64,000 nt of DNA from Flavobacterium johnsoniae UW101 (GTDB taxonomy: Bacteria > Bacteroidota > Bacteroidia > Flavobacteriales > Flavobacteriaceae), in contig NC_009441.1 in NCBI RefSeq assembly GCF_000016645.1, positions 4,898,001-4,962,000 on the forward strand. Direction: 5' to 3'. The position numbers and the translations under genes were made by a program. The first letter of the stretch is position 1. Each line of letters starts with the position of its first letter. Below the pieces are notes generated by a model, which was not told the origin of the DNA, ran no database searches, and worked only from the letters and a program-made list of their open reading frames with translations. Below are positions 1 to 64,000 of this stretch, one piece after another.

Positions 1-1
1 T

Positions 2-2794
2 TTCTCGGTATTCACGAACGGCGCGATATACTTGATTATCTGTTTCTTTTCCGGTTTTTAGTTTTCTGGCGTGCTGTCTCGGTGCTAAATTTACGCCTCC
101 TTGCGGAGCGTATGCTGAACCATCTTCTTTGTAATACCAATAACGAATGTCAATTAAATCAACTGTTTTTACTCTTTTAGCATCATTTAAAATAGCATCC
201 TGAACGTCTTTTGTAGCACTTAAACCAATTAATCCTTTTTTACCTGTTTCGTCTTTCCATTTTTGGGCTTGGTCTAACCAGAATTCCATAAAATGTAACG
301 GACCTGTATACTCGGCACTTGTCAATTGAATTACGTTGCTGTTTTCCTGAAAATTTTCAAATGATTTTCTGATGAAACCTTCGTGTAATTTTCTTCTTTG
401 AGCATTCGTAATATCGTAAAACTGCTCCGCCATAAAAATACGTTTGTCTCCTGCGTAGGGCGGTGGCTCAGGAAATCCTGTACTGTTGATATTATTTGCT
501 GAACGCCAAGGCGAACTTGCCCAATGCGCTCCAGCCTCTAAAATATTGTGCTGAAAATATTGCTGATTGATTAACATTTGTCCGTTTGGTTCTGCCAGCG
601 TTGCAAACTGCGCTAAACGGCTCCAGTACCAATCGTTGAATTTTGTTAAATCGTATTTACTTAAATGATCCCAAGCTAGATCTTGCCCGCTTCTTGCGAA
701 AGGCTGTTCGTAAAACGGAGGCCAAACATCATCATCAATTCGGCGTACACGTTCATGATCGTCCATTCTTCTGTCGTACCACAAACCGTAATTGTGTTCT
801 AAGGCAACGATATTATTTTTAGTTAGATTATCTACAGTTTCCTGAACTTTGTCTGTCAATCCGTTTCCTGTTCTTCCTGGAACAAAACGAGTGATATGCG
901 GTGTTGATTTGTTTACGAAATCATCGGTTAAATCACCCCTCCACCAAGCAACATTGGTTTGTTTTCCTGCAATTACTTTTCCTTCAAAAGTTAACCAGCC
1001 ATTTTCTGTAGTTACTTTAGAAGTTGATTTTTCTGTTTTATTTGATGCAACTTTTAAATCGTTTGCATTTTTTAAACCTTTACTGTCTGTATTAATCGGA
1101 TTTCCTTTTGAAGCTTCTGCAATCAATTCTTGTAAACTTTTTGCCGTTGTAGCAGCGTTTTTAGTCAATTCTGCAGCAACTTCTATACTCGGGCTTGAAG
1201 AAGCTTCTGAACCTAAATCGTAGATAAAAGGCTGAACTGGAAGTTTTCCTAATCTAGCTTCTAGTTGTGTGTAGAATAAACTTCTTGGACTGATATGTTC
1301 GTTTACGTTTTTCCAATGTCCGTTTCCTCCAAATTGTCCCCAAACTCCAAAAGCCCAGTTTTGTGCTGTTGGCGGACTGTAACATTCTACTTTTGATGCC
1401 GATGATTCCCAGATTACAGAATTGGCTGCTGTCCATCCAGCGCCTCTTCCACCTTGTTCTCTGTTATTATAGCTTAATGCTTTTCCGTCGATATTGGCAA
1501 TGTCAAATAAAACTCCAGTTGCCCAGCTTCCAATTGCACCGCTGTTTTCGAATGGCAAATGTGATTCACATTGCACGAACACATTTGGTCCAGTTGTTCC
1601 AAATCCGCCAACGGCAAAATCATGATATCCAAATTCTGAATAACAACGCTGAAATAAAGTCTGCTGACCTTCAGTATAAAAAGTGTGTCTTCTGAATGAT
1701 GCGATTTCTGAAATTGGTTCTGTAGCAATACAATCTTCAACTGTAATTTGCTGACTTGTTTTTAAAATCGTAACAGCTCCGCCTGCAAAGTGTTTAAAAT
1801 TAACTTGTTTAACCCAAGCATTTCTGGTGTTTTCAATGCTGATAGCCTGCCATCTATGTTCTTCGTCTTTTAAGTTTGAAGGATTGTAAGTTGATTTTAT
1901 TAATATGTTTTCAATTCCGGAATTTTCAATTCTTCCCTGCCAAGAATAAACGGTTACTTTTGAAGTTCCGAAAACGTCATCCAAAGACATTGTGATTGGA
2001 GCGTTTACCGTTACTTCGTTTCCGTTGATTTTGGTTACGACACGATTCCAAGTTGTCGTCCAATCACCCTTTTTCCAGCCAATCCAAGAGGTTTCTCCGC
2101 CGAAATCCTGCATGTTTACTTCTTTAATGAAATTATCCGTTAAAGGTTTGCTGATTTCGATTTCGTCGCCAACTTTTAATTTTGATGTATTTTTTAATTG
2201 GATTTTCTGCGTTCCAAGTGGCGTATAAGCGTTTGCGAATTCAAATGAATCTTTATACACTTTATCGTTTACGCCTAAAATTCTAATTAAAGCTTCTCTT
2301 TCTAAACCTGTTCCTAAAAGTACGGTTCCGTTTTCCGAATTGCCACTTCCTCTTAAAACAACTCCCGATTTTCTAATGTATAATGTTCCACTAATTTTGA
2401 AAGTTCCTTTGTCTAACAAAACTGCTCCACGAAACCCTGATTTATCTGGTTTAAGAGAACTTACATAATCAATTGCATTTTGGATTTTCTGCGTTGCGTC
2501 TTCTTCTTGTTTCGAAACAAAAATTTTGTTGTCTAGATTTGGAAGGGCAACTTCTGAGTTTTTGTATCCTACAAAAGAAAAATCAGGGATTTGATTTCCT
2601 TGACTATCGGTTGTGAAAGAAAGTTTTCCTTCTTTGGTTTTTATGATATCTGGGAAATTGTTTTGGGCTGTGATGTTTCCAGATGTAAACATAGCAAAAC
2701 ACATTATCACTAATGTGTTTTTGAAGGAAGGGATTATATTTTGTTTAATGAAATTCACTTTAAGTATATTTTTCAATTTTCTAAAGTTAAGCAT
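2..2794 (-). CDS. Secreted beta-helix protein with a C-terminal DUF6298-like domain (partial, C-terminus off the window)
   Basis: The reading frame is open from an ATG at 2794 to the left edge: 931 codons with no stop, so the C-terminus is missing. Residues 1-44 look like a Sec signal (hydrophobic stretch about 26-40, cleavage near ITAQ|NN), possibly from the internal Met at residue 31. Residues about 50-450 show the repeating short-strand pattern of a right-handed beta-helix, as in pectate-lyase-like and GH28-like folds. From about residue 680 comes a second domain rich in Trp and His (DDHERVRRIDDDVWPPFYEQ, later LTSAEYTGPLHFMEFWLDQ) that I match from memory to DUF6298, probably a TIM-barrel-like module. 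It is last in the susC-led block and follows a pectate lyase gene by about 150 bp. A role in cutting pectin side chains is inferred from context only; no catalytic residue is proven. Confidence 0.75.
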   Translation of the reverse strand, partial: MLNFRKLKNILKVNFIKQNIIPSFKNTLVIMCFAMFTSGNITAQNNFPDIIKTKEGKLSFTTDSQGNQIPDFSFVGYKNSEVALPNLDNKIFVSKQEEDATQKIQNAIDYVSSLKPDKSGFRGAVLLDKGTFKISGTLYIRKSGVVLRGSGNSENGTVLLGTGLEREALIRILGVNDKVYKDSFEFANAYTPLGTQKIQLKNTSKLKVGDEIEISKPLTDNFIKEVNMQDFGGETSWIGWKKGDWTTTWNRVVTKINGNEVTVNAPITMSLDDVFGTSKVTVYSWQGRIENSGIENILIKSTYNPSNLKDEEHRWQAISIENTRNAWVKQVNFKHFAGGAVTILKTSQQITVEDCIATEPISEIASFRRHTFYTEGQQTLFQRCYSEFGYHDFAVGGFGTTGPNVFVQCESHLPFENSGAIGSWATGVLFDIANIDGKALSYNNREQGGRGAGWTAANSVIWESSASKVECYSPPTAQNWAFGVWGQFGGNGHWKNVNEHISPRSLFYTQLEARLGKLPVQPFIYDLGSEASSSPSIEVAAELTKNAATTAKSLQELIAEASKGNPINTDSKGLKNANDLKVASNKTEKSTSKVTTENGWLTFEGKVIAGKQTNVAWWRGDLTDDFVNKSTPHITRFVPGRTGNGLTDKVQETVDNLTKNNIVALEHNYGLWYDRRMDDHERVRRIDDDVWPPFYEQPFARSGQDLAWDHLSKYDLTKFNDWYWSRLAQFATLAEPNGQMLINQQYFQHNILEAGAHWASSPWRSANNINSTGFPEPPPYAGDKRIFMAEQFYDITNAQRRKLHEGFIRKSFENFQENSNVIQLTSAEYTGPLHFMEFWLDQAQKWKDETGKKGLIGLSATKDVQDAILNDAKRVKTVDLIDIRYWYYKEDGSAYAPQGGVNLAPRQHARKLKTGKETDNQVYRAVREYRE

Positions 2795-2803
2795 TTCCAC
2801 AAT

Positions 2804-2922
2804 TTTGTCATTTCGACGAAGGAAACTCGAGCGATAGCGAACAGGCGAAGCAAATCTCACGCGGGATTTACGTACTGTTGTGGAGTTTCTAGTGTGATTC
2901 CTCCTTCGTCGGAATGACAAAC
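2804..2922. repeat. Dispersed palindromic repeat family B, copy 1
   Basis: An imperfect inverted repeat of about 120 bp. The left arm is close to GTCATTTCGACGAAGGA and the right arm to TCCTTCGTCGGAATGAC, with a less conserved centre. It starts 10 bp upstream of the beta-helix gene start. Seven more copies lie elsewhere in the window. Confidence 0.85.
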
Positions 2923-2946
2923 TTTGGGTATATGCTTTATGTTGAA

Positions 2947-4653
2947 TTATTGTAATAAAGACTTTAATTTCGCTAAAGTATCCGTATTATTTTCCGTTTT
3001 CGTCCAATCAACTTTACTGTTTGGATCGATTCCGTTAAAATATTTCTCGATGTTGGTATAACCGTCTCCGTTTGCATCTTTATTAGCATCTGAAGCATCA
3101 TTTGGATTTAAGCCATATTTTTTCTCCCAAGCATCTGGAATTCCGTCATTATCTGAGTCTTTATATGCTTTTCCTTTGTAAGTTGGATATCCGCCAACTT
3201 GGTCTGGATGCGTTATAATTCCTTTTTTATATGAATCGGCTGGTAATCTTCTTTTGATATATTCTTTTCCAATTGAATTTTCTAAACCGTCTTTAACTTC
3301 AATTTTTCCAGTTTTAACCTGCTTGATAATTCTTTCGTCAACAGCATCTCTTTTCGGAATTGTTGCTCCAACATTCGTCAAAACAAAATCATAAGCTTCT
3401 TCTGCCGACATGATATTGAATTTTGGCATTGAAAAAGGTTTTGGCTGTTTAATTGCTGCTAAAAATTCTTTTGTTTCCGCTTCTGGAAGGTTTTCCAATT
3501 GTACTCCTCCATTCCAGTTGTCTGCCGTTACTTCAGGAGAACCTACAATAAAGTTTCCTGAAACGTAAGCTCTTCCGTATTGCTTTGGTTCAATATAACC
3601 AGATTCTGGTTTTACAATTCGATACGAAATAGGCTCGTTTTGAGGCGTTATTGGTCCTGGTTTGAAATAATTGTTGATGATATTTAACATCGAACGATAA
3701 TCACCTCCGTCAAGTGTACGATTCCACCAATTGAATACTACGTTATTCACAAAATTAAAGTCGCCATACATTCCGATAGAAGCATTTCTAGAAATGTTGT
3801 CTGCCCATAAGTTGCGCATAAAAGTACTATTTAATCCGCCGATTGTACTTCCGAAAGCGTGATTATACGTATCTAAACCTTCTGCTGAAATAGTGTTCTG
3901 AATCGTGATATTACAAGCAGGCAATTTCTCTAATTTCGACTTAGCGTTTGGTGCAAATTGATGTCTGTATAAAGAAATATTTTCATCTAATCCCCAACTT
4001 ACAGAACAGTGGTCAATTATAGTATTTCCGATTACATTTCCTCCCAGCGCATCATCTCTTCTTGTAACTTCTGTTGCACCACGTCTAAAACGCATGTGTC
4101 TGATTATAACATCGTGTGTATCAATTTCTAAAGTTTCTCCTGCAATACAAATTCCGTCGCCTGGAGCAGTTTGTCCAGCAATTGTCACGTAAGGTGCACG
4201 CATGCTGATTCTGCTTTTTAAATGGATAATTCCCGAAACATTAAAAACGATTGTTCTTGCTCCAACAGCTTCACAAGCTTCGCGAAAAGTTCCTTTTCCA
4301 CTATCTTCTAAACTCGTCACTACGAATATTTTCCCTCCACGTCCACCTTGCGTGTAGGCTCCGCCTCCTTCAGCACCTGGAAAAGCAGGAATATCTGCTT
4401 GAACAAAATCTTTTGGATACGAAGCCCAAGGTAAATAAGGTTTTCCTTGTTTTGCTTCTTCTTTGATAATCTGAACATTAGCATTCCAAATTTCGCTCAG
4501 CCTTTTTTCTTCATCAGCCAAAATAGCATCTGCTTTTTCCTGAACAGGTTTTGGAATTACAGGATATTGGGCATATGCCGATGAAACAAGAGAACAAAAT
4601 GACAACGCCATAAATGTTCTTTTTAAAGTATGGTTTGGAAAAATCTTTTGCAT
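2947..4653 (-). CDS. Secreted pectate lyase, polysaccharide lyase family 1, with calcium-binding tail
   Basis: 568 aa with a Sec signal (residues 1-28, cleavage AYA|QY). After a charged linker (about 30-85) comes a PL1 beta-helix: FPGAEGGG at 91-98, GGRGGK at 103-108, AGQTAPGDG at 159-167, RRDDALGG at 198-205 and the IIDHCSVSWGLDE calcium-site region at 212-224. A later NISRNASIG segment resembles the region carrying the catalytic Arg. The C-terminus has a thrombospondin type 3/dockerin-like calcium motif (DSDNDGIPD, then DANGDGYTNIEKY). Known family activity is beta-elimination of polygalacturonate. It is a close paralogue of the lyase at 5714-7426, and the two flank a DUF3826 gene, suggesting tandem duplication within the operon. 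No type IX secretion tail is visible, so a periplasmic or surface location is open. Confidence 0.93.
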   Translation of the reverse strand: MQKIFPNHTLKRTFMALSFCSLVSSAYAQYPVIPKPVQEKADAILADEEKRLSEIWNANVQIIKEEAKQGKPYLPWASYPKDFVQADIPAFPGAEGGGAYTQGGRGGKIFVVTSLEDSGKGTFREACEAVGARTIVFNVSGIIHLKSRISMRAPYVTIAGQTAPGDGICIAGETLEIDTHDVIIRHMRFRRGATEVTRRDDALGGNVIGNTIIDHCSVSWGLDENISLYRHQFAPNAKSKLEKLPACNITIQNTISAEGLDTYNHAFGSTIGGLNSTFMRNLWADNISRNASIGMYGDFNFVNNVVFNWWNRTLDGGDYRSMLNIINNYFKPGPITPQNEPISYRIVKPESGYIEPKQYGRAYVSGNFIVGSPEVTADNWNGGVQLENLPEAETKEFLAAIKQPKPFSMPKFNIMSAEEAYDFVLTNVGATIPKRDAVDERIIKQVKTGKIEVKDGLENSIGKEYIKRRLPADSYKKGIITHPDQVGGYPTYKGKAYKDSDNDGIPDAWEKKYGLNPNDASDANKDANGDGYTNIEKYFNGIDPNSKVDWTKTENNTDTLAKLKSLLQ

Positions 4654-4861
4654 TTTTTAGTTCTTAGTGATTAGTGACTAGTCCTTAGTTTTCTTTAGAG
4701 ATTAGCTCTTAGTAATTAGTGATTAGCTTTTGTATTGATTGTTAATCCATTAGTTCTTAGCAATTAGCGTTCTCATATTATTTTAATTCTTAAATAACTA
4801 AATCTCTAGGCACTAGCTACTAAGGACTAATCACTAATTACTAATTACTAGGCACTAAGTA
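4654..4861. repeat. Low-complexity palindromic spacer built from TTAGT/ACTAA words
   Basis: The 208-bp gap is made of repeated words such as TTAGTGATTAGTGACTAGT on the left and ACTAATCACTAATTACTA on the right, which are rough reverse complements, so the whole spacer could fold into one long imperfect hairpin. No coding potential is seen. A shorter relative lies at 33893-33941. Confidence 0.7.
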
Positions 4862-5530
4862 CTAATTCTTAGCTTTTTCTCTCTCTTCAATACGTTCGTG
4901 CCAGTCTTTACTTTCTTTATTTAAATCGTAACCTTGTTTTGATAAATAGTTATTGATTCTTCCTTTGTATTTACCAAACCAGCCGTGTTTTTCTTTAGAA
5001 GAACCTGCGTCCATTGCATGTTCTCTCGCTTCAACTAAAGCTTTGTAGATATAATCTTTTTGTTCTGCCGTTAAGTTTGGAAGCATATCGTTGTAACCTG
5101 CCACTGTGATAGGAAGAACTCCATAAGTCATTCCGTCTTTCACTTCAGTGATTTTATCTTCAGACAATTCTTTGCTTAATTTTTTGATATAAGATTTATG
5201 CAGTTTTGCAATTGATTCGTCTGCCTTTGCTTTCAGTTTATCAATTTTTTCGTTTTGCTTTTCTTTAGCTAAAGAAGTATCTTCTTTTACTTTTTTGATT
5301 TCAGCATCTCTTCCATCTTGGATTTCAGTTAAATCTCTGAATTGCTGCGCTATTATATTTGAAACTGCTTTTTCTTTTGCTTCGTTTTTCAAATCTAATT
5401 TGGTAACGATTTTCCCAGCTCTTTCGTTGGTAATCTTTACATATTCAGGATCTAAATGCTGCTGCGCATTTAAAGTTGAAAATGCAAAAACAAGCGATAA
5501 TAAACCAGCATTTATTTTATTTAGTGCCAT
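4862..5530 (-). CDS. Secreted DUF3826 protein
   Basis: 222 aa with an N-terminal signal (residues 1-22, cleavage LNA|QQ). The mature protein is highly charged and mostly helical, with a Lys/Glu-rich segment (about 75-120) likely to form a coiled coil, followed by the conserved-looking GVLPITVAGYNDMLPNLT and KHGWFGKYKGRINNYLSKQG blocks. I recognise it as DUF3826, a family repeatedly found beside pectate lyases in Bacteroidetes utilisation loci; its function is unknown to me. Here it is sandwiched between two paralogous PL1 genes, which suggests a partner or accessory role in pectate breakdown, but that is inference from position. No catalytic motif is evident. Confidence 0.85.
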   Translation of the reverse strand: MALNKINAGLLSLVFAFSTLNAQQHLDPEYVKITNERAGKIVTKLDLKNEAKEKAVSNIIAQQFRDLTEIQDGRDAEIKKVKEDTSLAKEKQNEKIDKLKAKADESIAKLHKSYIKKLSKELSEDKITEVKDGMTYGVLPITVAGYNDMLPNLTAEQKDYIYKALVEAREHAMDAGSSKEKHGWFGKYKGRINNYLSKQGYDLNKESKDWHERIEEREKAKN

Positions 5531-5556
5531 GATTTTTTCCTTTTTAGTATAATTAT

Positions 5557-5695
5557 TTTAAACACATAGAAACATAGTTTTTCGTAACGTTTAAAGGCGT
5601 TTCACTTGTATTAACAAACATAGCTATGTGTTAGAAACATGTTTCTTTTTTATATTCTTTTGCACATACAAAAACCTATGTTTCTATATGTTAAA
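5557..5695. repeat. Dispersed palindromic repeat family A, copy 1
   Basis: A 139-bp element bounded by near-perfect terminal inverted repeats (AACACATAGAAACATAG on the left, its approximate complement at 5676-5693 on the right). Inside are the conserved word AAAGGCGTTTCACTTG and a central CATAGCTATG palindrome. It lies just upstream of the DUF3826 gene. Confidence 0.85.
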
Positions 5696-5713
5696 TAATT
5701 ATTTCTATTTTTC

Positions 5714-7426
5714 TTATTTTAAATCTAATAAAGGTCTAACTAATGTTTCTTTGTTATTAGCCAAATCTTTCCAGTCAACTTTTATTGCAGGATTTACACC
5801 GTTGATGTAATCTTCAATATTTGTATATCCATCTCCATTTAAATCTCCTTGCGCATCAGATGGATCGTTCGGATTTAAACCATATTTTTTCTCCCATGCA
5901 TCTGGCATTCCGTCTTTATCTGTATCTACATAAGGTTTTCCTTTGTATTGTGGATATCCTCCAACTTGCGAAATATCGGTAATGATACCTTTTTTATACG
6001 AATCCATCGGTAAACGTCTGTGTTCGAATTGGTAGAATTCTTTTTTCTCTAATCCTTTTGCGTATTCCGGAACTCCAGTTTTTACAGTTCTAACGATTCT
6101 TTCGTCTACTTTATCTCTAATTGGAAGCGTTGCTCCAACATTTTTCAATACAAACTCATATGCTTCGTCTGCTTTCATGAATGGACGGAACCATGGCATT
6201 GGGAAAGGTTTGTCAGTTTTCATTTTAGCAAAATACTCTTTTGCTTCATCATACGTCATCAATTCCCCTTTTTTATTCTCTAGCTGAATTCCACCATCCC
6301 AGTTGTCTTTAGTCACTTTTTCGTTTCCATCAATAATATTTCCGTTTACGTAAGCTCTTCCGAAAACCACATATGGCAATTTACTTCTTCCCGATTCTGG
6401 TTTTAAAATTCTATAACTGATTGGCTGAGTCAAATCGGTTACTGGACCTGGTTTGTAGAAGTTGTTGATGATATTGTAGTTTGCCGTATAATCTCCACCA
6501 TCTGTAGATCTGTTGTACCAGTTGAAAACTACATTATTTACAAAGTTGAAAATTCCGTTCCAACCAATAGAAGGGTTTCTTCCTGCATTGTTTGCCCACA
6601 TATTTCTCATGAAAGAACAGTTTTCTCCACCTAAAGTACTTCCGAAAGCGTGATTGTAAGTATCCAAAGCTTCTCCAAATAAACTGTTTTGGATGGTAAT
6701 ATTTACCGTTCCTACTTTAATGTCTGGATAACCTGGTCCTGGATTATACATATGTCTATAAATTGACATGTTTTCGTCTAATCCCCAAGTTGCAGAAACG
6801 TGATCAATCATGATATTTCCAACAGGATTTCCTCCGATTGCATCATCACGACGTCCTACGAAAGTTTCTCCACGACGGAAACGCACGTGTCTGATAATTA
6901 CGTCATGCGTATCAATCCAAGTTGATTCTCCAGCAATGCAAATACCATCGCCAGGAGCAGTTTGTCCTGCAATTGTAATGTAAGGCGCACGAATAATCAA
7001 CGGACTTTTTAATCTGATAATTCCGGCAACATTAAACACTATTATTCTCGCTCCTCCTTGTTCGCAAGCTTCACGTAAAGTTCCTGGTCCACGGTCTTCT
7101 AGACTTGTTACTGTGTAAACTTTTCCACCACGTCCTCCAAAAGTGTACATTCCACCACCTTCAGCACCTGGGAAAGCAGGAATTTCTGCCTGAGGTAAAT
7201 CAGTAGGTCTTGCAGCCCACGGAATATAAGGTTTTCCATGTTTTGCTTCTTCTTCAATAACTACTAAAGCTTTTGTCCATGCTTCATCAGAAAGTCTTTG
7301 AGCTTCTTCTTTGATAGCTTTTTCCTGAGCCTGAACTTCTGGACTTATCTTCGGATATTGAGCAAAACATTTTGCACTTCCTAAAAAAAGCAGAGATGAT
7401 GCGATAAATAATGCGGAATTTTTCAT
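5714..7426 (-). CDS. Secreted pectate lyase, polysaccharide lyase family 1 (paralogue)
   Basis: 570 aa with a Sec signal (residues 1-22, cleavage CFA|QY). The organisation is the same as the neighbouring lyase at 2947: charged linker, then PL1 core with FPGAEGGGMYTFGGRGGK, AGQTAPGDGICIAGE, RRDDAIGG, MIDHVSATWGLDE and the NAGRNPSIG segment expected to carry the catalytic Arg, then a calcium-binding tail (DTDKDGMPD, DLNGDGYTNIEDY). The two proteins align along their full length, so they are recent duplicates, with differences mainly around the substrate-groove loops. It is encoded directly downstream of susD, the usual place for a surface endo-acting enzyme, so it may supply the oligosaccharides imported by the SusC/SusD pair. 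Activity on polygalacturonate is inferred from the family. Confidence 0.93.
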   Translation of the reverse strand: MKNSALFIASSLLFLGSAKCFAQYPKISPEVQAQEKAIKEEAQRLSDEAWTKALVVIEEEAKHGKPYIPWAARPTDLPQAEIPAFPGAEGGGMYTFGGRGGKVYTVTSLEDRGPGTLREACEQGGARIIVFNVAGIIRLKSPLIIRAPYITIAGQTAPGDGICIAGESTWIDTHDVIIRHVRFRRGETFVGRRDDAIGGNPVGNIMIDHVSATWGLDENMSIYRHMYNPGPGYPDIKVGTVNITIQNSLFGEALDTYNHAFGSTLGGENCSFMRNMWANNAGRNPSIGWNGIFNFVNNVVFNWYNRSTDGGDYTANYNIINNFYKPGPVTDLTQPISYRILKPESGRSKLPYVVFGRAYVNGNIIDGNEKVTKDNWDGGIQLENKKGELMTYDEAKEYFAKMKTDKPFPMPWFRPFMKADEAYEFVLKNVGATLPIRDKVDERIVRTVKTGVPEYAKGLEKKEFYQFEHRRLPMDSYKKGIITDISQVGGYPQYKGKPYVDTDKDGMPDAWEKKYGLNPNDPSDAQGDLNGDGYTNIEDYINGVNPAIKVDWKDLANNKETLVRPLLDLK

Positions 7427-7530
7427 GTTAATTTCTAGTTGTGGTAATTCTTTTTAAACAAATCACCTGTATCTTTTGACGAATACAGGTGAAAAGTTCT
7501 ATATAATTCTTTTTTGATATAAAATAAAGT

Positions 7531-9531
7531 TTATTCTTGGTAATCGTAAGTTCCAGAAGCACCATTTGCATCTTTCCATCCAACAGTTTGCTTTAACCAT
7601 GGATTTTGTGCTAATACAGCCTGGCTTAATCCCTGAATATAATAGTTCTGTCTAAAGTTGATATTAGTTGCTGTACCACCAATGTTATCCATAGGTGTTG
7701 GAGGTGAACGTAATTCAAAATTAGTAGTATAAAAAGCTGCTAAAGCTGTAATTTGCGCCTGGAAGTTAGCTGCATCCGGATCTACCGATATAGAAGCACG
7801 AGCAGATGTTAAAGGATCAGTATTAACTGCACTATTACCAATTTTGTAATGCAGGTAATTACCAACGCGCTGTGTACCATTAATTGGCTCTAGTCCTAAT
7901 TTTGAACAAGTTCCTGCATCATTACTGTACAACATCCATCTTTGAATATCCCAGAAACGTTTTCCTTCATATGCTAATTCTACTCTACGCTCATATAAAC
8001 ATGCTTCGATTGCTTCGTATTTATTTCCTAAAGTTCCAATACCATAATTGTTTGCTGCAGGAATACCAACACGATTTCTAATTCTGCCTAAATAGGCTAA
8101 TGTGTTATTTGTTTGCCCTAATGCTGCATAACATTCTGCAATGTTTAACAATAACTCAGCGAAACGATAATCTATGATATCAGTACCTGAATATTGAAAG
8201 TTACTCGCATTACCAACTGTAGGACTTGACATTTTACGAACAAAAGCAGGACTTGGAACATCATTACCCATACTAAATCCAAATGTATTTGCAGCTGGAG
8301 TAGACCAGCGATATGCCCATACAGTAGGTTGAGTGGTTGTATTAGCAACACTGTTTGTATATGGCCAGTAACTTCCAGAGAATGCAAAAGTTCTGTAAAA
8401 ACGAGGATCACGATCTTTAAAAAATAAGAATGGATCATATAGATTCGCTGCAGTAGGTCTTTTTCCGTTAGCCATAGGAAATAAATCAATCATTCTTTTT
8501 GGAGCTTTCACACCACTTCCAGCTGCACCTCCCTGACTCGCAAGTCTAATAGATTTTTCCCATGAATTATTTGAATTAAGATTTGTAGTACCGCTTGCTA
8601 ATAAACGAACTGTAATTGCTTCTGGATTGAAGCTATTATCAGAAATATAGAACATCTTTGCCCAGTCACTTGCTGATGCTCCATATAAATTATGTCCTGC
8701 AGCAATTAATTGTGTCTCCGCTTCTAATCCTGCTTTTAACGCAGCATCCCAACGTTCTGGAGATTCCCAGTTTTTATTAAATAAAGGGCTTGCATATGTT
8801 AGTAAAACTCTTGACTTTTGAGCCAAAGCAGCTCCTTTTGTGTAACGTCCGTATTCTGCTGCTCCCCATTCTGCTGCAGTAGGTAATAAACTTGCAGCCA
8901 TATCTAAATCGCTTACAATTTGTGCTACTACTTCAGAAACTTTAGCTCTAGGCAATTGTGTTGCAGGATTGTTATTAGTTGCATTTTCAACTGTAGTTAC
9001 AATTGGAACTCCGCCATAAGTACGCATTAAATCAAAATACTGAATAGCTCTTAAATAATACATCTGTCCTTTTATACGATTACGGAAAACCTGCGACAAA
9101 TTAGCTCCTTTAATATCTATATTTTCCAACATAGAATTACAATCTCTAATTCTATTGTAAGGCTCGTTTTTAACAGCATCTGCTAAAGGTGTTCCATAGT
9201 ATGCAGAAGCATCAGCAGCATTTTCCCAGGTAAAATTAGGGTTGATAAAACTTTTATCGTTTGCATTATTTGATATTCCACCCACTTCTTCAGTATAAGA
9301 AGCCTGAGTTGTAGCAAATGAACCTACTACTGTACCCATTGGAGATTTGTAAGCATCAAAAAAGTCATAGTATACGTTATTTACATACCAGTTTACTCTT
9401 TCTTCACTTTGATAAAATTCATCATCAAAATAATTGTACTGCTTTTTCTCTTCTAAAAAATTATCGCTGCACGAAGCACCTACAATAAGTAAAAGTGCCA
9501 GTGATATATATTTATTAAATTTTGTTTTCAT
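7531..9531 (-). CDS. susD-like: SusD/RagB-family outer-membrane glycan-binding lipoprotein
   Basis: 666 aa. The N-terminus is a lipoprotein signal with the lipobox ending at Cys21 (VGASC), followed by acidic residues expected of a surface lipoprotein. The mid-region is rich in Tyr/Trp and helical repeats typical of the SusD/RagB TPR-like fold (for example YYLRAIQYFDLMRTYGGVPI at about 175-195 and LLNIAECYAALGQ later), and the C-terminus has the family's RQNYYIQGLS-type segment. It lies 18 bp downstream of the SusC gene, the invariant arrangement for this complex. Known role: capture of oligosaccharides on the cell surface and delivery to SusC. The ligand is inferred to be oligogalacturonide or rhamnogalacturonan fragments from the surrounding lyases. 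Confidence 0.96.
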   Translation of the reverse strand: MKTKFNKYISLALLLIVGASCSDNFLEEKKQYNYFDDEFYQSEERVNWYVNNVYYDFFDAYKSPMGTVVGSFATTQASYTEEVGGISNNANDKSFINPNFTWENAADASAYYGTPLADAVKNEPYNRIRDCNSMLENIDIKGANLSQVFRNRIKGQMYYLRAIQYFDLMRTYGGVPIVTTVENATNNNPATQLPRAKVSEVVAQIVSDLDMAASLLPTAAEWGAAEYGRYTKGAALAQKSRVLLTYASPLFNKNWESPERWDAALKAGLEAETQLIAAGHNLYGASASDWAKMFYISDNSFNPEAITVRLLASGTTNLNSNNSWEKSIRLASQGGAAGSGVKAPKRMIDLFPMANGKRPTAANLYDPFLFFKDRDPRFYRTFAFSGSYWPYTNSVANTTTQPTVWAYRWSTPAANTFGFSMGNDVPSPAFVRKMSSPTVGNASNFQYSGTDIIDYRFAELLLNIAECYAALGQTNNTLAYLGRIRNRVGIPAANNYGIGTLGNKYEAIEACLYERRVELAYEGKRFWDIQRWMLYSNDAGTCSKLGLEPINGTQRVGNYLHYKIGNSAVNTDPLTSARASISVDPDAANFQAQITALAAFYTTNFELRSPPTPMDNIGGTATNINFRQNYYIQGLSQAVLAQNPWLKQTVGWKDANGASGTYDYQE

Positions 9532-9549
9532 AATTCTTAAGATTAAATT

Positions 9550-12500
9550 TTAGAATGTTACATTCAAATTAACTGACCATGTTCTAAGTGTAGGATATCT
9601 TGCTGAAGATGTATCGTACATATTACGATAATGGTTTGGATATGGATTATATAAATCCCAAAGGTTATTTCCTGTAACTCCTAAAGTAACTCTTTGTACA
9701 CCAATTGTTTTAAGAGGCTCTTGAGGCAATTCAAATCCTACAGTTAAATTTCTAACTACACATCTAAAGTTGCTAAGTTCCCAAAAATCTGATGGAGCAA
9801 AAGCAGTTCCTTGTTGTCCCATATTAGGATATTTTCCGTTTGGATTATCAGTAGCATCATACATATCTTTCCAAAAAACTTCATGTCCCCAGTCATTTTG
9901 AGTAGATCCAGTCCCTTGTTGTACTAAGTCGATTGAGTTATACCCTCCCCATGTAGTAGCTATCTGAGTTCTAAAATAAAAAGATTTATAATTTAATCCT
10001 AAATTCGAAGTGAATCCGTAAGTTCTGTTACTGTTAGCTAATTTAACATAATCTAATTGTCTTGCAATCTGTCCGTCTGCAGGTGCCTGAGTTTTTGTTG
10101 TACCATCATATGCTCCTCCAACATCTTCATAAGCCAGCATACCTTTTCTCATTTGTGAAACATTATTAATACCCAAATAATTTGGAGCTCCGCCAACTGC
10201 AGCTGCATTTGCCGCTAAATAATTCCAGTAGTTCGTAACATCTTCATCTGTACGTAAAATACCGTCTCCTGTCGAAGTTCCTTTCCAAGTTCTGAATCCC
10301 CATACTGGCATAAAGCTTGAATAACCTGTTTCGATAGTATTAAACGATGGATGTTGAGATGGTGCTGTTGGATATTTTTTATATTCATTATCTGAGAAAC
10401 CAAAGTTGATTCCTACGTTATAGCTTAAATCTCTTTTAATTTTATCTTTCCAAGTTAAGCTAATCTCTGTTCCCCATGCATTTACATCTGCATAATTTTG
10501 TTCTGCAAAAGCACCACCAATAGAAATTGGAGTTCCTGCTTCACCAGCTAAACTAATCAGCATATCTGTAGATTTATCATAGTAAAAATCTGTAGTAAGC
10601 TGAAGTCTATTTTTTAATAAGCTCACATCAATACCAAAGTTTTGTTTGATTGTTGCATCCCATTTAATATCTGGATTAGGTGTCGCTCTTGGCGTAATTG
10701 CACCTCCAAGTGTACCTCCTGCTGAACCAAATTGATTACCCTTATCAGCAATAACATCATAAAGAACAAGCCAGCGCCATGGTTTAATGTTATCTTTTCC
10801 GGTTTTACCAATAGAATAACGTAGTTTTAAATTATCAATAACCGGAACTGCTTCTTTAAACCATTTTTCGTTTGAAACAACCCATCCTAACTGAGCTGAT
10901 GGGAAAAATCCCCAATAATTTTCTGGTGCAAATTTTGTAGAAGCATCACTTCTAAAAAGTAACTGCAAAAGATATTTGTCTTTGTAGCTGTAGTTTACAC
11001 GTCCTAAGTAAGAAAATGTTCCAGATTCTCCTTTATTTGCTATTGAGTTTGTTGTAATTGTACCAGCAGTTGTATTACTTCCTAAATAATCTTTTGAAGT
11101 ACCTTCGTAAGCCAATCTGGTGTTTTTATAGTTAGCTTCTGAACGTTCAATACCAAACATTGCATCAACACTGTGATCTCCAAAAGTTCTTGCATAGTTT
11201 GCAAAAAAGTTTGCCTGAATTACCTTATCAACATCTGTATTATAATAAACTCTAGAGTTTCTAACATTAGTTTCTATAAGATAATCTCCCGCTGGATTAG
11301 TTACTGAATTGTAAATAGTTGGATCTGCAGCGCCAGCCAGGTGATTTCCTATTGTTTCATAATTTCTAATTCTGGCTAAATCATATGGTAATTGTACTTG
11401 CTCAGAATTAGCGCTTGACTGGCTTCTGGCATAACTTCCCTTAAGTGACAAACCTTTAATAAAAGAAACTTTATAATTCAAAGATAAATTCACATTATAT
11501 GAAAATTCTTCGTCAATTTGATAACCGTTGTCTAATCCTGCAAAATAATTCCATCCTGCAATAGTATTATTTGCGTTTGCACTTTGTAAGTTTCGATCTG
11601 TACGAGCAATAGGAGACAGCCAATAATCTTTACCTTCTACAGTAGTAGACCATGGAATATATCTTGGCATATGCAGTAAATATCCATAATCTGCCTGCTC
11701 TCCACCTCCTGCTCCACCAAAACTTGAATCGCTGATGTTTGCAGAAGCTTTAGAAAATGATTTTCTAGTATCAACTGTATTTGCAGAAATTGCAGCAGAA
11801 AGTTCAAAATCCTTAGCCAGTTTAGCAGTTAAACCTGTACGGAAATTCCATTTTTTATAATCTTGTTCACCAAGATTTGCTCCCTGATCGAAATAAGTTA
11901 TACCTGCAAAGTATGTCGCTTTATCATTTCCTCCGCTTGCACTCAATGAGTGTCTTTGTTGAAAAGCAGGTTTCCATGCTTTTTTCAACCAATTATAATC
12001 TAATCCTTTCATCTGCTCTAATTCTTCTGCAGAAAAATATTTAGATTTATCAGGATCAAGATTAGAATTCAAAAATCTGTTTTTCCAAATTCCGTGGTCA
12101 TAAGCACTCATTACTTTACTATGACTTACAGCATCATTAAATGCTGACTGGCTGTAATAGTTAAACTTTAATTTACCATCTTGACCTCTTTTAGTTTTTA
12201 CAATGATAGCTCCTTGAGAAGCACGAGAACCATAAATAGCAGCAGAACCGTCTTTTAAAACTGTAATACTTTCAATTTCTGAAGGATCTAATCTATTAAA
12301 TGTTTCAAGTGTAGCTAATCCTGTTGTTGGATCAATCTGCACCATATCATCAATTACAATCAATGGAATAGTAGTGTTTCCATCTTTAGAAAAACCAAAA
12401 GATTGACGTATCGAGACATCAGCTCCAACCCCTGGACGACCAGAACCACCAGATACATTTAATCCCGGAGTTAAACCTCTTAAAGATTCACCTAAATTTG

Positions 12501-12921
12501 AAACAGGTAAATCCTGAATTTCATCTGGTTTTATTGTAGCAATCGCTCCTGTTAATTTTTGTTTCTTTTGAGTACCATATGCCACAACCACAATATCATT
12601 TAACTCATTAGAATCTTCTTGTAATTTAGCATTAAGAGTAGTACGTCCTGCTAGTGGAATTTCTACTTTCTTCATACCAATAAAAGAAAAAACCAATGTT
12701 GCTCCTGGCTTCACTGTAATTTGGTACTTACCATTGTAATCTGTAGTAACAGTGTTTTTAGACGATTTTTCAGTTACGTTTACACCAGGTAAAAGAAATC
12801 CTGAATTGTCAGTCACTGTACCTGTAATCTTAATTGGAGTGCCTGCGGTTTGAGCATAAGTAATTACACTCATCAGTGCAAACAAAAGAAAACTACATCT
12901 CTTTAAAAGTGCTTGTTTCAT
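9550..12921 (-). CDS. susC-like: SusC/RagA-family TonB-dependent outer-membrane transporter
   Basis: 1123 aa, with Sec signal (residues 1-23), an N-terminal carboxypeptidase-D-like regulatory domain (about 28-105, ITGTVTDNSGFLLPGVNV), a TonB-box-like segment (DIVVVAYGTQKK, about 109-120), a plug domain (about 120-240, containing ESITVLKDGSAAIYGSRA) and a long beta-barrel ending in a C-terminal Phe (SVNLNVTF). No STN or anti-sigma-interacting domain precedes the CarbopepD domain, so control by an ECF anti-sigma pair is not indicated. It is the first gene of the susC-led block. A CAGG-N6-CAGG direct repeat and a perfect TAnnTTTG box lie 135-180 bp upstream. Role: active import of pectin-derived oligosaccharides across the outer membrane. 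Confidence 0.97.
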   Translation of the reverse strand: MKQALLKRCSFLLFALMSVITYAQTAGTPIKITGTVTDNSGFLLPGVNVTEKSSKNTVTTDYNGKYQITVKPGATLVFSFIGMKKVEIPLAGRTTLNAKLQEDSNELNDIVVVAYGTQKKQKLTGAIATIKPDEIQDLPVSNLGESLRGLTPGLNVSGGSGRPGVGADVSIRQSFGFSKDGNTTIPLIVIDDMVQIDPTTGLATLETFNRLDPSEIESITVLKDGSAAIYGSRASQGAIIVKTKRGQDGKLKFNYYSQSAFNDAVSHSKVMSAYDHGIWKNRFLNSNLDPDKSKYFSAEELEQMKGLDYNWLKKAWKPAFQQRHSLSASGGNDKATYFAGITYFDQGANLGEQDYKKWNFRTGLTAKLAKDFELSAAISANTVDTRKSFSKASANISDSSFGGAGGGEQADYGYLLHMPRYIPWSTTVEGKDYWLSPIARTDRNLQSANANNTIAGWNYFAGLDNGYQIDEEFSYNVNLSLNYKVSFIKGLSLKGSYARSQSSANSEQVQLPYDLARIRNYETIGNHLAGAADPTIYNSVTNPAGDYLIETNVRNSRVYYNTDVDKVIQANFFANYARTFGDHSVDAMFGIERSEANYKNTRLAYEGTSKDYLGSNTTAGTITTNSIANKGESGTFSYLGRVNYSYKDKYLLQLLFRSDASTKFAPENYWGFFPSAQLGWVVSNEKWFKEAVPVIDNLKLRYSIGKTGKDNIKPWRWLVLYDVIADKGNQFGSAGGTLGGAITPRATPNPDIKWDATIKQNFGIDVSLLKNRLQLTTDFYYDKSTDMLISLAGEAGTPISIGGAFAEQNYADVNAWGTEISLTWKDKIKRDLSYNVGINFGFSDNEYKKYPTAPSQHPSFNTIETGYSSFMPVWGFRTWKGTSTGDGILRTDEDVTNYWNYLAANAAAVGGAPNYLGINNVSQMRKGMLAYEDVGGAYDGTTKTQAPADGQIARQLDYVKLANSNRTYGFTSNLGLNYKSFYFRTQIATTWGGYNSIDLVQQGTGSTQNDWGHEVFWKDMYDATDNPNGKYPNMGQQGTAFAPSDFWELSNFRCVVRNLTVGFELPQEPLKTIGVQRVTLGVTGNNLWDLYNPYPNHYRNMYDTSSARYPTLRTWSVNLNVTF

Positions 12922-13588
12922 AAATGCTTTTTTGTTTGGTTAGTTTATTATTGTTAGTTAGTCATGTTTTAAATGCATCTTAAATAATTATTAAGATTTC
13001 AAAGAAACGAAATCGTTGTAATTAAATGTTAAAAACACATTTATTTTTAATAATCCAAAAATATAACGATCATATATTACAACCGTCCTGCTCTATCCTG
13101 TTTTAATGGCATTATCTAAAAAAAAACAACTCAAAAAAACAATATTAATAAAAAATTGAAAGAATAAGTGAGCTAAATAGAAAAAACAGAGAAAATGTTT
13201 GAGTATAATCAAATAGAAGAATGCCTTTTCAATTAAAAATCGAAGAAAACGCATCAAAAACAAAATTTATCTATTTTTAATGCAAATAATGCTAATTAGT
13301 TACTGTTTTTGAGCAGATTAACTTTACTCAATTTCTACAAAAAAAGCTTACACATTTATATCTGAAAATGCAATTAAAAGTAAAAAACTTACAAGAAAAT
13401 TAAAGATTTGATATCAAAATCAATTCTTAAATATTTCATAAAAAAATATTTTTTTTAAACGTAAATTCTGACCAATATTTTTTTTGAATGCCTTTTATGA
13501 TAGGCCTTCACGAGATTTTTGAAGAGAAATTTTAATTTTTAGTGTGGTTTATACACATAAATTCAGGCAGGATAGTTCAATTTTAAAT
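12922..13588. other. AT-rich non-coding gap holding the susC promoter
   Basis: 667 bp without a credible gene. The right two-thirds is A/T-rich with homopolymer runs and a near-palindrome around 13406-13422 (GATTTGATATCAAAATC). The left part contains the putative promoter and operator of susC at 13056-13100, giving a predicted leader of roughly 125 nt. I see no clear intrinsic terminator for the CE8 gene that ends at 13589, so read-through into susC cannot be excluded. Confidence 0.6.
13056..13100 (-). promoter_or_regulatory. Putative activator site and promoter of susC
   Basis: On the minus strand, CAGG (13100-13097), six bases, CAGG (13090-13087), then exactly 23 nt to TATTTTTG (13063-13056), a perfect match to the Bacteroidetes TAnnTTTG -7 box. 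A TTG lies at 13082-13080. The same spacing recurs at 36141-36185 and 47567-47611, which argues for a shared regulator. Confidence 0.6.
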
Positions 13589-14575
13589 TTATTTGGCCGG
13601 ATTCCATCCATTCAAAACTAAATCTTTATTGTATTTTTTTATATCATCTTTAGTTAATTGATACGACCATGACACTCGCTGTGAGATATTTTTTGTACTT
13701 GCACCTTTACTTCCGTATTCCGCGTAATAAGCTGTTTTATCTTTATCCGGAAAACGAGTATCTATCCAGGCATTCCATCCTTCTGGAATAATGTGCGAAC
13801 CAATATCCGTATTAATGAAAACAGTTTGTGCATAAGGTCTCCATGGTCTTCCCAAAAATACTTTGTCTACCGATTTGTCTTTTGCAGTAAGCTTGCAATC
13901 AACAAAAACAAAACCATAAGCTTGCCCTTGCGGAGTTGAAGCCGCGGTAATATAGGAATTGACTAAACTTTCAATAGTACATTTATAAAAATAAGCCGTT
14001 GCAGCGCCAAAGATAAAATCGGTTGTACCGTTAATGAAACAGTTTTCAAAATAAGTTCGGGTGTTTCCTTCTGATAAATAAAGGGTATCCTGATTTGCTA
14101 AAAGATTGCAATTCTTCACAATTACTCTATCGCCTTTAATGTGAAGTGCAACCGCCTGTCCTACTCTTCCCGCCGTATTTTCGACAGTAAGATTTTCAAG
14201 CGTACAATCATTTCCTTTAATTATGAAAGAATACGAAGTTCCTGTTCCAAATTCTTTTTTACCCGACGGATCTGGTTCACGAAGCGGCTTTCCTGAATAA
14301 TCATCAAATGAAATAATCGTTTTATTTCTGTCAAGACCTTTTAAAGTAATAAAGGGTTTTGAAACTGGAATTTCCAATTTCTCAACATACTTTCCTGGTT
14401 TTATAGTGATTACAACACGTTTCTCCGAATTATCTTTCACATTATTCACCGCTTCCTGAATCGTTTTAAAATCTCCAGAACCGTCTTGAGCAACGGTTAA
14501 TGTCAATTTGTTATCAAGCGTTTGGGCTGATATTGAAAGTGTTGTTATTAAAAATAAGGTTAGAATGTATTTCAT
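13589..14575 (-). CDS. Secreted pectin methylesterase, carbohydrate esterase family 8
   Basis: 328 aa from the ATG at 14575, chosen because it directly starts a clean signal peptide (MKYILTLFLITTLSISAQ). An in-frame ATG at 14605 lies inside a dispersed repeat and would add ten unlikely residues. CE8 landmarks are present: GKYVEKL near residue 55, QAVALH, QDTLYL (about 161) and DFIFGAA (about 186), holding the two catalytic Asp, and LGRPW with the conserved Arg (about 242). Known reaction: removal of methyl esters from homogalacturonan, which exposes substrate for the family 1 and family 10 pectate lyases encoded nearby. It is the last gene of the GH78-led block and lies 5' of the susC promoter region. 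Confidence 0.95.
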   Translation of the reverse strand: MKYILTLFLITTLSISAQTLDNKLTLTVAQDGSGDFKTIQEAVNNVKDNSEKRVVITIKPGKYVEKLEIPVSKPFITLKGLDRNKTIISFDDYSGKPLREPDPSGKKEFGTGTSYSFIIKGNDCTLENLTVENTAGRVGQAVALHIKGDRVIVKNCNLLANQDTLYLSEGNTRTYFENCFINGTTDFIFGAATAYFYKCTIESLVNSYITAASTPQGQAYGFVFVDCKLTAKDKSVDKVFLGRPWRPYAQTVFINTDIGSHIIPEGWNAWIDTRFPDKDKTAYYAEYGSKGASTKNISQRVSWSYQLTKDDIKKYNKDLVLNGWNPAK

Positions 14576-14596
14576 ATGTTTTTTATTTATTTCGTT

Positions 14597-14703
14597 TTTT
14601 GTCATTCCGAGGAACGAGGAATCACACTAGAAACTCCGCAATCTTAATCGCAAATCTTTGTCGAGCTACTTGCGAAGATTTCTCCTTCGTCGAAATGACA
14701 AAC
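14597..14703. repeat. Dispersed palindromic repeat family B, copy 2
   Basis: About 107 bp. The left arm is a variant (GTCATTCCGAGGAACGAGGA), the right arm is the common form CTCCTTCGTCGAAATGAC. It overlaps the over-extended 5' end of the CE8 reading frame. The remaining gap to 14790 holds words of the ATCCGCG type shared with 31980-32080 and 36287-36535. Confidence 0.8.
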
Positions 14704-14790
14704 TGAGCGATTAATATCTTTGACAAAAATTAAAAATCCGTTTAAATCCGCGTTTTGCCAAGGGCAATCCGTTTCATCCGCGTCCAAAAT

Positions 14791-16809
14791 TTAGTGCGAC
14801 ATCCAAACCGTCATCTCCCCTTTTCCTTTATTTCCCCATGCAAAATACGGAATCAATTTTACTTGTACAGCATCTGCATTTTTAGAAGAAAGCGGTTTGT
14901 ACAACGTTTTATTCCATGAATTATTTGAATTTATAACGGCTTCAGCATCAATGCTTACTAAATTTCTATTATTCAATATGAAATTGTTTGTTGCGAAATT
15001 CGATTTCAAATTTAAAGCCACATCATTTACACTTACTTTCGCAGGAAGCTGATCAGATTCTAAGCAATATACCAAAGGTCCTCTTTTTACAGCGACCTGA
15101 TTTTTAACTTCTTCAACCAACGGATTCGCTTCCATTAACTCAACCGGCATTGGAAAATTCAATTCGATTACATCTCCTTTTTTCCATTTCTGATTTAATT
15201 TCAAATAAGTTCCTGAAACAATTTTATCATTAATTTTTGAATTGTTTATCAAAATTTCAGCATTCTGACTCCAACCCGGAATTCTTAAAAAGAAATTTTG
15301 TAAATCTTTTGGAGCTTTCACAATTTTCAAAGTTATTTTTCCGTCCCACGGATAATTGGTTTGCTGTTCAATTTCGATTTCTTCTCCGTTTAAAGATTTT
15401 GTTTTCAATTGATTACTTCCATATAAATTCACATACAAACCTTCTTTCGAAATATTGTAAGCATAATTTCCAACTTCAGCAATTGTTCTCGTTACGTTTG
15501 GTGCACAACAGTTGGATAAGGCAATATATCCTTCACGCTCATTCCCCCAACGTTGATGAAATGGCAAATCATTAGAAACATTCAGCGGATTGTTATACAA
15601 GAATTTTTCTCCTTCTAAATCCATTCCAGAAAGTACACTGTTATAAAGAGCTAATTCTATAATATCAGCATATTTGGCATCTCCGGTAATTTGAAGCATT
15701 CTCCAATTCCATAAAACATTTCCAATATTAGCACAGGTTTCGGTATGAGCCGTTGCATTTGGCAATTGAAAAGGTCTTCCGTAAGCCTGATGAATTTTCT
15801 GAACTACAGTTGGATCATAAGAAGTTCCGTCTGGCGAAACGCCGTCATATAAAGATCCACAACCCCCTGTAATGTACATTTTACGATACGTTACATCATC
15901 CCAAATAGATTCTAAATTGTCTAATAATTTCTTTTCTCCTGTTTCTGCATACAAATCGGCTACTCCGGCATAAAGGTAATTTGCTCTTACAGCGTGCCCC
16001 ATTGCAGTTGTTTGCTGTCTAAACGGCACTCTATCTTGATTATCATCGGTTCCGTCATTTGTGGTTCCGCGAATATCAATTAAATTATTAGCCAACTCTA
16101 AGTATTTCGGATTTTTGGTCGTTCTGTACATTTCGACAATTCCCATATAATGAGACGGACAAATGGCATTTCGAGCCAATTCTGGTGAAGCTTTTTTATA
16201 GAAATCATACAAGAAATCGGCAACACCTTTTGCGATGTTCAGAAAGTTTGTTTTTCCTGTGGCACGATAATGAATACAAGCTGCAGTCATCAAATGTCCC
16301 ATATTGTATTTTTCGAAACCCAATTGTTTTTTAACTTCTTCTGGCCCTAAAGTCCCCCAGCGTTCATCAATTAAAACCGGCGTATGAATATAACCGTCTT
16401 TGCGCTGTACTTTCGCAAAAAGCGCAATCGCTTTATCCATTTCAGCATCGAGTTTTTTGTCTTTTGTAACGGCATAAGTTGCTGCCATTCCTTCAAAAAT
16501 CTTATAGAAATCACCATCATGAAACGAAGGCCCTTTAAAAGTTCCTTTACTTAAACCTGCAGCAATTTCGAAGTTTTTGTAAGCATGCGAAATCTCATCG
16601 TTATGATACAAATCCCACATATATGGCAAAGTATTTTTGGTTTCTACATCAAATTGTTCTTTCCAAAAACCGTTTGTCCATTTTACATCTTGCAAACCAA
16701 CACTTTGTAATTTCGAATACGGACTTTCTGAATTGGCAACCAAACCTTTGTTCTGCGCAAAGATTACGGTTGAAAGAAATAAAGAGGATATGATGATGTT
16801 CTTTTTCAT
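14791..16809 (-). CDS. Secreted GH127-like beta-L-arabinofuranosidase
   Basis: 672 aa with a Sec signal (residues 1-18, cleavage IFA|QN). The body is an (alpha/alpha)6-barrel protein of the former DUF1680 type. The zinc/catalytic signature is present: AHTETCANIG (Glu and Cys, about residue 355) and SNCCAPNVTR (tandem Cys, about 433), equivalent to the Glu/Cys/Cys-Cys set that binds zinc and holds the catalytic cysteine in GH127. FHDGDFYKIFEGMAA near residue 100 is also family-like. Known activity: release of beta-L-arabinofuranose, for instance from arabinan or rhamnogalacturonan II side chains; GH146 is a related alternative and I cannot separate them by eye. The gene sits between the modular pectate lyase and CE8 in a same-strand run. 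Confidence 0.88.
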   Translation of the reverse strand: MKKNIIISSLFLSTVIFAQNKGLVANSESPYSKLQSVGLQDVKWTNGFWKEQFDVETKNTLPYMWDLYHNDEISHAYKNFEIAAGLSKGTFKGPSFHDGDFYKIFEGMAATYAVTKDKKLDAEMDKAIALFAKVQRKDGYIHTPVLIDERWGTLGPEEVKKQLGFEKYNMGHLMTAACIHYRATGKTNFLNIAKGVADFLYDFYKKASPELARNAICPSHYMGIVEMYRTTKNPKYLELANNLIDIRGTTNDGTDDNQDRVPFRQQTTAMGHAVRANYLYAGVADLYAETGEKKLLDNLESIWDDVTYRKMYITGGCGSLYDGVSPDGTSYDPTVVQKIHQAYGRPFQLPNATAHTETCANIGNVLWNWRMLQITGDAKYADIIELALYNSVLSGMDLEGEKFLYNNPLNVSNDLPFHQRWGNEREGYIALSNCCAPNVTRTIAEVGNYAYNISKEGLYVNLYGSNQLKTKSLNGEEIEIEQQTNYPWDGKITLKIVKAPKDLQNFFLRIPGWSQNAEILINNSKINDKIVSGTYLKLNQKWKKGDVIELNFPMPVELMEANPLVEEVKNQVAVKRGPLVYCLESDQLPAKVSVNDVALNLKSNFATNNFILNNRNLVSIDAEAVINSNNSWNKTLYKPLSSKNADAVQVKLIPYFAWGNKGKGEMTVWMSH

Positions 16810-16825
16810 TTTGAATTTATTTTTT

Positions 16826-16980
16826 GTTTGCCACGAATTAGACTAATTTCCACGAATTAGTTTTTTGCCACAGATTAAAAGAATTAGCACAGATTATTTA
16901 GTATAAAATCAATTTAATCCTTTTAATCTGTGGCAAGAAAAAGAAAAAATTAGTGCAATTCGTGTAATTCGTGGCAAACC
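16826..16980. repeat. Nested palindromic spacer (GCCACGAATTAG outside, GCCACAGATTAAA inside)
   Basis: Two inverted repeats are nested. The outer pair is built from GCCACGAATTAG-type words (left about 16830-16862) and their complements at about 16953-16978. The inner pair is GCCACAGATTAAAAG (16867 onward) with CTTTTAATCTGTGGC (about 16920-16934). Related inner arms recur at 23391-23640 and 51018-51081. Confidence 0.75.
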
Positions 16981-16987
16981 CATTTTT

Positions 16988-19447
16988 TTATTTAATAAAG
17001 AAATTAATCGTTCTGCTCATTGAATCTCCGTCTGCATCTTTTACGGTTAGAACGAAAGAAGCAAATCCTTTTTCAACAGTTGTAAACTGAATTTCTTTTC
17101 CTTTTAAAACCACTTTTCCATTTTTAAGATCAGAGAAAGTATAAACTGGTTTGTTTTCATAGCCTTTGAAATAATCTGCTACATTTAAAACTTTTTTACC
17201 TTTTAAATTCAAAAAATAATGAGGTTGCGCCAGCCAATCTAAATAATTATCCAACTGCGTAAATCCGTCTTTATCATTATCCTGATTAGCATTTGAAAAA
17301 TCTCCAGCAGGCGAATTTTCATTTAACCCAAAAGCTTTTTCCCACCAGTTTGGCAAACCGTCATGATCTGTATCCCAATCTGCCGGACGAGTTTCTGATA
17401 CAAAATTTGGCCATCCGCCTGCATCCTGTTCATTATCAATCATACCGCCTAAACCGCTTTTACTTCCTTTATAAGTAAAAGTTCCTTTTAAAGTTTCCTC
17501 TACAATTCTGTTATCGTGTTTATCAAAAAACGGCTGATTAGCACCAACATCTGAAAGCACATTTTTATAAGCCGCTTTAGCTGATTGCGTTTCTACATAA
17601 GAAGGAAAAAATGGTTTGTCTACAAAAGTTTCATAATCTACTTTCTCATTATGGCTTATAGTAGATTTTCTGCCTTTATCCTGAGATTTCTCATCAAAGT
17701 AACCTGGCATAATATTTCCGTTAAAATAATAACGCTGCATACCTTTTCCGACACCTTCGTGTTGTGCATTTAAGGCTACAAATATGGTAGTTGAAGCGCC
17801 TGGCTTGTAAAAATTGTTTACAAAATTCACTTCGTTTGCTCCTCCGTCAGTTGTTCTTCCTCCCCAGTTGTAAACCACATTGTTCGTAATATCCAATCTT
17901 CCTGTGTAATAACCGTCACCATTTAAGCCACCACCAATACTCCAGTTACGACCTTGGTTATGTGCCAATAAATTGTGATGAAAACTACCAATATCTCCAC
18001 CAATTGTTGCTGCAAAACCGTGCATTTTTCCAGCAGGATATTTATCATGTCCCGCAATGTTTAAAGCTTCAGAAATTAAAGTTCGTTGTAAAGTAATATG
18101 ATGTGCGCCACGCGAACTAAACGATTCATCAATAGTCCAGCTGATCGAGCAATGATCTATAATACTATAATCTGCGCCTGTTAATCCCATTCCGTCAAAA
18201 GTAGTTCCACCACCAATTCTCACTTTCAAAAATCGAATTACACCATCATTTCCTGTCAACCCAATTGGCGCTCTGCTGATTGTGATTCCTTCACCCGGAG
18301 CCGTTTGTCCTGCAATAGTAATATAGGGCTGATTTGCTACTAATCTCGAAGCTAGTTTTATATTTCCCGAAACATTGAAAACGATTGTTCTTGGACCAAT
18401 TTCCTGATTGATGGCATCGCGTAAACTTCCCGGACCATCGTCATTTAAATTGGTTACTTCAATCACTTTTCCGCCACGACCTCCTACGGCATAACGTCCG
18501 TAACCTTCTGCACCTGGAAACGCCAATTGTGCAGGTTTAAATGACCAAACATTTCCTAATGTAACTTCGCCATTATTATCCACTTCATCGACTCTCCAAT
18601 AATAAGTTGTTCCCGAATATAAATCAGAAACTGTAAAAGATTTCTCTGTTAATTTTCCTTTAAATTCTTTTGAAGATTCAGTTGCGTTTTCTACCGCATT
18701 TTTATCTTCACCGAAATATATTTTATGCGATGCTACGTTTTTTACAGCATCCCATTTTAGAGTCAAAGTTTTACCCACTTCAACATGCTCGTCTCTATTT
18801 TTGGGTTCAGGAGTACGAGCCTGATACATAAGGTTTGGCGTATCAATTTCAAAGCCGTTGATTACAATCTGTTTTATAATATCTGGGTTTGAAGTAGGAT
18901 CAATTTCAAAACGAACAATTACATCTTTTCCTTTTTCAGCATTAAAAGTAATATACGCCATCGAAGCATCAATTTTAGCATTGGCTCTTTGACTTGCATT
19001 TACGGTTTCCTGAAGTTTTCCGTTTACGTAGATTTTTATCGGAGAAAAAGTTTTTCCTGTAATGACATCAAAAGCGTTATGAAATGTCAAAAGTGTATGT
19101 TTTCCTGCTTTCAGTCCACTGATTTTCAATTCCAAATTTTCGGCCGTAACCAAACCGTCACTTCCTAATTTATTGTAAAACGGAGCACTCATTCCGACTT
19201 TGTACCATTTTGAAGTAAAGTTTCCTTTTAACTTAAAAGATACATTATTAAATGATTTTTCAGCTTCTTTTCCTTCATTAATCACCCACGAATCGTAACT
19301 TGGATCGTGAACTTCTTCTAGTCTTCTTTGAAAAAAATCAAAGTCAACTTTTACAATTTGTTTATCAGTATTTGCAACTGATTGTGCTTGTCCGTTTGTG
19401 GTCAAAAGCAAGGACAAAACAGCACCGCTTATTAATTTCTTTATCAT
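16988..19447 (-). CDS. Modular secreted pectate lyase: carbohydrate-binding-like, fibronectin III and PL1 domains
   Basis: 819 aa from the ATG at 19447 (a TTG four codons upstream is less likely), with a signal of about 22 residues. The N-terminal ~190 residues form a beta-sandwich, malectin-like by pattern (FFQRRLEEVHDPSYDSWVI). Residues about 210-310 look like a fibronectin type III domain (LTLKWDAV...YYWRVDEVDNNGE). The PL1 lyase domain begins at FPGAEGYGRYAVGGRGGK (about 310) with AGQTAPGEG, SIIDHCSISWTIDE and HNQGRNWSIGGG. A calcium motif (DTDHDGLPNWWEKAFG) follows and the last ~60 residues form an extra strand-rich tail. It starts 15 bp after the DUF5703 gene, so they are probably cotranscribed. 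Role: endo-lyase on pectate with appended targeting domains. Confidence 0.9.
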   Translation of the reverse strand: MIKKLISGAVLSLLLTTNGQAQSVANTDKQIVKVDFDFFQRRLEEVHDPSYDSWVINEGKEAEKSFNNVSFKLKGNFTSKWYKVGMSAPFYNKLGSDGLVTAENLELKISGLKAGKHTLLTFHNAFDVITGKTFSPIKIYVNGKLQETVNASQRANAKIDASMAYITFNAEKGKDVIVRFEIDPTSNPDIIKQIVINGFEIDTPNLMYQARTPEPKNRDEHVEVGKTLTLKWDAVKNVASHKIYFGEDKNAVENATESSKEFKGKLTEKSFTVSDLYSGTTYYWRVDEVDNNGEVTLGNVWSFKPAQLAFPGAEGYGRYAVGGRGGKVIEVTNLNDDGPGSLRDAINQEIGPRTIVFNVSGNIKLASRLVANQPYITIAGQTAPGEGITISRAPIGLTGNDGVIRFLKVRIGGGTTFDGMGLTGADYSIIDHCSISWTIDESFSSRGAHHITLQRTLISEALNIAGHDKYPAGKMHGFAATIGGDIGSFHHNLLAHNQGRNWSIGGGLNGDGYYTGRLDITNNVVYNWGGRTTDGGANEVNFVNNFYKPGASTTIFVALNAQHEGVGKGMQRYYFNGNIMPGYFDEKSQDKGRKSTISHNEKVDYETFVDKPFFPSYVETQSAKAAYKNVLSDVGANQPFFDKHDNRIVEETLKGTFTYKGSKSGLGGMIDNEQDAGGWPNFVSETRPADWDTDHDGLPNWWEKAFGLNENSPAGDFSNANQDNDKDGFTQLDNYLDWLAQPHYFLNLKGKKVLNVADYFKGYENKPVYTFSDLKNGKVVLKGKEIQFTTVEKGFASFVLTVKDADGDSMSRTINFFIK

Positions 19448-19462
19448 TTTAATTAGCAATAG

Positions 19463-21790
19463 TTAGTTTAATTTTGTTTTCTCTGCTTCAGATTTTCCTA
19501 GCAGATTTATAATGTCTTTTTTTCTTTCTTCTGGAATTACTTTTAAAACCTTAAATTCTCCATTCATGAGTTCGGCTTCAATTGTTGTATTTTGTTTGGC
19601 ATGTAATTTAAAATGAACGTTCCAATCTTTTGGCCATGCTGGAAAAAGATAGATTTTCCCGTCTGCTTCCTGCAAAAGCATTTCCTGCATGCCAATCATC
19701 CCCGATCCGCCCCAATTATGATCTGGAACCCAGTCAAATCCAGGACCCCAAAATGCTGGAAAACGTCTTTCTGAACTGGCCATTTTTAGTGTATTGTATT
19801 TCATCGCTTCTTCGGTTAAACCCAAACGAGCGGAGAAAATATTATCCTGTTTCCAACCTACATGACTTCTAAATTTCAATGCATCAGAATCGTATTTCCA
19901 AGTATTTAAAGCCGTTTTTAAATCAGGTTTTCCTACGCCGTAAATTCCCCACGGATAAACGGGATATAATTGCGGAACTTCTGAATTATTCACTCTTTCC
20001 CAAGTTTTAGCAGGAAGTAAAACTTTATGATTTTCAATCTGCCCAAAATTCAAAGGCGGAATTCTCGTTTGAAATGCTTTTAAATATTCTGACTCTTCTT
20101 TTGACAAGTGGTTACCCGAAAGGTTTAAAAGGTTTTCTGTAATAACTTGCAAAGCCGAAATCGTGCTATTGGCATTATTCGCCATTTTATAAGTTTCAGC
20201 TCCCGAACCCGGAAAAAGAATTAATTTTCCATTTCCATCCAAAGCTTTTCTGCCTCTCTGCTTTGCTAAATATTGATAATGTTCATCGAAAAATCTAAGA
20301 CAGCTTATAATGAATTGGTTGTATTTTTGAATGTCTTCTCCAGCATATTCTTTTTGCTGTAACATCATTTGGCAGAATTCTAAAACCGTATCCCATTCAT
20401 ATTCTAGCCACGCATTATATTCCATTCCCGGATCGTAATCTGCGGGACGTGTCCATTCGTATTCAGCTGGATTTGGAAGTCCAAAGTTTTCTAATTGTTC
20501 TGTGAATGAAGATCCGTTATGTTTCCAATATACTTTAGAACGTAATTCGGCATTTTTTTGAAGACTTACGTAATAATCCAATTGTGATTTCATCATATCA
20601 AAATCACCGCTTTTCACCATCGGAAAATAAACTAATCGCTGATTTTGAGCTGTCATAGTTCCTCCTCCCCAATTTCTAAAATCGGGTGTGAAATTCAGGT
20701 CTTTATTAGTATGGACAGGATCAACGGTAAAAAGTCCGCCGTTAAATTTGGTTGGATATTTTCCGTACGCATTGCATCCAAGCATATATCTGAACAACTG
20801 ATAATTCTGTCCAATTTGATACACCGAATCTTTTGCAGTTGACTGATTTTTTTGAGTAAAAATAAAACTACGGTTCCAGAAATTATTCCACCATTTTTGA
20901 GTGTTTTTTTCGGATTGTTTTGCTGTGTTTTTATTTGCCGAAATGAAACTTTTCAATCCATTATTCCAAGCAACAAAATCAGATTGACTGGTGTTTAAAT
21001 AAATTTCTAATGCCTGTTTTTTGGATGGTTTTATGCTTGATAAAGTAAAGCCTTTAAAATCCGTATCCTGATATTTCCCAAGATATGTTCCGTCTGGTTT
21101 TAAGTTATCGCCTTTCATGAATCCACCAAAAGTCAGATTCGCAATCGGGTTCAGCATTTGGTCTTTAACCGATTCCATTTTCTGCTGTTTTACCGCTACA
21201 TCAAAAACAGTATTTTCTCGATTTCTGTGATAAAATTTGACACCATTATTTTCAAACGAAATAGAATCTTTATATGTAATAAGTTCTCCTTGAGGCGCCC
21301 ATTTATATGAATTAGCGTTGTTTTCTTTTCCTTTTGGATAACGATTTTGATAACGCCAGCTTTCGTAAGAAGCAGTCATTTTCAACGGATTTTTACTTTC
21401 TAAATCAACATGAATAATCGGTTTAAAAACATCAACCCAAAGTTTTATTTTTGTGTTGTTTTGCCCAACTAAAACATAACCATCTTTGAGCTTTAATTCC
21501 TGATGAAAACCATCTTTTCCTTCAAACGGATTCGGACTTAAAGTCACTTTTACTCTTCCTAGTTTCAATAAAGTATTATGTTCATCAAAAGTGCCGCTTC
21601 GCGAAAAATAGAAATACAAATCACCTTTCTCGACCCAAACATTCATACCAATATCACCGCCACCCAAAGGCATAGATTCTGATGAATTGTTGCTTTGCGT
21701 TGTCCAAACCTGATTGTAATTATCGAGCGTAGGAATTTGCGCTTTGAGGCAAAGCGTTGTGAAGAGAAGTATGTATTTAATGTATTTCAA
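19463..21790 (-). CDS. Secreted DUF5703 / GH95-like (alpha/alpha)6-barrel protein
   Basis: 775 aa if translation starts at the TTG at 21790, which gives a proper signal peptide (KYIKYILLFTTLCLKAQ) behind a purine-rich AAAAAGAG. The longer frame to 21856 reads through a dispersed repeat and is unlikely. Residues about 25-300 fit the DUF5703 N-terminal beta-sandwich (SESMPLGGGDIGMNVWVEKG). The rest is an (alpha/alpha)6 barrel with GH95-type features (NFTPDFRNWGGGTMTAQNQR, later WGPGFDWVPDHNWGGSGMIG and a C-terminal LFPAWPKDWNVHFKL strand region). GH95 members cleave alpha-L-fucose or alpha-L-galactose, but I cannot place the catalytic acid with certainty. In this locus it may act on a terminal deoxysugar or galactose of rhamnogalacturonan. 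Confidence 0.8.
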   Translation of the reverse strand: MKYIKYILLFTTLCLKAQIPTLDNYNQVWTTQSNNSSESMPLGGGDIGMNVWVEKGDLYFYFSRSGTFDEHNTLLKLGRVKVTLSPNPFEGKDGFHQELKLKDGYVLVGQNNTKIKLWVDVFKPIIHVDLESKNPLKMTASYESWRYQNRYPKGKENNANSYKWAPQGELITYKDSISFENNGVKFYHRNRENTVFDVAVKQQKMESVKDQMLNPIANLTFGGFMKGDNLKPDGTYLGKYQDTDFKGFTLSSIKPSKKQALEIYLNTSQSDFVAWNNGLKSFISANKNTAKQSEKNTQKWWNNFWNRSFIFTQKNQSTAKDSVYQIGQNYQLFRYMLGCNAYGKYPTKFNGGLFTVDPVHTNKDLNFTPDFRNWGGGTMTAQNQRLVYFPMVKSGDFDMMKSQLDYYVSLQKNAELRSKVYWKHNGSSFTEQLENFGLPNPAEYEWTRPADYDPGMEYNAWLEYEWDTVLEFCQMMLQQKEYAGEDIQKYNQFIISCLRFFDEHYQYLAKQRGRKALDGNGKLILFPGSGAETYKMANNANSTISALQVITENLLNLSGNHLSKEESEYLKAFQTRIPPLNFGQIENHKVLLPAKTWERVNNSEVPQLYPVYPWGIYGVGKPDLKTALNTWKYDSDALKFRSHVGWKQDNIFSARLGLTEEAMKYNTLKMASSERRFPAFWGPGFDWVPDHNWGGSGMIGMQEMLLQEADGKIYLFPAWPKDWNVHFKLHAKQNTTIEAELMNGEFKVLKVIPEERKKDIINLLGKSEAEKTKLN

Positions 21791-21809
21791 TTTTACTCTT
21801 TTTAAAGTT

Positions 21810-21905
21810 TTTTTGTCATTTCGACGAAGGAGAAATCTTCGTTGCATGATCGACAAAGATTGCGGAGCTACTTGCGAAGATTCCTCCTTCGTCGAAATGA
21901 CAAAC
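21810..21905. repeat. Dispersed palindromic repeat family B, copy 3
   Basis: About 95 bp with the well-conserved arms GTCATTTCGACGAAGGAG and CTCCTTCGTCGAAATGAC. It fills most of the gap between the SGNH esterase and the DUF5703 gene and causes a spurious N-terminal extension (RRFLLRRND) of the latter. Confidence 0.88.
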
Positions 21906-21951
21906 TAGTCGTTAAACTCATCATTAATCATTTACAATTAACAATTATAAA

Positions 21952-23376
21952 TCACCATTCGTCTGTTCTAAACGAAGAAACCGGCAAACCGCCTGCGCTA
22001 AACAATTCCGCTTTAGCGAAATCTTTCCATAAATAACGAACTGCAACAGGATTTTTCACTTTATCCGAAGTCAGAACCACCGATTTTCTTCTTACCACAG
22101 TTTTTGCTGGATAAAAAACTTTGTCTGCTCCCGCTATTTCAAAACCTAAAACTTCTTTGTCATAAGATGTAATTCCGTTATTAACATCATCAAAAGAAAC
22201 CGTTACAGCGCCGTCTTTTATTTCCATTGATTTGTATTTCGGACTTTCGAATTCGAAACCTTCAATTCCGTACGTTCTGGCCAAAGCCTGAAAAGCCAAT
22301 CTGTCTCCGCCTTTTTCTTTATCCATTGGATGAATATTGTTTTCTTCTCCAACATCCATTAAAACTGCCATTGCTGAATTCGGAATTTCCTTTGAAGCTT
22401 TTAATTGCGCCTCTCTCAAATAAGCTGAATTGTATTTTTCTAAATAATCTTTTGGATGAAATGAAGCGTAATTAAACGGTGCAATCTGAGCAAAATAAAA
22501 AGGAAAATCTCCTTGATTCCACAACGCTCTCCAACTGCTTACCATTTTCTTCATTAAAGCAGTATATTCACTAGCTCTTTCGTAATTTGATTCACCCTGA
22601 TACCAGATACAACCTTTTATTCCGTAACCAATTACAGGCGAAAGCATTCCGTTAAACAAAGTCGTTGGTACACGATTTGGGTCTTTTGCCAATTCTTCTT
22701 TTGTGGTCGGAATTTTAGCGCTTGCAAAATCCTTCAGCATTTCCTGATTCATCCAAGCTTCCATGCTTGAACCTCCGTATGAAACGTGAATCAAACCAAC
22801 CGGAACATTTAAAACTTCCTGCAAAAGCGAACCAAAATACCAAGCCGTCGCACTAAAATTGGAGGTTGATTTTGGGGAAGCTTCTTCCCATTTTCCTTCA
22901 AAATCTTGCAAAGGTTCTAAAACTGTTGCTCTTGGAATCGTAATTAAACGAATGTTTTTATTGGCTGATCTTACGATGATTTCGTTTCCGTTTTTCACTG
23001 GTTGCCCTTGAAATCCTTTCAACGGCATTTCCATATTAGATTGTCCCGAACAAAGCCAAACTTCACCCAACAAGACATTTTTGATAGTTACTTTTTCGTT
23101 TCCTTCCGATACTTCAATTGTGTATGGGCCACCAAATGAAACCGTTTTTAATTCTGTTTTCCATTTACCTGAAGCGTCTGCTTTTACCTTGTAGGTTTTA
23201 GAATCCCAAGAAGTTTTGATTACAATGTTGGCGTTCTTTTCTGCCCAGCCCCAAATGAGTGCATTCGATTTTTGCTGCAACATCATGTTGTCAGAGAACA
23301 ATGCTGGCAATTTGATTTTAGCATTGATTTGAAGACTCGCTAAAATCGTTAATAATGCAATAATTGTTTTTTTCAT
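21952..23376 (-). CDS. Secreted SGNH-family acetylesterase (sialate O-acetylesterase-like)
   Basis: 474 aa from the ATG at 23376; a GTG seven codons upstream lies in repeat DNA. Signal peptide MKKTIIALLTILASLQINA. An N-terminal beta domain (FSDNMMLQQ at about 28-36) precedes the SGNH hydrolase core: CSGQSNMEMP with the catalytic Ser (about 110), a Gly-containing block (HVSYGGSSMEAW), IWYQGESN with the Asn, and a terminal DVGEENNIHPMDK block with the catalytic His (about 348). Bacteroidetes enzymes of this type deacetylate plant polysaccharides as well as sialic acid. Next to rhamnosidases and pectate lyases, an acetylated pectin or rhamnogalacturonan substrate is more likely than sialate; this is inference. 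Confidence 0.87.
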   Translation of the reverse strand: MKKTIIALLTILASLQINAKIKLPALFSDNMMLQQKSNALIWGWAEKNANIVIKTSWDSKTYKVKADASGKWKTELKTVSFGGPYTIEVSEGNEKVTIKNVLLGEVWLCSGQSNMEMPLKGFQGQPVKNGNEIIVRSANKNIRLITIPRATVLEPLQDFEGKWEEASPKSTSNFSATAWYFGSLLQEVLNVPVGLIHVSYGGSSMEAWMNQEMLKDFASAKIPTTKEELAKDPNRVPTTLFNGMLSPVIGYGIKGCIWYQGESNYERASEYTALMKKMVSSWRALWNQGDFPFYFAQIAPFNYASFHPKDYLEKYNSAYLREAQLKASKEIPNSAMAVLMDVGEENNIHPMDKEKGGDRLAFQALARTYGIEGFEFESPKYKSMEIKDGAVTVSFDDVNNGITSYDKEVLGFEIAGADKVFYPAKTVVRRKSVVLTSDKVKNPVAVRYLWKDFAKAELFSAGGLPVSSFRTDEW

Positions 23377-23390
23377 TTTTTTATTTTTTT

Positions 23391-23640
23391 TTGCCACAGA
23401 TTAAAAGGATTATTAATCTGTGGGAATCCTTTAATCTGTGGCGAATATTTATTTTTCAATTGCCTCCAGCTTTAGCTGGAGGGATATTAAATGTTTATTT
23501 TCAATGGGCTTTAGCCAAACTAACTTTTTGGCTAAAGCCCTGTTGTGTATTTTTCTTAACCTCCAGCTAAAGCTGGAGGCAACTAACTTCTTTCTTTGTC
23601 AAAAAAATAATCCTTTTAATCCTTTAATCTGTGGCTAACT
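23391..23640. repeat. Triple-nested palindrome between SGNH esterase and GH106
   Basis: The outer arms are GCCACAGATTAAAAGGATT (23393 onward) and AATCTGTGGC (up to 23636). Inside them lie CCTCCAGCTTTAGCTGGAGG (23463-23482) and its complement (23560-23579). Inside those lie GGGCTTTAGCCAAAC (about 23506) and TTTGGCTAAAGCCC (about 23527-23540). The whole gap is thus a hairpin within a hairpin within a hairpin, with no coding capacity visible. Confidence 0.85.
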
Positions 23641-23641
23641 T

Positions 23642-26600
23642 TTATTTTTCTTTTACAATAATTACTGGCCCTAACAATCCCGCTTTCAACAAAGGTTCTC
23701 CTTCTAATCGAAACGGCGCTGTTGTCCACGTTAACCTTTCTTCTTTTGGCAATTTTTGGTCACCAATTAATCTATTTGCCCACGTATTTGTGACTTTAAT
23801 TTCTATCGTATTTTTTCCTTTTTGTAAAGCTTTTGAAATATCAGTTTTGAAAGGGAAAGTCCAAAGCGCTCCGCAATCTTTTCCGTTGATTTTGATTTCG
23901 GCAATATTTGAGATTTCACCTAAATCCAACCAAGTTTTACTGCTATCTTTTCCTTTCCAGATAAACTCTTTTTTATAAACTACCGTTCCAGAATAATACT
24001 TAATCTGATCATTTTCAGAAGTGCTCCAGTCAAAAAGCTTGTTTATTTTTACCACTTCTTTTGGCCCTTTAAATTCTGTATCAAATTGCAATTTCCAGTT
24101 TTCGTCTAAAGTCTGCACTTTCTCAAATTCAGAAGATCTTCCTTTTGCTAAAATTTCTTTCGTCTCTTCTTTAAACATCACAAAACCAGATTCGTTTGCA
24201 TCTAAAGTTATCGAAACAATTGTTCTTCCGTTTTCTATTTTCCAATTGTCTAAAGCTGACGTTTTGTCGGTAACAGGATTGTACCATTGCGGTACTTTTC
24301 CTAAAATTCTAAACGAAGCGTCAAATGTTCTTTTTTCTGCTTTTTGATTGGAAATGAAATAAATATCTTCAGTATCCGATTTACGATGCGCCCAAGCTAA
24401 TGTTTCAGAATCGACTCTATTTAAATTTGTGAAATAAACGTCTTGAGAAATTCCAATTGAAGCAAAATCATTTCCTAAATACGGTAATTTGATAACAGTT
24501 CCTTTGCCAATTTTCCATGTTGCTGAATTGGTATTATTCCAGATTTCGTCAATTACATTCTGCCATTTCTTTTGATCGGCTTCTGATTGAACTCCTGGCT
24601 GAAGGTTTGGTTTTTCATCTACAAAAATAGTTGCGCCGTCTTTTAGCAATTGCAGGATTTTTTCGGCGGACGCCAAAGAAAGCATCTTATTTGGTGCCAT
24701 TTTGTGACTTCCTGGGAAGAATAAAGCTCCATATTCAATTCCGCCTTCAAATGAAATTTTTCCGTTTATCACTTTCGCTCTATTAATCAAAACATCAGCA
24801 TTGAAAGAATCATATTGATAACCATTTAGTGGATTAATCCATTGCGATAAATCGGTAATATTTTTAGAATAGGTTACTTCTTTTGGCATTTTTGCCGTTG
24901 GCTGACCTTCATTTTCTAAACGGATTTTCTCGCTTTCCAATCTTTCTTTTCCAAACACATTCGGAATAAAAGGCACTAATCGATCTGGAACAAAAGAACG
25001 GGAAGGAAAATCTTCACCACTAAAAACCGCCAAGTCAATTATAGGTTTTCCTTTTTGCAATTGAAACTGCACTCTTTGACAATAATCAAACCACGCTTTT
25101 CCGGGTTTCCACCATGTTTGATCTCTTTGGAAAAAAGTTCCAATATCATCTAAAGTCATTCCGGGTTTTCTGTCCGTCCATGGATTATGTACAAAAACGT
25201 GATAGAATAAACGGTTAATTCCTAAAGCATAATTTCTGTCAGCCGTTGTTTTTAGATTTCCGGGATGTTCATCCCAATCCATTCTCAGAGCCGTAAAAGA
25301 TTCAGCCTGAATAATATCTTTTCCGTAAATATGTCCGCCCGAAATGGCATCAACCATGTCAAAAGGTTTATCGTGGGTTGGGCTTTTCAGCCAAAATTCT
25401 CCACTTGGATAATCGACATATTTATAATGAAGCAATGCATCGCTTGTTACAACTGGCGCTACATTTTCCGCACTCAGCTTAACATTATATTCTTTAGCAA
25501 TCTGAGCGATTGTTCCGTAGAAATTATCGGCCACTAAGTCGGCAATTGTTTTTCTAATATCGTATAAAACTTTCTCTGAGAAATCGGCACTTTCTACTGG
25601 AATTCCAGCCATAACTGGCAGATATTCTACAAGATCATAACCACGTCTCTTTTTAAATTCTGTCTGAAAAACCGAAGACCAATTTTGGCTTCCACATTCC
25701 CAGCTGTCAAAATGCAGAATTTCCAGAACTTTTGAAGTCAATTCTGGACCAGCAGAACGAACGGCTTCTCCAAACCAATGATCCAACTGAAAACGAATTA
25801 ATTCGGGATTAAATTTGTCGACTTCCAATCCTTTTCCTGCTCCGCCAGTTGCATTTTCATGTCCTGTAGAAGTATGCCCCATTCGGAGAATTTTCCATTT
25901 CCCTTTTGGTGCTTTCCAGTTTAGGTTTCCATCGGCATCAACAAAATTGGAGATATTAATGATTTCTGACTTTTTGAAAGCATCAGAATTCGGAATTTCT
26001 TTTTCAGTAGTTTGTGGAGTCAAACGCCAGATTGCGCCTGATTTCCCTTCGTAATTATTAATCAGTGATTGATTCGAAAGGGTTATTTTACTGACTTTCA
26101 GATTCTGTTTCCACTTCGCAAAATCCAAATCTTCTGCTCCGGGTTCTGTTCCTTTTGGATCGCAAACAAATCTGAAATACTTTGCCGTAACAGGCGTAAT
26201 AGTATGTGTATTCGGGAAATCCATATCCTGCCAGCCGTGACGCGGTGCGATCATTCTTTCGTGGAATCTAAAATTGACTCCATCATCGCTCACTTCTACA
26301 ATAAGACGTTGCGCCTGAAAATCTCTTCCTTTAGTTTCAATTACAATTGATTTGCAAGTAAAAGGCTGTGCAAATTCATACTGAATCCATCCTGCATCGG
26401 CAAACTTGAAGTTTTCGTCTTTTTTAGGATCAGCCAAAAACGATGCGTCAGTATTGTTTGATGTGGTTACTTTTGGCAGTTGCATCTGCGAAGTGATTTC
26501 GTATTCTTTAATTGGAATCGCAAAAGTGGCAATGTTTTTATAATAGTCTTTGTAATGCGCTGGAACTGGCAATTTTGAAGTAACTTTTTTCCCTCCTAAA

Positions 26601-27031
26601 ATTTCAGTAGTTGACCAAACTATTTTCTGCATTGACATTTCTGGTGTAATCCACGGACCACCTGCAACGGCAAATCCGTCTGCTCCATGAAAAGCTAGTT
26701 TTAACCCCAAACGATCTGCTTCTTTAAAAGCCCAATGAATCATATCCCAAAATTCAGGCGTCAATTGTAAAACCGGCGGATCTATCAATGGCGGATTTGC
26801 TGGCCCTTTAATAGTCATTAAATAAGCTCCTGCAATCCCAGCTTGTTTCATCGCTTCTAAATCGGCCGTAATTCCGGGTTTAGAATACGCCGATTTCATC
26901 CAATACCAATACACCCAAGGTTTCGAGGATTCTAATGTTGGCTGAAAGTTGGTTTCTTTTTTATGAACTTCCTGTGCAGAGACAATGCTTGCTAAAAGTA
27001 GTATAAAAAAGAGGTGTTTTTTTTGAAACAT
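23642..27031 (-). CDS. Secreted GH106 alpha-L-rhamnosidase
   Basis: 1129 aa with a signal peptide (residues 1-19, cleavage VSA|QE). The N-terminal barrel carries the GH106 hallmark WVYWYWMKSAYSKPGITADL (about 38-58) and the LEAMKQAGIAGAYLM block, HGADGFAVAGGPWITPEMS, and later HFDSWECGSQNWS, where acidic residues expected for catalysis lie (about residue 445-452). The C-terminal third contains beta-sandwich domains, including a jelly-roll near the end (WLDLGEISNIAEIKINGKDC). GH106 enzymes remove L-rhamnose from rhamnogalacturonan I or II. The length matches the family (about 1,100). It follows the GH2 gene on the same strand. Confidence 0.92.
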   Translation of the reverse strand: MFQKKHLFFILLLASIVSAQEVHKKETNFQPTLESSKPWVYWYWMKSAYSKPGITADLEAMKQAGIAGAYLMTIKGPANPPLIDPPVLQLTPEFWDMIHWAFKEADRLGLKLAFHGADGFAVAGGPWITPEMSMQKIVWSTTEILGGKKVTSKLPVPAHYKDYYKNIATFAIPIKEYEITSQMQLPKVTTSNNTDASFLADPKKDENFKFADAGWIQYEFAQPFTCKSIVIETKGRDFQAQRLIVEVSDDGVNFRFHERMIAPRHGWQDMDFPNTHTITPVTAKYFRFVCDPKGTEPGAEDLDFAKWKQNLKVSKITLSNQSLINNYEGKSGAIWRLTPQTTEKEIPNSDAFKKSEIINISNFVDADGNLNWKAPKGKWKILRMGHTSTGHENATGGAGKGLEVDKFNPELIRFQLDHWFGEAVRSAGPELTSKVLEILHFDSWECGSQNWSSVFQTEFKKRRGYDLVEYLPVMAGIPVESADFSEKVLYDIRKTIADLVADNFYGTIAQIAKEYNVKLSAENVAPVVTSDALLHYKYVDYPSGEFWLKSPTHDKPFDMVDAISGGHIYGKDIIQAESFTALRMDWDEHPGNLKTTADRNYALGINRLFYHVFVHNPWTDRKPGMTLDDIGTFFQRDQTWWKPGKAWFDYCQRVQFQLQKGKPIIDLAVFSGEDFPSRSFVPDRLVPFIPNVFGKERLESEKIRLENEGQPTAKMPKEVTYSKNITDLSQWINPLNGYQYDSFNADVLINRAKVINGKISFEGGIEYGALFFPGSHKMAPNKMLSLASAEKILQLLKDGATIFVDEKPNLQPGVQSEADQKKWQNVIDEIWNNTNSATWKIGKGTVIKLPYLGNDFASIGISQDVYFTNLNRVDSETLAWAHRKSDTEDIYFISNQKAEKRTFDASFRILGKVPQWYNPVTDKTSALDNWKIENGRTIVSITLDANESGFVMFKEETKEILAKGRSSEFEKVQTLDENWKLQFDTEFKGPKEVVKINKLFDWSTSENDQIKYYSGTVVYKKEFIWKGKDSSKTWLDLGEISNIAEIKINGKDCGALWTFPFKTDISKALQKGKNTIEIKVTNTWANRLIGDQKLPKEERLTWTTAPFRLEGEPLLKAGLLGPVIIVKEK

Positions 27032-27084
27032 TATTCTTTGTTTTATTTCGTTTGTAAACCCGACAGGGTTTTATATATCGCATT

Positions 27085-27218
27085 TTTTTGTCATTTCGAC
27101 GAAGGAGACCCGAGCGATAGCGAATAGGCGAAGCAAATCTCCACAAGTAGCTCCGTAACGAAAGTCCAATCTTTGTGGAGTTTCTTACGAAGATTTCTCC
27201 TTCGTCGAAATGACAAAC
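27085..27218. repeat. Dispersed palindromic repeat family B, copy 4
   Basis: About 134 bp with full arms (GTCATTTCGACGAAGGAG and CTCCTTCGTCGAAATGAC) and a longer centre containing GCGATAGCGAATAGGCGAAG, which also occurs in copy 1. Downstream, 27246-27286 is a short tandem array of the unit ATTATCA. Confidence 0.88.
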
Positions 27219-27282
27219 TGTATCTTTAATTTATAGTTCTTAATTTTAAAATTATCAATTATCAATTATCAATTATCAATTA

Positions 27283-30735
<3,453 letters not shown>

Positions 30736-30767
30736 CTGAGTCTTTATTTACTTTTGTGTAATTAAAC

Positions 30768-30800
30768 CTGACAGGTTTTAAAAACCTGTCAGGTTTAAAA
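30768..30800. terminator. Short perfect hairpin downstream of the propeller lipoprotein's neighbour gap
   Basis: AAACCTGACAGGTTTTAAAAACCTGTCAGGTTTAA forms a near-perfect stem; each half is itself partly palindromic. It lies in the 230-bp gap between the minus-strand gene ending at 30840 and the GH2 start at 30609. It could attenuate transcription between them; a variant word (CCCGACAGGGTTTTATATA) occurs near 27060. Function unproven. Confidence 0.4.
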
Positions 30801-30839
30801 TGTACTGTATCTTAATTCTTTGTACTTTGTACTTTCCTC

Positions 30840-31964
30840 CTAATTCTTCTTCTTTTTCTCCGGTGGTGCTACAAAATTCAATTTGCTTTTTCCTAAATCT
30901 TTGGACGTTGCAATTGCGATTCCTCTTTGTTCTGCTTTGTTAACGGCGCAGTAAAAATGATACACAATCCCATCATGTTTAACTACAAATGATTTATGCG
31001 CGAACATATCATCGTATGGTTCAGATGATTTAACTAAATTGTCGCCTTTCCAGTCCGTCCAGTTTACCAAATCATTCGAAACGGCAAAACGGTTAAATGC
31101 ACCTTGATTCCAACCCGTCCAGAAAGCTCCAAAATAGAACATTACCCAAGTATCATTAATTCGCTGAATATAAGCATCACCCGAAATTCCTTTATGATGA
31201 TTGATTAATGGTTTATCGCCATAACGCTTCCATGTTTTCATGTCGTTTGATACTGCCATCGCAATACGTTCTGCTCCTTTCGCAGGATTTATACTATCAC
31301 CGCGGGCATTATAATACATGATAAAATTGTGTCCTGTCAATTTATCTTTATCACGAATTACACTGTTTTTGTACATCGTACTATTATCCCACCATCTGGC
31401 CTCTTTGTCTTTTGGAGTCAAAACCGGACTTTCTAATCTTTGGAATTCATGTGGTTTTGTCGGTGCTTCTTTGGTATATGCCATTCCGATTGATAATACT
31501 CCTGCTTCATAACCTTTGCTGTCTCCGCCAAAATAACTCATCCAGTATTTGTCATCGTATTTTTCCCATTCGTAGCTTCCGCCCCAAGTCAAATCTTGTA
31601 ACGAAATATACCCTGCTTTTTGGTTCACATCCCAGTGTTTTTCATTTTCTGAGAAGGACATTACTTTTCCCAGATGTTTCCAATCTAAAAGATTGTCGCT
31701 TTCCGCAAGCCAAGTTTCGTAACCTCTTCCATCATAAATTAAATAGGTCATATACCATTTTCCGTCTTTTCTAAAAACACTTGGACAATCCATTTTGTAT
31801 GAGTTATCGGTAGGAACCATCACCAAACCGTATTTATAAGGAGTTTTGATTTCTTCGTAAATCTCCTGCATTACGTTGTCGGTAATTTCTCTTTTCTTGT
31901 ATTTGGTTGCACAGCTAGTTATGGCTAGTGCTGAAATGGCTAGGATTAGATATTTAATTTTCAT
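30840..31964 (-). CDS. Five-bladed beta-propeller glycosidase-like lipoprotein
   Basis: 374 aa. The lipobox ends at Cys18 (LAITSC), so it is a lipoprotein. The remainder has the repeating DCPSVFRKDGKWYMTYL / WWDNSTMYKNSVIRD / DAYIQRINDTWVMFYFG pattern of five-bladed propeller enzymes of the GH43/GH32/GH117/GH130 type, in which a conserved Asp opens blade 1 (here in MDCPSVF, about residue 60). Alternating SNDMKTWKRYG and SNDLVNWTDW phrases also fit. I cannot assign a CAZy family. It lies directly downstream of a second propeller protein, suggesting two exo-enzymes for different side-chain linkages. Arabinose or galactose release is plausible but unproven. Confidence 0.75.
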   Translation of the reverse strand: MKIKYLILAISALAITSCATKYKKREITDNVMQEIYEEIKTPYKYGLVMVPTDNSYKMDCPSVFRKDGKWYMTYLIYDGRGYETWLAESDNLLDWKHLGKVMSFSENEKHWDVNQKAGYISLQDLTWGGSYEWEKYDDKYWMSYFGGDSKGYEAGVLSIGMAYTKEAPTKPHEFQRLESPVLTPKDKEARWWDNSTMYKNSVIRDKDKLTGHNFIMYYNARGDSINPAKGAERIAMAVSNDMKTWKRYGDKPLINHHKGISGDAYIQRINDTWVMFYFGAFWTGWNQGAFNRFAVSNDLVNWTDWKGDNLVKSSEPYDDMFAHKSFVVKHDGIVYHFYCAVNKAEQRGIAIATSKDLGKSKLNFVAPPEKKKKN

Positions 31965-32084
31965 TTTTTGGTTATATTTTGGTACGCGAATGACGCGGAT
32001 TTTATTTTGTTTCTCTCGCAGATTTTGCTGATTTAGCTGATTTTTTTATCTGCCTGATCTGCAAAATCTGCGGGAAACTTTAAT

Positions 32085-33761
32085 TTATTTTTTCAATTCC
32101 TTTAATTTAGACTCCATCACATCTTTATTCAATTTTACCTTTACCATTCCTGTTGGATGAAATCTTCTTTTTAGGTCGATGGCGTTATAGACTATAGTGT
32201 AAACGTCATTTCCTTCTGGGATTAAACACAAAGGCGTTCGCATAATATCCCACCATTTATCGACTTTAGTTTCTATTGGTAAATAATGTGCTTCTGCCCA
32301 ATTGATTCCGTCTGCAGATAATGAATACGCAATCATATTTGGTAAATGATGCCCCCAGCCGTCTGGCCCTCCGTCGAAAATCGCGATGTACATTCCGTTT
32401 GGCAACTGACTTACAATTGGATTTTCTACGAATAACGGATGCATGGTCTTAATTGGTTCCAAACCTTTATTCATTCTCAACCAAGGACCTTCTAAACTTT
32501 TTGATTCAGCTAATGCAACAAACCATCCCTTTCCTGATTTTTTCGGATAATCTGCCCATGAATTGAACGGATACGCACCGCTGTAAAATCCGAAGTATTT
32601 ATCGCCTACCTGATAAGGAAAAAAGGAAGCAACACCCTGACGACCTTCCCATGGTAGAGAATCTAATCCTGGTTCCATAATGATTCCAATATTTTTATAA
32701 GGACCACCAATTCCGTCGATTCCATCTACAGTCGATTCACAACGCCAAATTCTTCCGAATGAATGATTTGGTTCTATTTCTTTACTTACCGTATACGCCA
32801 AATAATAGCCATACCATTTGTTTGCTTTTTCGTTGAAAATTGGCATATAAGACCAAATAGCTGCACGACGATCATTCATTGGATTATCATCTTCTGTAAC
32901 GGCATAAGTTCCGCTTGCTTGATAAATAGTTGATTCTCTTTTCCAATGGATTGCATCTTTACTTGTCCAATGTCCGATTTTGGTTTTTACACGATCGTAA
33001 TAGTAATCAACGCCTTTTTCACCTGCTCTTTCAGTTGGAAACATGTGATACATATCGCCAACTTTTACAACGCGTCCGCCTTCAAAACCACCCTGAATTC
33101 CTTCAGTTCCAGACATTCCTTCATCAATAACGGGTTTATTTTCTCCGCCAATAACTTCGAAAAGCGGTTTTTCATCTGAAAATCCTTCTACGATAAAAGT
33201 TGGATTCCAAAGTTTTCCATCTGGAAAATTGGCGTTTCTTGGTTCTAGTTTTTCAGAAGCTTTTACAACTCCTAAAACTGCAAATAATCCTTTTCCAAAA
33301 TTTAATGTTTGTGTTCCTTTTGAGAAAGAAATCGCATATACATTTACTGGAGGTAAACCTGTAATGGTCAATCCGTTTTCTAAAATTAATTTGACATTTT
33401 GAAACTTATCAGCTTGAAGATAATCTGAATTATTTTCTTGAAAAACTCCAATCAAAACCTGAACTTGTTCTTTAAATTTTAATTGTAATGGAGCATTATT
33501 TTCATTTTTATATTTATCTAAAGGAAGTTCAATTCCTGTTAAGCCTTGCAATTCTGGAGCTAAACGGGCAATATTGTGTTTGCTTCCTGAAAATACATGA
33601 GCGTATTGTGCGGTTTTGAATGTCTTGTATTTTGATTTTACAATTTCAAATGAAGCTGGTTTCCATGCTGTGGTTTGTGCTGTGGCTTGGACGCAGACAG
33701 TTACCAGCATTATGAAAGCGGTTTTTAATTTGAAGTTGTATTTTGTGTCTTTTGAAAACAT
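32085..33761 (-). CDS. Secreted two-domain protein with C-terminal beta-propeller glycosidase-like domain
   Basis: 558 aa from the ATG at 33761, which opens a signal (KTAFIMLVTVCVQATAQ). An in-frame TTG at 33812 lies within a dispersed repeat and is rejected. Residues about 35-200 form a strand-rich N-terminal domain of unknown type. From about 210 (PVIDEGMSGTEGIQGGFEGG) the pattern of a five-bladed propeller appears: VGDMYHMFPTERAG, WTSKDAIHWKRES, WYGYYLAYTVSK, YFGFYSGAYPFNSWADYP. It resembles GH43-superfamily proteins, but I do not recognise the exact family. Neighbours are another propeller lipoprotein and the GH78 rhamnosidase, so a role in trimming rhamnogalacturonan is inferred. Confidence 0.72.
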   Translation of the reverse strand: MFSKDTKYNFKLKTAFIMLVTVCVQATAQTTAWKPASFEIVKSKYKTFKTAQYAHVFSGSKHNIARLAPELQGLTGIELPLDKYKNENNAPLQLKFKEQVQVLIGVFQENNSDYLQADKFQNVKLILENGLTITGLPPVNVYAISFSKGTQTLNFGKGLFAVLGVVKASEKLEPRNANFPDGKLWNPTFIVEGFSDEKPLFEVIGGENKPVIDEGMSGTEGIQGGFEGGRVVKVGDMYHMFPTERAGEKGVDYYYDRVKTKIGHWTSKDAIHWKRESTIYQASGTYAVTEDDNPMNDRRAAIWSYMPIFNEKANKWYGYYLAYTVSKEIEPNHSFGRIWRCESTVDGIDGIGGPYKNIGIIMEPGLDSLPWEGRQGVASFFPYQVGDKYFGFYSGAYPFNSWADYPKKSGKGWFVALAESKSLEGPWLRMNKGLEPIKTMHPLFVENPIVSQLPNGMYIAIFDGGPDGWGHHLPNMIAYSLSADGINWAEAHYLPIETKVDKWWDIMRTPLCLIPEGNDVYTIVYNAIDLKRRFHPTGMVKVKLNKDVMESKLKELKK

Positions 33762-33787
33762 TGGTTTTTTATTTTTTGGTTCTGATT

Positions 33788-33879
33788 TTGCGTCATTGCG
33801 AGGAACGAGCAATCACATTTACTATATCAAGCTTTGTGCAATCATAGTGAGGTTGCTTCGTTCCTCGCAATGACAAACT
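33788..33879. repeat. Dispersed palindromic repeat family B, copy 6 (GCGAGGAACGA variant)
   Basis: About 90 bp: GTCATTGCGAGGAACGAGCA on the left and CGTTCCTCGCAATGAC on the right. The arms belong to a sub-family shared with the copy at 50779-50873. A short TTAGT/ACTAA array follows at 33893-33941. Confidence 0.85.
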
Positions 33880-33934
33880 AGACGTTTAAAACTTAACGAC
33901 TAATCACTAAGGACTAGGCACTAATTACTAAGAA

Positions 33935-36121
33935 CTATAGAGCTTTGTAACTCACTTTATACTCCACATTTGGTTTTACAATCAACTGATATTTATTTTT
34001 GGCTAATTCTGTAATTGTTCCAGAGTTTGTTTTAGGTTTGCTGGCACTTTCAAAAATTAATTTTCCTTCTCCTTCGCCTGCTTTTACTTTGATTTCTTTG
34101 GTACTGCAATACACGGCAACTTCTCCATTTGGTGTTGGCACTTTTCCTTCCATCCACTTTAATCCTCCTAAATTTGGTTTAATTTCATATTCTGAATAAC
34201 CTGGAGCGGTTGGTTTTACACCTAAATAATATTTTCCTAATAAATAAATCGGACTTGCGCCCCAAGCGTGGCAAAGGCTTTTTCCGTAAGGGCGACCGTA
34301 CATCGTTAAATGCTCTGTTCCTTTTTTGTTCGGATTGTATTCTTCCCAGAAAGATGTTGCTCCCTCATTCAGCATTCCGCCCCAATAGTTTTTCATTTCT
34401 TTTAAAACATAATCCTGTTCGCCCATCGCACACAAAGCTTCCAACTCGTAAAAACGCATGTATGGGGTTGTAATTTGAAGAACATCTTTATTCAGCAACA
34501 CCTTATTTTTTACGCTTTGTTTTTGTTCTTCAGTAAAATAATTGAAGAAAATACCGAACATATTAGCGTATCTCGTTACGATGTTTTGGATTTTTCCATC
34601 GATACGTTGGTGTTTCATTACGTTTTCTTTTTTATCCCAAAACACATCAAATAACTTCGTTTTTAAATCAGTTCCTAATTTTTGATATTGTTTTTGATCT
34701 TCACTTTTACCAGCAATTTCAGCACTCACCGCCATCGCTTCAAGACTTCTCGCTAAAAGCATCTGTTCAAAACTCACTTCGCCTGTTTTTGGAAGTCCAT
34801 CTGCCCAATCAATAAAAACCCAGTCGCCTTCTAAAGGTTCCAAAAATCCGTTTTTATTTCTTCTTTCTAAACAGAAATCCATAAGTGATTTCATTCTTGG
34901 ATAAAAAGTTTTGATAAATTTCGTATCGCCTGTATGCAAGTAGTAATCGTAAACACCAACAAACCAATACAACGAATAATCCATTATAATGTTTACGTGA
35001 GCCGTTACAGGATCTTTTCCGCGAAGCGCTAACAAAGTTCTTTCTACCGAAGCCGAATCAAAGAATAAATAATAATTCATTAAATAACTTTGATAAGCGT
35101 CGCCAGACCAAACCCAGCGGTCACGTTTAATTCCGTCAATAAAAAATTCTCGAGAAGTTAAATGCATCGTATAAGCCGACACATCCCAAATTTTATTCAA
35201 TTGTTCATCCGAAGATTTGAATGCCCCACGATAATCTAATGGCAAATATTCATAAAGCATCGAAATCGAATCGTATTTTATTCCTGCATCTGCTTGCACC
35301 TGAACATAGCGGAATGCTTTCGATCCATCATGCGTATAAGTTTCAGATTGTTTTCCGTCGAAAGATAAATGATCTAAAGTTTCGCATTTGGCAGAATCCA
35401 ACGCTTCTTCGCGAGATTCTCCATAATAAAGAGCAAGTTTTCCTTTTCCTTTTAAGCCGTGAATTTTAATGTAACCGAAAGTTTCTTTACCAAAATCTAC
35501 TAGTTGACCAATTCCTGCTTTTTCTGTTTTTTTAGCACTTAAAGGTTTGGTTGTTAATTTAAATCCTGAAGGTTTGTTTTCTGGCGAATTAAAATTCCAA
35601 GAACCAACTGGAACCCAAGGCGTACCAGATTGTTGTGCTTTTCCGGTTTCATCAATCCAAAGTTTATCTTCGTTGGTAACTTTCCATGAAGCATCAGATT
35701 TAATGTATTTTCCATTAATATAAATAGCCGGTAATACTTCCTGATTGTAAACTTTAAAAGAAATTTTGTGTTTTCCGGCAGGAACTGCGATTGATTTTGG
35801 CTGTCCGTAAATCTGAACGCCATCTAAAAGTAATTGAAAAGGGCCTTCTGAAAAGATTTTCACTTCGTCTGGTTTTGGAATATCTACTTCTGTCTGAAAA
35901 GTGACCAAAGCATACGGACTATAATATTGCCAAAGTGGCGGAAACACAGCTTCACGTTCTGTGCGTCTTACTTGCATTTTATTGCTTAACCAAACTTCGA
36001 AATCTCCTGGATACCAGATCCATGTCGCTTCTTTTGGTTTTTCTTGTGCTGATGATAACGAACAACAAAAAAGGGAAACAAAAAGAAGTAAAGTCTTAAA
36101 AATGGAAAAGCGGTTTAGCAT
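33935..36121 (-). CDS. Secreted GH78 alpha-L-rhamnosidase
   Basis: 728 aa with a Sec signal (cleavage SSA|QE, about residue 26). An N-terminal beta domain (about 30-150) and further jelly-roll strands precede an (alpha/alpha)6 barrel. The GH78 signature is clear: REFFIDGIKRDRWVWSGDAY (about 340-360) with the conserved Asp/Arg/Asp cluster, LEGDWVFIDWADG, and GATSFWEEYNP with the downstream acidic pair (about 600), then a C-terminal beta-sandwich. The known activity is release of terminal alpha-L-rhamnose. It is the first gene of a long minus-strand glycosidase run and has a putative operator-promoter 20-64 bp upstream of its start codon, so it probably heads that transcription unit. Confidence 0.92.
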   Translation of the reverse strand: MLNRFSIFKTLLLFVSLFCCSLSSAQEKPKEATWIWYPGDFEVWLSNKMQVRRTEREAVFPPLWQYYSPYALVTFQTEVDIPKPDEVKIFSEGPFQLLLDGVQIYGQPKSIAVPAGKHKISFKVYNQEVLPAIYINGKYIKSDASWKVTNEDKLWIDETGKAQQSGTPWVPVGSWNFNSPENKPSGFKLTTKPLSAKKTEKAGIGQLVDFGKETFGYIKIHGLKGKGKLALYYGESREEALDSAKCETLDHLSFDGKQSETYTHDGSKAFRYVQVQADAGIKYDSISMLYEYLPLDYRGAFKSSDEQLNKIWDVSAYTMHLTSREFFIDGIKRDRWVWSGDAYQSYLMNYYLFFDSASVERTLLALRGKDPVTAHVNIIMDYSLYWFVGVYDYYLHTGDTKFIKTFYPRMKSLMDFCLERRNKNGFLEPLEGDWVFIDWADGLPKTGEVSFEQMLLARSLEAMAVSAEIAGKSEDQKQYQKLGTDLKTKLFDVFWDKKENVMKHQRIDGKIQNIVTRYANMFGIFFNYFTEEQKQSVKNKVLLNKDVLQITTPYMRFYELEALCAMGEQDYVLKEMKNYWGGMLNEGATSFWEEYNPNKKGTEHLTMYGRPYGKSLCHAWGASPIYLLGKYYLGVKPTAPGYSEYEIKPNLGGLKWMEGKVPTPNGEVAVYCSTKEIKVKAGEGEGKLIFESASKPKTNSGTITELAKNKYQLIVKPNVEYKVSYKAL

Positions 36122-36140
36122 AGTAAGTTTATTTTGGGAC

Positions 36141-36185
36141 TAAAGATAAGTGTTATTTTTACATTTCACAACCTGTAGTATCCTG
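36141..36185 (-). promoter_or_regulatory. Putative activator site and promoter of the GH78-led block
   Basis: On the minus strand: CAGG (36185-36182), six bases, CAGG (36175-36172), 23 nt, then TATCTTTA (36148-36141), one base from TAnnTTTG. A TTG abuts the second CAGG (36171-36169), 20 nt from the box. The geometry is identical to the susC site. Confidence 0.6.
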
Positions 36186-36286
36186 TTATTTCATAAAAAA
36201 CTATGATTCTTGATAAATTTTTAAGGGAAAAATTATGACTTATCACTTTTTTAGTACTAAAAAAAATGATGTTAGAATTTTATGGG

Positions 36287-36535
36287 ACACGGATGAGACG
36301 GATTCGCTATTGCGAAGACGCGGATGAAAACGGATTTTTTAAACACATAGAAACATAGACTTCCTTTGCACATAAAAAGGCGTTTCACTTGCTTACATAC
36401 ACATATGTGTTAATGACTAGTCATTTTCATTATTCTTATTTAGCAAAGAAAATAAAAATCTATGTTTCTATGTGTTTAAAAAATCCGTGTCAATCCACGT
36501 CTTTACGAAGTAAATCCGTTTTATCCGCGTTCTAA
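36287..36535. repeat. Family A palindrome (copy 2) nested within an ATCCGCG-type palindrome
   Basis: The gap from 36122 to 36549 has no gene. Its core (36338-36480) is a full family A element with arms AACACATAGAAACATAG and CTATGTTTCTATGTGTT and internal AAAGGCGTTTCACTTG. It is flanked by ACACGGATGAGACGGAT (left) and ATCCGTGTCAATCCACGTC / ATCCGTTTTATCCGCGT (right), complementary to each other, so one palindrome sits inside another. Confidence 0.85.
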
Positions 36536-36549
36536 TTTAGGCTAACAAT

Positions 36550-37368
36550 CTAAGCAATCATCTTTTCAGATTCATTTTCATCTTCTAAAATATAGTTAGA
36601 AGGCGTTTTGCCCAAATGCTTTTTGAACATATAAATAAAAGCACTAGCTGTTTCGTAACCTAAATCTAAAGCAATTTCTTTTATGGATTGTTTTTCGCCC
36701 AATCTTTTAATGGCTTCCAGTAATTTCATTCTGGTGCGCCAATCGCTGAAATTCATTCCCAATTCTTTTATGAATAATCGTGATAAAGTTCGGCTACTCA
36801 TAAAAGAAAGTTCGGCATAATAATCAATTGTTTGTTTACTCGAAACATCACTCATTAAAAGTTCTACCACTTTCTGCAGCCTTTCATCATTTGTAGTAGG
36901 CAAAAAAGTGGCGCTTGGCACTATTAAAGCCAGTTCATCTAAAAAGACATAAATGATCCTTAATTGTGATTCTGTTAAGTTACCACTTGTTCCAAAAGAA
37001 ATAATTTTGAAAACCAACTGCTTTAAAAACATCGGAATATCAAACGAAAAACTCTTTTCTGGCAATCCTCCAATTGCAGAAGGATCAATAAAAACACTGT
37101 AATAGTTAACGTCTTTCTGAAAAGTAACCTGATGCTCTACTCCGCTTGGAATCCAAAGGCCTTGCAACGGATTTACAACCCAAATGTTATTGCCGACCAC
37201 AACATTCATTACGCCACGAGTTGCATAGATCAATTGAGCTCTTGGATGCGAATGGGAGATACACATTTCGTTGTTAACTGTTTCAGTATAACCTATAACC
37301 GGGATTGAGGAATCTACTTGATATCCAAAATCCGTTGCTACTCTATATGTCCGATATTGACTATTCAT
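36550..37368 (-). CDS. AraC-family transcriptional regulator with cupin sensor domain
   Basis: 272 aa. The N-terminal half is a cupin-like sensor (SHPRAQLIYATRGVMNVVVG, WIPSGVEHQVTF at about 38-82). The C-terminal ~100 residues hold the paired helix-turn-helix of AraC proteins (SSRTLSRLFIKELGMNFSDW and IKEIALDLGYETASAFIYMF, then the conserved FKKHLGKTPSNY). No membrane segment is seen, so it is a cytoplasmic regulator. It is divergent from the Fsr-like exporter gene, 101 bp away, which is the classic layout for a regulator controlling its neighbour, and is probably its main target. A perfect -7 type box TATATTTG (37380-37373) lies only 4 bp before the start codon. Control of the adjacent GH78 block is possible but not shown. 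Confidence 0.9.
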   Translation of the reverse strand: MNSQYRTYRVATDFGYQVDSSIPVIGYTETVNNEMCISHSHPRAQLIYATRGVMNVVVGNNIWVVNPLQGLWIPSGVEHQVTFQKDVNYYSVFIDPSAIGGLPEKSFSFDIPMFLKQLVFKIISFGTSGNLTESQLRIIYVFLDELALIVPSATFLPTTNDERLQKVVELLMSDVSSKQTIDYYAELSFMSSRTLSRLFIKELGMNFSDWRTRMKLLEAIKRLGEKQSIKEIALDLGYETASAFIYMFKKHLGKTPSNYILEDENESEKMIA

Positions 37369-37469
37369 TGTCCAAATATAGCAATTCTGACATTACTATT
37401 CTTTTAATCTTTGCAAAAAATAATACAGCTGTTGTTTTTTAACCTAATTTAAAAATCAAAAAATATCTC

Positions 37470-38684
37470 ATGGACACTATTAAAGCAAATCCTGACATAG
37501 TTAAAAAAACCACTTATTCGATCTTATTTATCATTAGTTTTTCTCATCTAATTAATGATCTTTTACAGGCTGTTGTTCCTTCAATTTATCCGCTTTTAAA
37601 AGATAATTTTAGTTTAAGTTTTACTCAAATTGGTATTATTACTTTGACTTACCAAATGGTAGCGTCTATTTTACAGCCATTTGTGGGAATGTATACCGAT
37701 AAAAACTCAAAACCATACTCGCTGATTATTGGAATGTGTTTTACAATGGTTGGACTTTTCTTTGTTTCGATCGCTTCGAGTTTTATCAACTTATTATTAT
37801 CAGTAAGTTTAATCGGAATCGGATCTTCAATTTTCCATCCAGAATCTTCACGTGTGGCGCATTTGGCTTCTGGCGGAAAAAGAGGTTTGGCGCAGTCTAT
37901 TTTTCAATTGGGAGGAAATGCAGGAAGTGCGATCGGACCATTATTAGCTGCTTTTATCGTTATTCCGCACGGACAATCTTATATCGCTTGGTTTTGTATT
38001 ATTGCGTTAGTCGGTGTTTTTGCTTTGTATAAAATTGCGATTTGGTACACGGCACATTTATCGGAAAGAAATGCCAATAAAGCTTCTCATCAAATTGAAA
38101 CACATCATTTGTCTAAAAACCGAGTAATTGCTTCGTTGATTATTTTATTGGTTCTGATTTTTTCTAAATATTTCTATATGAGCAGTATTACGAGTTATTA
38201 TACTTTCTTCTTGATAGATAAATTCCACATTACGATTCAGCAGTCACAAGTGTATTTATTCTTGTTTTCTGGCGCTGTTGCAGCTGGAACTTTAATTGGC
38301 GGACCAATTGGAGATCGATATGGCAGAAAATATGTAATCTGGGTTTCTATTTTAGGTGTTGCACCGTTTACTTTAATGTTACCTTACGTTTCTTTATTCT
38401 GGGTTGGAGCTTTATCTGTAATTATCGGATTGATTCTTTCATCTGCATTCTCAGCAATTCTAGTTTATGCAACTGAATTAATGCCCGGAAAAGTCGGACT
38501 TGTAGCGGGTCTTTTCTTCGGTTTTGCTTTCGGAATGGGCGGTTTAGGTTCTGCTATTTTAGGAAAAATTGCCGATGCTACAAGTATTGAATATGTATTT
38601 AAGATTTGTGCATTTCTGCCTTTAATTGGGGTTATTACTGGATTCTTACCTAATTTGGAGAAGAAAAAGAAAGCTCAGGAATAA
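37470..38684 (+). CDS. fsr-like: MFS transporter, fosmidomycin-resistance (Fsr) type
   Basis: 404 aa, twelve predicted transmembrane helices. The start matches the Fsr subgroup (FSHLINDLLQAVVPSIYPLL, residues 22-42) and includes the MFS loop motifs (GMYTDKNSKPYSLIIGM; GDRYGRKYVIW in the second half) and IGIGSSIFHPESSRVAHLAS. Known Fsr proteins export fosmidomycin and related compounds by proton antiport, although the natural substrate in most bacteria is unknown. It is divergent from an AraC regulator. The hairpin at 38745-38782 ends the transcript. It has no obvious link to the pectin genes; a sugar-like or toxic metabolite as substrate is conjecture. Confidence 0.9.
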   Translation: MDTIKANPDIVKKTTYSILFIISFSHLINDLLQAVVPSIYPLLKDNFSLSFTQIGIITLTYQMVASILQPFVGMYTDKNSKPYSLIIGMCFTMVGLFFVSIASSFINLLLSVSLIGIGSSIFHPESSRVAHLASGGKRGLAQSIFQLGGNAGSAIGPLLAAFIVIPHGQSYIAWFCIIALVGVFALYKIAIWYTAHLSERNANKASHQIETHHLSKNRVIASLIILLVLIFSKYFYMSSITSYYTFFLIDKFHITIQQSQVYLFLFSGAVAAGTLIGGPIGDRYGRKYVIWVSILGVAPFTLMLPYVSLFWVGALSVIIGLILSSAFSAILVYATELMPGKVGLVAGLFFGFAFGMGGLGSAILGKIADATSIEYVFKICAFLPLIGVITGFLPNLEKKKKAQE

Positions 38685-38687
38685 TTT

Positions 38688-38790
38688 TAAACACATAAAA
38701 ACATAGTATTTGAATTGTCTTTAAAAGGCATTTCATTTCATAATAAAACACATAGTTTTCTCGATTGAAAGCTATGTGTTTTTTTTATGA
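38688..38790 (+). terminator. Intrinsic terminator formed by a truncated family A repeat
   Basis: AAAACACATAG (38745-38755) pairs with CTATGTGTTTT (38772-38782) and is followed by a T run, giving a good rho-independent terminator for the MFS gene. Upstream sequence (AACACATAAAAACATAG, AAAGGCATTTCATTT) shows this is a shortened family A element. Confidence 0.75.
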
Positions 38791-38912
38791 AATCTTTAGT
38801 TTCCTGTCAATGATATGAGAGCTTCATAACACAAAAAAGTCCTTCTATAACTAATTAATGTTTTTGAATTATTTTCCAAAATACCTTCGTTATAAATTTA
38901 ACCCAAAAGACC

Positions 38913-40283
38913 ATGGAAACAACACAATTTATAACAGCAAAACAATTATTGGGAGGCTGGTTGCCACAAAACCCACAAATTGTAGAAGATTGGATTGTAA
39001 AAATCAAAAAACTGACTAAAAAAAATCCAACACCACTTATTCCTGAAATTGCCGAATTTCAAAATCTAGTGTATTCAGATCCTGTTTTGTATGCGAATGT
39101 GCAGGGAATGTTTGCCGAAGCTTATTTCTTAAAACAAAGAACCCCTCTACTTTGGGAACCAGAACCAATGACTTTTGAGGATTTTCTTGTTTTACTAAAC
39201 GGAATCATGCAAACCGCTCCCGAAGCCTACCAAACTGGCGCTCCTGGAAATCAAACGCCTGCAGGTATGATTGGTTTTCCTATTAATGCTCTTTTGGCTT
39301 GGCCAATGGCTACCAATTTCGGTTATGATGTTTTTTCAAATGCTTTAGTCAATCAACAGCTAAAAAAAATATTAAACTACTGGTCTAAATTTTTGGTTAC
39401 AGAAGATTCTCGCTATGTTTTAATAGAAAATGATCCTTCTGAGAATGTAATTGCTTGGTTGAGCGAAGTGGCACAATCAGAAATGATGCAGGTTGCCCAA
39501 GGAGCATTAGGTTTAGAATCGAATCCTATTCCGCCTAATGCTACATTTTCTGATGTTTTTATTTCAGATCCTTCAGATCCATATTACGGTTTTAAAAGCT
39601 GGGATGATTTTTTTACGAGATTATTTTGTCCAAATGTACGTCCAGTTACTGCACCCAATGATGATTCAATTATTGTAAATGCCTGCGAGTCGGCGCCATT
39701 GCAAGTGGCTAAAAATGTGGCATTGTCAGATCAATTTTGGTTAAAAGGACAGCCATATTCTTTAGAAAACATGATGAATTTTGATGAACTTGCACCTCAA
39801 TTTGATGGAGGAACAGTTTATCAGGCTTTTTTGAGTGCCTTGAGTTACCATCGCTGGCACAGTCCTGTAAACGGTAAAATTGTAAAAACGGCTGTAATAA
39901 ATGGTTCTTATTATTTAGAAAATTTATATCAGGGTTTCTACAATCCAGCAGGAGCCGATTCGAGTGCACCTAACAATTCACAGCCCTTTTTAACAGCAGT
40001 TGCCACCAGAGCTGTTATATTTATTGAAGCAGATAATCCAGCCATTGGACTTATGTGTGTAATACCTGTGGGTATGGCAGAGGTTTCGAGCTGTCAAATA
40101 ACAGTAAAAGCCGGCGACGTTGTAAAAAAAGGCGACGAACTGGGTATGTTTCATTTTGGAGGCTCAACACATTGTTTGCTTTTTAGACCGGGTGTAAATT
40201 TAGATTTCACTACTTATGAAACACCAGGCTTAGACGCTCCTAATAACATTCGTGTAAACACACAAATTGCAAAAGTGCTTTAA
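38913..40283 (+). CDS. Soluble phosphatidylserine-decarboxylase-like protein with N-terminal PSDC-type domain
   Basis: 456 aa with no membrane segment or signal. Residues about 20-190 fit the helical domain found in front of some PSD-like enzymes (PSDC, PF12588, assigned by memory). The catalytic part starts near FKSWDDFFTRLFCPNVRPV (227-245), includes YHRWHSP with the conserved His (312-318) and the self-cleavage motif GGST with the pyruvoyl-forming Ser at 418. True bacterial membrane PSD is shorter (about 220-320 aa). Proteins with this N-terminal domain include amino-acid decarboxylases such as the fungal tryptophan decarboxylase PsiD, so the substrate may be a free amino acid rather than a phospholipid. 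It is monocistronic, with terminator-like repeats on both sides. Confidence 0.85.
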   Translation: METTQFITAKQLLGGWLPQNPQIVEDWIVKIKKLTKKNPTPLIPEIAEFQNLVYSDPVLYANVQGMFAEAYFLKQRTPLLWEPEPMTFEDFLVLLNGIMQTAPEAYQTGAPGNQTPAGMIGFPINALLAWPMATNFGYDVFSNALVNQQLKKILNYWSKFLVTEDSRYVLIENDPSENVIAWLSEVAQSEMMQVAQGALGLESNPIPPNATFSDVFISDPSDPYYGFKSWDDFFTRLFCPNVRPVTAPNDDSIIVNACESAPLQVAKNVALSDQFWLKGQPYSLENMMNFDELAPQFDGGTVYQAFLSALSYHRWHSPVNGKIVKTAVINGSYYLENLYQGFYNPAGADSSAPNNSQPFLTAVATRAVIFIEADNPAIGLMCVIPVGMAEVSSCQITVKAGDVVKKGDELGMFHFGGSTHCLLFRPGVNLDFTTYETPGLDAPNNIRVNTQIAKVL

Positions 40284-40295
40284 AAGGCATTTTAC

Positions 40296-40347
40296 TTTCA
40301 TAAAAAAAACACTCTGTTTTCTAAATTGAAAAGCTAGGTGTTTTTTT
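40296..40347. terminator. Degenerate family A hairpin acting as shared terminator
   Basis: AAAAAAAACAC (from 40302) and GGTGTTTTTTT (to 40347) form an imperfect stem with inner TTTTC/GAAAA pairs, between the convergent decarboxylase and SymE-like genes. The preceding AAAGGCATTTTACTTTCAT resembles the family A core. Confidence 0.65.
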
Positions 40348-40549
40348 ATTTTATTTCAATTTCATTATTGGTTGTAATAATGATTTTATTTTGCTGCTGT
40401 GCAATCGTTACGAAATTCCCGTAATTAAAACCGATTTTCTGAAGCCATTTTCCGTAAAGACGTATTTCTGGAAATATAACGTATCGATGATCACGTCTTG
40501 AAATTGTTTTTGGCTGTATTTTTAATCGTCTTTTCACTGATTGTTTCAT
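40346..40549 (-). CDS. SymE-like type I toxin family protein
   Basis: 67 aa, basic. The C-terminal ~45 residues match the SymE/AbrB-like pattern: FPEIRLYGKWLQKIGFNYG followed by a strand-rich VTIAQQQNKIIITTN. In Escherichia coli SymE is an SOS-induced RNA-degrading or nucleoid-condensing toxin held in check by the antisense RNA SymR. No antisense RNA can be shown here, though the 163-bp AT-rich divergent region (40550-40712) could hold one. It may also be a harmless relative; many Bacteroidetes carry such small genes. Its placement among a small XRE gene and a HigBA pair makes this a small defence or addiction-type island. Confidence 0.6.
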   Translation of the reverse strand: MKQSVKRRLKIQPKTISRRDHRYVIFPEIRLYGKWLQKIGFNYGNFVTIAQQQNKIIITTNNEIEIK

Positions 40550-40712
40550 TTTATTTTTATTTCATTGAAACAAAAATAGTAAAAATTATACTACAAATAA
40601 TATTTTTTAGACACTAAATTATTGTTTTAGGGCAATTTTGAGTATTTAAAGTATTCTTTTTATTATATTTAAATTATAAGATATTTGCATGAAATGTCAA
40701 TAAATCAACATT

Positions 40713-40928
40713 GTGTCGAAACTTAAATTAAATAGAATAAAAGTTGTTTTAGTTGAAAACAATCGAACTAGTAAGGAATTAGCCAATCATTTAGGCAAAA
40801 CCGTATCAACTGTTTCGCGTTGGTGTACAAATGAAGCTCAGCCTTCTATTGAAACGCTTTATGAGGTTGCTAAATATTTGAAGGTTGATATTCGGGAGTT
40901 GTTGCTTTCGACTGGGAACAAATCATAA
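40713..40928 (+). CDS. Small XRE-family DNA-binding protein
   Basis: 71 aa starting at a GTG. Nearly the whole protein is a Cro/CI-type helix-turn-helix (LNRIKVVLVENNRTSKELAN, then GKTVSTVSRWCTNEAQPSIE and VAKYLKVDIRELL), as in phage-type repressors and toxin-antitoxin regulators. It probably binds DNA as a dimer. It is divergent from the SymE-like gene and convergent with the HigA-like gene, with a strong terminator right after it. Its target is unknown; autoregulation or control of the SymE-like neighbour would be simple possibilities. Confidence 0.8.
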   Translation: MSKLKLNRIKVVLVENNRTSKELANHLGKTVSTVSRWCTNEAQPSIETLYEVAKYLKVDIRELLLSTGNKS

Positions 40929-40962
40929 AAAAACGCTTTCTTGTAAGGAAAGCGTTTTTTTG
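40929..40962. terminator. Bidirectional intrinsic terminator
   Basis: AAAACGCTTTC (40931-40941) pairs perfectly with GAAAGCGTTTT (40949-40959) around a 7-nt loop, with A and T runs on the two sides. It serves the plus-strand XRE gene and the minus-strand HigBA pair that converge on it. Confidence 0.85.
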
Positions 40963-40983
40963 TAAGTTGAAAATTCTAAAACT

Positions 40984-41544
40984 TTATGACAAAACTAAAT
41001 CAGCGCTGGTTAGCTTTACCTTTGGTTTGCCCAATTTTATTACAGCTTCTTGTACTTTAGTTTGATCTTCTTTTGAAAGGAATACTGGAATCAAAACCGC
41101 TATTTCTATTTTTAATAGTCGATTTATCACTATTAAATCTCTCAAAGTAAATGGTTTAATACCATTCATAAGTTCAGACATATACGTTTTGCTTTTATGA
41201 CCTAAAATTAAAGCCAGATTTTCCTGAGTTAATTCAAGTTCTTTGAGTTTCTTTCTTATTATTTGTTTCCTATTTTCAAGAAACAATCTCTCCAGTTCTG
41301 CTATGCGTTCAGATTTATCACTTTCTAAAATTTTTTGATCATCAATTTTATCAACATCATTCCATTCTGAATTTTCATACTTCTGAATTATGTCACGTAA
41401 ATTAGATCTTAAGTTTTTAAAATGTATATTATCTTTCGCCAAAAGCCTTAATTTTCGGTCAGCAATAAGAGCTCTTTCATAATCTAGTTCGTTTGTGATT
41501 ACGCCTCTTTCTACTATTTTTTCTATATCAAAATGTGTTTTCAT
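40984..41544 (-). CDS. higA-like: HigA-like antitoxin with XRE helix-turn-helix
   Basis: 186 aa, longer than minimal HigA proteins. Residues 1-85 are helical and charged and may wrap the toxin. Residues about 85-150 form the helix-turn-helix (KKLKELELTQENLALILGHK, then SKTYMSELMNGIKPFTLRDL and IVINRLLKIEIAVLI). The start codon overlaps the stop of the toxin gene as TAATG, implying translational coupling, and toxin-first order is characteristic of higBA. Expected role: neutralise the HigB-like RNase and repress the operon through the 12-bp inverted repeat at 41906-41940. Confidence 0.83.
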   Translation of the reverse strand: MKTHFDIEKIVERGVITNELDYERALIADRKLRLLAKDNIHFKNLRSNLRDIIQKYENSEWNDVDKIDDQKILESDKSERIAELERLFLENRKQIIRKKLKELELTQENLALILGHKSKTYMSELMNGIKPFTLRDLIVINRLLKIEIAVLIPVFLSKEDQTKVQEAVIKLGKPKVKLTSADLVLS

Positions 41545-41885
41545 TATTCTATATAGTTATTTTTTCGTAACCATTTTTCAATAGTTGCTTTGTTATTTTT
41601 AAATGTTGATTCATATTCCTGATGCGTTCCTGCCCATACAATTGTAGCCTCACCATCCTCATCAAGCTCAATCAATATAAGTGTTCTATGGATATTAATA
41701 TTGAAGAAATAAAAACCGTCGTTGTGCACACAATCTGCATCATTTCTAATTTCGTCAATACTATTTTCATTAGAATTAAACCTTTCTAAATCAGCAATTA
41801 ACTTATCAATTTCATCGCATAGTTTTTTATTACCTATATTTTTCTTTTTAATTTTTAAAATCGTCTTTTTCCCAATAATCCTCAT
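41544..41885 (-). CDS. higB-like: HigB-like mRNA interferase toxin
   Basis: 113 aa. The start MRIIGKKTILKIKKKNIGN and the mid-protein order FYFFNINIHRTLILIELD then ATIVWAGTHQEYES follow the HigB_toxin family (PF09907), in which a VGTHxEYD-like motif near the C-terminus is diagnostic. A short lysine-rich C-terminal tail (NKATIEKWLRKNNYIE) extends beyond it. Known relatives cleave mRNA, usually on the ribosome. The gene is upstream of, and overlaps by one base, the antitoxin gene. A minus-strand TATCTTTG box at 41906-41899 gives a likely promoter about 20 bp before the ATG. Confidence 0.83.
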   Translation of the reverse strand: MRIIGKKTILKIKKKNIGNKKLCDEIDKLIADLERFNSNENSIDEIRNDADCVHNDGFYFFNINIHRTLILIELDEDGEATIVWAGTHQEYESTFKNNKATIEKWLRKNNYIE

Positions 41886-41898
41886 AATATCAACTTAG

Positions 41899-41941
41899 CA
41901 AAGATAATTAAAAGTTCTTATATAAACCGAACTTTTAATTA
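41899..41941 (-). promoter_or_regulatory. higBA promoter with 12-bp inverted-repeat operator
   Basis: AATTAAAAGTTC (41906-41917) and GAACTTTTAATT (41929-41940) form perfect 12-bp arms around an 11-bp spacer, extending to 13 bp with flanking bases. The left arm meets the perfect minus-strand -7 box TATCTTTG (41906-41899), so a dimer bound there would block the promoter. This fits HigA autorepression. Confidence 0.7.
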
Positions 41942-42100
41942 ATAGTTCATTTTAAATCCATTTAAATTTTACTGCAAGATTTCTATTTCATTAAATTCAA
42001 AAAAAGTTATCTCTTAAAGCAAACTTACAATTTTATTTCAATTTTTAACACGTATTTACTTTCTTTTAAATTATTATAATGTGTGAAAAATTTTTAAAAA

Positions 42101-42138
42101 GCAAAAAAAAAACGCTTCCTTTTATCAAAGAAGCGTTT
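42101..42138 (-). terminator. Intrinsic terminator of the symporter operon
   Basis: Read on the minus strand, AAACGCTTC (42138-42130) pairs with GAAGCGTTT (42118-42110) and is followed by a run of about nine T. It lies 28 bp past the stop of the sodium:solute symporter gene. Confidence 0.85.
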
Positions 42139-42165
42139 CTAAAATTATAAGAGTTTGAAGAAAAT

Positions 42166-43746
42166 TTAATTTCCATTAAAAACCAAATACAAAACCAAAA
42201 TTGTCAATCCCAGCAAACCAAACAAAAGCTTCACCTTTTTGCTAGTTTTAGGAATATCCGTTTCATCTGAAACATTAACTTCAGGGTTTTTATCGGTTAA
42301 AGAAATAATAACGGCTGTAATTAAAAGCACCGCAAAAATGTAAAACGAAATCAATAAAAAGTGAGGCCAAACTGGATATTTATCGGCAGGGAAAATCCAT
42401 AAATATAAAACTCCAACAAACAAACTAAATGCAGAACCCCAAGAAAGCGTTGCATTTACGGCTTTTTTAGTGGTGCGTTTCCAGAAAACACTCAAAAGGA
42501 AAACAACAGATAACGAAGGCGCCAGGAAACCTAAAACTGCCTGAAAAATGTTGAATAAATTCTGCCCTTTGATATTGTCTATCGCAACGGCGATTAAAAT
42601 CGCAAAAACGCATCCAGCAGCAATTGTTAAGCGTCCAATTTTAATCTGATCCTGAATCGTCGCCGTCGGGTTTATTTTCTTTACATAAATATCATTCGTA
42701 AAAACGGTGCTCAAAGCGTTTAACGAAGAACCAATTGTTCCCACCAAAACCGCAATCATAACACAGATTACCAAACCGTTCATTCCGCTTGGGAAAAGAT
42801 TCGTAACCATTGTCATATAAGCCAAATCAGAATTGCTTCCTAATTCTGGATATAAGGCATAACACAAAATTCCGGGAAGAATAAACAACGGCAACGCCAT
42901 CACTTTTAACCATCCTATAAAGTTTACTCCTAATTGTCCCTGCTCTAGGTTTTTCGCACCTAAAACACTCTGCACCATCGATTGATCGGTACAGAAAAAA
43001 GCAACTGCAGCAACAGGATATCCCAACAAAATAGCAGGCCACGGATAATGCGCATCATCTGAAGGACGGACTAAATTCCAAAAATTAGAAGGTGTTTTGG
43101 CGATTAAAACATCGATTCCGCCTAGTTTCTGCAAGCCTAGAAAGGAAAGTGTAAGCGAAACGACAATCAGCAGAATCATTTGAAAAACATTCACTTTTGC
43201 AATCGCTTTTAATCCTCCAGCAAACGTAAATATTCCAGAGAAAATTACTAAAACCGTAACGCTCTGCCACATTGGAATTCCCAAAATCTGACGTACTAAA
43301 ACGCCTCCGCTGAATAATCCTAAAGACAACCAGCTTACTAATATTTTTACCAAAGCATACCAAGCCAAAATATTCTGCGTACTATCGCCGTAGCGTTTTC
43401 CCATATATTCAGGCATTGTGCTGACTTTACTCGCAATATATCTTGGTGCAAAAACCATTGCCAAAAGCAGTAAAAACACAAATGCGTACCATTCGAAATT
43501 TCCCGCTACAATTCCCGTAGCGTAACCAATACTCGCAAAAGCCAATAATGACGAAGGCCCAACGTTGGTTCCCCACATATTAAACCCGATGCTGTACCAG
43601 TTTAATGAATTTCCGGCCAGAAAAAGCGTTTCGTTTTTATTTCTCTGCTTCATACTTACCACATATCCAATGACCAATAAAGCCACCAAATAACCCGCTA
43701 CAATTACAAAATCGAGCGTGGTTAATTTATCGTAGATGCTGTTCAT
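42166..43746 (-). CDS. Sodium:solute symporter (SSS family) sugar transporter
   Basis: 526 aa with about 13-14 hydrophobic helices. The family features are visible: TLDFVIVAGYLVALLVIGYV as the first helix, LFLAGNSLNWYSIGFNMWGTNVG with the sodium-site region, and AGGLKAIAKVNVFQ followed by long hydrophobic stretches (SGLT-like GG-containing signature). A polar C-terminal linker (about 480-500) precedes the last helix. The start ATG overlaps the stop of the upstream oxidoreductase gene by four bases (ATGA), so the two are translationally coupled. Expected role: inner-membrane uptake of a monosaccharide or sugar acid released by the beta-helix enzyme of the same unit. Galacturonate, rhamnose or fucose are all possible. 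Confidence 0.93.
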   Translation of the reverse strand: MNSIYDKLTTLDFVIVAGYLVALLVIGYVVSMKQRNKNETLFLAGNSLNWYSIGFNMWGTNVGPSSLLAFASIGYATGIVAGNFEWYAFVFLLLLAMVFAPRYIASKVSTMPEYMGKRYGDSTQNILAWYALVKILVSWLSLGLFSGGVLVRQILGIPMWQSVTVLVIFSGIFTFAGGLKAIAKVNVFQMILLIVVSLTLSFLGLQKLGGIDVLIAKTPSNFWNLVRPSDDAHYPWPAILLGYPVAAVAFFCTDQSMVQSVLGAKNLEQGQLGVNFIGWLKVMALPLFILPGILCYALYPELGSNSDLAYMTMVTNLFPSGMNGLVICVMIAVLVGTIGSSLNALSTVFTNDIYVKKINPTATIQDQIKIGRLTIAAGCVFAILIAVAIDNIKGQNLFNIFQAVLGFLAPSLSVVFLLSVFWKRTTKKAVNATLSWGSAFSLFVGVLYLWIFPADKYPVWPHFLLISFYIFAVLLITAVIISLTDKNPEVNVSDETDIPKTSKKVKLLFGLLGLTILVLYLVFNGN

Positions 43747-44807
43747 AGCCCGTATTCGTTAAGAATATCGGCAATTTTAACCGGCATTCCAGTTTGCAAA
43801 GATTTATCCATTGCTTGTAACAAAGCCACGGTTCCAATTCCTTCTTCCATATTTGGATAGGCTTCAAAACCTTGCTCGATACTATCTGTAAAATATTCTA
43901 AGTAATTCTGATATTCTCCGCCATGATGACTTTGTCCTTCAAAACGGAAGTAATATTTTAAAGTGCTATCGCCCCATGTCACTACTTTTTCTTCGCCCGT
44001 TTTATCAGTAACGGCATAACGCAATTCATGATAATCGGCTTGGCTTGCTCCTTCTGTTGCTCTTAAAATCGTGCTCATTCCGCTGTCGCGTTGTGCAGGC
44101 TGAGTCGGCGAAGTATAGACACCGCTTACACGGGCAATTCTTCCATCGGTAGCTTTGAAGATAAAATGCATTGTATCTTCATTCTTCAATCCTGCATTTT
44201 GTCCGTTACTGCTGATCATTCCGTAACCCATCACTTCCTGAATATTTGGCAAATACCATCTGATGAAATCTACAGGATGACTCAAACCTCCGTACAACCA
44301 TTTAAACGATTGCAAAAGCGACCATTCTTTCTTTAAAAACCATCTGTGATCAGCGTGATATTGTGCTTCAATAGTAATTAAATCTCCTATTAAACCTGCT
44401 TCATAATCGGCTCTTTGTCTTTTGGCTGGTTCAAAGAAACGAGAACTTTGCCCAATAAAAACTTTTTTACCAGTTGATTTGCTTAATTCTAATAGTGCTG
44501 CTGCATCCGAAAGATCATCAATAAAAGGTTTTGTACAAACAACATGTTTTCCGTGTAACAAAGCTTGTTTCACATGTTGTGCATGAAGATGATCTGGCGT
44601 ATAAATCGCAATAATATCAATTGATTCATCATTCAATAAATCGTCGTAATTGGTGGTGTACAAATGAAAATCGAATTCTTTTGCTCTTTGTTTGCACAAT
44701 TCTTCGTTTCGGTCGCATATTTTGACGAGTTCTAGTTTTGAACTTTCTATTGCAGCCGACATTGTGCTTCGTCCTTCTCCAAGTCCCAGAATGGCTATTT
44801 TTAACAT
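43743..44807 (-). CDS. Gfo/Idh/MocA-family oxidoreductase
   Basis: 354 aa, cytoplasmic. The N-terminal Rossmann fold starts MLKIAILGLGEGRS, and IIAIYTPDHLHAQHVKQAL and VVCTKPFIDD follow, the last in place of the usual EKP motif (Thr for Glu). The C-terminal half is the alpha/beta domain with a conserved His-containing FIRWYLPNIQ region. The family oxidises or reduces sugars and sugar derivatives with NAD(P). It is coupled to the symporter gene by a 4-bp overlap and follows the beta-helix gene by 151 bp, so it probably acts on the imported sugar first. The substrate is not deducible from sequence alone. Confidence 0.9.
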   Translation of the reverse strand: MLKIAILGLGEGRSTMSAAIESSKLELVKICDRNEELCKQRAKEFDFHLYTTNYDDLLNDESIDIIAIYTPDHLHAQHVKQALLHGKHVVCTKPFIDDLSDAAALLELSKSTGKKVFIGQSSRFFEPAKRQRADYEAGLIGDLITIEAQYHADHRWFLKKEWSLLQSFKWLYGGLSHPVDFIRWYLPNIQEVMGYGMISSNGQNAGLKNEDTMHFIFKATDGRIARVSGVYTSPTQPAQRDSGMSTILRATEGASQADYHELRYAVTDKTGEEKVVTWGDSTLKYYFRFEGQSHHGGEYQNYLEYFTDSIEQGFEAYPNMEEGIGTVALLQAMDKSLQTGMPVKIADILNEYGL

Positions 44808-44811
44808 GGCA

Positions 44812-44958
44812 TTTTATTATTTTTGATTGTTGATTAACGATTTTTGATTGCTGATTTGAATAACACTCGTTAATTTATTGTACTTAAAAATCTATATTTT
44901 TTTGATTGTTGATGTAGAAAAATCTAAAATCAACAATCGTTAATCTTAATTCTTAAAT
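44812..44958. repeat. Low-complexity palindromic spacer (TTGATTGTTGATT words)
   Basis: The spacer is rich in TTTTTGATTGTTGATTAACG-type words on the left and AAAATCAACAATCGTTAATC on the right, reverse complements of one another. It would fold as a long hairpin between the beta-helix gene and the oxidoreductase gene. Confidence 0.65.
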
Positions 44959-47457
44959 CTATACTTTATTCAAGAAAATCCAAGTTTCGTCTGGTTTTGC
45001 GCCTTCAATTCCAGATTGGTATTTTTTCATTAAGGCGTTCCAATCGTCTACACGAGGATTATTTTGTGTTGTTTTCGGATTTAATTTATCCAGATTTTCT
45101 CCTTTCGGAATACTGATTACCAAGATCAATTGTCTGTCTTTTTTGAAAACCTGCAATTGCTGAAAATCGGCGTTACAGAAGCCTTTTGCAACTTCCGGCC
45201 ATTTTTCGAATTGTGTTTTATGATACTCTACGTATTCCTTTTGTAGTTTTTCATCAGCAGGAAGGTTGGCAGTTAAAACCACATTTTCCCAATCCGATGC
45301 AGGTTTTGAATCTTTACATCTTTCGAAATTTTGGAAATCGTAAACCAAATCATCATAGATTTTAATTTCTAAAGAAGGAAAAGCACCTGCCAGTTTTCGC
45401 TTTGTTCTTTCGGGCTGATTCATCTTTCCGTAAATAACTAAATGATTTTTCCATTGGTACAATTCCTGACCAACGATTCTAAATCCTGTCAATGTCGATT
45501 TGATTTTTTCGATATCAAAATCAGAACCTATCAATTCGATTGCATACGGTTTTGGCATTTCCTGCAATCCCCATTTTTCATCGATTACAACTTCTTTTTC
45601 TAAATCTTTATATGGCGCTCTGATTCCGGCTGCATCTTTTATTTTAGTGCTTACATAAGGATCATTGTGTTCCCAGATATTTCCTTTTGGACCGTTATGG
45701 TTTTTAAGGATTTTCTTTTCCGCAATCCAATTGTTTTTAATCGTAAAACCTTCACTTCCTTCATCAGTATACAAATACAGCCATAAAAACGGATCGTGCG
45801 CGTATGGACTATTGTAAACTTTGTCAATATAATTTTCTTCGATTCGGCTTCCTGGCTGAGCCGAAAGCGTGTAAATTCCAGCAACATCATGTAAATGTTT
45901 CGCATAATGATGAATTTTATTTCCTAGAATTTTATTGTTCTGCATCACGTTTGGCGTATGCGTCCAACCCCAGCCCATTGCCATTCCGGAATATGAAACA
46001 TCTGAAATTTCGTTGTGTTCAATTGTGATGCCTCTAACAAAACCAGCGCTGATTCCTAGAGTTCCCCAATCTTCATTGGTTACGTTGGTGATCAAATTAT
46101 CTGAAATCACTTCATCTGAACACATTTCTCTTTCATCTTTTATGATTAAAGGCAAATGCGCTTCAAAAGCTTCTTCAGAGAAAATTCCAACGTTGATGGC
46201 ACTTCCGCCAATATCTTTAAATAAATTTCCTTTTACAGTATTGTGATTTGTTCCTTTATTTAAATCTAAACCAGTCGAAGCCAAATGCTCAAAACGACAA
46301 GATTCAAACTGAATATTATTAGCATAATTTACTTCAACTGCTGCGCGAGGTCTTCCCACCCAAGCCTGATTTTCTAAACTCGCCTGATTTGGCGTTCCTG
46401 GAACTTTCAATTTATAAGCATCTAACAAATACAATCCGGACTGCAACGGCACATGACCTTGCTGTGAAGGTCGAAGCCAGTTGCTATATTGAAACGAAAT
46501 TCCTTTAAATTGAAAATGATGTACAGGCGAATCAATTGTCCCTTTTATTTCAACTAGATTTTCTAAAACGGGCGCGGTTACAACTGCCGAATTAATCTCT
46601 TCTCCAGCTCTCGGAACATAATAAATTTTAGCATTTTTCTTGTCCAAATACCATTCTCCAGGCTCGTTTAAAAGCGAAAAAGCATTGTTTAAGAAATAAG
46701 CCGAATTCCCATTATTTTTAGAAATCCAAGGTGCAGGCCATGGGTGTTCGCTTTGAATACGGCTTTCTGGTTCTTCAAACGAAAGTTTGGCACTGTCTTT
46801 TTGAACTTCGATATTTTTGATTCGAAGATTAGCATTCGACCACCATTGCACAATAAACATTTCCATTCCCGGCTCAAACTTAACCGATTTATCTTTAAAC
46901 GGAATCCAGCAGGTTTGTTCTTCATGATTCCACGATAAAATACGTTCCATTGTAGTTCCGGCGGTATTTTTAGCTCTTACAGCTTTTTTGCCATTTACCC
47001 ACAATTGTCTGTAATCAATCAAACTTCCAGCTTTTTTAGGAGCATCAGCCACCCAAACAGCACCTTTTTTAAGTCCGTTGATAACCGTTGTCGATTTTGT
47101 CCAGTTTTTAATTTCAATTCCACCGCTTATAATGGGTCTTGCATTTACATCGGCTTCGATTGTTGTCGGACTATCGGCAGTTCCAGAATCTTCAGGTCTT
47201 ACAAATAATGGTTCGTTTAAATAATATGTTCCGTTCATTACTATGATTCTGATACCACCTTTTATCGACGGATCTTTTAAGCGACGAAGCTCTCTGGCTT
47301 TTCGCATTGCCATGTGAACTGTTGCCAGCGGATTTGATTTTGTTCCGAGGTTTGAATCTTTTCCTGATGGCGAAACCCAAATTTCAGCGCCACTTGCCGA
47401 AAGTGTGAATACCATTAAAAAAACAATCAGTAATTTGTTGAAAGGAATTAAACGCAT
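44959..47457 (-). CDS. Secreted beta-helix glycosidase-like protein (GH141-like) fused to L-rhamnose-mutarotase-like domain
   Basis: 832 aa with a Sec signal (residues 1-23, cleavage ASG|AE). Residues 24-600 start with the DUF1565-type EIWVSPSGKDSNLGTKSNPL and run through a right-handed beta-helix (HNTVKGNLFKDIGGSAINVG, DNLITNVTNEDWGTLG, YSGMAMGWGW), a layout I associate with GH141 and related families. The last ~190 residues differ. The segment WENVVLTANL... with EYVEYHKTQFEKWPEV, a hydrophobic strand and DDWNALMKKYQ resembles RhaM (L-rhamnose mutarotase), including the His before WPE, and an incomplete earlier copy seems to precede it (about 640-700). GH141 includes alpha-L-fucosidase of rhamnogalacturonan II. 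The gene heads the symporter unit, with a CAGG-type site upstream. Confidence 0.8.
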   Translation of the reverse strand: MRLIPFNKLLIVFLMVFTLSASGAEIWVSPSGKDSNLGTKSNPLATVHMAMRKARELRRLKDPSIKGGIRIIVMNGTYYLNEPLFVRPEDSGTADSPTTIEADVNARPIISGGIEIKNWTKSTTVINGLKKGAVWVADAPKKAGSLIDYRQLWVNGKKAVRAKNTAGTTMERILSWNHEEQTCWIPFKDKSVKFEPGMEMFIVQWWSNANLRIKNIEVQKDSAKLSFEEPESRIQSEHPWPAPWISKNNGNSAYFLNNAFSLLNEPGEWYLDKKNAKIYYVPRAGEEINSAVVTAPVLENLVEIKGTIDSPVHHFQFKGISFQYSNWLRPSQQGHVPLQSGLYLLDAYKLKVPGTPNQASLENQAWVGRPRAAVEVNYANNIQFESCRFEHLASTGLDLNKGTNHNTVKGNLFKDIGGSAINVGIFSEEAFEAHLPLIIKDEREMCSDEVISDNLITNVTNEDWGTLGISAGFVRGITIEHNEISDVSYSGMAMGWGWTHTPNVMQNNKILGNKIHHYAKHLHDVAGIYTLSAQPGSRIEENYIDKVYNSPYAHDPFLWLYLYTDEGSEGFTIKNNWIAEKKILKNHNGPKGNIWEHNDPYVSTKIKDAAGIRAPYKDLEKEVVIDEKWGLQEMPKPYAIELIGSDFDIEKIKSTLTGFRIVGQELYQWKNHLVIYGKMNQPERTKRKLAGAFPSLEIKIYDDLVYDFQNFERCKDSKPASDWENVVLTANLPADEKLQKEYVEYHKTQFEKWPEVAKGFCNADFQQLQVFKKDRQLILVISIPKGENLDKLNPKTTQNNPRVDDWNALMKKYQSGIEGAKPDETWIFLNKV

Positions 47458-47566
47458 TATTTATAGTATTGATTTTTTTCTTGAGATAAAATTACGAGGC
47501 ATTAATTAAAAGCGCTATAATTTTTACAAATAAATGTATTTTTAACACTTTTACCAAATAACTGGG

Positions 47567-47611
47567 ACAATTTAAAAGAATATAAAATGACAAGCATCCT
47601 GTACCCTCCTG
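47567..47611 (-). promoter_or_regulatory. Putative activator site upstream of the beta-helix/mutarotase unit
   Basis: On the minus strand: CAGG (47611-47608), six bases, CAGG (47601-47598), 23 nt, then TAAATTGT (47574-47567), a weak form of TAnnTTTG. A TTG at 47593-47591 has the same 16-nt spacing to the box as at susC. It is about 110-155 bp upstream of the 47457 start codon. Confidence 0.5.
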
Positions 47612-47747
47612 TAACAGTAAGCATTGCATTATTTTTTGAGTTAAAAAATGAGATAATGATGTTAAACCATTCCTCATTAAAAAAATCAAATTCACAAAAA
47701 ATGTGTTATAATTAAATCAAAAATGTCGTTTCGTAATATTTTTTTAA

Positions 47748-47769
47748 TAGATTTGTGTAATCGATTACA
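47748..47769 (+). promoter_or_regulatory. GH28-PL10 promoter with LacI-type operator
   Basis: A consensus -7 box TAGATTTG (47748-47755) is followed without a gap by the perfect palindrome TGTAATCGATTACA (47756-47769), which has the central CG typical of LacI-family operators. Placed over the expected transcription start, it should act as a repressor site. No LacI-family gene is in the window. Confidence 0.65.
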
Positions 47770-47890
47770 TTATTAGATTATCCTTTTTATGAGAATATTT
47801 TTATTCATGAATCAAAAAATTAACTAATAAAAAATCGACTCAGCATCAAAAAATACTCAAAAAGTAAATTTTAACCATAATACAATACGA

Positions 47891-49573
47891 ATGAAAACTA
47901 ACCTAACTAACCTTTTCTGCACAGCACTGACCATTCTGGCAGTAAGCTTTTCTGTACCGGTTTTGGCACAAAAAGCGTCTGATACTTACAAAGACATTGA
48001 ATTTAAAATGGCCAAAATCAAAGAGCCGGTTATTCCTAAAAACAGTGTAAACATAAAAGATTTTGGTGCGGTTAACGGTGGTTATGTCTTAAACACGAAG
48101 GCTTTTGCTGATGCTATTGATGCTGTTTCTAAAAAGGGCGGCGGAAAAGTTATTATTCCTCCGGGAATCTGGCTTACAGGTCCAATTATTCTAAAAAGCA
48201 ATATCGAATTACACGCTGAAAGAGGCGCTTTAATAAAATTTTCTACAGACAAATCATTATATCCTATTATCGGAACTAATTTTGAAGGACTAAATACCTG
48301 GCGATGCATCTCTCCTATTTATGGTAAAAATCTTGAGAACATTGCTTTTACCGGAAATGGTGTTTGGGATGGTTCTGGAGAAGTTTGGAGACAGGTTAAA
48401 AAAAGTAAGTTGACAGAAAGCCAGTGGAAAAAATTTGTCAGTTCAGGCGGGGTTTTAAATAAAGACAAAACAAGCTGGTATCCATCTGAAACTTTTATGA
48501 ACGCTTCTAAAGGTGCTGATCAAAACGTACGTCCGGATTTAAAAACGAAAGAAGAATTTGAAACTATTCACGATTTTCTGCGTCCGGTAATGGTAAGTAT
48601 TCAAAACAGCAAAAGAGTTTTATTTGACGGTCCAGTTTTTCAAAATTCACCAGCTTGGAATATTCACCCTTTTATGGTAGAAGATTTAATTGTGAGAAAT
48701 GTAACGGTTCGTAATCCGTGGTATTCTCAAAATGGTGACGGTCTTGATGTAGAATGCTGTAAAAATGTTTTGGTTGAAAATTCAAGTTTTGATGTGGGTG
48801 ACGATGCCATCTGTATTAAATCCGGAAAAGATAAGGATGGACTTGAAAGAGGTATTCCGTGCGAAAATATTATTGTGAGAAACAATATCGTATATCACGG
48901 ACACGGCGGCGTAACGGTTGGAAGTGAAATGTCAGGAGGTGTAAAAAACCTGCATGTTTCAAATTGTACTTTTATGGGAACTGATGTTGGTCTGCGTTTT
49001 AAAAGTGCACGCGGCAGAGGCGGTGTTGTAGAAAATATCTTTATTTCAGATGTTTTTATGACTGATATTCCATCGCAGGCTATTTCTTTTAACTTGTATT
49101 ATGGAGGAAAATCTATTGCTGAAACTTTAGAAGAAGGCGGAGACAAAATCGTTAACAAAGCAATGCCTGTAACGATTGAAACGCCTCAGTTTAAAAACAT
49201 TTCAATCAAAAACATTACGATCAAAGGTGCACAGCAGGCAGTATTTTTACAAGGTCTTCCTGAAATGAATCTTGAAAATATCGAAATTTCAAACTTGACA
49301 GTTACGGCTGAAAAAGGATTTTCTATTATTGACGCAAAAGGAATTAAAATTACCAATGCGAAACTGGATATCGAAAACAGCAATGTATTTGAAGTTTACA
49401 ATGTAAAAAATATGTCTTTAAAAGATGTTGAGTTTAATTCTACATCTGCTAAAGCTGTAAATATAAATGGTGAAGGAAACGCAAATATAGAACTGGTTTC
49501 TTCTAAAAAATTAGATTTTTCAAAAACGACTACTCTTGGAAATGATGTTCCAAAAGGAGCTGTAAAATTTTAA
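47891..49573 (+). CDS. Secreted GH28 polygalacturonase
   Basis: 560 aa with a Sec signal (residues 1-26, cleavage VLA|QK). It has a right-handed beta-helix with the GH28 catalytic set: NGDG (281-284, a variant of NTDG), DD (304-305), GHGG (337-340) and RFK (369-371, a variant of RIK). The N-terminal NSVNIKDFGAVNGG block (51-64) is the usual start of the fold. An insertion at about 165-230 (WRQVKKSKLTESQWKKF...DFLRP) is typical of Bacteroidetes exo-acting members. Known reaction: hydrolysis of alpha-1,4-galacturonosyl linkages. It is followed 13 bp later by the PL10 lyase, so the two are probably one transcript. A LacI-type operator sits at its promoter. Confidence 0.95.
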   Translation: MKTNLTNLFCTALTILAVSFSVPVLAQKASDTYKDIEFKMAKIKEPVIPKNSVNIKDFGAVNGGYVLNTKAFADAIDAVSKKGGGKVIIPPGIWLTGPIILKSNIELHAERGALIKFSTDKSLYPIIGTNFEGLNTWRCISPIYGKNLENIAFTGNGVWDGSGEVWRQVKKSKLTESQWKKFVSSGGVLNKDKTSWYPSETFMNASKGADQNVRPDLKTKEEFETIHDFLRPVMVSIQNSKRVLFDGPVFQNSPAWNIHPFMVEDLIVRNVTVRNPWYSQNGDGLDVECCKNVLVENSSFDVGDDAICIKSGKDKDGLERGIPCENIIVRNNIVYHGHGGVTVGSEMSGGVKNLHVSNCTFMGTDVGLRFKSARGRGGVVENIFISDVFMTDIPSQAISFNLYYGGKSIAETLEEGGDKIVNKAMPVTIETPQFKNISIKNITIKGAQQAVFLQGLPEMNLENIEISNLTVTAEKGFSIIDAKGIKITNAKLDIENSNVFEVYNVKNMSLKDVEFNSTSAKAVNINGEGNANIELVSSKKLDFSKTTTLGNDVPKGAVKF

Positions 49574-49586
49574 TCACAATTTCAAT

Positions 49587-50777
49587 ATGAAATTTATCAA
49601 TAGTTCAAAAGCAGTTGTTGTAAGTCTTTGTGCTTTTTCGTTTCTACATTCAAATGCGCAGACTAACAAAGAGGAAAAATCACTAATCAGCACCAAAGTT
49701 TTTACTGACGGCACCAACCATTGGTACCACATTAAAGATAAAACGAATATCGTAAATCCGATTCCAAATCAGCCTCAATATGCTGAAACGGATTATGCGA
49801 AAATCGCTGATAATATTTTGCTTTTTCAGCGTAATAATGGCGGATGGCCAAAGAATTACGATATGAAAGCAATTCTGACTCCAAAGCAAATCGATACGGT
49901 TATTAAAACAAAACCAATTCTGCATACAACTTTTGACAATGAAACAACTTACACACATGTCAATTATCTGGCTCAGGTTTATACTTTGACCAAAGACGCT
50001 AAATATAAAGACGGCGCGTTAAAAGGAATTGATTTTATCATGGAAGCTCAATACGGCAACGGAGGCTGGCCTCAATATTATCCACTGGAAAAAGGGTACA
50101 GCCGACATATTACATTTAATGACGGCGCTTATATGGGCATCATGAATCTTTTGAAAAAGATTGTAAACAATGATCCTGATTTTGAATTTATTGATATTAA
50201 AACCCGAAAAAAAGTAACGGCGTCTTACGAAAAAGGCATTGATTGTATTTTAAAAATGCAGATTAAAGAAGATGAAAAATTAACCGCCTGGTGTCAGCAG
50301 CATGATGAAATTACGCTTTTACCAGCGTGGGCACGAAAATTTGAACCGCCAAGTATCTGTAATGCAGAAAGTGTTGATATTGTACTGTTTTTAATGGCAA
50401 TCGATAATCCGAATGAAAAAATAATTGCTTCGGTGCAAGGTGCTGTAAAATGGTTTCAGGATTCTAAAATTTACAATACAAGGGTTGAAAGTTTTCAGGC
50501 TCCGGAAATGGAATCTAAATACAAAAAAATCACTAATGATGTTCGTGTAGTAACTGATACTGCTGCACCGCCAATCTGGACGAGATATTACGAATTAGGA
50601 ACTCATAAACCTTTATTCTCAGATAGAAACAGTGAACTTTTGTATTCGCTTGCAGAAGTAAGCCGAGAGCGCAGAAGCGGTTATGCATGGTATACGGATA
50701 AACCGGAAAAAGCATTGAAAAAATATCCGGCCTGGCAGAAGAAATGGGATTCTGGAAATGATGTTTTGAAGAACTAG
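49587..50777 (+). CDS. pelA-like: Secreted pectate lyase, polysaccharide lyase family 10
   Basis: 396 aa with a Sec signal (residues 1-24, cleavage SNA|QT). The PL10 (alpha/alpha) toroid is marked by RNNGGWPKNYDM (82-93), FDNETTYTHVNYLA (116-129), AQYGNGGWPQYYP, RHITFNDGAYMGIMNLL, WCQQHDE and the C-terminal ERRSGYAWYTDKPE. The conserved Asp and Arg/Lys residues of the active site lie in the NDGAY and later segments. Known reaction: beta-elimination of polygalacturonate, calcium dependent. It lies 13 bp after GH28; the combination of hydrolase and lyase gives saturated and unsaturated oligogalacturonides. The gene ends at a dispersed repeat (50779-50873), where transcription probably stops. 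Confidence 0.95.
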   Translation: MKFINSSKAVVVSLCAFSFLHSNAQTNKEEKSLISTKVFTDGTNHWYHIKDKTNIVNPIPNQPQYAETDYAKIADNILLFQRNNGGWPKNYDMKAILTPKQIDTVIKTKPILHTTFDNETTYTHVNYLAQVYTLTKDAKYKDGALKGIDFIMEAQYGNGGWPQYYPLEKGYSRHITFNDGAYMGIMNLLKKIVNNDPDFEFIDIKTRKKVTASYEKGIDCILKMQIKEDEKLTAWCQQHDEITLLPAWARKFEPPSICNAESVDIVLFLMAIDNPNEKIIASVQGAVKWFQDSKIYNTRVESFQAPEMESKYKKITNDVRVVTDTAAPPIWTRYYELGTHKPLFSDRNSELLYSLAEVSRERRSGYAWYTDKPEKALKKYPAWQKKWDSGNDVLKN

Positions 50778-50778
50778 C

Positions 50779-50873
50779 TTTGTCATTGCGAGGAAAGGAA
50801 CGAAGCAATCTCACTAAATATTCGACAAAGCTTGATATAGCAAATGTGATTGCTTCGTTCCTCGCAATGACAT
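50779..50873. repeat. Dispersed palindromic repeat family B, copy 7 (GCGAGGAACGA variant)
   Basis: The left arm begins GTCATTGCGAGGAAAGGAAC and the right arm is CGTTCCTCGCAATGAC, close to copy 6. It lies between the convergent PL10 and lactonase genes, where a hairpin could help end both transcripts. Confidence 0.85.
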
Positions 50874-50909
50874 ACGACATCTAATTTAATTCTATCCTAT
50901 ATTCAAATA

Positions 50910-51081
50910 TAGCCCGTGGTTTCAACCACGGGAACACAATACGAAGCGTGATAATATTACGTCCCCGTGGTTGAAACTATGGGCTATGTTTAACAAGTTT
51001 GCGTGTAAAATATATTTAGCCACAGATTAAAGGCTTAAAATGATTAAAAAAATCTGTGAAAATCCTTTAATCTGCGGCTAA
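50910..51081. repeat. Two further palindromes: GCCCGTGGTTTCAACCACGGG type and GCCACAGATTAAAG type
   Basis: ATAGCCCGTGGTTTCAACC (50911 onward) mirrors GGTTGAAACTATGGGCTAT (to 50989); the left arm is itself a hairpin. Next, TAGCCACAGATTAAAGG (from 51018) mirrors CCTTTAATCTGCGGCTA (to 51080). Together with the copy of family B before it, the 308-bp gap is entirely palindromic DNA with no gene. Confidence 0.8.
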
Positions 51082-51085
51082 AAAA

Positions 51086-51922
51086 TTATTGATTCAAATT
51101 ATAAAACGAAACTGCATTTTCAAACCAAATTTTATTCTGGTCTTCGATAGAAAATTTCGAAATATAATCTTCTAAAGTTTTCACAACCTCATTATAATCA
51201 GAAGCTACATTTAGAACCGGCCAATCTGAACCGTATAGTATTTTATCTGTTGGGAAATTTTCAAAAATTACATCCAAGTACGGTTTTAAATCTTCTGGTT
51301 TCCAGTTTTTCCAGTCGGCTTCTGTGACCATTCCAGAAACTTTACACCATACATTATTGTATTTTGCAATTTCTTCTATACCGCTTTTCCATGAATCTAT
51401 AATGCCTGATTTAATATCTGGTTTTGCAATATGATCTATTACAAACTTTTGGTTTGGAAAATCTTTTACCAAACTTATCGCTGCTGGTAACTGACGATGA
51501 AAAATCAAAATATCATACGTAAAATCAAACTCTTTTAAAGCCGAAATTCCGTTGCGGAAATCTTCTCTAAACATAAAATCATCGGCTTCACCTTGTACAA
51601 CATGTCGGAATCCTTTAATGGTTTTATTCGAAGAAAAATGACGCAACCGATCTGAAATATTATCTGCACGAAGATCAACCCAGCCTACGATTCCTTTTAT
51701 AAAATCATTTTTTGAAGCCAGATCTGCAAGAAAATGGGTTTCATGTTCAGACTGACTTGCCTGAACTGCTACACAACCCGAAAACTTGTTTTCTTTAAGC
51801 AGAGGCAATAAATCTTCCGGAAGGAAATCTCTTTGAATTTTCGACATACTTTCATCAATCCAGCTGTCTCTAACGGGATCAAATTTCCAAAAATGCTGAT
51901 GAGAATCAATTCGGTTATTCAT
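51086..51922 (-). CDS. Amidohydrolase-2 family sugar-acid lactonase (L-fucono/L-rhamnono-lactonase-like)
   Basis: 278 aa, cytoplasmic, no signal. It has the TIM-barrel metal-site start RIDSHQHFWKFDP (about 4-16), AVQASQSEHETHFLADLA, FVIDHIAKPD and the C-terminal YGSDWPVL with the conserved Asp (about 233). These are the hallmarks of the COG3618 family, which includes L-fuconolactonase. It lies 6 bp downstream of an SDR gene, so a dehydrogenase-lactonase pair opens an oxidative, non-phosphorylating route for a 6-deoxy-hexose. Both L-fucose and L-rhamnose versions exist, and the rhamnosidases and GH95/GH141-like genes in the window leave both open. Confidence 0.87.
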   Translation of the reverse strand: MNNRIDSHQHFWKFDPVRDSWIDESMSKIQRDFLPEDLLPLLKENKFSGCVAVQASQSEHETHFLADLASKNDFIKGIVGWVDLRADNISDRLRHFSSNKTIKGFRHVVQGEADDFMFREDFRNGISALKEFDFTYDILIFHRQLPAAISLVKDFPNQKFVIDHIAKPDIKSGIIDSWKSGIEEIAKYNNVWCKVSGMVTEADWKNWKPEDLKPYLDVIFENFPTDKILYGSDWPVLNVASDYNEVVKTLEDYISKFSIEDQNKIWFENAVSFYNLNQ

Positions 51923-51928
51923 CCTGAA

Positions 51929-52726
51929 TTAGTTTACATCGTTGATTAAAGCACGATCTAAATGCACGTAACCGCCATCTACAAAAACAAATTGTCCTGT
52001 AGTATGAGATGAACGATCAGAAATAATAAAAAGAGCCGTATCTGCAATTTCTTCTGTTTTGGTCATTCTGCCTTCAAACGGAATACTTTTGTTGATTTTC
52101 TTTAGAACGGTTTCTCCATCTGCCAAAGTTTTAATCCAGTCTTCGTATGCAGGAGTATAACTTTCAGCAATAATAATAGCATTAGAACGAATTCCGAATT
52201 GGATTAAATCTACCGCCCATTCTCTTGTAAGTCCTAAAACGCCGCCTTTTGCTGCAGCATAACCAGAAGTTCCGCCCTGCCCTGTTAAAGCTACTTTTGA
52301 ACCAATATTTAAGATATTTCCTTTTGATTCTTTTAAGTACGGGAGCGCGTATTTAACCAGTAAAAAGTAACTTACTACATTCAGTTTTAAAGAATCCATA
52401 AATTCCTCGTAAGAAGCATCCAAACCTGCGCCGTCGTTTACACCAACATTGTTGATGACAGCGTCGATTCTTCCGTATTTTGCCACAATTGTTTTAACCG
52501 CATTTTCGATTTCTACAGGATCAGTTACATCTGTCTGCACAAATAAAGAATCAATTCCTCTTTTTTGGAAAGCTTCCGCGTAAGCGAAACCTCTTGCATT
52601 TCTATCAACCAAAACCGGAATCGCACCTTCGTCTGCAATTCGGTTAATAATTGTTTCTCCAATACTGCCTTCCTTTCCAGCTGAACCGGAAACAACGACA
52701 ATTTTATTTTTTAAATTTAAATCCAT
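51929..52726 (-). CDS. SDR-family sugar 1-dehydrogenase (L-fucose/L-rhamnose dehydrogenase-like)
   Basis: 265 aa. The classical SDR fold has a cofactor loop (SGSAGKEGSIGE, 13-24) that is longer than the usual TGxxxGxG, an NNVG motif (92-95), Ser143, and the catalytic Tyr156-Lys160 (YAAAK). The C-terminus (TGQFVFVDGGYVHLD) is family-standard. It belongs by pattern to sugar dehydrogenases that make the 1,5-lactone. It shares an operon with the lactonase downstream (6-bp gap). Expected role: oxidation of a free deoxysugar with NAD(P) as the first intracellular step. The unusual glycine loop could change cofactor preference. Confidence 0.87.
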   Translation of the reverse strand: MDLNLKNKIVVVSGSAGKEGSIGETIINRIADEGAIPVLVDRNARGFAYAEAFQKRGIDSLFVQTDVTDPVEIENAVKTIVAKYGRIDAVINNVGVNDGAGLDASYEEFMDSLKLNVVSYFLLVKYALPYLKESKGNILNIGSKVALTGQGGTSGYAAAKGGVLGLTREWAVDLIQFGIRSNAIIIAESYTPAYEDWIKTLADGETVLKKINKSIPFEGRMTKTEEIADTALFIISDRSSHTTGQFVFVDGGYVHLDRALINDVN

Positions 52727-52763
52727 TTTCGTGGTTATTAAAGTTTAATAATAGTTAGATTTT

Positions 52764-52903
52764 TTAAACACATAGAAACATAGATTTTAAAACCGCTCAA
52801 AGGCGTTTCACTTGCATAAATACACATAGCTATGTGTTAAGAAACTAGTTTCTTTTTATTCTCTTTTAAAAACAATAAAAATCTATGTTTCTATGTGTTT
52901 AAA
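52764..52903. repeat. Dispersed palindromic repeat family A, copy 3
   Basis: A complete 140-bp copy with perfect terminal arms (AACACATAGAAACATAG / CTATGTTTCTATGTGTT), internal AAAGGCGTTTCACTTGC and the central ACACATAGCTATGTGT palindrome. It lies directly upstream of the SDR gene. Confidence 0.9.
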
Positions 52904-52915
52904 ATTTTTACAGCA

Positions 52916-53026
52916 TTTTTGCCATCCTGACGAAGGAAGGATCTCCGCGAGAAGCTCCATCTAGAAATTCGACAATCTTTGTAGAGTTTCTTGCGAAGAT
53001 TTCTCCTTCGTCGAAATGACAAACAG
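52916..53026. repeat. Dispersed palindromic repeat family B, copy 8
   Basis: About 110 bp: diverged left arm (GCCATCCTGACGAAGGAAGG) and canonical right arm CTCCTTCGTCGAAATGAC. With family A copy 3 it fills the whole 317-bp gap between the SDR gene start and the end of the zinc dehydrogenase gene; no gene or obvious promoter box remains visible there. Confidence 0.82.
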
Positions 53027-53043
53027 TACTTTACAATATACTC

Positions 53044-54057
53044 TTAATCTATCTCAATTAACGCTTTGATTACATTGTTTTTAGGATCAATTAATTGTCC
53101 AAAATCAGTAATCATTTCTGAGAAACTTGTTCTGTGCGTAATGTATTTTTTAGGATCTATTTTACCTTCTTTCAAGCATTTCATTACATATTCAAAATCT
53201 TCAATAGTGGCATTTCGGCTGCTCATTAAAGTAGATTCTCTTTTATGAAAATCAGGATGACTGAAACTCAATTCACCTTTTTGAAGCCCCACTAAAACAA
53301 ATCTTCCGCCATGCGAAATATAATTGAAAGCACTGTTCATTACTTTTTGGTTTCCTGTAGCATCAATTACCACATTTGCCATATCACCGTTTGTCAATTC
53401 AGCCAATTTTGCGGCTACATCATCGTTTAACGGATTGATGGTTTCATCGGCATTCAATTCGGTTTTACAGAAATTTAATCTGTAATCGTTGATATCCATT
53501 ACGATCACTTTTGCTCCGGCAATTTTAGCAAACTGAATCAGTCCAATTCCAATTGGCCCTGCTCCCATTACCAAAACCGTATCAGTTGACTTAACAGCCG
53601 CTCTTCGTACTCCGTGCGCAGCAATTGCCAATGGTTCAACCAAAGCCAGTTCATCATAATCTAATCCCTGACCGTGAAGTAAATATTGTTCCGGAATCGA
53701 AACATATTCGGCCATTCCGCCATCAATATGAACTCCAAAAACTTTGATATTTACACAGCAGTTTGTTAATCCGTTTCGGCAGGCAACACAAGTTCCGCAG
53801 TTGAAATATGGAATAAAAGTTACTTTATCGCCCGGTTTAAAACCTGCAGCATTTCCTTTTACATATTCTGCTGCCAATTCGTGACCCAGAATTCGAGGAT
53901 ATTCAAAATACGGCTGGGTTCCGCCAAAAGCATGAATATCAGTTCCACAGATACCAATTCTTTTTATTTTTAAAAGAACCTCACCTTCTTTTGGTTCGGG
54001 AATTTCTTTTTCTTTTAATTTAAATTCCTGCGGTTTTTCGCATACAATAAATTTCAT
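53044..54057 (-). CDS. Zinc-dependent medium-chain alcohol/polyol dehydrogenase
   Basis: 337 aa from the ATG at 54057; the frame extends to 54144 only by reading into a family A repeat. The fold is MDR: catalytic zinc ligands Cys37 (GICGTD) and His59-Glu60 (GHEL), a structural zinc site of four Cys (87, 90, 93, 101, in FNCGTCVACRNGLTNCC), and a GAGPIG nucleotide loop. The closest functional classes are sorbitol, threonine, galactitol and L-fuco/L-idonate dehydrogenases. Its place between the sugar dehydrogenase and the FAH hydrolase suggests oxidation of a sugar acid at C4 or C5, perhaps as an alternative to the SDR at 55275. The substrate is not fixed by sequence. Confidence 0.9.
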   Translation of the reverse strand: MKFIVCEKPQEFKLKEKEIPEPKEGEVLLKIKRIGICGTDIHAFGGTQPYFEYPRILGHELAAEYVKGNAAGFKPGDKVTFIPYFNCGTCVACRNGLTNCCVNIKVFGVHIDGGMAEYVSIPEQYLLHGQGLDYDELALVEPLAIAAHGVRRAAVKSTDTVLVMGAGPIGIGLIQFAKIAGAKVIVMDINDYRLNFCKTELNADETINPLNDDVAAKLAELTNGDMANVVIDATGNQKVMNSAFNYISHGGRFVLVGLQKGELSFSHPDFHKRESTLMSSRNATIEDFEYVMKCLKEGKIDPKKYITHRTSFSEMITDFGQLIDPKNNVIKALIEID

Positions 54058-54103
54058 CTTTGATTTTTTTAAAACTAACTCGTAGGGTACAATTCGTTTT
54101 TTT

Positions 54104-54247
54104 TTTAAACACATAGAAACATAGATTTTTTCCTTTTTAAACAAGAAAACTAAAATAAATGATACATCATTTACACATAGCTATGTTTGTTAATGCAAGT
54201 GAAACGTCTTTTTAGATAAACAAAATCTATGTTCCTATGTGTTTAAA
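54104..54247. repeat. Dispersed palindromic repeat family A, copy 4 (inverted orientation)
   Basis: A 144-bp copy with the same terminal arms, but the internal word appears as GCAAGTGAAACGTC, the complement of the core seen in copies 1-3, so the element sits in the opposite orientation. Confidence 0.88.
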
Positions 54248-54271
54248 AAATTATGCCCAACGACTTAATAA

Positions 54272-55126
54272 TTACTTTTTATATGCAACTGCAGTCTGTT
54301 TGCTTGTTCCCAAACCTTCAATTCCAAGTTCTACAACATCGCCTGCTTTCAAATAAATTGGATCTGGTTTAATACCCAAACCAACTCCCGGAGGCGTTCC
54401 TGTACTAATGATATCGCCAGGAAGCAAAGTCATAAACTGACTTAAGTAGTGTACTAAATAAGGAATTTTGAATACAAGGTTTAAAGTATTACTGTCTTGG
54501 TATTTTTTACCGTTTACGCTTAACCACATCGATAAATTATCAACATCTTTTACTTCATCTTTCGTAGCCAAAAATGGCCCAAGAGGTGCAAATGTATCGC
54601 ATCCTTTTCCTTTTGCCCATTGTCCGCCGCGCTCGATTTGAAATTCTCTTTCGCTGTAATCATTCAATAATGCATAACCTGCAACATAGTCTAAAGCTTC
54701 TGCTTCTTCAACATAACTTGCTTTTTTGCCTACTACAAATGCCAGCTCCACTTCCCAGTCGGTTTTTACACTGTTTTTAGGGATAATTACATCATCATCC
54801 GGTCCGCATAAAGAAGTTGTTGATTTAAAGAAAATAATTGGTTCTGTAGGGATTGGAGCATTGGTTTCTTTACAGTGATCCACATAATTTAATCCGATAC
54901 AGATTATTTTTGAAGGTCTCGCAACCGGAGATCCCAAACGTATACTCGCATCAACTTCTGGCAAAGAAGGATTGCTTTCTAATGCTTTTTGTAATTTTTC
55001 TAAACCATTATCTTCAAAAAAGCTTTCGTTAAAGTCTGAAACGATAGAAGAAACATCATATCTTTTTTCATTAATTAAAACTCCTGGTTTTTCTTTTCCG
55101 ATTTCTCCAAAACGTATTAATTTCAT
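54272..55126 (-). CDS. FAH-family hydrolase (2,4-diketo-3-deoxy-L-fuconate/rhamnonate hydrolase-like)
   Basis: 284 aa, cytoplasmic. It has an N-terminal small domain (1-65) and the FAH core with CIGLNYVDHCKETNAPIPTE, the metal ligands in DWEVELAFVV (Glu-x-Glu, about 128-133) and NDYSERE (Asp, about 158), KGCDTFAPLGPF, and STGTPPGVGLG. These enzymes cleave C-C bonds of diketo acids; members in deoxysugar loci split 2,4-diketo-3-deoxy-L-fuconate or -rhamnonate into pyruvate and L-lactate. Lactonase and dehydrogenase neighbours support that role. Fumarylacetoacetate, homoprotocatechuate or ureidoglycolate activities are family alternatives, but no aromatic or purine pathway genes are nearby. Confidence 0.87.
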   Translation of the reverse strand: MKLIRFGEIGKEKPGVLINEKRYDVSSIVSDFNESFFEDNGLEKLQKALESNPSLPEVDASIRLGSPVARPSKIICIGLNYVDHCKETNAPIPTEPIIFFKSTTSLCGPDDDVIIPKNSVKTDWEVELAFVVGKKASYVEEAEALDYVAGYALLNDYSEREFQIERGGQWAKGKGCDTFAPLGPFLATKDEVKDVDNLSMWLSVNGKKYQDSNTLNLVFKIPYLVHYLSQFMTLLPGDIISTGTPPGVGLGIKPDPIYLKAGDVVELGIEGLGTSKQTAVAYKK

Positions 55127-55134
55127 TTTCTTAT

Positions 55135-55274
55135 ATATTTTAATTATTATTTTTTAGGTTCTAAGGTGCTGAGAGGCTAAGGTTCTAAGTTTTTTTTTAG
55201 AGGTACTAAGCGGCTAAGATTCTAAGTCGCTGAGCTTTTTCTTAGCACCTTAGTATCTTAGAACCTTAGCACCT
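55135..55274. repeat. Low-complexity palindromic spacer (GGTTCTAAGGTGCT words)
   Basis: The spacer consists of short related words (GGTTCTAAGGTGCTGAGAGG, GTACTAAGCGGCTAAGATTC) on the left and their complements (TTAGCACCTTAGTATCTTAG, AACCTTAGCACC) on the right, giving one long imperfect hairpin. No gene is seen. A cousin lies at 62822-62955. Confidence 0.7.
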
Positions 55275-56039
55275 TTAATTATTTAACTTAATAAATCCTC
55301 CGTCGATTGGGTAATCGCATCCGGTGATAAATCCAGCTTCTTCACTGCATAAGTATAAAGCAAGAGCGGCAATTTCGTCTGGTTTTCCCATACGTCCTAT
55401 TGGCTGTGATTTAGAAAGTTTATCGAACATTTCTTCTTCTTTTCCAGCGTAATTTTTAGAAATAAATCCGTCCACAAAAGGCGTGTGAACTCTTGCCGGA
55501 GAAATAGAATTACATCTTATATTTTCACTTAAATAATCTCTCGCTACTGACAAAGTCATCGCCATAACAGCGCCTTTTGCAGTTGAATACGCAAAACGAT
55601 CTGAGATTCCAACCCACGCCGCAATTGACGCCATGTTTAAGATTACACCGCCATTTGAAAGTCGGAATTGTGGGATCGCTGCAAACAAACAGTTGTAAAC
55701 TCCTTTTACATTTACATCCATTACACGGTCAAAATCAGCTTCAGAAGTCGTGTCAACTTTACCAACATTTGCGATTCCGGCGTTATTGATTAAGATATTT
55801 ATATTTCCGATCTTTTCGAAAGTTGCCTTAACATCAGCTTGGCTGGAAACATTACAGGCATACGAAAAAACGTTTCCTCCTGCATTTTTAATTTCTTCAA
55901 CAGCATCCTGTGCACTTTCAATAGATAAATCAATAATATGAACTTCTGCTCCCTGTTTGGCAAACAAGGCCGCAATTGCTCTTCCAATCCCGCTTCCGCC
56001 TCCTGTTATAACTGCTTTTTTATTTTGTAATGAAAACAT
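55275..56039 (-). CDS. SDR-family oxidoreductase (2-keto-3-deoxy-L-fuconate dehydrogenase-like)
   Basis: 254 aa. It is a classical SDR with GGGSGIG (13-19), NNAG (85-88), Ser138, Tyr151 and Lys155 (YSTAK), and the C-terminal YPIDGGFIKLN. Its pattern is close to the NAD-dependent 2-keto-3-deoxy-L-fuconate 4-dehydrogenase (UcpA/HumDH2-type), which yields the diketo acid split by the FAH enzyme encoded next. It is the first gene of the minus-strand catabolic run. A LacI-type palindrome overlaps a TACATTTG box (56130-56123) 84 bp upstream, so sugar-responsive repression is likely. Confidence 0.88.
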   Translation of the reverse strand: MFSLQNKKAVITGGGSGIGRAIAALFAKQGAEVHIIDLSIESAQDAVEEIKNAGGNVFSYACNVSSQADVKATFEKIGNINILINNAGIANVGKVDTTSEADFDRVMDVNVKGVYNCLFAAIPQFRLSNGGVILNMASIAAWVGISDRFAYSTAKGAVMAMTLSVARDYLSENIRCNSISPARVHTPFVDGFISKNYAGKEEEMFDKLSKSQPIGRMGKPDEIAALALYLCSEEAGFITGCDYPIDGGFIKLNN

Positions 56040-56363
56040 TTTAAATGGTATTTAGTATTATAGAATTCAAATTAAGGCTTCGAACATCTTCTCATGAATA
56101 ATAAATGTAAAAAGCACAATTACAAATGTAATCGATTAAAACAATATTTGCATTTTATTTTTATACTAATATAATAAAATGATCATTCTTTAATAAATTA
56201 TAACATTTTTTATTCGCTTTGTAAAAAAACTAGCCTAGTTTAAAAGTTTTATCAAAAAAATCAATGTAAAAAGTTACATTTTCTTGCCTAATTCAATCTT
56301 ATTTCTAATTTTGTAATTGTAATTTTTACATTTATTATTTTCCATACACATAAATCAATACCA
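56040..56363. other. Divergent control region of the catabolic operons
   Basis: The 324-bp AT-rich gap between the divergent SDR and solute-binding-like genes has no coding potential. The operator at 56127-56140 lies near its left third. The right half is poly-A/T rich and may hold the plus-strand promoter; AATATTTG at 56143-56150 is one base from TAnnTTTG. Confidence 0.65.
56123..56140 (-). promoter_or_regulatory. LacI-type operator overlapping a -7 box
   Basis: TGTAATCGATTAAA (plus strand, 56127-56140) differs by one base from the perfect palindrome at the GH28 promoter. On the minus strand it overlaps TACATTTG (56130-56123), a consensus TAnnTTTG box directed at the SDR gene. It could also control the plus-strand operon that starts at 56364. 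Confidence 0.6.
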
Positions 56364-57512
56364 ATGGCAGTATTAAAAGGCATAACGTGGAATCATACAA
56401 GAGGTTTATTACCAATGGTTGCAACGGCACAACGCTTTACCGAATTAAATCCTGATATCGAAATTACCTGGGAGAAAAGAAGTTTACAAGAATTTGCAGA
56501 TGCTTCTATCGAAGACTTAGCAAAAAGATTCGATTTATTGGTAATCGATCACCCGTGGACAGGTTTTGGCGCACACACAAAAGCGATTCTTCCTTTATCT
56601 GATTATCTTCCGGCTGACTATATTAAAGATCAGGAAATAAATACTGTAGGCAAATCATACGGAAGTTATGTTTTCAGTAATAAATTATGGGCTCTGCCAA
56701 TCGATGCTGCTACTCCGGTTGCTGCGGCACGTTTGGATATTTTAGAAAAAAAGGGGCTTGAAGTTCCTCAAACATATGATGATTTATTGGCTTTAGCCAA
56801 AAAAGGACTGGTTGCCTTTGCAGGAATTCCTGTTGATGTTTTGATGAGTTTTTATATGTTTTGCTGTAGTTTAAGCGAAGCTCCGTTTCAGTCTGAAGAA
56901 AAAGTTATTTCTGTAGAAACAGGAAAAAAAGCTTTGCAGATGTTTCGCGAACTGGCTCAATTAATCGATCCGAAGAATTTTAACCGAAACCCAATTCAGG
57001 TTTACGAAGCAATGGTTAATACAGATGAAATTGCCTACTGCCCTTTTGCTTACGGATATTCTAATTATTCAAGAGCCGGATACAGCAAAAACCTGCTTCA
57101 TTTTTATGATTTGGTTAAGCTGAATAATGCACCTATGATAAGTTCTCTGGGCGGAACAGGATTGGCTGTTTCATCTTTCAGTAAACATATTCCTGAAGCG
57201 ATTCGTTATGCTGAATTTACAGGATCGTCACAAGTACAGCAGAATATTTTTGCCGATAACGGAGGTCAGCCGGGACATTTACAAGCCTGGAAAAACGACC
57301 GAATCAATTCTATAACTAACAATTATTTTAAAAATACTTTACCGGCTTTAGAAAGGGCTTTTTTAAGACCAAGATATTCCGGACACATGTATTTTCAGGA
57401 TCATGCGGGCGATGTAGTTCGTGATTATTTAATGAACGGCGGTGACGAAGAACTTGTTTTAGATGCATTAAATGCGCTTTATGCTAAATCTTTAAAACTG
57501 CAAAATTCATGA
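56364..57512 (+). CDS. Solute-binding-protein-fold protein without signal peptide
   Basis: 382 aa. The pattern matches family 1 ABC sugar-binding proteins (strand 1 KGITWNHTRGLLPMVATAQRF, then FTELNPDIEITWEKRSL, DLLVIDHPWTGFG, LWALPIDAATPVAAAR, and MISSLGGTGLAVSSFSKHI), but the first strand begins within five residues of the Met, so there is no room for a signal peptide or lipobox and no ABC permease or ATPase gene is near. The protein should be cytoplasmic. Its stop overlaps the start of a class III CoA-transferase gene (ATGA, 57509-57512). It may bind a sugar acid or its CoA ester for the enzyme, or have become an enzyme itself. That role is inference; I know of no characterised example. 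Confidence 0.8.
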   Translation: MAVLKGITWNHTRGLLPMVATAQRFTELNPDIEITWEKRSLQEFADASIEDLAKRFDLLVIDHPWTGFGAHTKAILPLSDYLPADYIKDQEINTVGKSYGSYVFSNKLWALPIDAATPVAAARLDILEKKGLEVPQTYDDLLALAKKGLVAFAGIPVDVLMSFYMFCCSLSEAPFQSEEKVISVETGKKALQMFRELAQLIDPKNFNRNPIQVYEAMVNTDEIAYCPFAYGYSNYSRAGYSKNLLHFYDLVKLNNAPMISSLGGTGLAVSSFSKHIPEAIRYAEFTGSSQVQQNIFADNGGQPGHLQAWKNDRINSITNNYFKNTLPALERAFLRPRYSGHMYFQDHAGDVVRDYLMNGGDEELVLDALNALYAKSLKLQNS

Positions 57513-58651
57513 AACCATTAGAAGGATTAATTGTATTAGAGTTCTGCCAGTTTTTGGCGGGTCCTTCTGCCGGATTAAAGTTAGCCGATTTAGGCGCGAG
57601 AATTATTAAAATTGAACGTCCCGTAAAAGGCGAAGCCTGCCGACAATTAAGCATCAAAGATCTTTTTGTGGATGACAGCAGTCTTTTGTTTCACACAATT
57701 AACAGAAACAAAGAATCTTTTGCAGCCGATTTAAAAAATCCTGATGATTTAGTTTTAATTAAAAAACTAATCGAAAAAGCTGATATTATGACGCATAATT
57801 TCAGGCCAGGTGTAATGGAAAAAATCGGTTTAGATTTTACTGCATCACTTGCGATTAATCCAAAAATAATATACGGAACCATAACAGGTTACGGCGATAA
57901 AGGTCCTTGGGCAAAAAAACCGGGACAAGATTTGCTTTTACAGTCACTCTCTGGCTTAAGCTGGCTGAGCGGACGAAAAAGTCAGGGCCCAGTTCCATTT
58001 GGTTTGGCTGTCGCCGATTTAATGTGCGGGAATCATTTCGTACAGGGAATTTTAGCCGCATTATTAAAAAGAGCCAAAACCGGAAAAGGCGTTTTGGTTG
58101 AAGTGAGTTTACTGGAATCTATTTTGGATGTTCAGTTTGAAGCAATTACTTCTTTCTTAAATGATGGCGGGCAACAACCGGAACGAGGCGATATTAAAGG
58201 AAGCGCACACGCTTTTTTAAGCGCGCCTTACGGAGTTTATAAAACACAAGACGATTATATTTCGCTGGCAATGGGCGATTTACTTTTTATAGGAAATACA
58301 CTTGGAGTCGATTTAAATCAATATGCAGCTAAACATCTCTGGTTTGAAAAAAGAGATGAAATCAGAATTCTTTTAGCCGATAAATTAGCAGAACAAAAAG
58401 CAGATTATTGGTTAGAATTGCTTCAAAAACAAGGTATTTGGGCAGGAAAAGTTCTCAATTATGAAACTTTAGACCAACAGCAATTTGTTAATGAATTACA
58501 CTTAAAACAAACCGTAAAAAATTCTGACGGCGAAACTTTGATTACAACCCGAAGTCCAATTCAGCTTGACGGTAAAATTTTAAGCAGCACAAAAGCAGCT
58601 CCAAAAGTGGGCGAAGATAATGCAGTAATACACAAAGAGTTTATTCAGTAA
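57509..58651 (+). CDS. Class III (CaiB/BaiF) CoA-transferase, copy 1
   Basis: 380 aa. It has the family start MKPLEGLIVLEFCQFLAGPS, LADLGARIIKIERP (26-39), [40 protein letters not shown] and the catalytic Asp at position 170 (GLAVADLMCG), which carries the mixed anhydride/CoA intermediate in known members. Its length is slightly below typical (about 400). It overlaps the upstream binding-protein gene by four bases and is a paralogue of the CoA-transferase at 58793, with the same catalytic residue number. Known reaction: transfer of CoA between carboxylic acids. In a sugar-degradation operon this suggests a sugar-derived acid is handled as a CoA thioester, a step absent from the standard fucose and rhamnose routes. 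Confidence 0.9.
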   Translation: MKPLEGLIVLEFCQFLAGPSAGLKLADLGARIIKIERPVKGEACRQLSIKDLFVDDSSLLFHTINRNKESFAADLKNPDDLVLIKKLIEKADIMTHNFRPGVMEKIGLDFTASLAINPKIIYGTITGYGDKGPWAKKPGQDLLLQSLSGLSWLSGRKSQGPVPFGLAVADLMCGNHFVQGILAALLKRAKTGKGVLVEVSLLESILDVQFEAITSFLNDGGQQPERGDIKGSAHAFLSAPYGVYKTQDDYISLAMGDLLFIGNTLGVDLNQYAAKHLWFEKRDEIRILLADKLAEQKADYWLELLQKQGIWAGKVLNYETLDQQQFVNELHLKQTVKNSDGETLITTRSPIQLDGKILSSTKAAPKVGEDNAVIHKEFIQ

Positions 58652-58792
58652 ACTGTTGAATCTTTGAATAGTTGATTCGTTTAATCGTGTTGAACAAAAC
58701 GACGAATTAACGAATTAACGATTAAACAAATACAACGATTAAACAAATACAACGATTAAACGAATAAACAACAAAAACGGTTAAACAAAAAA
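58652..58792. repeat. AT-rich array of ACGATTAAAC words
   Basis: The 141-bp spacer between the two CoA-transferase genes contains TTGATTCGTTTAATCGTGTT on the left and four near-tandem copies of ACGATTAAACAAATA-like units on the right, partly complementary. It has no gene and may form a hairpin within the transcript. Confidence 0.65.
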
Positions 58793-59929
58793 ATGAAACC
58801 CTTAGAAGATTATTTAATAGTAGATTTTAGTCAGTTTCTTTCGGGTCCTTCGGCGAGTCTCCGCTTGGCCGATTTAGGCGCACGCGTTATAAAAATTGAA
58901 AAACCGGGAACTGGCGATATCTGCAGAACCTTATATACTTCTGACTTAATCATGAACGGCGAATCGTCTGTTTTTCATACCATAAACAGAAATAAAGAAT
59001 CGTTTGCCATAGATTTTAAACAGCCGGAAGAACTTCAAAAATTAAAAAAATTATTGGCAAAAGCCGATGTTGTCATGCACAATTTCAGACCAGGCGTTAT
59101 GGAACGCATTGGTTTAAGTTATGATGATGTAAAAGCGATAAATCCTACGGTGGTTTACGCTTCGATTTCTGGTTTCGGGAATCATCCTGAACTTAAAGAT
59201 TTACCGGGACAAGATTTGTTATTACAATCTTTAACGGCTTTAACCTGGCTGAGCGGCAATCAGGAAGACGGTCCTGTGCCAATGGGATTGTCAATTGTTG
59301 ATATGCTTGCGGGCGCGCATTTAGCACAAGGAATTTTAGCCGCTTTATATCGAAAAGCATCACAAAATATTGGCGGAACGGTTCAGGTAAGTATGCTCGA
59401 ATCTGCTTTTGATTTTCAGTTTGAAACGATTACCACTTTCTTTAATGACGGCGGTGAACTTCCTGTTCGTACCAAAACCAATAATGCACATGCTTATTTG
59501 GGCGCTCCTTACGGAATTTACGAAACTAAAAACGGTTATCTGGCTCTGGCAATGGGATCAATTCCCGTTTTGGCTTCATTGCTTAAATGTGATGAATTGT
59601 TACAATTCCCGGAAAATAAATTTACGCTTAGAGACGAAATTAAAAATATTCTGGCTTCTCACCTATTGACACAGGAAACCCAGTTTTGGCTGGATATTTT
59701 AGAACCTGCTGACATTTGGTGTGCGGGAGTTTTAAACTATGAACAGCTTTTCAAAGAAGACGGTTTTAAAGTTTTAGAATTTACGCAGCAAGTCGAAATG
59801 CTCGACGGCTATTCGTATAAAACAACAAGATGTCCTATAAAAATCGACGGCGAATACTTTACATCGACTAAAGGTTCTCCAAAATTAGGACAGGATAACG
59901 AGCGAATTATAAAAGAATTTATAGCATAG
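58793..59929 (+). CDS. Class III (CaiB/BaiF) CoA-transferase, copy 2
   Basis: 378 aa, alignable end-to-end with the enzyme at 57509: [72 protein letters not shown] and Asp170 in [10 protein letters not shown]. The divergence is spread along the length, so the two genes are not a fresh duplication and probably have separate tasks or form a heterodimer, as class III enzymes are interlocked dimers. It is followed after two bases by a second solute-binding-fold gene; the first pair has the opposite order. The acid substrate is unknown. Confidence 0.9.
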
Positions 59930-59931
59930 AT

Positions 59932-61158
59932 ATGGAAAAATTTAGAATCGCTGTTAGAAAATTTTCTCCTTTTGAAAGTACGCTGCAAAAGCTGTGGGAT
60001 AACTTCTGTCTGAAAAATAATATTCAGATTGAGGTTGAAATGATTCCGCTTGAATTGCACGATCTTTATGAAGAAACCATTACCAATAAAGGTTTAAAAA
60101 CCGGAAAATGGGATATCGCACACCTAAATACCGATTGGATTTTTGATGCTGCAAATGAAAAAGCGGTTCTGGATTTAACTTCTTTTATTAACCAAAACCC
60201 GCCTCAGGATTATCCCGAAGGCTGGCATCAATCGCTGTTAAACCTGCAGCATATTAATGGCAGTATTTACGGACTTCCGTTTCACGACGGCCCGGAATGC
60301 CTTATTTACAGAAAAGATTTATTTGAAGATGTAACTGAAAAAGAAAACTTCAAGAAACAATTTGGTTACGAATTGTTCCCTCCAAAAAACTGGGAGCAAT
60401 TCACCCAAATTGCTTCGTTTTTTAATAGGCCCGAAAGTAATTTATCCGGCTGTGTTTTCGCCAATTATCCTGACGGTCATAATATGGTTTTTGATTTCTG
60501 CCTGCAGTTATGGACTCGCGGCGGTTCTCTTTTAGATCATCAAAACAAAATAAACATCAATCATAATCAAGCAGTTAAAGCTTTAGATTATTATAGAAAA
60601 ATCGTTAACAATACAAATGCAGTTCATCCGGGTTCAAAGAATTTTGGTTCTGTTGAAGCTGGAATGGCTTTCGCCGAAGGACAGGCTGCAATGGCAATTA
60701 ACTGGTTTGGATTTGCTTCTATGTGTGAAGTAATTGAGGAATCGAAAGTAAAAGGCAAAGTTGACATTACTGAATTACCGCACGATGAAAACCACAAAAC
60801 GGCTTCATTAAATGTGTATTGGCTTTATACTATTGGCATTGGAAGTAAAAATAAAGCACTCGCGTTTGACTTTTTGCGATTTGCTACAACTGCCGAAAGC
60901 GATAAATTATTGACAACCGAAGGCGGGATTGGATGCAGAAAATCAACCTGGAATGATGCCGAAATCAATAAAACGATTCCCTATTATCATAAACTGGAAA
61001 TGCTGCATGAAAACGCTTTGACTTTGCCGCAAACGCCAATTTGGCCAAAAGTGGCAGAATTGATAGATCAAATGGTTTTAAAAGCGATTGAAACAGATAT
61101 TCCGTCGGAAAAACTTTTAGAACAAACACAGGAAAATATTGAAAAACTAACGAATTGA
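59932..61158 (+). CDS. Second solute-binding-protein-fold protein without signal peptide
   Basis: 408 aa. It has the family 1 binding-protein pattern: first strand FRIAVRKFSPFE at residues 4-15, DIAHLNTDWIFDAANEKAVL, INGSIYGLPFHDGPECLIYR (about 104-123), AFAEGQAAMAINWFG and a conserved VYWLYTIGIGSKNK segment. Like its counterpart at 56364 it starts directly in strand 1 with no signal peptide, and no membrane transporter of the ABC type is encoded. It lies two bases after a CoA-transferase gene, so translation is coupled. The two binding-fold proteins share fold but little sequence, suggesting different ligands. The cytoplasmic location is a prediction from the missing export signal. Confidence 0.8.
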   Translation: MEKFRIAVRKFSPFESTLQKLWDNFCLKNNIQIEVEMIPLELHDLYEETITNKGLKTGKWDIAHLNTDWIFDAANEKAVLDLTSFINQNPPQDYPEGWHQSLLNLQHINGSIYGLPFHDGPECLIYRKDLFEDVTEKENFKKQFGYELFPPKNWEQFTQIASFFNRPESNLSGCVFANYPDGHNMVFDFCLQLWTRGGSLLDHQNKININHNQAVKALDYYRKIVNNTNAVHPGSKNFGSVEAGMAFAEGQAAMAINWFGFASMCEVIEESKVKGKVDITELPHDENHKTASLNVYWLYTIGIGSKNKALAFDFLRFATTAESDKLLTTEGGIGCRKSTWNDAEINKTIPYYHKLEMLHENALTLPQTPIWPKVAELIDQMVLKAIETDIPSEKLLEQTQENIEKLTN

Positions 61159-61193
61159 TTAGAACTGATCAATAAACTTAAAATAGCACAAAA

Positions 61194-62252
61194 ATGAATA
61201 TTCCATATAAACCTTTACTGCCCGAAACCAAACAGCCCATTATCATTATCGGCGCAAGCGGTATTGTAAAAGATGCGCACCTGCCTGCTTACAAAATGGC
61301 TGGTTTTACAGTTTTTGGCATTACAAACAGAACGATTGCAAAAGCACATGATTTAGCCAAAGATTTTGAAATTGAATATGTTTTTGAAAATGTAGCAGAA
61401 GCCGTAAAAAATGCGCCTTCAAATGCGGTTTACGACATTACTGTTTTACCGGATCAATATATCGAAATATTGGAGCAATTGCCAGATGGTGCTGCGGTTT
61501 TGATCCAGAAACCAATGGGAAATGATTTGGCTCAGGCCAGAGAAATTGTAGAAGTATGCGAAAGAAAAAACCTTGTTGCAGCGATCAATTTTCAGCTTCG
61601 TTTTTCGCCTTTTGTCAGCGCTGCGAGATATTTAATTAACGAAGGATTGATTGGCGATTTATACGATTTTGAATTTAAAGTAACGGTAAATACGCCGTGG
61701 GAATTGTTTCCGCTGATTAAGGAACATCCTAGATTGGAAATTCTTTTTCATAGTGTTCACTATATCGATTGCATACGTTCGTTTATGGGAAATCCTAAAA
61801 GTGTGATGGCAAAAACAGCCAAACATCCGCTTAAAAAATTGTCATCGAGCCGTTCTACGATTATTTTAGATTATGGCGAAGACAAACATGTGGTGATCAA
61901 TACAAATCACGATCATCATTTTGGACCAAATCATGAAGAAAGCTATATAAAATGGGAAGGCACAAAAGGCGCTATTAAAGCCAAAATGGGACTATTAATG
62001 AATTATCCTGACGGACTTCCTGACATTTTTGAATATGCGATTGAGGATGAAAAAGGCCAGTACGAATGGAAAAAAGTAAACCTTGAGGGTTCATGGTTTC
62101 CAGAAGCCTTTATAGGAACGATGTCTAATTTAATGCGCTTTAAAGAAGGCTCGGATTCTAAATTATTGGCAAGCGTTCAGGACGTTTTAGATACCATGAA
62201 GGTCGTTGAAGCCTGCTATATCAGTAACACAAACGGAGGAATTTTAATTTAA
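61194..62252 (+). CDS. Gfo/Idh/MocA-family oxidoreductase
   Basis: 352 aa, cytoplasmic. The Rossmann start is IIIIGASGIVKDAHLPAYKM (16-35), with GASGIV in place of the usual GxGxxG. VLIQKPMGND replaces the EKP motif with QKP. The C-terminal domain contains the family's HSVHYIDCIRSFMGNP region with a conserved His. The family acts on sugars, inositols and related compounds with NAD(P). It lies 35 bp after the second binding-fold gene, so it belongs to the same operon. It may oxidise the substrate before CoA transfer or reduce a keto product. The different glycine motif could weaken or alter cofactor binding. Confidence 0.87.
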   Translation: MNIPYKPLLPETKQPIIIIGASGIVKDAHLPAYKMAGFTVFGITNRTIAKAHDLAKDFEIEYVFENVAEAVKNAPSNAVYDITVLPDQYIEILEQLPDGAAVLIQKPMGNDLAQAREIVEVCERKNLVAAINFQLRFSPFVSAARYLINEGLIGDLYDFEFKVTVNTPWELFPLIKEHPRLEILFHSVHYIDCIRSFMGNPKSVMAKTAKHPLKKLSSSRSTIILDYGEDKHVVINTNHDHHFGPNHEESYIKWEGTKGAIKAKMGLLMNYPDGLPDIFEYAIEDEKGQYEWKKVNLEGSWFPEAFIGTMSNLMRFKEGSDSKLLASVQDVLDTMKVVEACYISNTNGGILI

Positions 62253-62374
62253 GTCTTAAAGTCAAAAGTCGAAAGTCTTAAAGTTTCGTTTATTAAACTT
62301 TACAACTTTCGACTTTCGACTTTGGACTTTCGACTTTCGACTTTCGACTTTACAACTTTCAAACTAAAAAATAT
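62253..62374. repeat. Array of CTTTCGACTTT / AAAGTCGAAAG words
   Basis: The spacer contains AAGTCAAAAGTCGAAAGTC on the left and about five tandem CGACTTT units on the right, complementary to the left part, so it folds as a long hairpin within the operon. Confidence 0.7.
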
Positions 62375-62815
62375 ATGTATTTCAAATCAACATTTTTTGA
62401 AGATTATCAACTTGAAGATAAAAGAGTTACATTAGGCAGAACCATTACAGAAACAGATTTTGTGGTTCATGCCGGACATACGGGAGATTTTTTCCCGCAT
62501 CACATGGATGAAGAATGGTGTAAAACACAGCCATTCGGACAGCGTATTGCGCACGGAACTATGGTTTTTGCCATTGGTATCGGCTTGACAGCATCAGAAA
62601 TAAATCCTGAAGCTTTTTCAAGAGGATACGACAAAATGCGTTTTGTAAAACCGGTTCATATTGGCGATACAATCCATTCTGAAATTACAATTTCTGAAAA
62701 AGGCGAAGCCAAAAATCCAGAAATGGGAACCGTAACAGAACATGTCGAAATCATTAACCAAAGAGGTGAAGTGGTTTTGGTATGTGATCATCTTCTTTTG
62801 GTCAAAAAGAAATAA
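62375..62815 (+). CDS. MaoC-like hydratase/dehydratase
   Basis: 146 aa, a single hotdog-fold domain of normal length for the family. The hydratase-2 motif appears as [16 protein letters not shown] (33-48), with Asp38 and His43 in the expected acid/base places, then [17 protein letters not shown] and a [16 protein letters not shown] strand. MaoC-type enzymes add water to, or remove it from, enoyl-CoA thioesters (for example mesaconyl-CoA hydratase). With the two CoA-transferases it supports a CoA-thioester branch for a sugar-derived acid in this operon. The substrate is unknown. It precedes the FucP-like transporter gene by 156 bp. Confidence 0.9.
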
Positions 62816-62819
62816 TTCT

Positions 62820-62960
62820 TTTTGAGGTACAAAGGTTCAAAGTTGCAAAGGGACAGAGGTTTTCCTCTCAATACCTTTAGAAAAGACGCACTACAGTACG
62901 TCTCTACAGAAAAAACCTTTGAACCTTTGTACCTCAGAACCTTAGAACCTTTAAAAAAAA
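62820..62960. repeat. Palindromic spacer (GGTACAAAGGTTCAAAG words)
   Basis: GAGGTACAAAGGTTCAAAG (62825 onward) mirrors CTTTGAACCTTTGTACCTC (to about 62935), with an inner GACGCACTACAGTACGTC-type hairpin (62884-62902). It separates the MaoC-like and FucP-like genes. Confidence 0.75.
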
Positions 62961-62971
62961 CTATCTAACAA

Positions 62972-64000
62972 ATGCAAGTAACAAACCAAACAGGCGATCT
63001 TCACGAAGTGCCAAACGAAGGCGGAAAAACCAACTATCTTCTGCCATTTATTTTAATTACCAGTTTATTTTTCCTTTGGGGAATGGCGCATAATCTGGAT
63101 TCTATTTTAATTCCGCATTTAAAAAAGGCGTGTGAATTAAACAACCGTCAGTCGACATTGATTGATACTTCGGTGTTTTTTGCTTATTTTATAATGGCGA
63201 TTCCTGCGGGAATGCTCATTAAACGATTTGGTTATAAAAACAGTATTATTACCGGATTATTAGTTTTTGCAGCGGGAGCATTTTTATTCGTTCCAGCAGC
63301 CAATACCAGAACCTATGAATTGTTTTTATTCGCTTTATTTGTAATTGGATGCGGCTTAACAATTTTAGAAACAAGTGCCAATCCGTATGCAGCAATTTTA
63401 GGCCCTGCTGAATCTTCTTCTAAAAGACTGAATTTAGCGGCTTCTTTCAACGGATTAGCAGCTATGGTAGCTCCAATTGTGGGTTCTCTATTTATACTTT
63501 CCGGAAAAAATCATACTCCGGAGCAAATGGCAGCAATGCCGGAAGCTGAAAAAGCATCGTATTTATTAGGCGAAGCTGCTGCTGTAAAAATGCCTTATAT
63601 CATTTTAGGAAGTGTATTGGTTATAGTGGCGATTATATTCTACTTTATGCATTTACCTTCGATGAAACCACAACATACTGAAGCCGAAGTAAAACCGGGA
63701 TTTTTCTCTGTTTTAAAGTTTCGCCATTTAAGCTGGGCAGTTGTAGCACAGTTCTTTTATGTAGGTGCACAGGTTTGCATTACGAGTTTTTTTATTAGAA
63801 TTGCACAGCAGGGTGCTCATTTAGACGAAAAAACAGCTGGATATTATCTTGGTATTTATGGCTTCTTGTTTATGGCAGGACGTTTTATTGGTACTTTCTT
63901 CTTGAAGTTTGTAAAAGATTACACATTGCTTTCTATTTATTGTGCTGCAAGTATCATACTTTGTTTGTTAGCGATTTACGGAACCGGAATTGTAGTTATT
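62972..64000 (+). CDS. fucP-like: FucP-like MFS sugar:proton symporter (partial, C-terminus off the window)
   Basis: 343 codons from the ATG at 62972 to the right edge with no stop. FucP features are clear: LLPFILITSLFFLWGMAHNL (helix 1), HLKKACELNNRQSTLIDTSVFF with its conserved acidic residue, YFIMAIPAGMLIKRFGYKN, and GCGLTILETSANPYAAILGP with the conserved Glu-Thr-x-x-Asn-Pro motif. About ten helices are present in the visible part. Known members import L-fucose; homologues in Bacteroidetes also take up glucose, galactose or N-acetylglucosamine. Its position at the end of the plus-strand operon makes it the likely uptake system for the sugar used by both divergent catabolic operons. Confidence 0.93.
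   Translation, partial: MQVTNQTGDLHEVPNEGGKTNYLLPFILITSLFFLWGMAHNLDSILIPHLKKACELNNRQSTLIDTSVFFAYFIMAIPAGMLIKRFGYKNSIITGLLVFAAGAFLFVPAANTRTYELFLFALFVIGCGLTILETSANPYAAILGPAESSSKRLNLAASFNGLAAMVAPIVGSLFILSGKNHTPEQMAAMPEAEKASYLLGEAAAVKMPYIILGSVLVIVAIIFYFMHLPSMKPQHTEAEVKPGFFSVLKFRHLSWAVVAQFFYVGAQVCITSFFIRIAQQGAHLDEKTAGYYLGIYGFLFMAGRFIGTFFLKFVKDYTLLSIYCAASIILCLLAIYGTGIVVI

Follow-up and report, generated by a model that had tools for sequence, protein, structure and literature searches.

A solute-binding-fold protein without a signal peptide is paired with class III CoA-transferases in Flavobacterium johnsoniae and may take part in deoxysugar breakdown

Textbooks present solute-binding proteins as receptors that work outside the cytoplasm. 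Family-1 sugar-binding members such as the Thermococcus trehalose/maltose-binding protein (TMBP, 1eu8), T. maritima MalE3 (6dtq) and SmoF (7ofy) share PF01547/PF13416 matches and a near full-length fold with two proteins of the present locus, SBP1 and SBP2, which differ from them in having no signal peptide, in residing in a genome without sugar permeases and in being paired (SBP1 in some other genomes even fused) with a metabolic enzyme. The partner enzymes, CoAT1 and CoAT2, resemble class III CoA-transferases (succinate-hydroxymethylglutarate CoA-transferase 9br6, 4ed9 and YfdE 4hl6) in their full-length PF02515 match and catalytic Asp, whereas the pairing with a binding protein sets them apart, no such partner of the described enzymes having been found in the open-licence literature. 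Benzylsuccinate CoA-transferase BbsEF (9fn0) likewise combines two class III subunits, but both CoAT1 and CoAT2 retain the catalytic Asp.

The closest described route is the non-phosphorylative (diketo-hydrolase) pathway of L-fucose and L-rhamnose, the textbook form of which is not known to include CoA enzymes. A gene set divergent from SBP1 encodes an L-fucose dehydrogenase, a lactonase-like protein, an SDR and an FAH protein as in that pathway, and the FucP found here passes its model; the F. johnsoniae cluster differs in that no aldonate dehydratase was seen in it. Sugar-acid CoA thioesters, namely deoxyribonyl-CoA and glyceryl-CoA, have been proposed for the deoxyribonate route of Klebsiella michiganensis, the cluster of which also encodes a CoA-transferase (PMC6365646). 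In that route, however, a CoA synthetase activates and a thiolase cleaves, and the available part of that paper mentions no binding protein (PMC6365646).

The window, that is, the whole stretch of DNA analysed, comprises 64,000 nucleotides of F. johnsoniae UW101 (NC_009441.1, positions 4,898,001 to 4,962,000) and contains the following features:

51086..51922, minus strand: amidohydrolase resembling L-fucono-1,5-lactonase (NF052480, 250.7 bits, below the cut-off of 400)
51929..52726, minus strand: SDR2, L-fucose dehydrogenase (NF052481, 353.8 bits, passing the cut-off of 300)
53044..54144, minus strand: Zn-dependent alcohol dehydrogenase family (longest ORF; the real start is probably more internal)
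54272..55126, minus strand: FAH-family hydrolase (top NCBIfam model 2,4-didehydro-3-deoxy-L-rhamnonate hydrolase, 381.5 bits, below the cut-off of 500)
55275..56039, minus strand: SDR1, SDR oxidoreductase beside FAH, putatively a 2-keto-3-deoxy-deoxyaldonate dehydrogenase
56364..57512, plus strand: SBP1, PF01547 family-1 solute-binding fold without a signal, partner of CoAT, 382 aa
57509..58651, plus strand: CoAT1, class III (CaiB/BaiF, PF02515) CoA-transferase with Asp170 in the presumed catalytic column, 380 aa
58793..59929, plus strand: CoAT2, class III CoA-transferase, paralogue of CoAT1, with Asp170, 378 aa
59932..61158, plus strand: SBP2, second family-1 solute-binding-fold protein without a signal, 408 aa
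61194..62252, plus strand: Gfo/Idh/MocA family oxidoreductase, putative sugar dehydrogenase, 352 aa
62375..62815, plus strand: MaoC-like hydratase/dehydratase with a D38/H43 dyad, 146 aa
62972..64000, extending beyond the window, plus strand: FucP, L-fucose:H+ symporter family, 431 aa in full

An earlier note on this DNA had described two signal-less family-1 binding-fold genes beside CaiB/BaiF genes, and their coordinates, the 4-bp overlap between SBP1 and CoAT1 and the start of SBP2 2 bp after CoAT2 were all confirmed. Pfam agrees: the two SBPs score 48 and 90.1 bits against PF01547 (cut-off 26) and the two CoATs match PF02515 over their full length with 299 and 296.8 bits (cut-off 23.3). 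FucP scores 361.1 bits against TIGR00885, above the cut-off of 280.4, while the MaoC protein scores 77.5 bits against PF01575 and closely resembles the solved structure 4ffu (210.5 bits); D38 and H43 are taken to be its Asp/His dyad by sequence motif. That Gfo, MaoC and FucP complete the operon holds as far as a same-strand row is concerned, but since wider gaps separate CoAT1 from CoAT2 (141 bp), Gfo from MaoC (122 bp) and MaoC from FucP (156 bp), a single transcript from SBP1 to FucP is only likely, and FucP ends outside the window.

It appears fairly probable that SBP1 works in the cytosol as a single functional unit with the class III CoA-transferase(s), a unit that would activate a sugar-derived acid for MaoC or a crotonase. 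The basis for this unit is a cytosolic sequence signature, co-inheritance, gene overlap, natural fusion, a predicted fold and intact catalytic positions, from which we infer the ligand, the order of steps, the reaction chemistry and a complex of the unfused SBP1 and CoAT.

SBP1 and CoAT2 have an identical distribution amongst the Bacteroidota, occurring in the same 19 of 395 genomes, which span nine of 170 genera. In the 80 best named SBP1 loci, drawn from five phyla, a CoAT gene is adjacent in 59 and no more than 9 kb away in 67, and 33 of the SBP1-CoAT junctions show a 4-bp overlap. The conserved co-occurrence that the earlier note had proposed to look for is therefore found in other Bacteroidota and in further phyla, and is not unique to this genome. 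Natural SBP1-CoAT fusions also occur, the two safest being 64% identical with a linker that contains no methionine. Overlapping genes may appear fused by assembly error, and the junction of protein P0228 looks like such an error. A bare SBP1-CoAT pair is carried on a pSymB of S. meliloti; the SBP1 relative of this species occurs in strain 2011 and the CaiB gene beside it in strain ml46. In one genome (G286) a remote SBP1 and a CoAT are separated yet both present. Ranked by raw value, the SBP1-CoAT2 distance correlation is the highest of six in the same loci. No paper on this unit was found in the open-licence literature.

Counting against the unit, 13 of the 80 loci have no CoAT in the stretch examined; six of the 13 have one elsewhere in the genome and seven have none. 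As five of these seven genomes are near-identical Sediminibacterium-like MAGs, SBP1 works without this CoAT in one clade. Another genome (G206) carries fucose genes, Gfo and FucP and lacks SBP1, CoAT1, CoAT2, SBP2 and the neighbouring MaoC, so that the unit is dispensable there.

CoAT1 and CoAT2 (51% identity) are the only PF02515 genes in the whole genome. The Asp170 column, which we take to be catalytic by sequence motif, is kept in all 71 CoAT1 and all 85 CoAT2 sequences compared (>350 bits, 340-430 aa). Amongst the matches listed, the CoAT1 and CoAT2 types are fused together in 95 of 120 proteins, and in most Bacillota loci seen the CoAT2 type is a single copy. Both proteins score far under every NCBIfam equivalog cut-off listed.

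Structural models of the SBPs were compared by VIA-align, and the 50 structure matches listed for SBP1 were all solute-binding proteins, the top ones liganded. Its D62 and R335, invariant across 35 sequences from several phyla, align with an Asp and an Arg of the Thermococcus trehalose/maltose-binding protein that contact its sugar. The conservation of SBP1 is nevertheless enzyme-like, with a mean column identity of 62% (35 sequences from several phyla), many invariant polar residues and a median identity between Bacillota and others (52%) near those of CoAT2 (56%) and MaoC (61%) and above those of SBP2 and Gfo (35% each). The chorismate dehydratase MqnA is an enzyme with a binding-protein fold, and SBP1 might itself be an enzyme whose binding fold has gained catalysis and which would act on the intermediate that the CoA-transferase handles, either ahead of that enzyme or following it. 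The clade with SBP1 and no CoAT would fit such a role, as would the replacement of SBP2 by an enzyme family, described below; the structure matches and the alignment of D62 and R335 argue against it, no catalytic motif was identified, and we regard it as unlikely.

In other lineages the position of SBP2 is occupied by an Amidohydro_2 gene, and none of 81 same-strand runs holds both (46 with the amidohydrolase, 21 with SBP2 and 14 with neither, counted from 98 loci after leaving out 17 without a CoAT in the run). Interchangeability of the two was rejected as a significant pattern, the tree requiring five and seven changes with three independent pairs. Flavobacterium additionally has a lactonase-like gene close by on the opposite strand. 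Of the two SBP-CoAT pairs recognised earlier, SBP1-CoAT stands as a conserved unit, whereas the SBP2 pair is less constant and not its equivalent.

Less probable than SBP1 as an enzyme is that it acts as a cytosolic sensor, switching the CoA-transferase on or off in response to a sugar acid or product without handing over substrate. The two-lobed fold, the fusion and overlap with CoAT and the co-inheritance of the remote SBP1 of G286 with a CoAT would all suit a sensor; nothing specific speaks against it, although the IclR, AraC and LacI regulators found in many SBP1 loci could sense instead.

The first beta-strand begins at residue 2 in the SBP1 model and at residue 3 in the SBP2 model, and no ATG, GTG or TTG lies upstream of the called start in either frame within the window. 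The 24 open codons 5' of the SBP1 ATG would encode a hydrophobic stretch, yet contain no such start, and in five close relatives (L025, L026, L027, L030 and L031) a stop is found no more than 20 codons from the first-strand motif. The upstream stretch is broken by stops in 82 of 99 SBP1 frames, and the longest frame opens at least 15 residues before the motif in 12 of the 99. Three of these 12 frames (L209, L028 and L212) have a hydrophobic peak of at least 1.5 and may encode a leader. The lack of a signal peptide first noted here thus extends to most homologous frames examined. The missing ABC permease likewise extends genome-wide: SBP1 and SBP2 are the only PF01547 genes, and because the sole PF00528 permease gene is MetI, beside MetN and MetQ, the genome has no family-1 sugar importer for them. 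Compared with the SBPs of ABC importers, the two proteins have the PF01547/PF13416 match and the two-lobed fold but neither a secretion signal nor cognate permeases. ABC importers are sometimes included in clusters outside the Bacteroidota, each with its own signal-bearing receptor. The findings that the earlier note had named as refuting its idea did not emerge from these comparisons.

SBP1, having neither signal peptide nor permease, is therefore not an importer receptor in our reading; that both SBPs are ordinary receptors with wrong start codons or unconventional secretion, feeding a distant ABC importer, is highly improbable despite their Pfam matches, the annotation of SBP1's named relatives as ABC transporter substrate-binding proteins, the 22-28% identity of SBP2 to importer receptors of alphaproteobacterial clusters and the hydrophobic codons before the SBP1 ATG, and the fusion of SBP1 to a CoA-transferase also counts against it. 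There is similarly very little to suggest that SBP1 and CoAT merely travel in pectin clusters that move as blocks, for shared ancestry explains part of their co-occurrence (the nine genera), but the pair recurs among different importers and enzymes, stands bare on pSymB, persists when split, becomes fused and shows the top raw distance correlation.

As SBP1 has kept the complete two-lobed fold, its most likely ligand in the proposed unit with CoA-transferase is an acid that the cell makes internally from a sugar. Neighbours across SBP1 loci include GH29, GH78, GH106, GH28, GH88, DUF5703, an alpha-galacturonidase, RhaT and FucP (FucP, GH28 and GH106, like MetNIQ, IlvD and the UxaA neighbours, were named by model matches), and these genes point to pectin deoxysugars without deciding between rhamnose and fucose. 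The Paenibacillus locus L209 differs, with a RuBisCO-like gene and an SBD_N/NBD_C kinase. The most likely input would be a 6-deoxysugar of L-rhamnose or L-fucose type freed from pectin, which FucP, RhaT or an ABC or TRAP system would import, Gfo or an SDR would oxidise and an amidohydrolase would then delactonise. SBP1 would bind the resulting acid, probably a 6-deoxyaldonate, and present it to, or gate, the CoA-transferase; this would form the CoA thioester, on which MaoC (a crotonase in some lineages) would add or remove water. The earlier note's substrate-presenting subunits in a CoA-dependent deoxysugar branch thus gain support as a physical unit from the fusions and for a deoxysugar context from the neighbours, while its two pairs prove not to be equivalent.

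A more specific, and tentative, extension is that aldonate dehydration proceeds on the CoA thioester. SBP1 would load the aldonate, MaoC or crotonase would remove the 3-hydroxyl, turning the aldonyl-CoA into a 2-keto-3-deoxy thioester, and the CoA would be recycled to the next aldonate, replacing dehydratases of the enolase, UxaA or IlvD type; SBP2, as a second repurposed binding protein, could replace the amidohydrolase lactonase. The evidence for a CoA module in place of a missing dehydratase is mixed. Amongst 63 typed FAH-bearing loci, nine carry a CoAT; as L040 and L129 overlap, these occupy eight distinct places, and seven are from one genus. None of the nine has a GD_AH or L062-type MR_MLE gene in cis, compared with 27 of the 54 without CoAT (21 GD_AH and six MR_MLE). 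The other 27 also have none, and L072, L095, L097 and L107 lack both a CoAT and any typed dehydratase in cis. A galactonate-dehydratase-like gene about 4 kb beyond FAH in L129 (309.6 bits, cut-off 311) belongs to another MR_MLE group and is outside the count. In the F. johnsoniae genome the single GD_AH gene is grouped with those for tagaturonate reductase and glucuronate isomerase. Each of the two IlvD genes passes the IlvD model, and three PF13378 matches reach at most 104.6 bits; UxaA may supply aldonate dehydration in trans. Three genomes (G206, G118 and G387) have one GD_AH gene each, and at E<=1e-35 none of them has a PF13378 match. In G206 and G118 the gene arrangement around GD_AH resembles the F. 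johnsoniae UxaA cluster, so that UxaA may serve in trans there too. Clusters of Roseibium and Labrenzia combine SBP1-CoAT with an annotated L-fuconate dehydratase.

The proposed SBP1-CoAT unit points to an undescribed step in plant deoxysugar breakdown. If this is true, CoA-transferases would have a novel type of partner in a cytosolic binding protein, sugars would have a new entry point into CoA chemistry, annotations in several phyla would need correction, and pectin deoxysugar use would include a step that has gone unrecognised.

The genes described in the earlier note, from the first binding protein to the FucP transporter, were found where it had placed them, and both of its junctions were read correctly (4 bp between SBP1 and CoAT1, 2 bp between CoAT2 and SBP2). 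The genome is of 6.1 Mb, and the window also holds a large pectin-type gene cluster:

23642-27031, GH106 match, pectin cluster
47891-49570, GH28 match, pectin cluster
49587-50774, pectic acid lyase match, pectin cluster
56364-57512, + strand, SBP1, family-1 solute-binding-fold protein (PF01547)
57509-58651, + strand, CoAT1, class III CoA-transferase (PF02515)
58793-59929, + strand, CoAT2, class III CoA-transferase
59932-61158, + strand, SBP2, family-1 solute-binding-fold protein
61194-62252, + strand, Gfo
62375-62815, + strand, MaoC
from 62972, + strand, FucP

Genome-wide searches found no PF02515 genes beyond CoAT1 and CoAT2 and no PF01547 genes beyond SBP1 and SBP2. Since the sole PF00528 permease in the genome is MetI, adjoined by MetN and MetQ about 129 kb before the window, there is no family-1 sugar importer for SBP1 or SBP2.

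Two TGTAA...TTACA inverted repeats were read by eye 5' of SBP1 (window about 56263-56335); they are possible operator sites and may be the reason why the A+T-rich upstream sequence resembles that of locus L024. Short repetitive sequence, also seen by eye, in the CoAT1-CoAT2 (58652-58792) and Gfo-MaoC (62253-62374) gaps could represent terminators or processing sites. The pectin cluster further encodes an uncharacterised DUF5703_N (PF18961) protein (19463-21856, - strand), a relative of which lies directly 5' of SBP1 in Pontibacter (L207:7457-9832), while another, annotated as such, is separated from the downstream SBP1 by one small gene in Rufibacter (L241:7372-9564).

The absence of a signal peptide characterises the family. 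Neither binding-protein gene of the window has an ATG, GTG or TTG ahead of its called start, and 82 of 99 SBP1 frames (98 loci) are interrupted by an in-frame stop no more than 30 codons from the motif of the first strand. A candidate start at least 15 residues ahead of the motif was present in 12 of the 99, nine of these extensions having a hydrophobic peak below 1; those of L209, L028 and L212 reach 2.28, 1.63 and 1.5, and a leader peptide may be present in these three. The 24 open codons 5' of the window's SBP1 ATG would be hydrophobic if translated, as in L024, L028 and L029; in the closest relatives (L025-L027, L030 and L031) this stretch contains stops. For SBP2 the motif could be fitted in 15 of 24 frames, 11 of them with a stop within 30 codons, and the other nine begin 4-8 residues ahead of the first strand. 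N-terminal hydrophobic peaks were 0.22-1.14 for SBP1 from annotated plasmid starts (n=9) and at most 1.36 for SBP1 trimmed to the motif (n=98); the positive control, importer receptors of the same plasmid loci, had hydrophobic N-termini in 8/8 cases (1.83-2.77).

SBP1 and the CoA-transferase are inherited together, and the pairing is not confined to one genome. SBP1 occurs in 19 of 395 Bacteroidota genomes and CoAT2 in the identical 19, with two CoAT matches apiece, while SBP2 occurs in 13, all within these 19. The independence probability (9e-33, or 4e-15 by genus) takes no account of common descent; it serves for ranking and is not a p-value. SBP1, CoAT1 and CoAT2 are contiguous in 17 of the 18 other positive genomes, the exception (G286) retaining CoAT1-CoAT2-SBP2-Gfo-MaoC about 61 kb from SBP1. 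Distance correlation over 62 loci, a descriptive measure, was 0.905 for SBP1 and CoAT2; the five remaining pairings of SBP1, CoAT2, Gfo and MaoC gave 0.69-0.80, which would suggest that SBP1 evolves with CoAT. A congener (G206, locus L072) has the same fucose/pectin cluster minus exactly SBP1, CoAT1, CoAT2, SBP2 and MaoC; no remnant was detectable in the 404-bp gap at the unit's place.

The partnership also crosses phyla. The nearest named relatives of SBP1 are from Flavobacterium. Scanning named genomes with the SBP1 alignment gave at least 510 relatives, and the best 80 span five phyla (Bacteroidota, Bacillota, Pseudomonadota, Chloroflexota and Acidobacteriota). Among these 80 loci, CoAT adjoins SBP1 in 59 and lies within 9 kb in 67, a 4-bp overlap being the commonest junction (n=33). 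Most Bacillota loci have a single CoAT, of the CoAT2 type. SBP1 relatives were found on 145 plasmid records; of 15 plasmid loci inspected, 12 had a gene table, and in these a CoA-transferase was directly beside SBP1 in 11 and one gene off in L253. The unit usually comes with a MaoC gene or one for a crotonase (matching Pfam ECH_1 in L036 and L239), and the nearby importers differ (FucP, RhaT, TRAP, ABC systems with their own receptors). In Paenibacillus radicis (L209:3001-5664), genes for a RuBisCO-large-like protein and an SBD_N/NBD_C kinase lie upstream of GH106-like, SBP1, CoAT, MaoC, SBP2 and Gfo genes.

Natural fusions point to a physical union of the two proteins. A query joining SBP1 to CoAT1 matched 271 proteins, and among the 120 listed were six SBP1-CoAT fusions (760-797 aa), all with the binding domain N-terminal and no evident signal. 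P0239 and P0240, from different data sources, are 64% identical end to end, with a linker lacking methionine; P0240 was the only other fusion among 90 P0239 matches, and this form is therefore rare. P0198 and P0199 share 79% identity and the same domain order. P0228, whose junction looks frameshifted, and the uncertain P0238 were not counted as proof of fusion. The other 114 of the 120 (within P0121-P0237) are CoAT-CoAT tandems (95 CoAT1-CoAT2, 19 CoAT2-CoAT2), with Hymenobacter, Pelagicoccus and Planctomycetota among their sources, suggesting a two-domain or two-subunit enzyme.

Thirteen of the 80 SBP1 loci had no CoAT in the available stretch, six of them with CoAT elsewhere in the genome. 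Five of the remaining seven genomes are near-identical MAGs (1.9-2.6 Mb); in the one scanned (L167), SBP1 has as its neighbours genes for an aldo-keto reductase, an enolase-family protein, a sodium symporter, PhyH and a UxuA-like protein. If these MAGs are complete, SBP1 functions there without this CoAT, and alternative roles as an enzyme or a sensor therefore stay alive.

Evidence points both ways on the unit being a CoA-dependent substitute for aldonate dehydratases. The two strongest counterpoints are that G206 has fucose genes without the unit, no dedicated dehydratase being found, and that Roseibium-type clusters carry both SBP1-CoAT and an annotated dehydratase. In Bacteroidota diketo-type deoxysugar clusters, a UxaA-like GD_AH dehydratase (~550 aa) occurs in cis at 21 of 54 CoAT-less FAH loci (L073-L088 and others), and an enolase-family dehydratase of the L062 type, less frequent, at six.

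The sequence-only observation of signal-less binding proteins paired with CoA-transferases was confirmed, and its interpretation as a CoA-dependent sugar-acid branch was partly supported. No description of such a unit was found in the one open-licence library searched; an account elsewhere could exist. Depending on the locus, its neighbours include alpha-L-fucosidase, alpha-L-rhamnosidases (GH78 and GH106), GH88, RhaT, FucP and a protein above the alpha-D-galacturonidase model cut-off, close to BPa0997 (1435.6 bits). In several alphaproteobacterial clusters there are also an annotated L-rhamnose mutarotase, an amidohydrolase, Gfo and IclR; a locus labelled Roseateles has this set with no amidohydrolase alongside. 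A crotonase takes MaoC's usual place in Microbulbifer, G182, S. meliloti and Pseudosulfitobacter, an exchange that would be consistent with thioester chemistry. The central finding is a widely distributed unit that pairs a signal-less binding-fold protein with a class III CoA-transferase. Its neighbours fit a route in which, after sugar import, oxidation and delactonisation, a 6-deoxyaldonate would be activated with CoA and then acted on by a hydratase.
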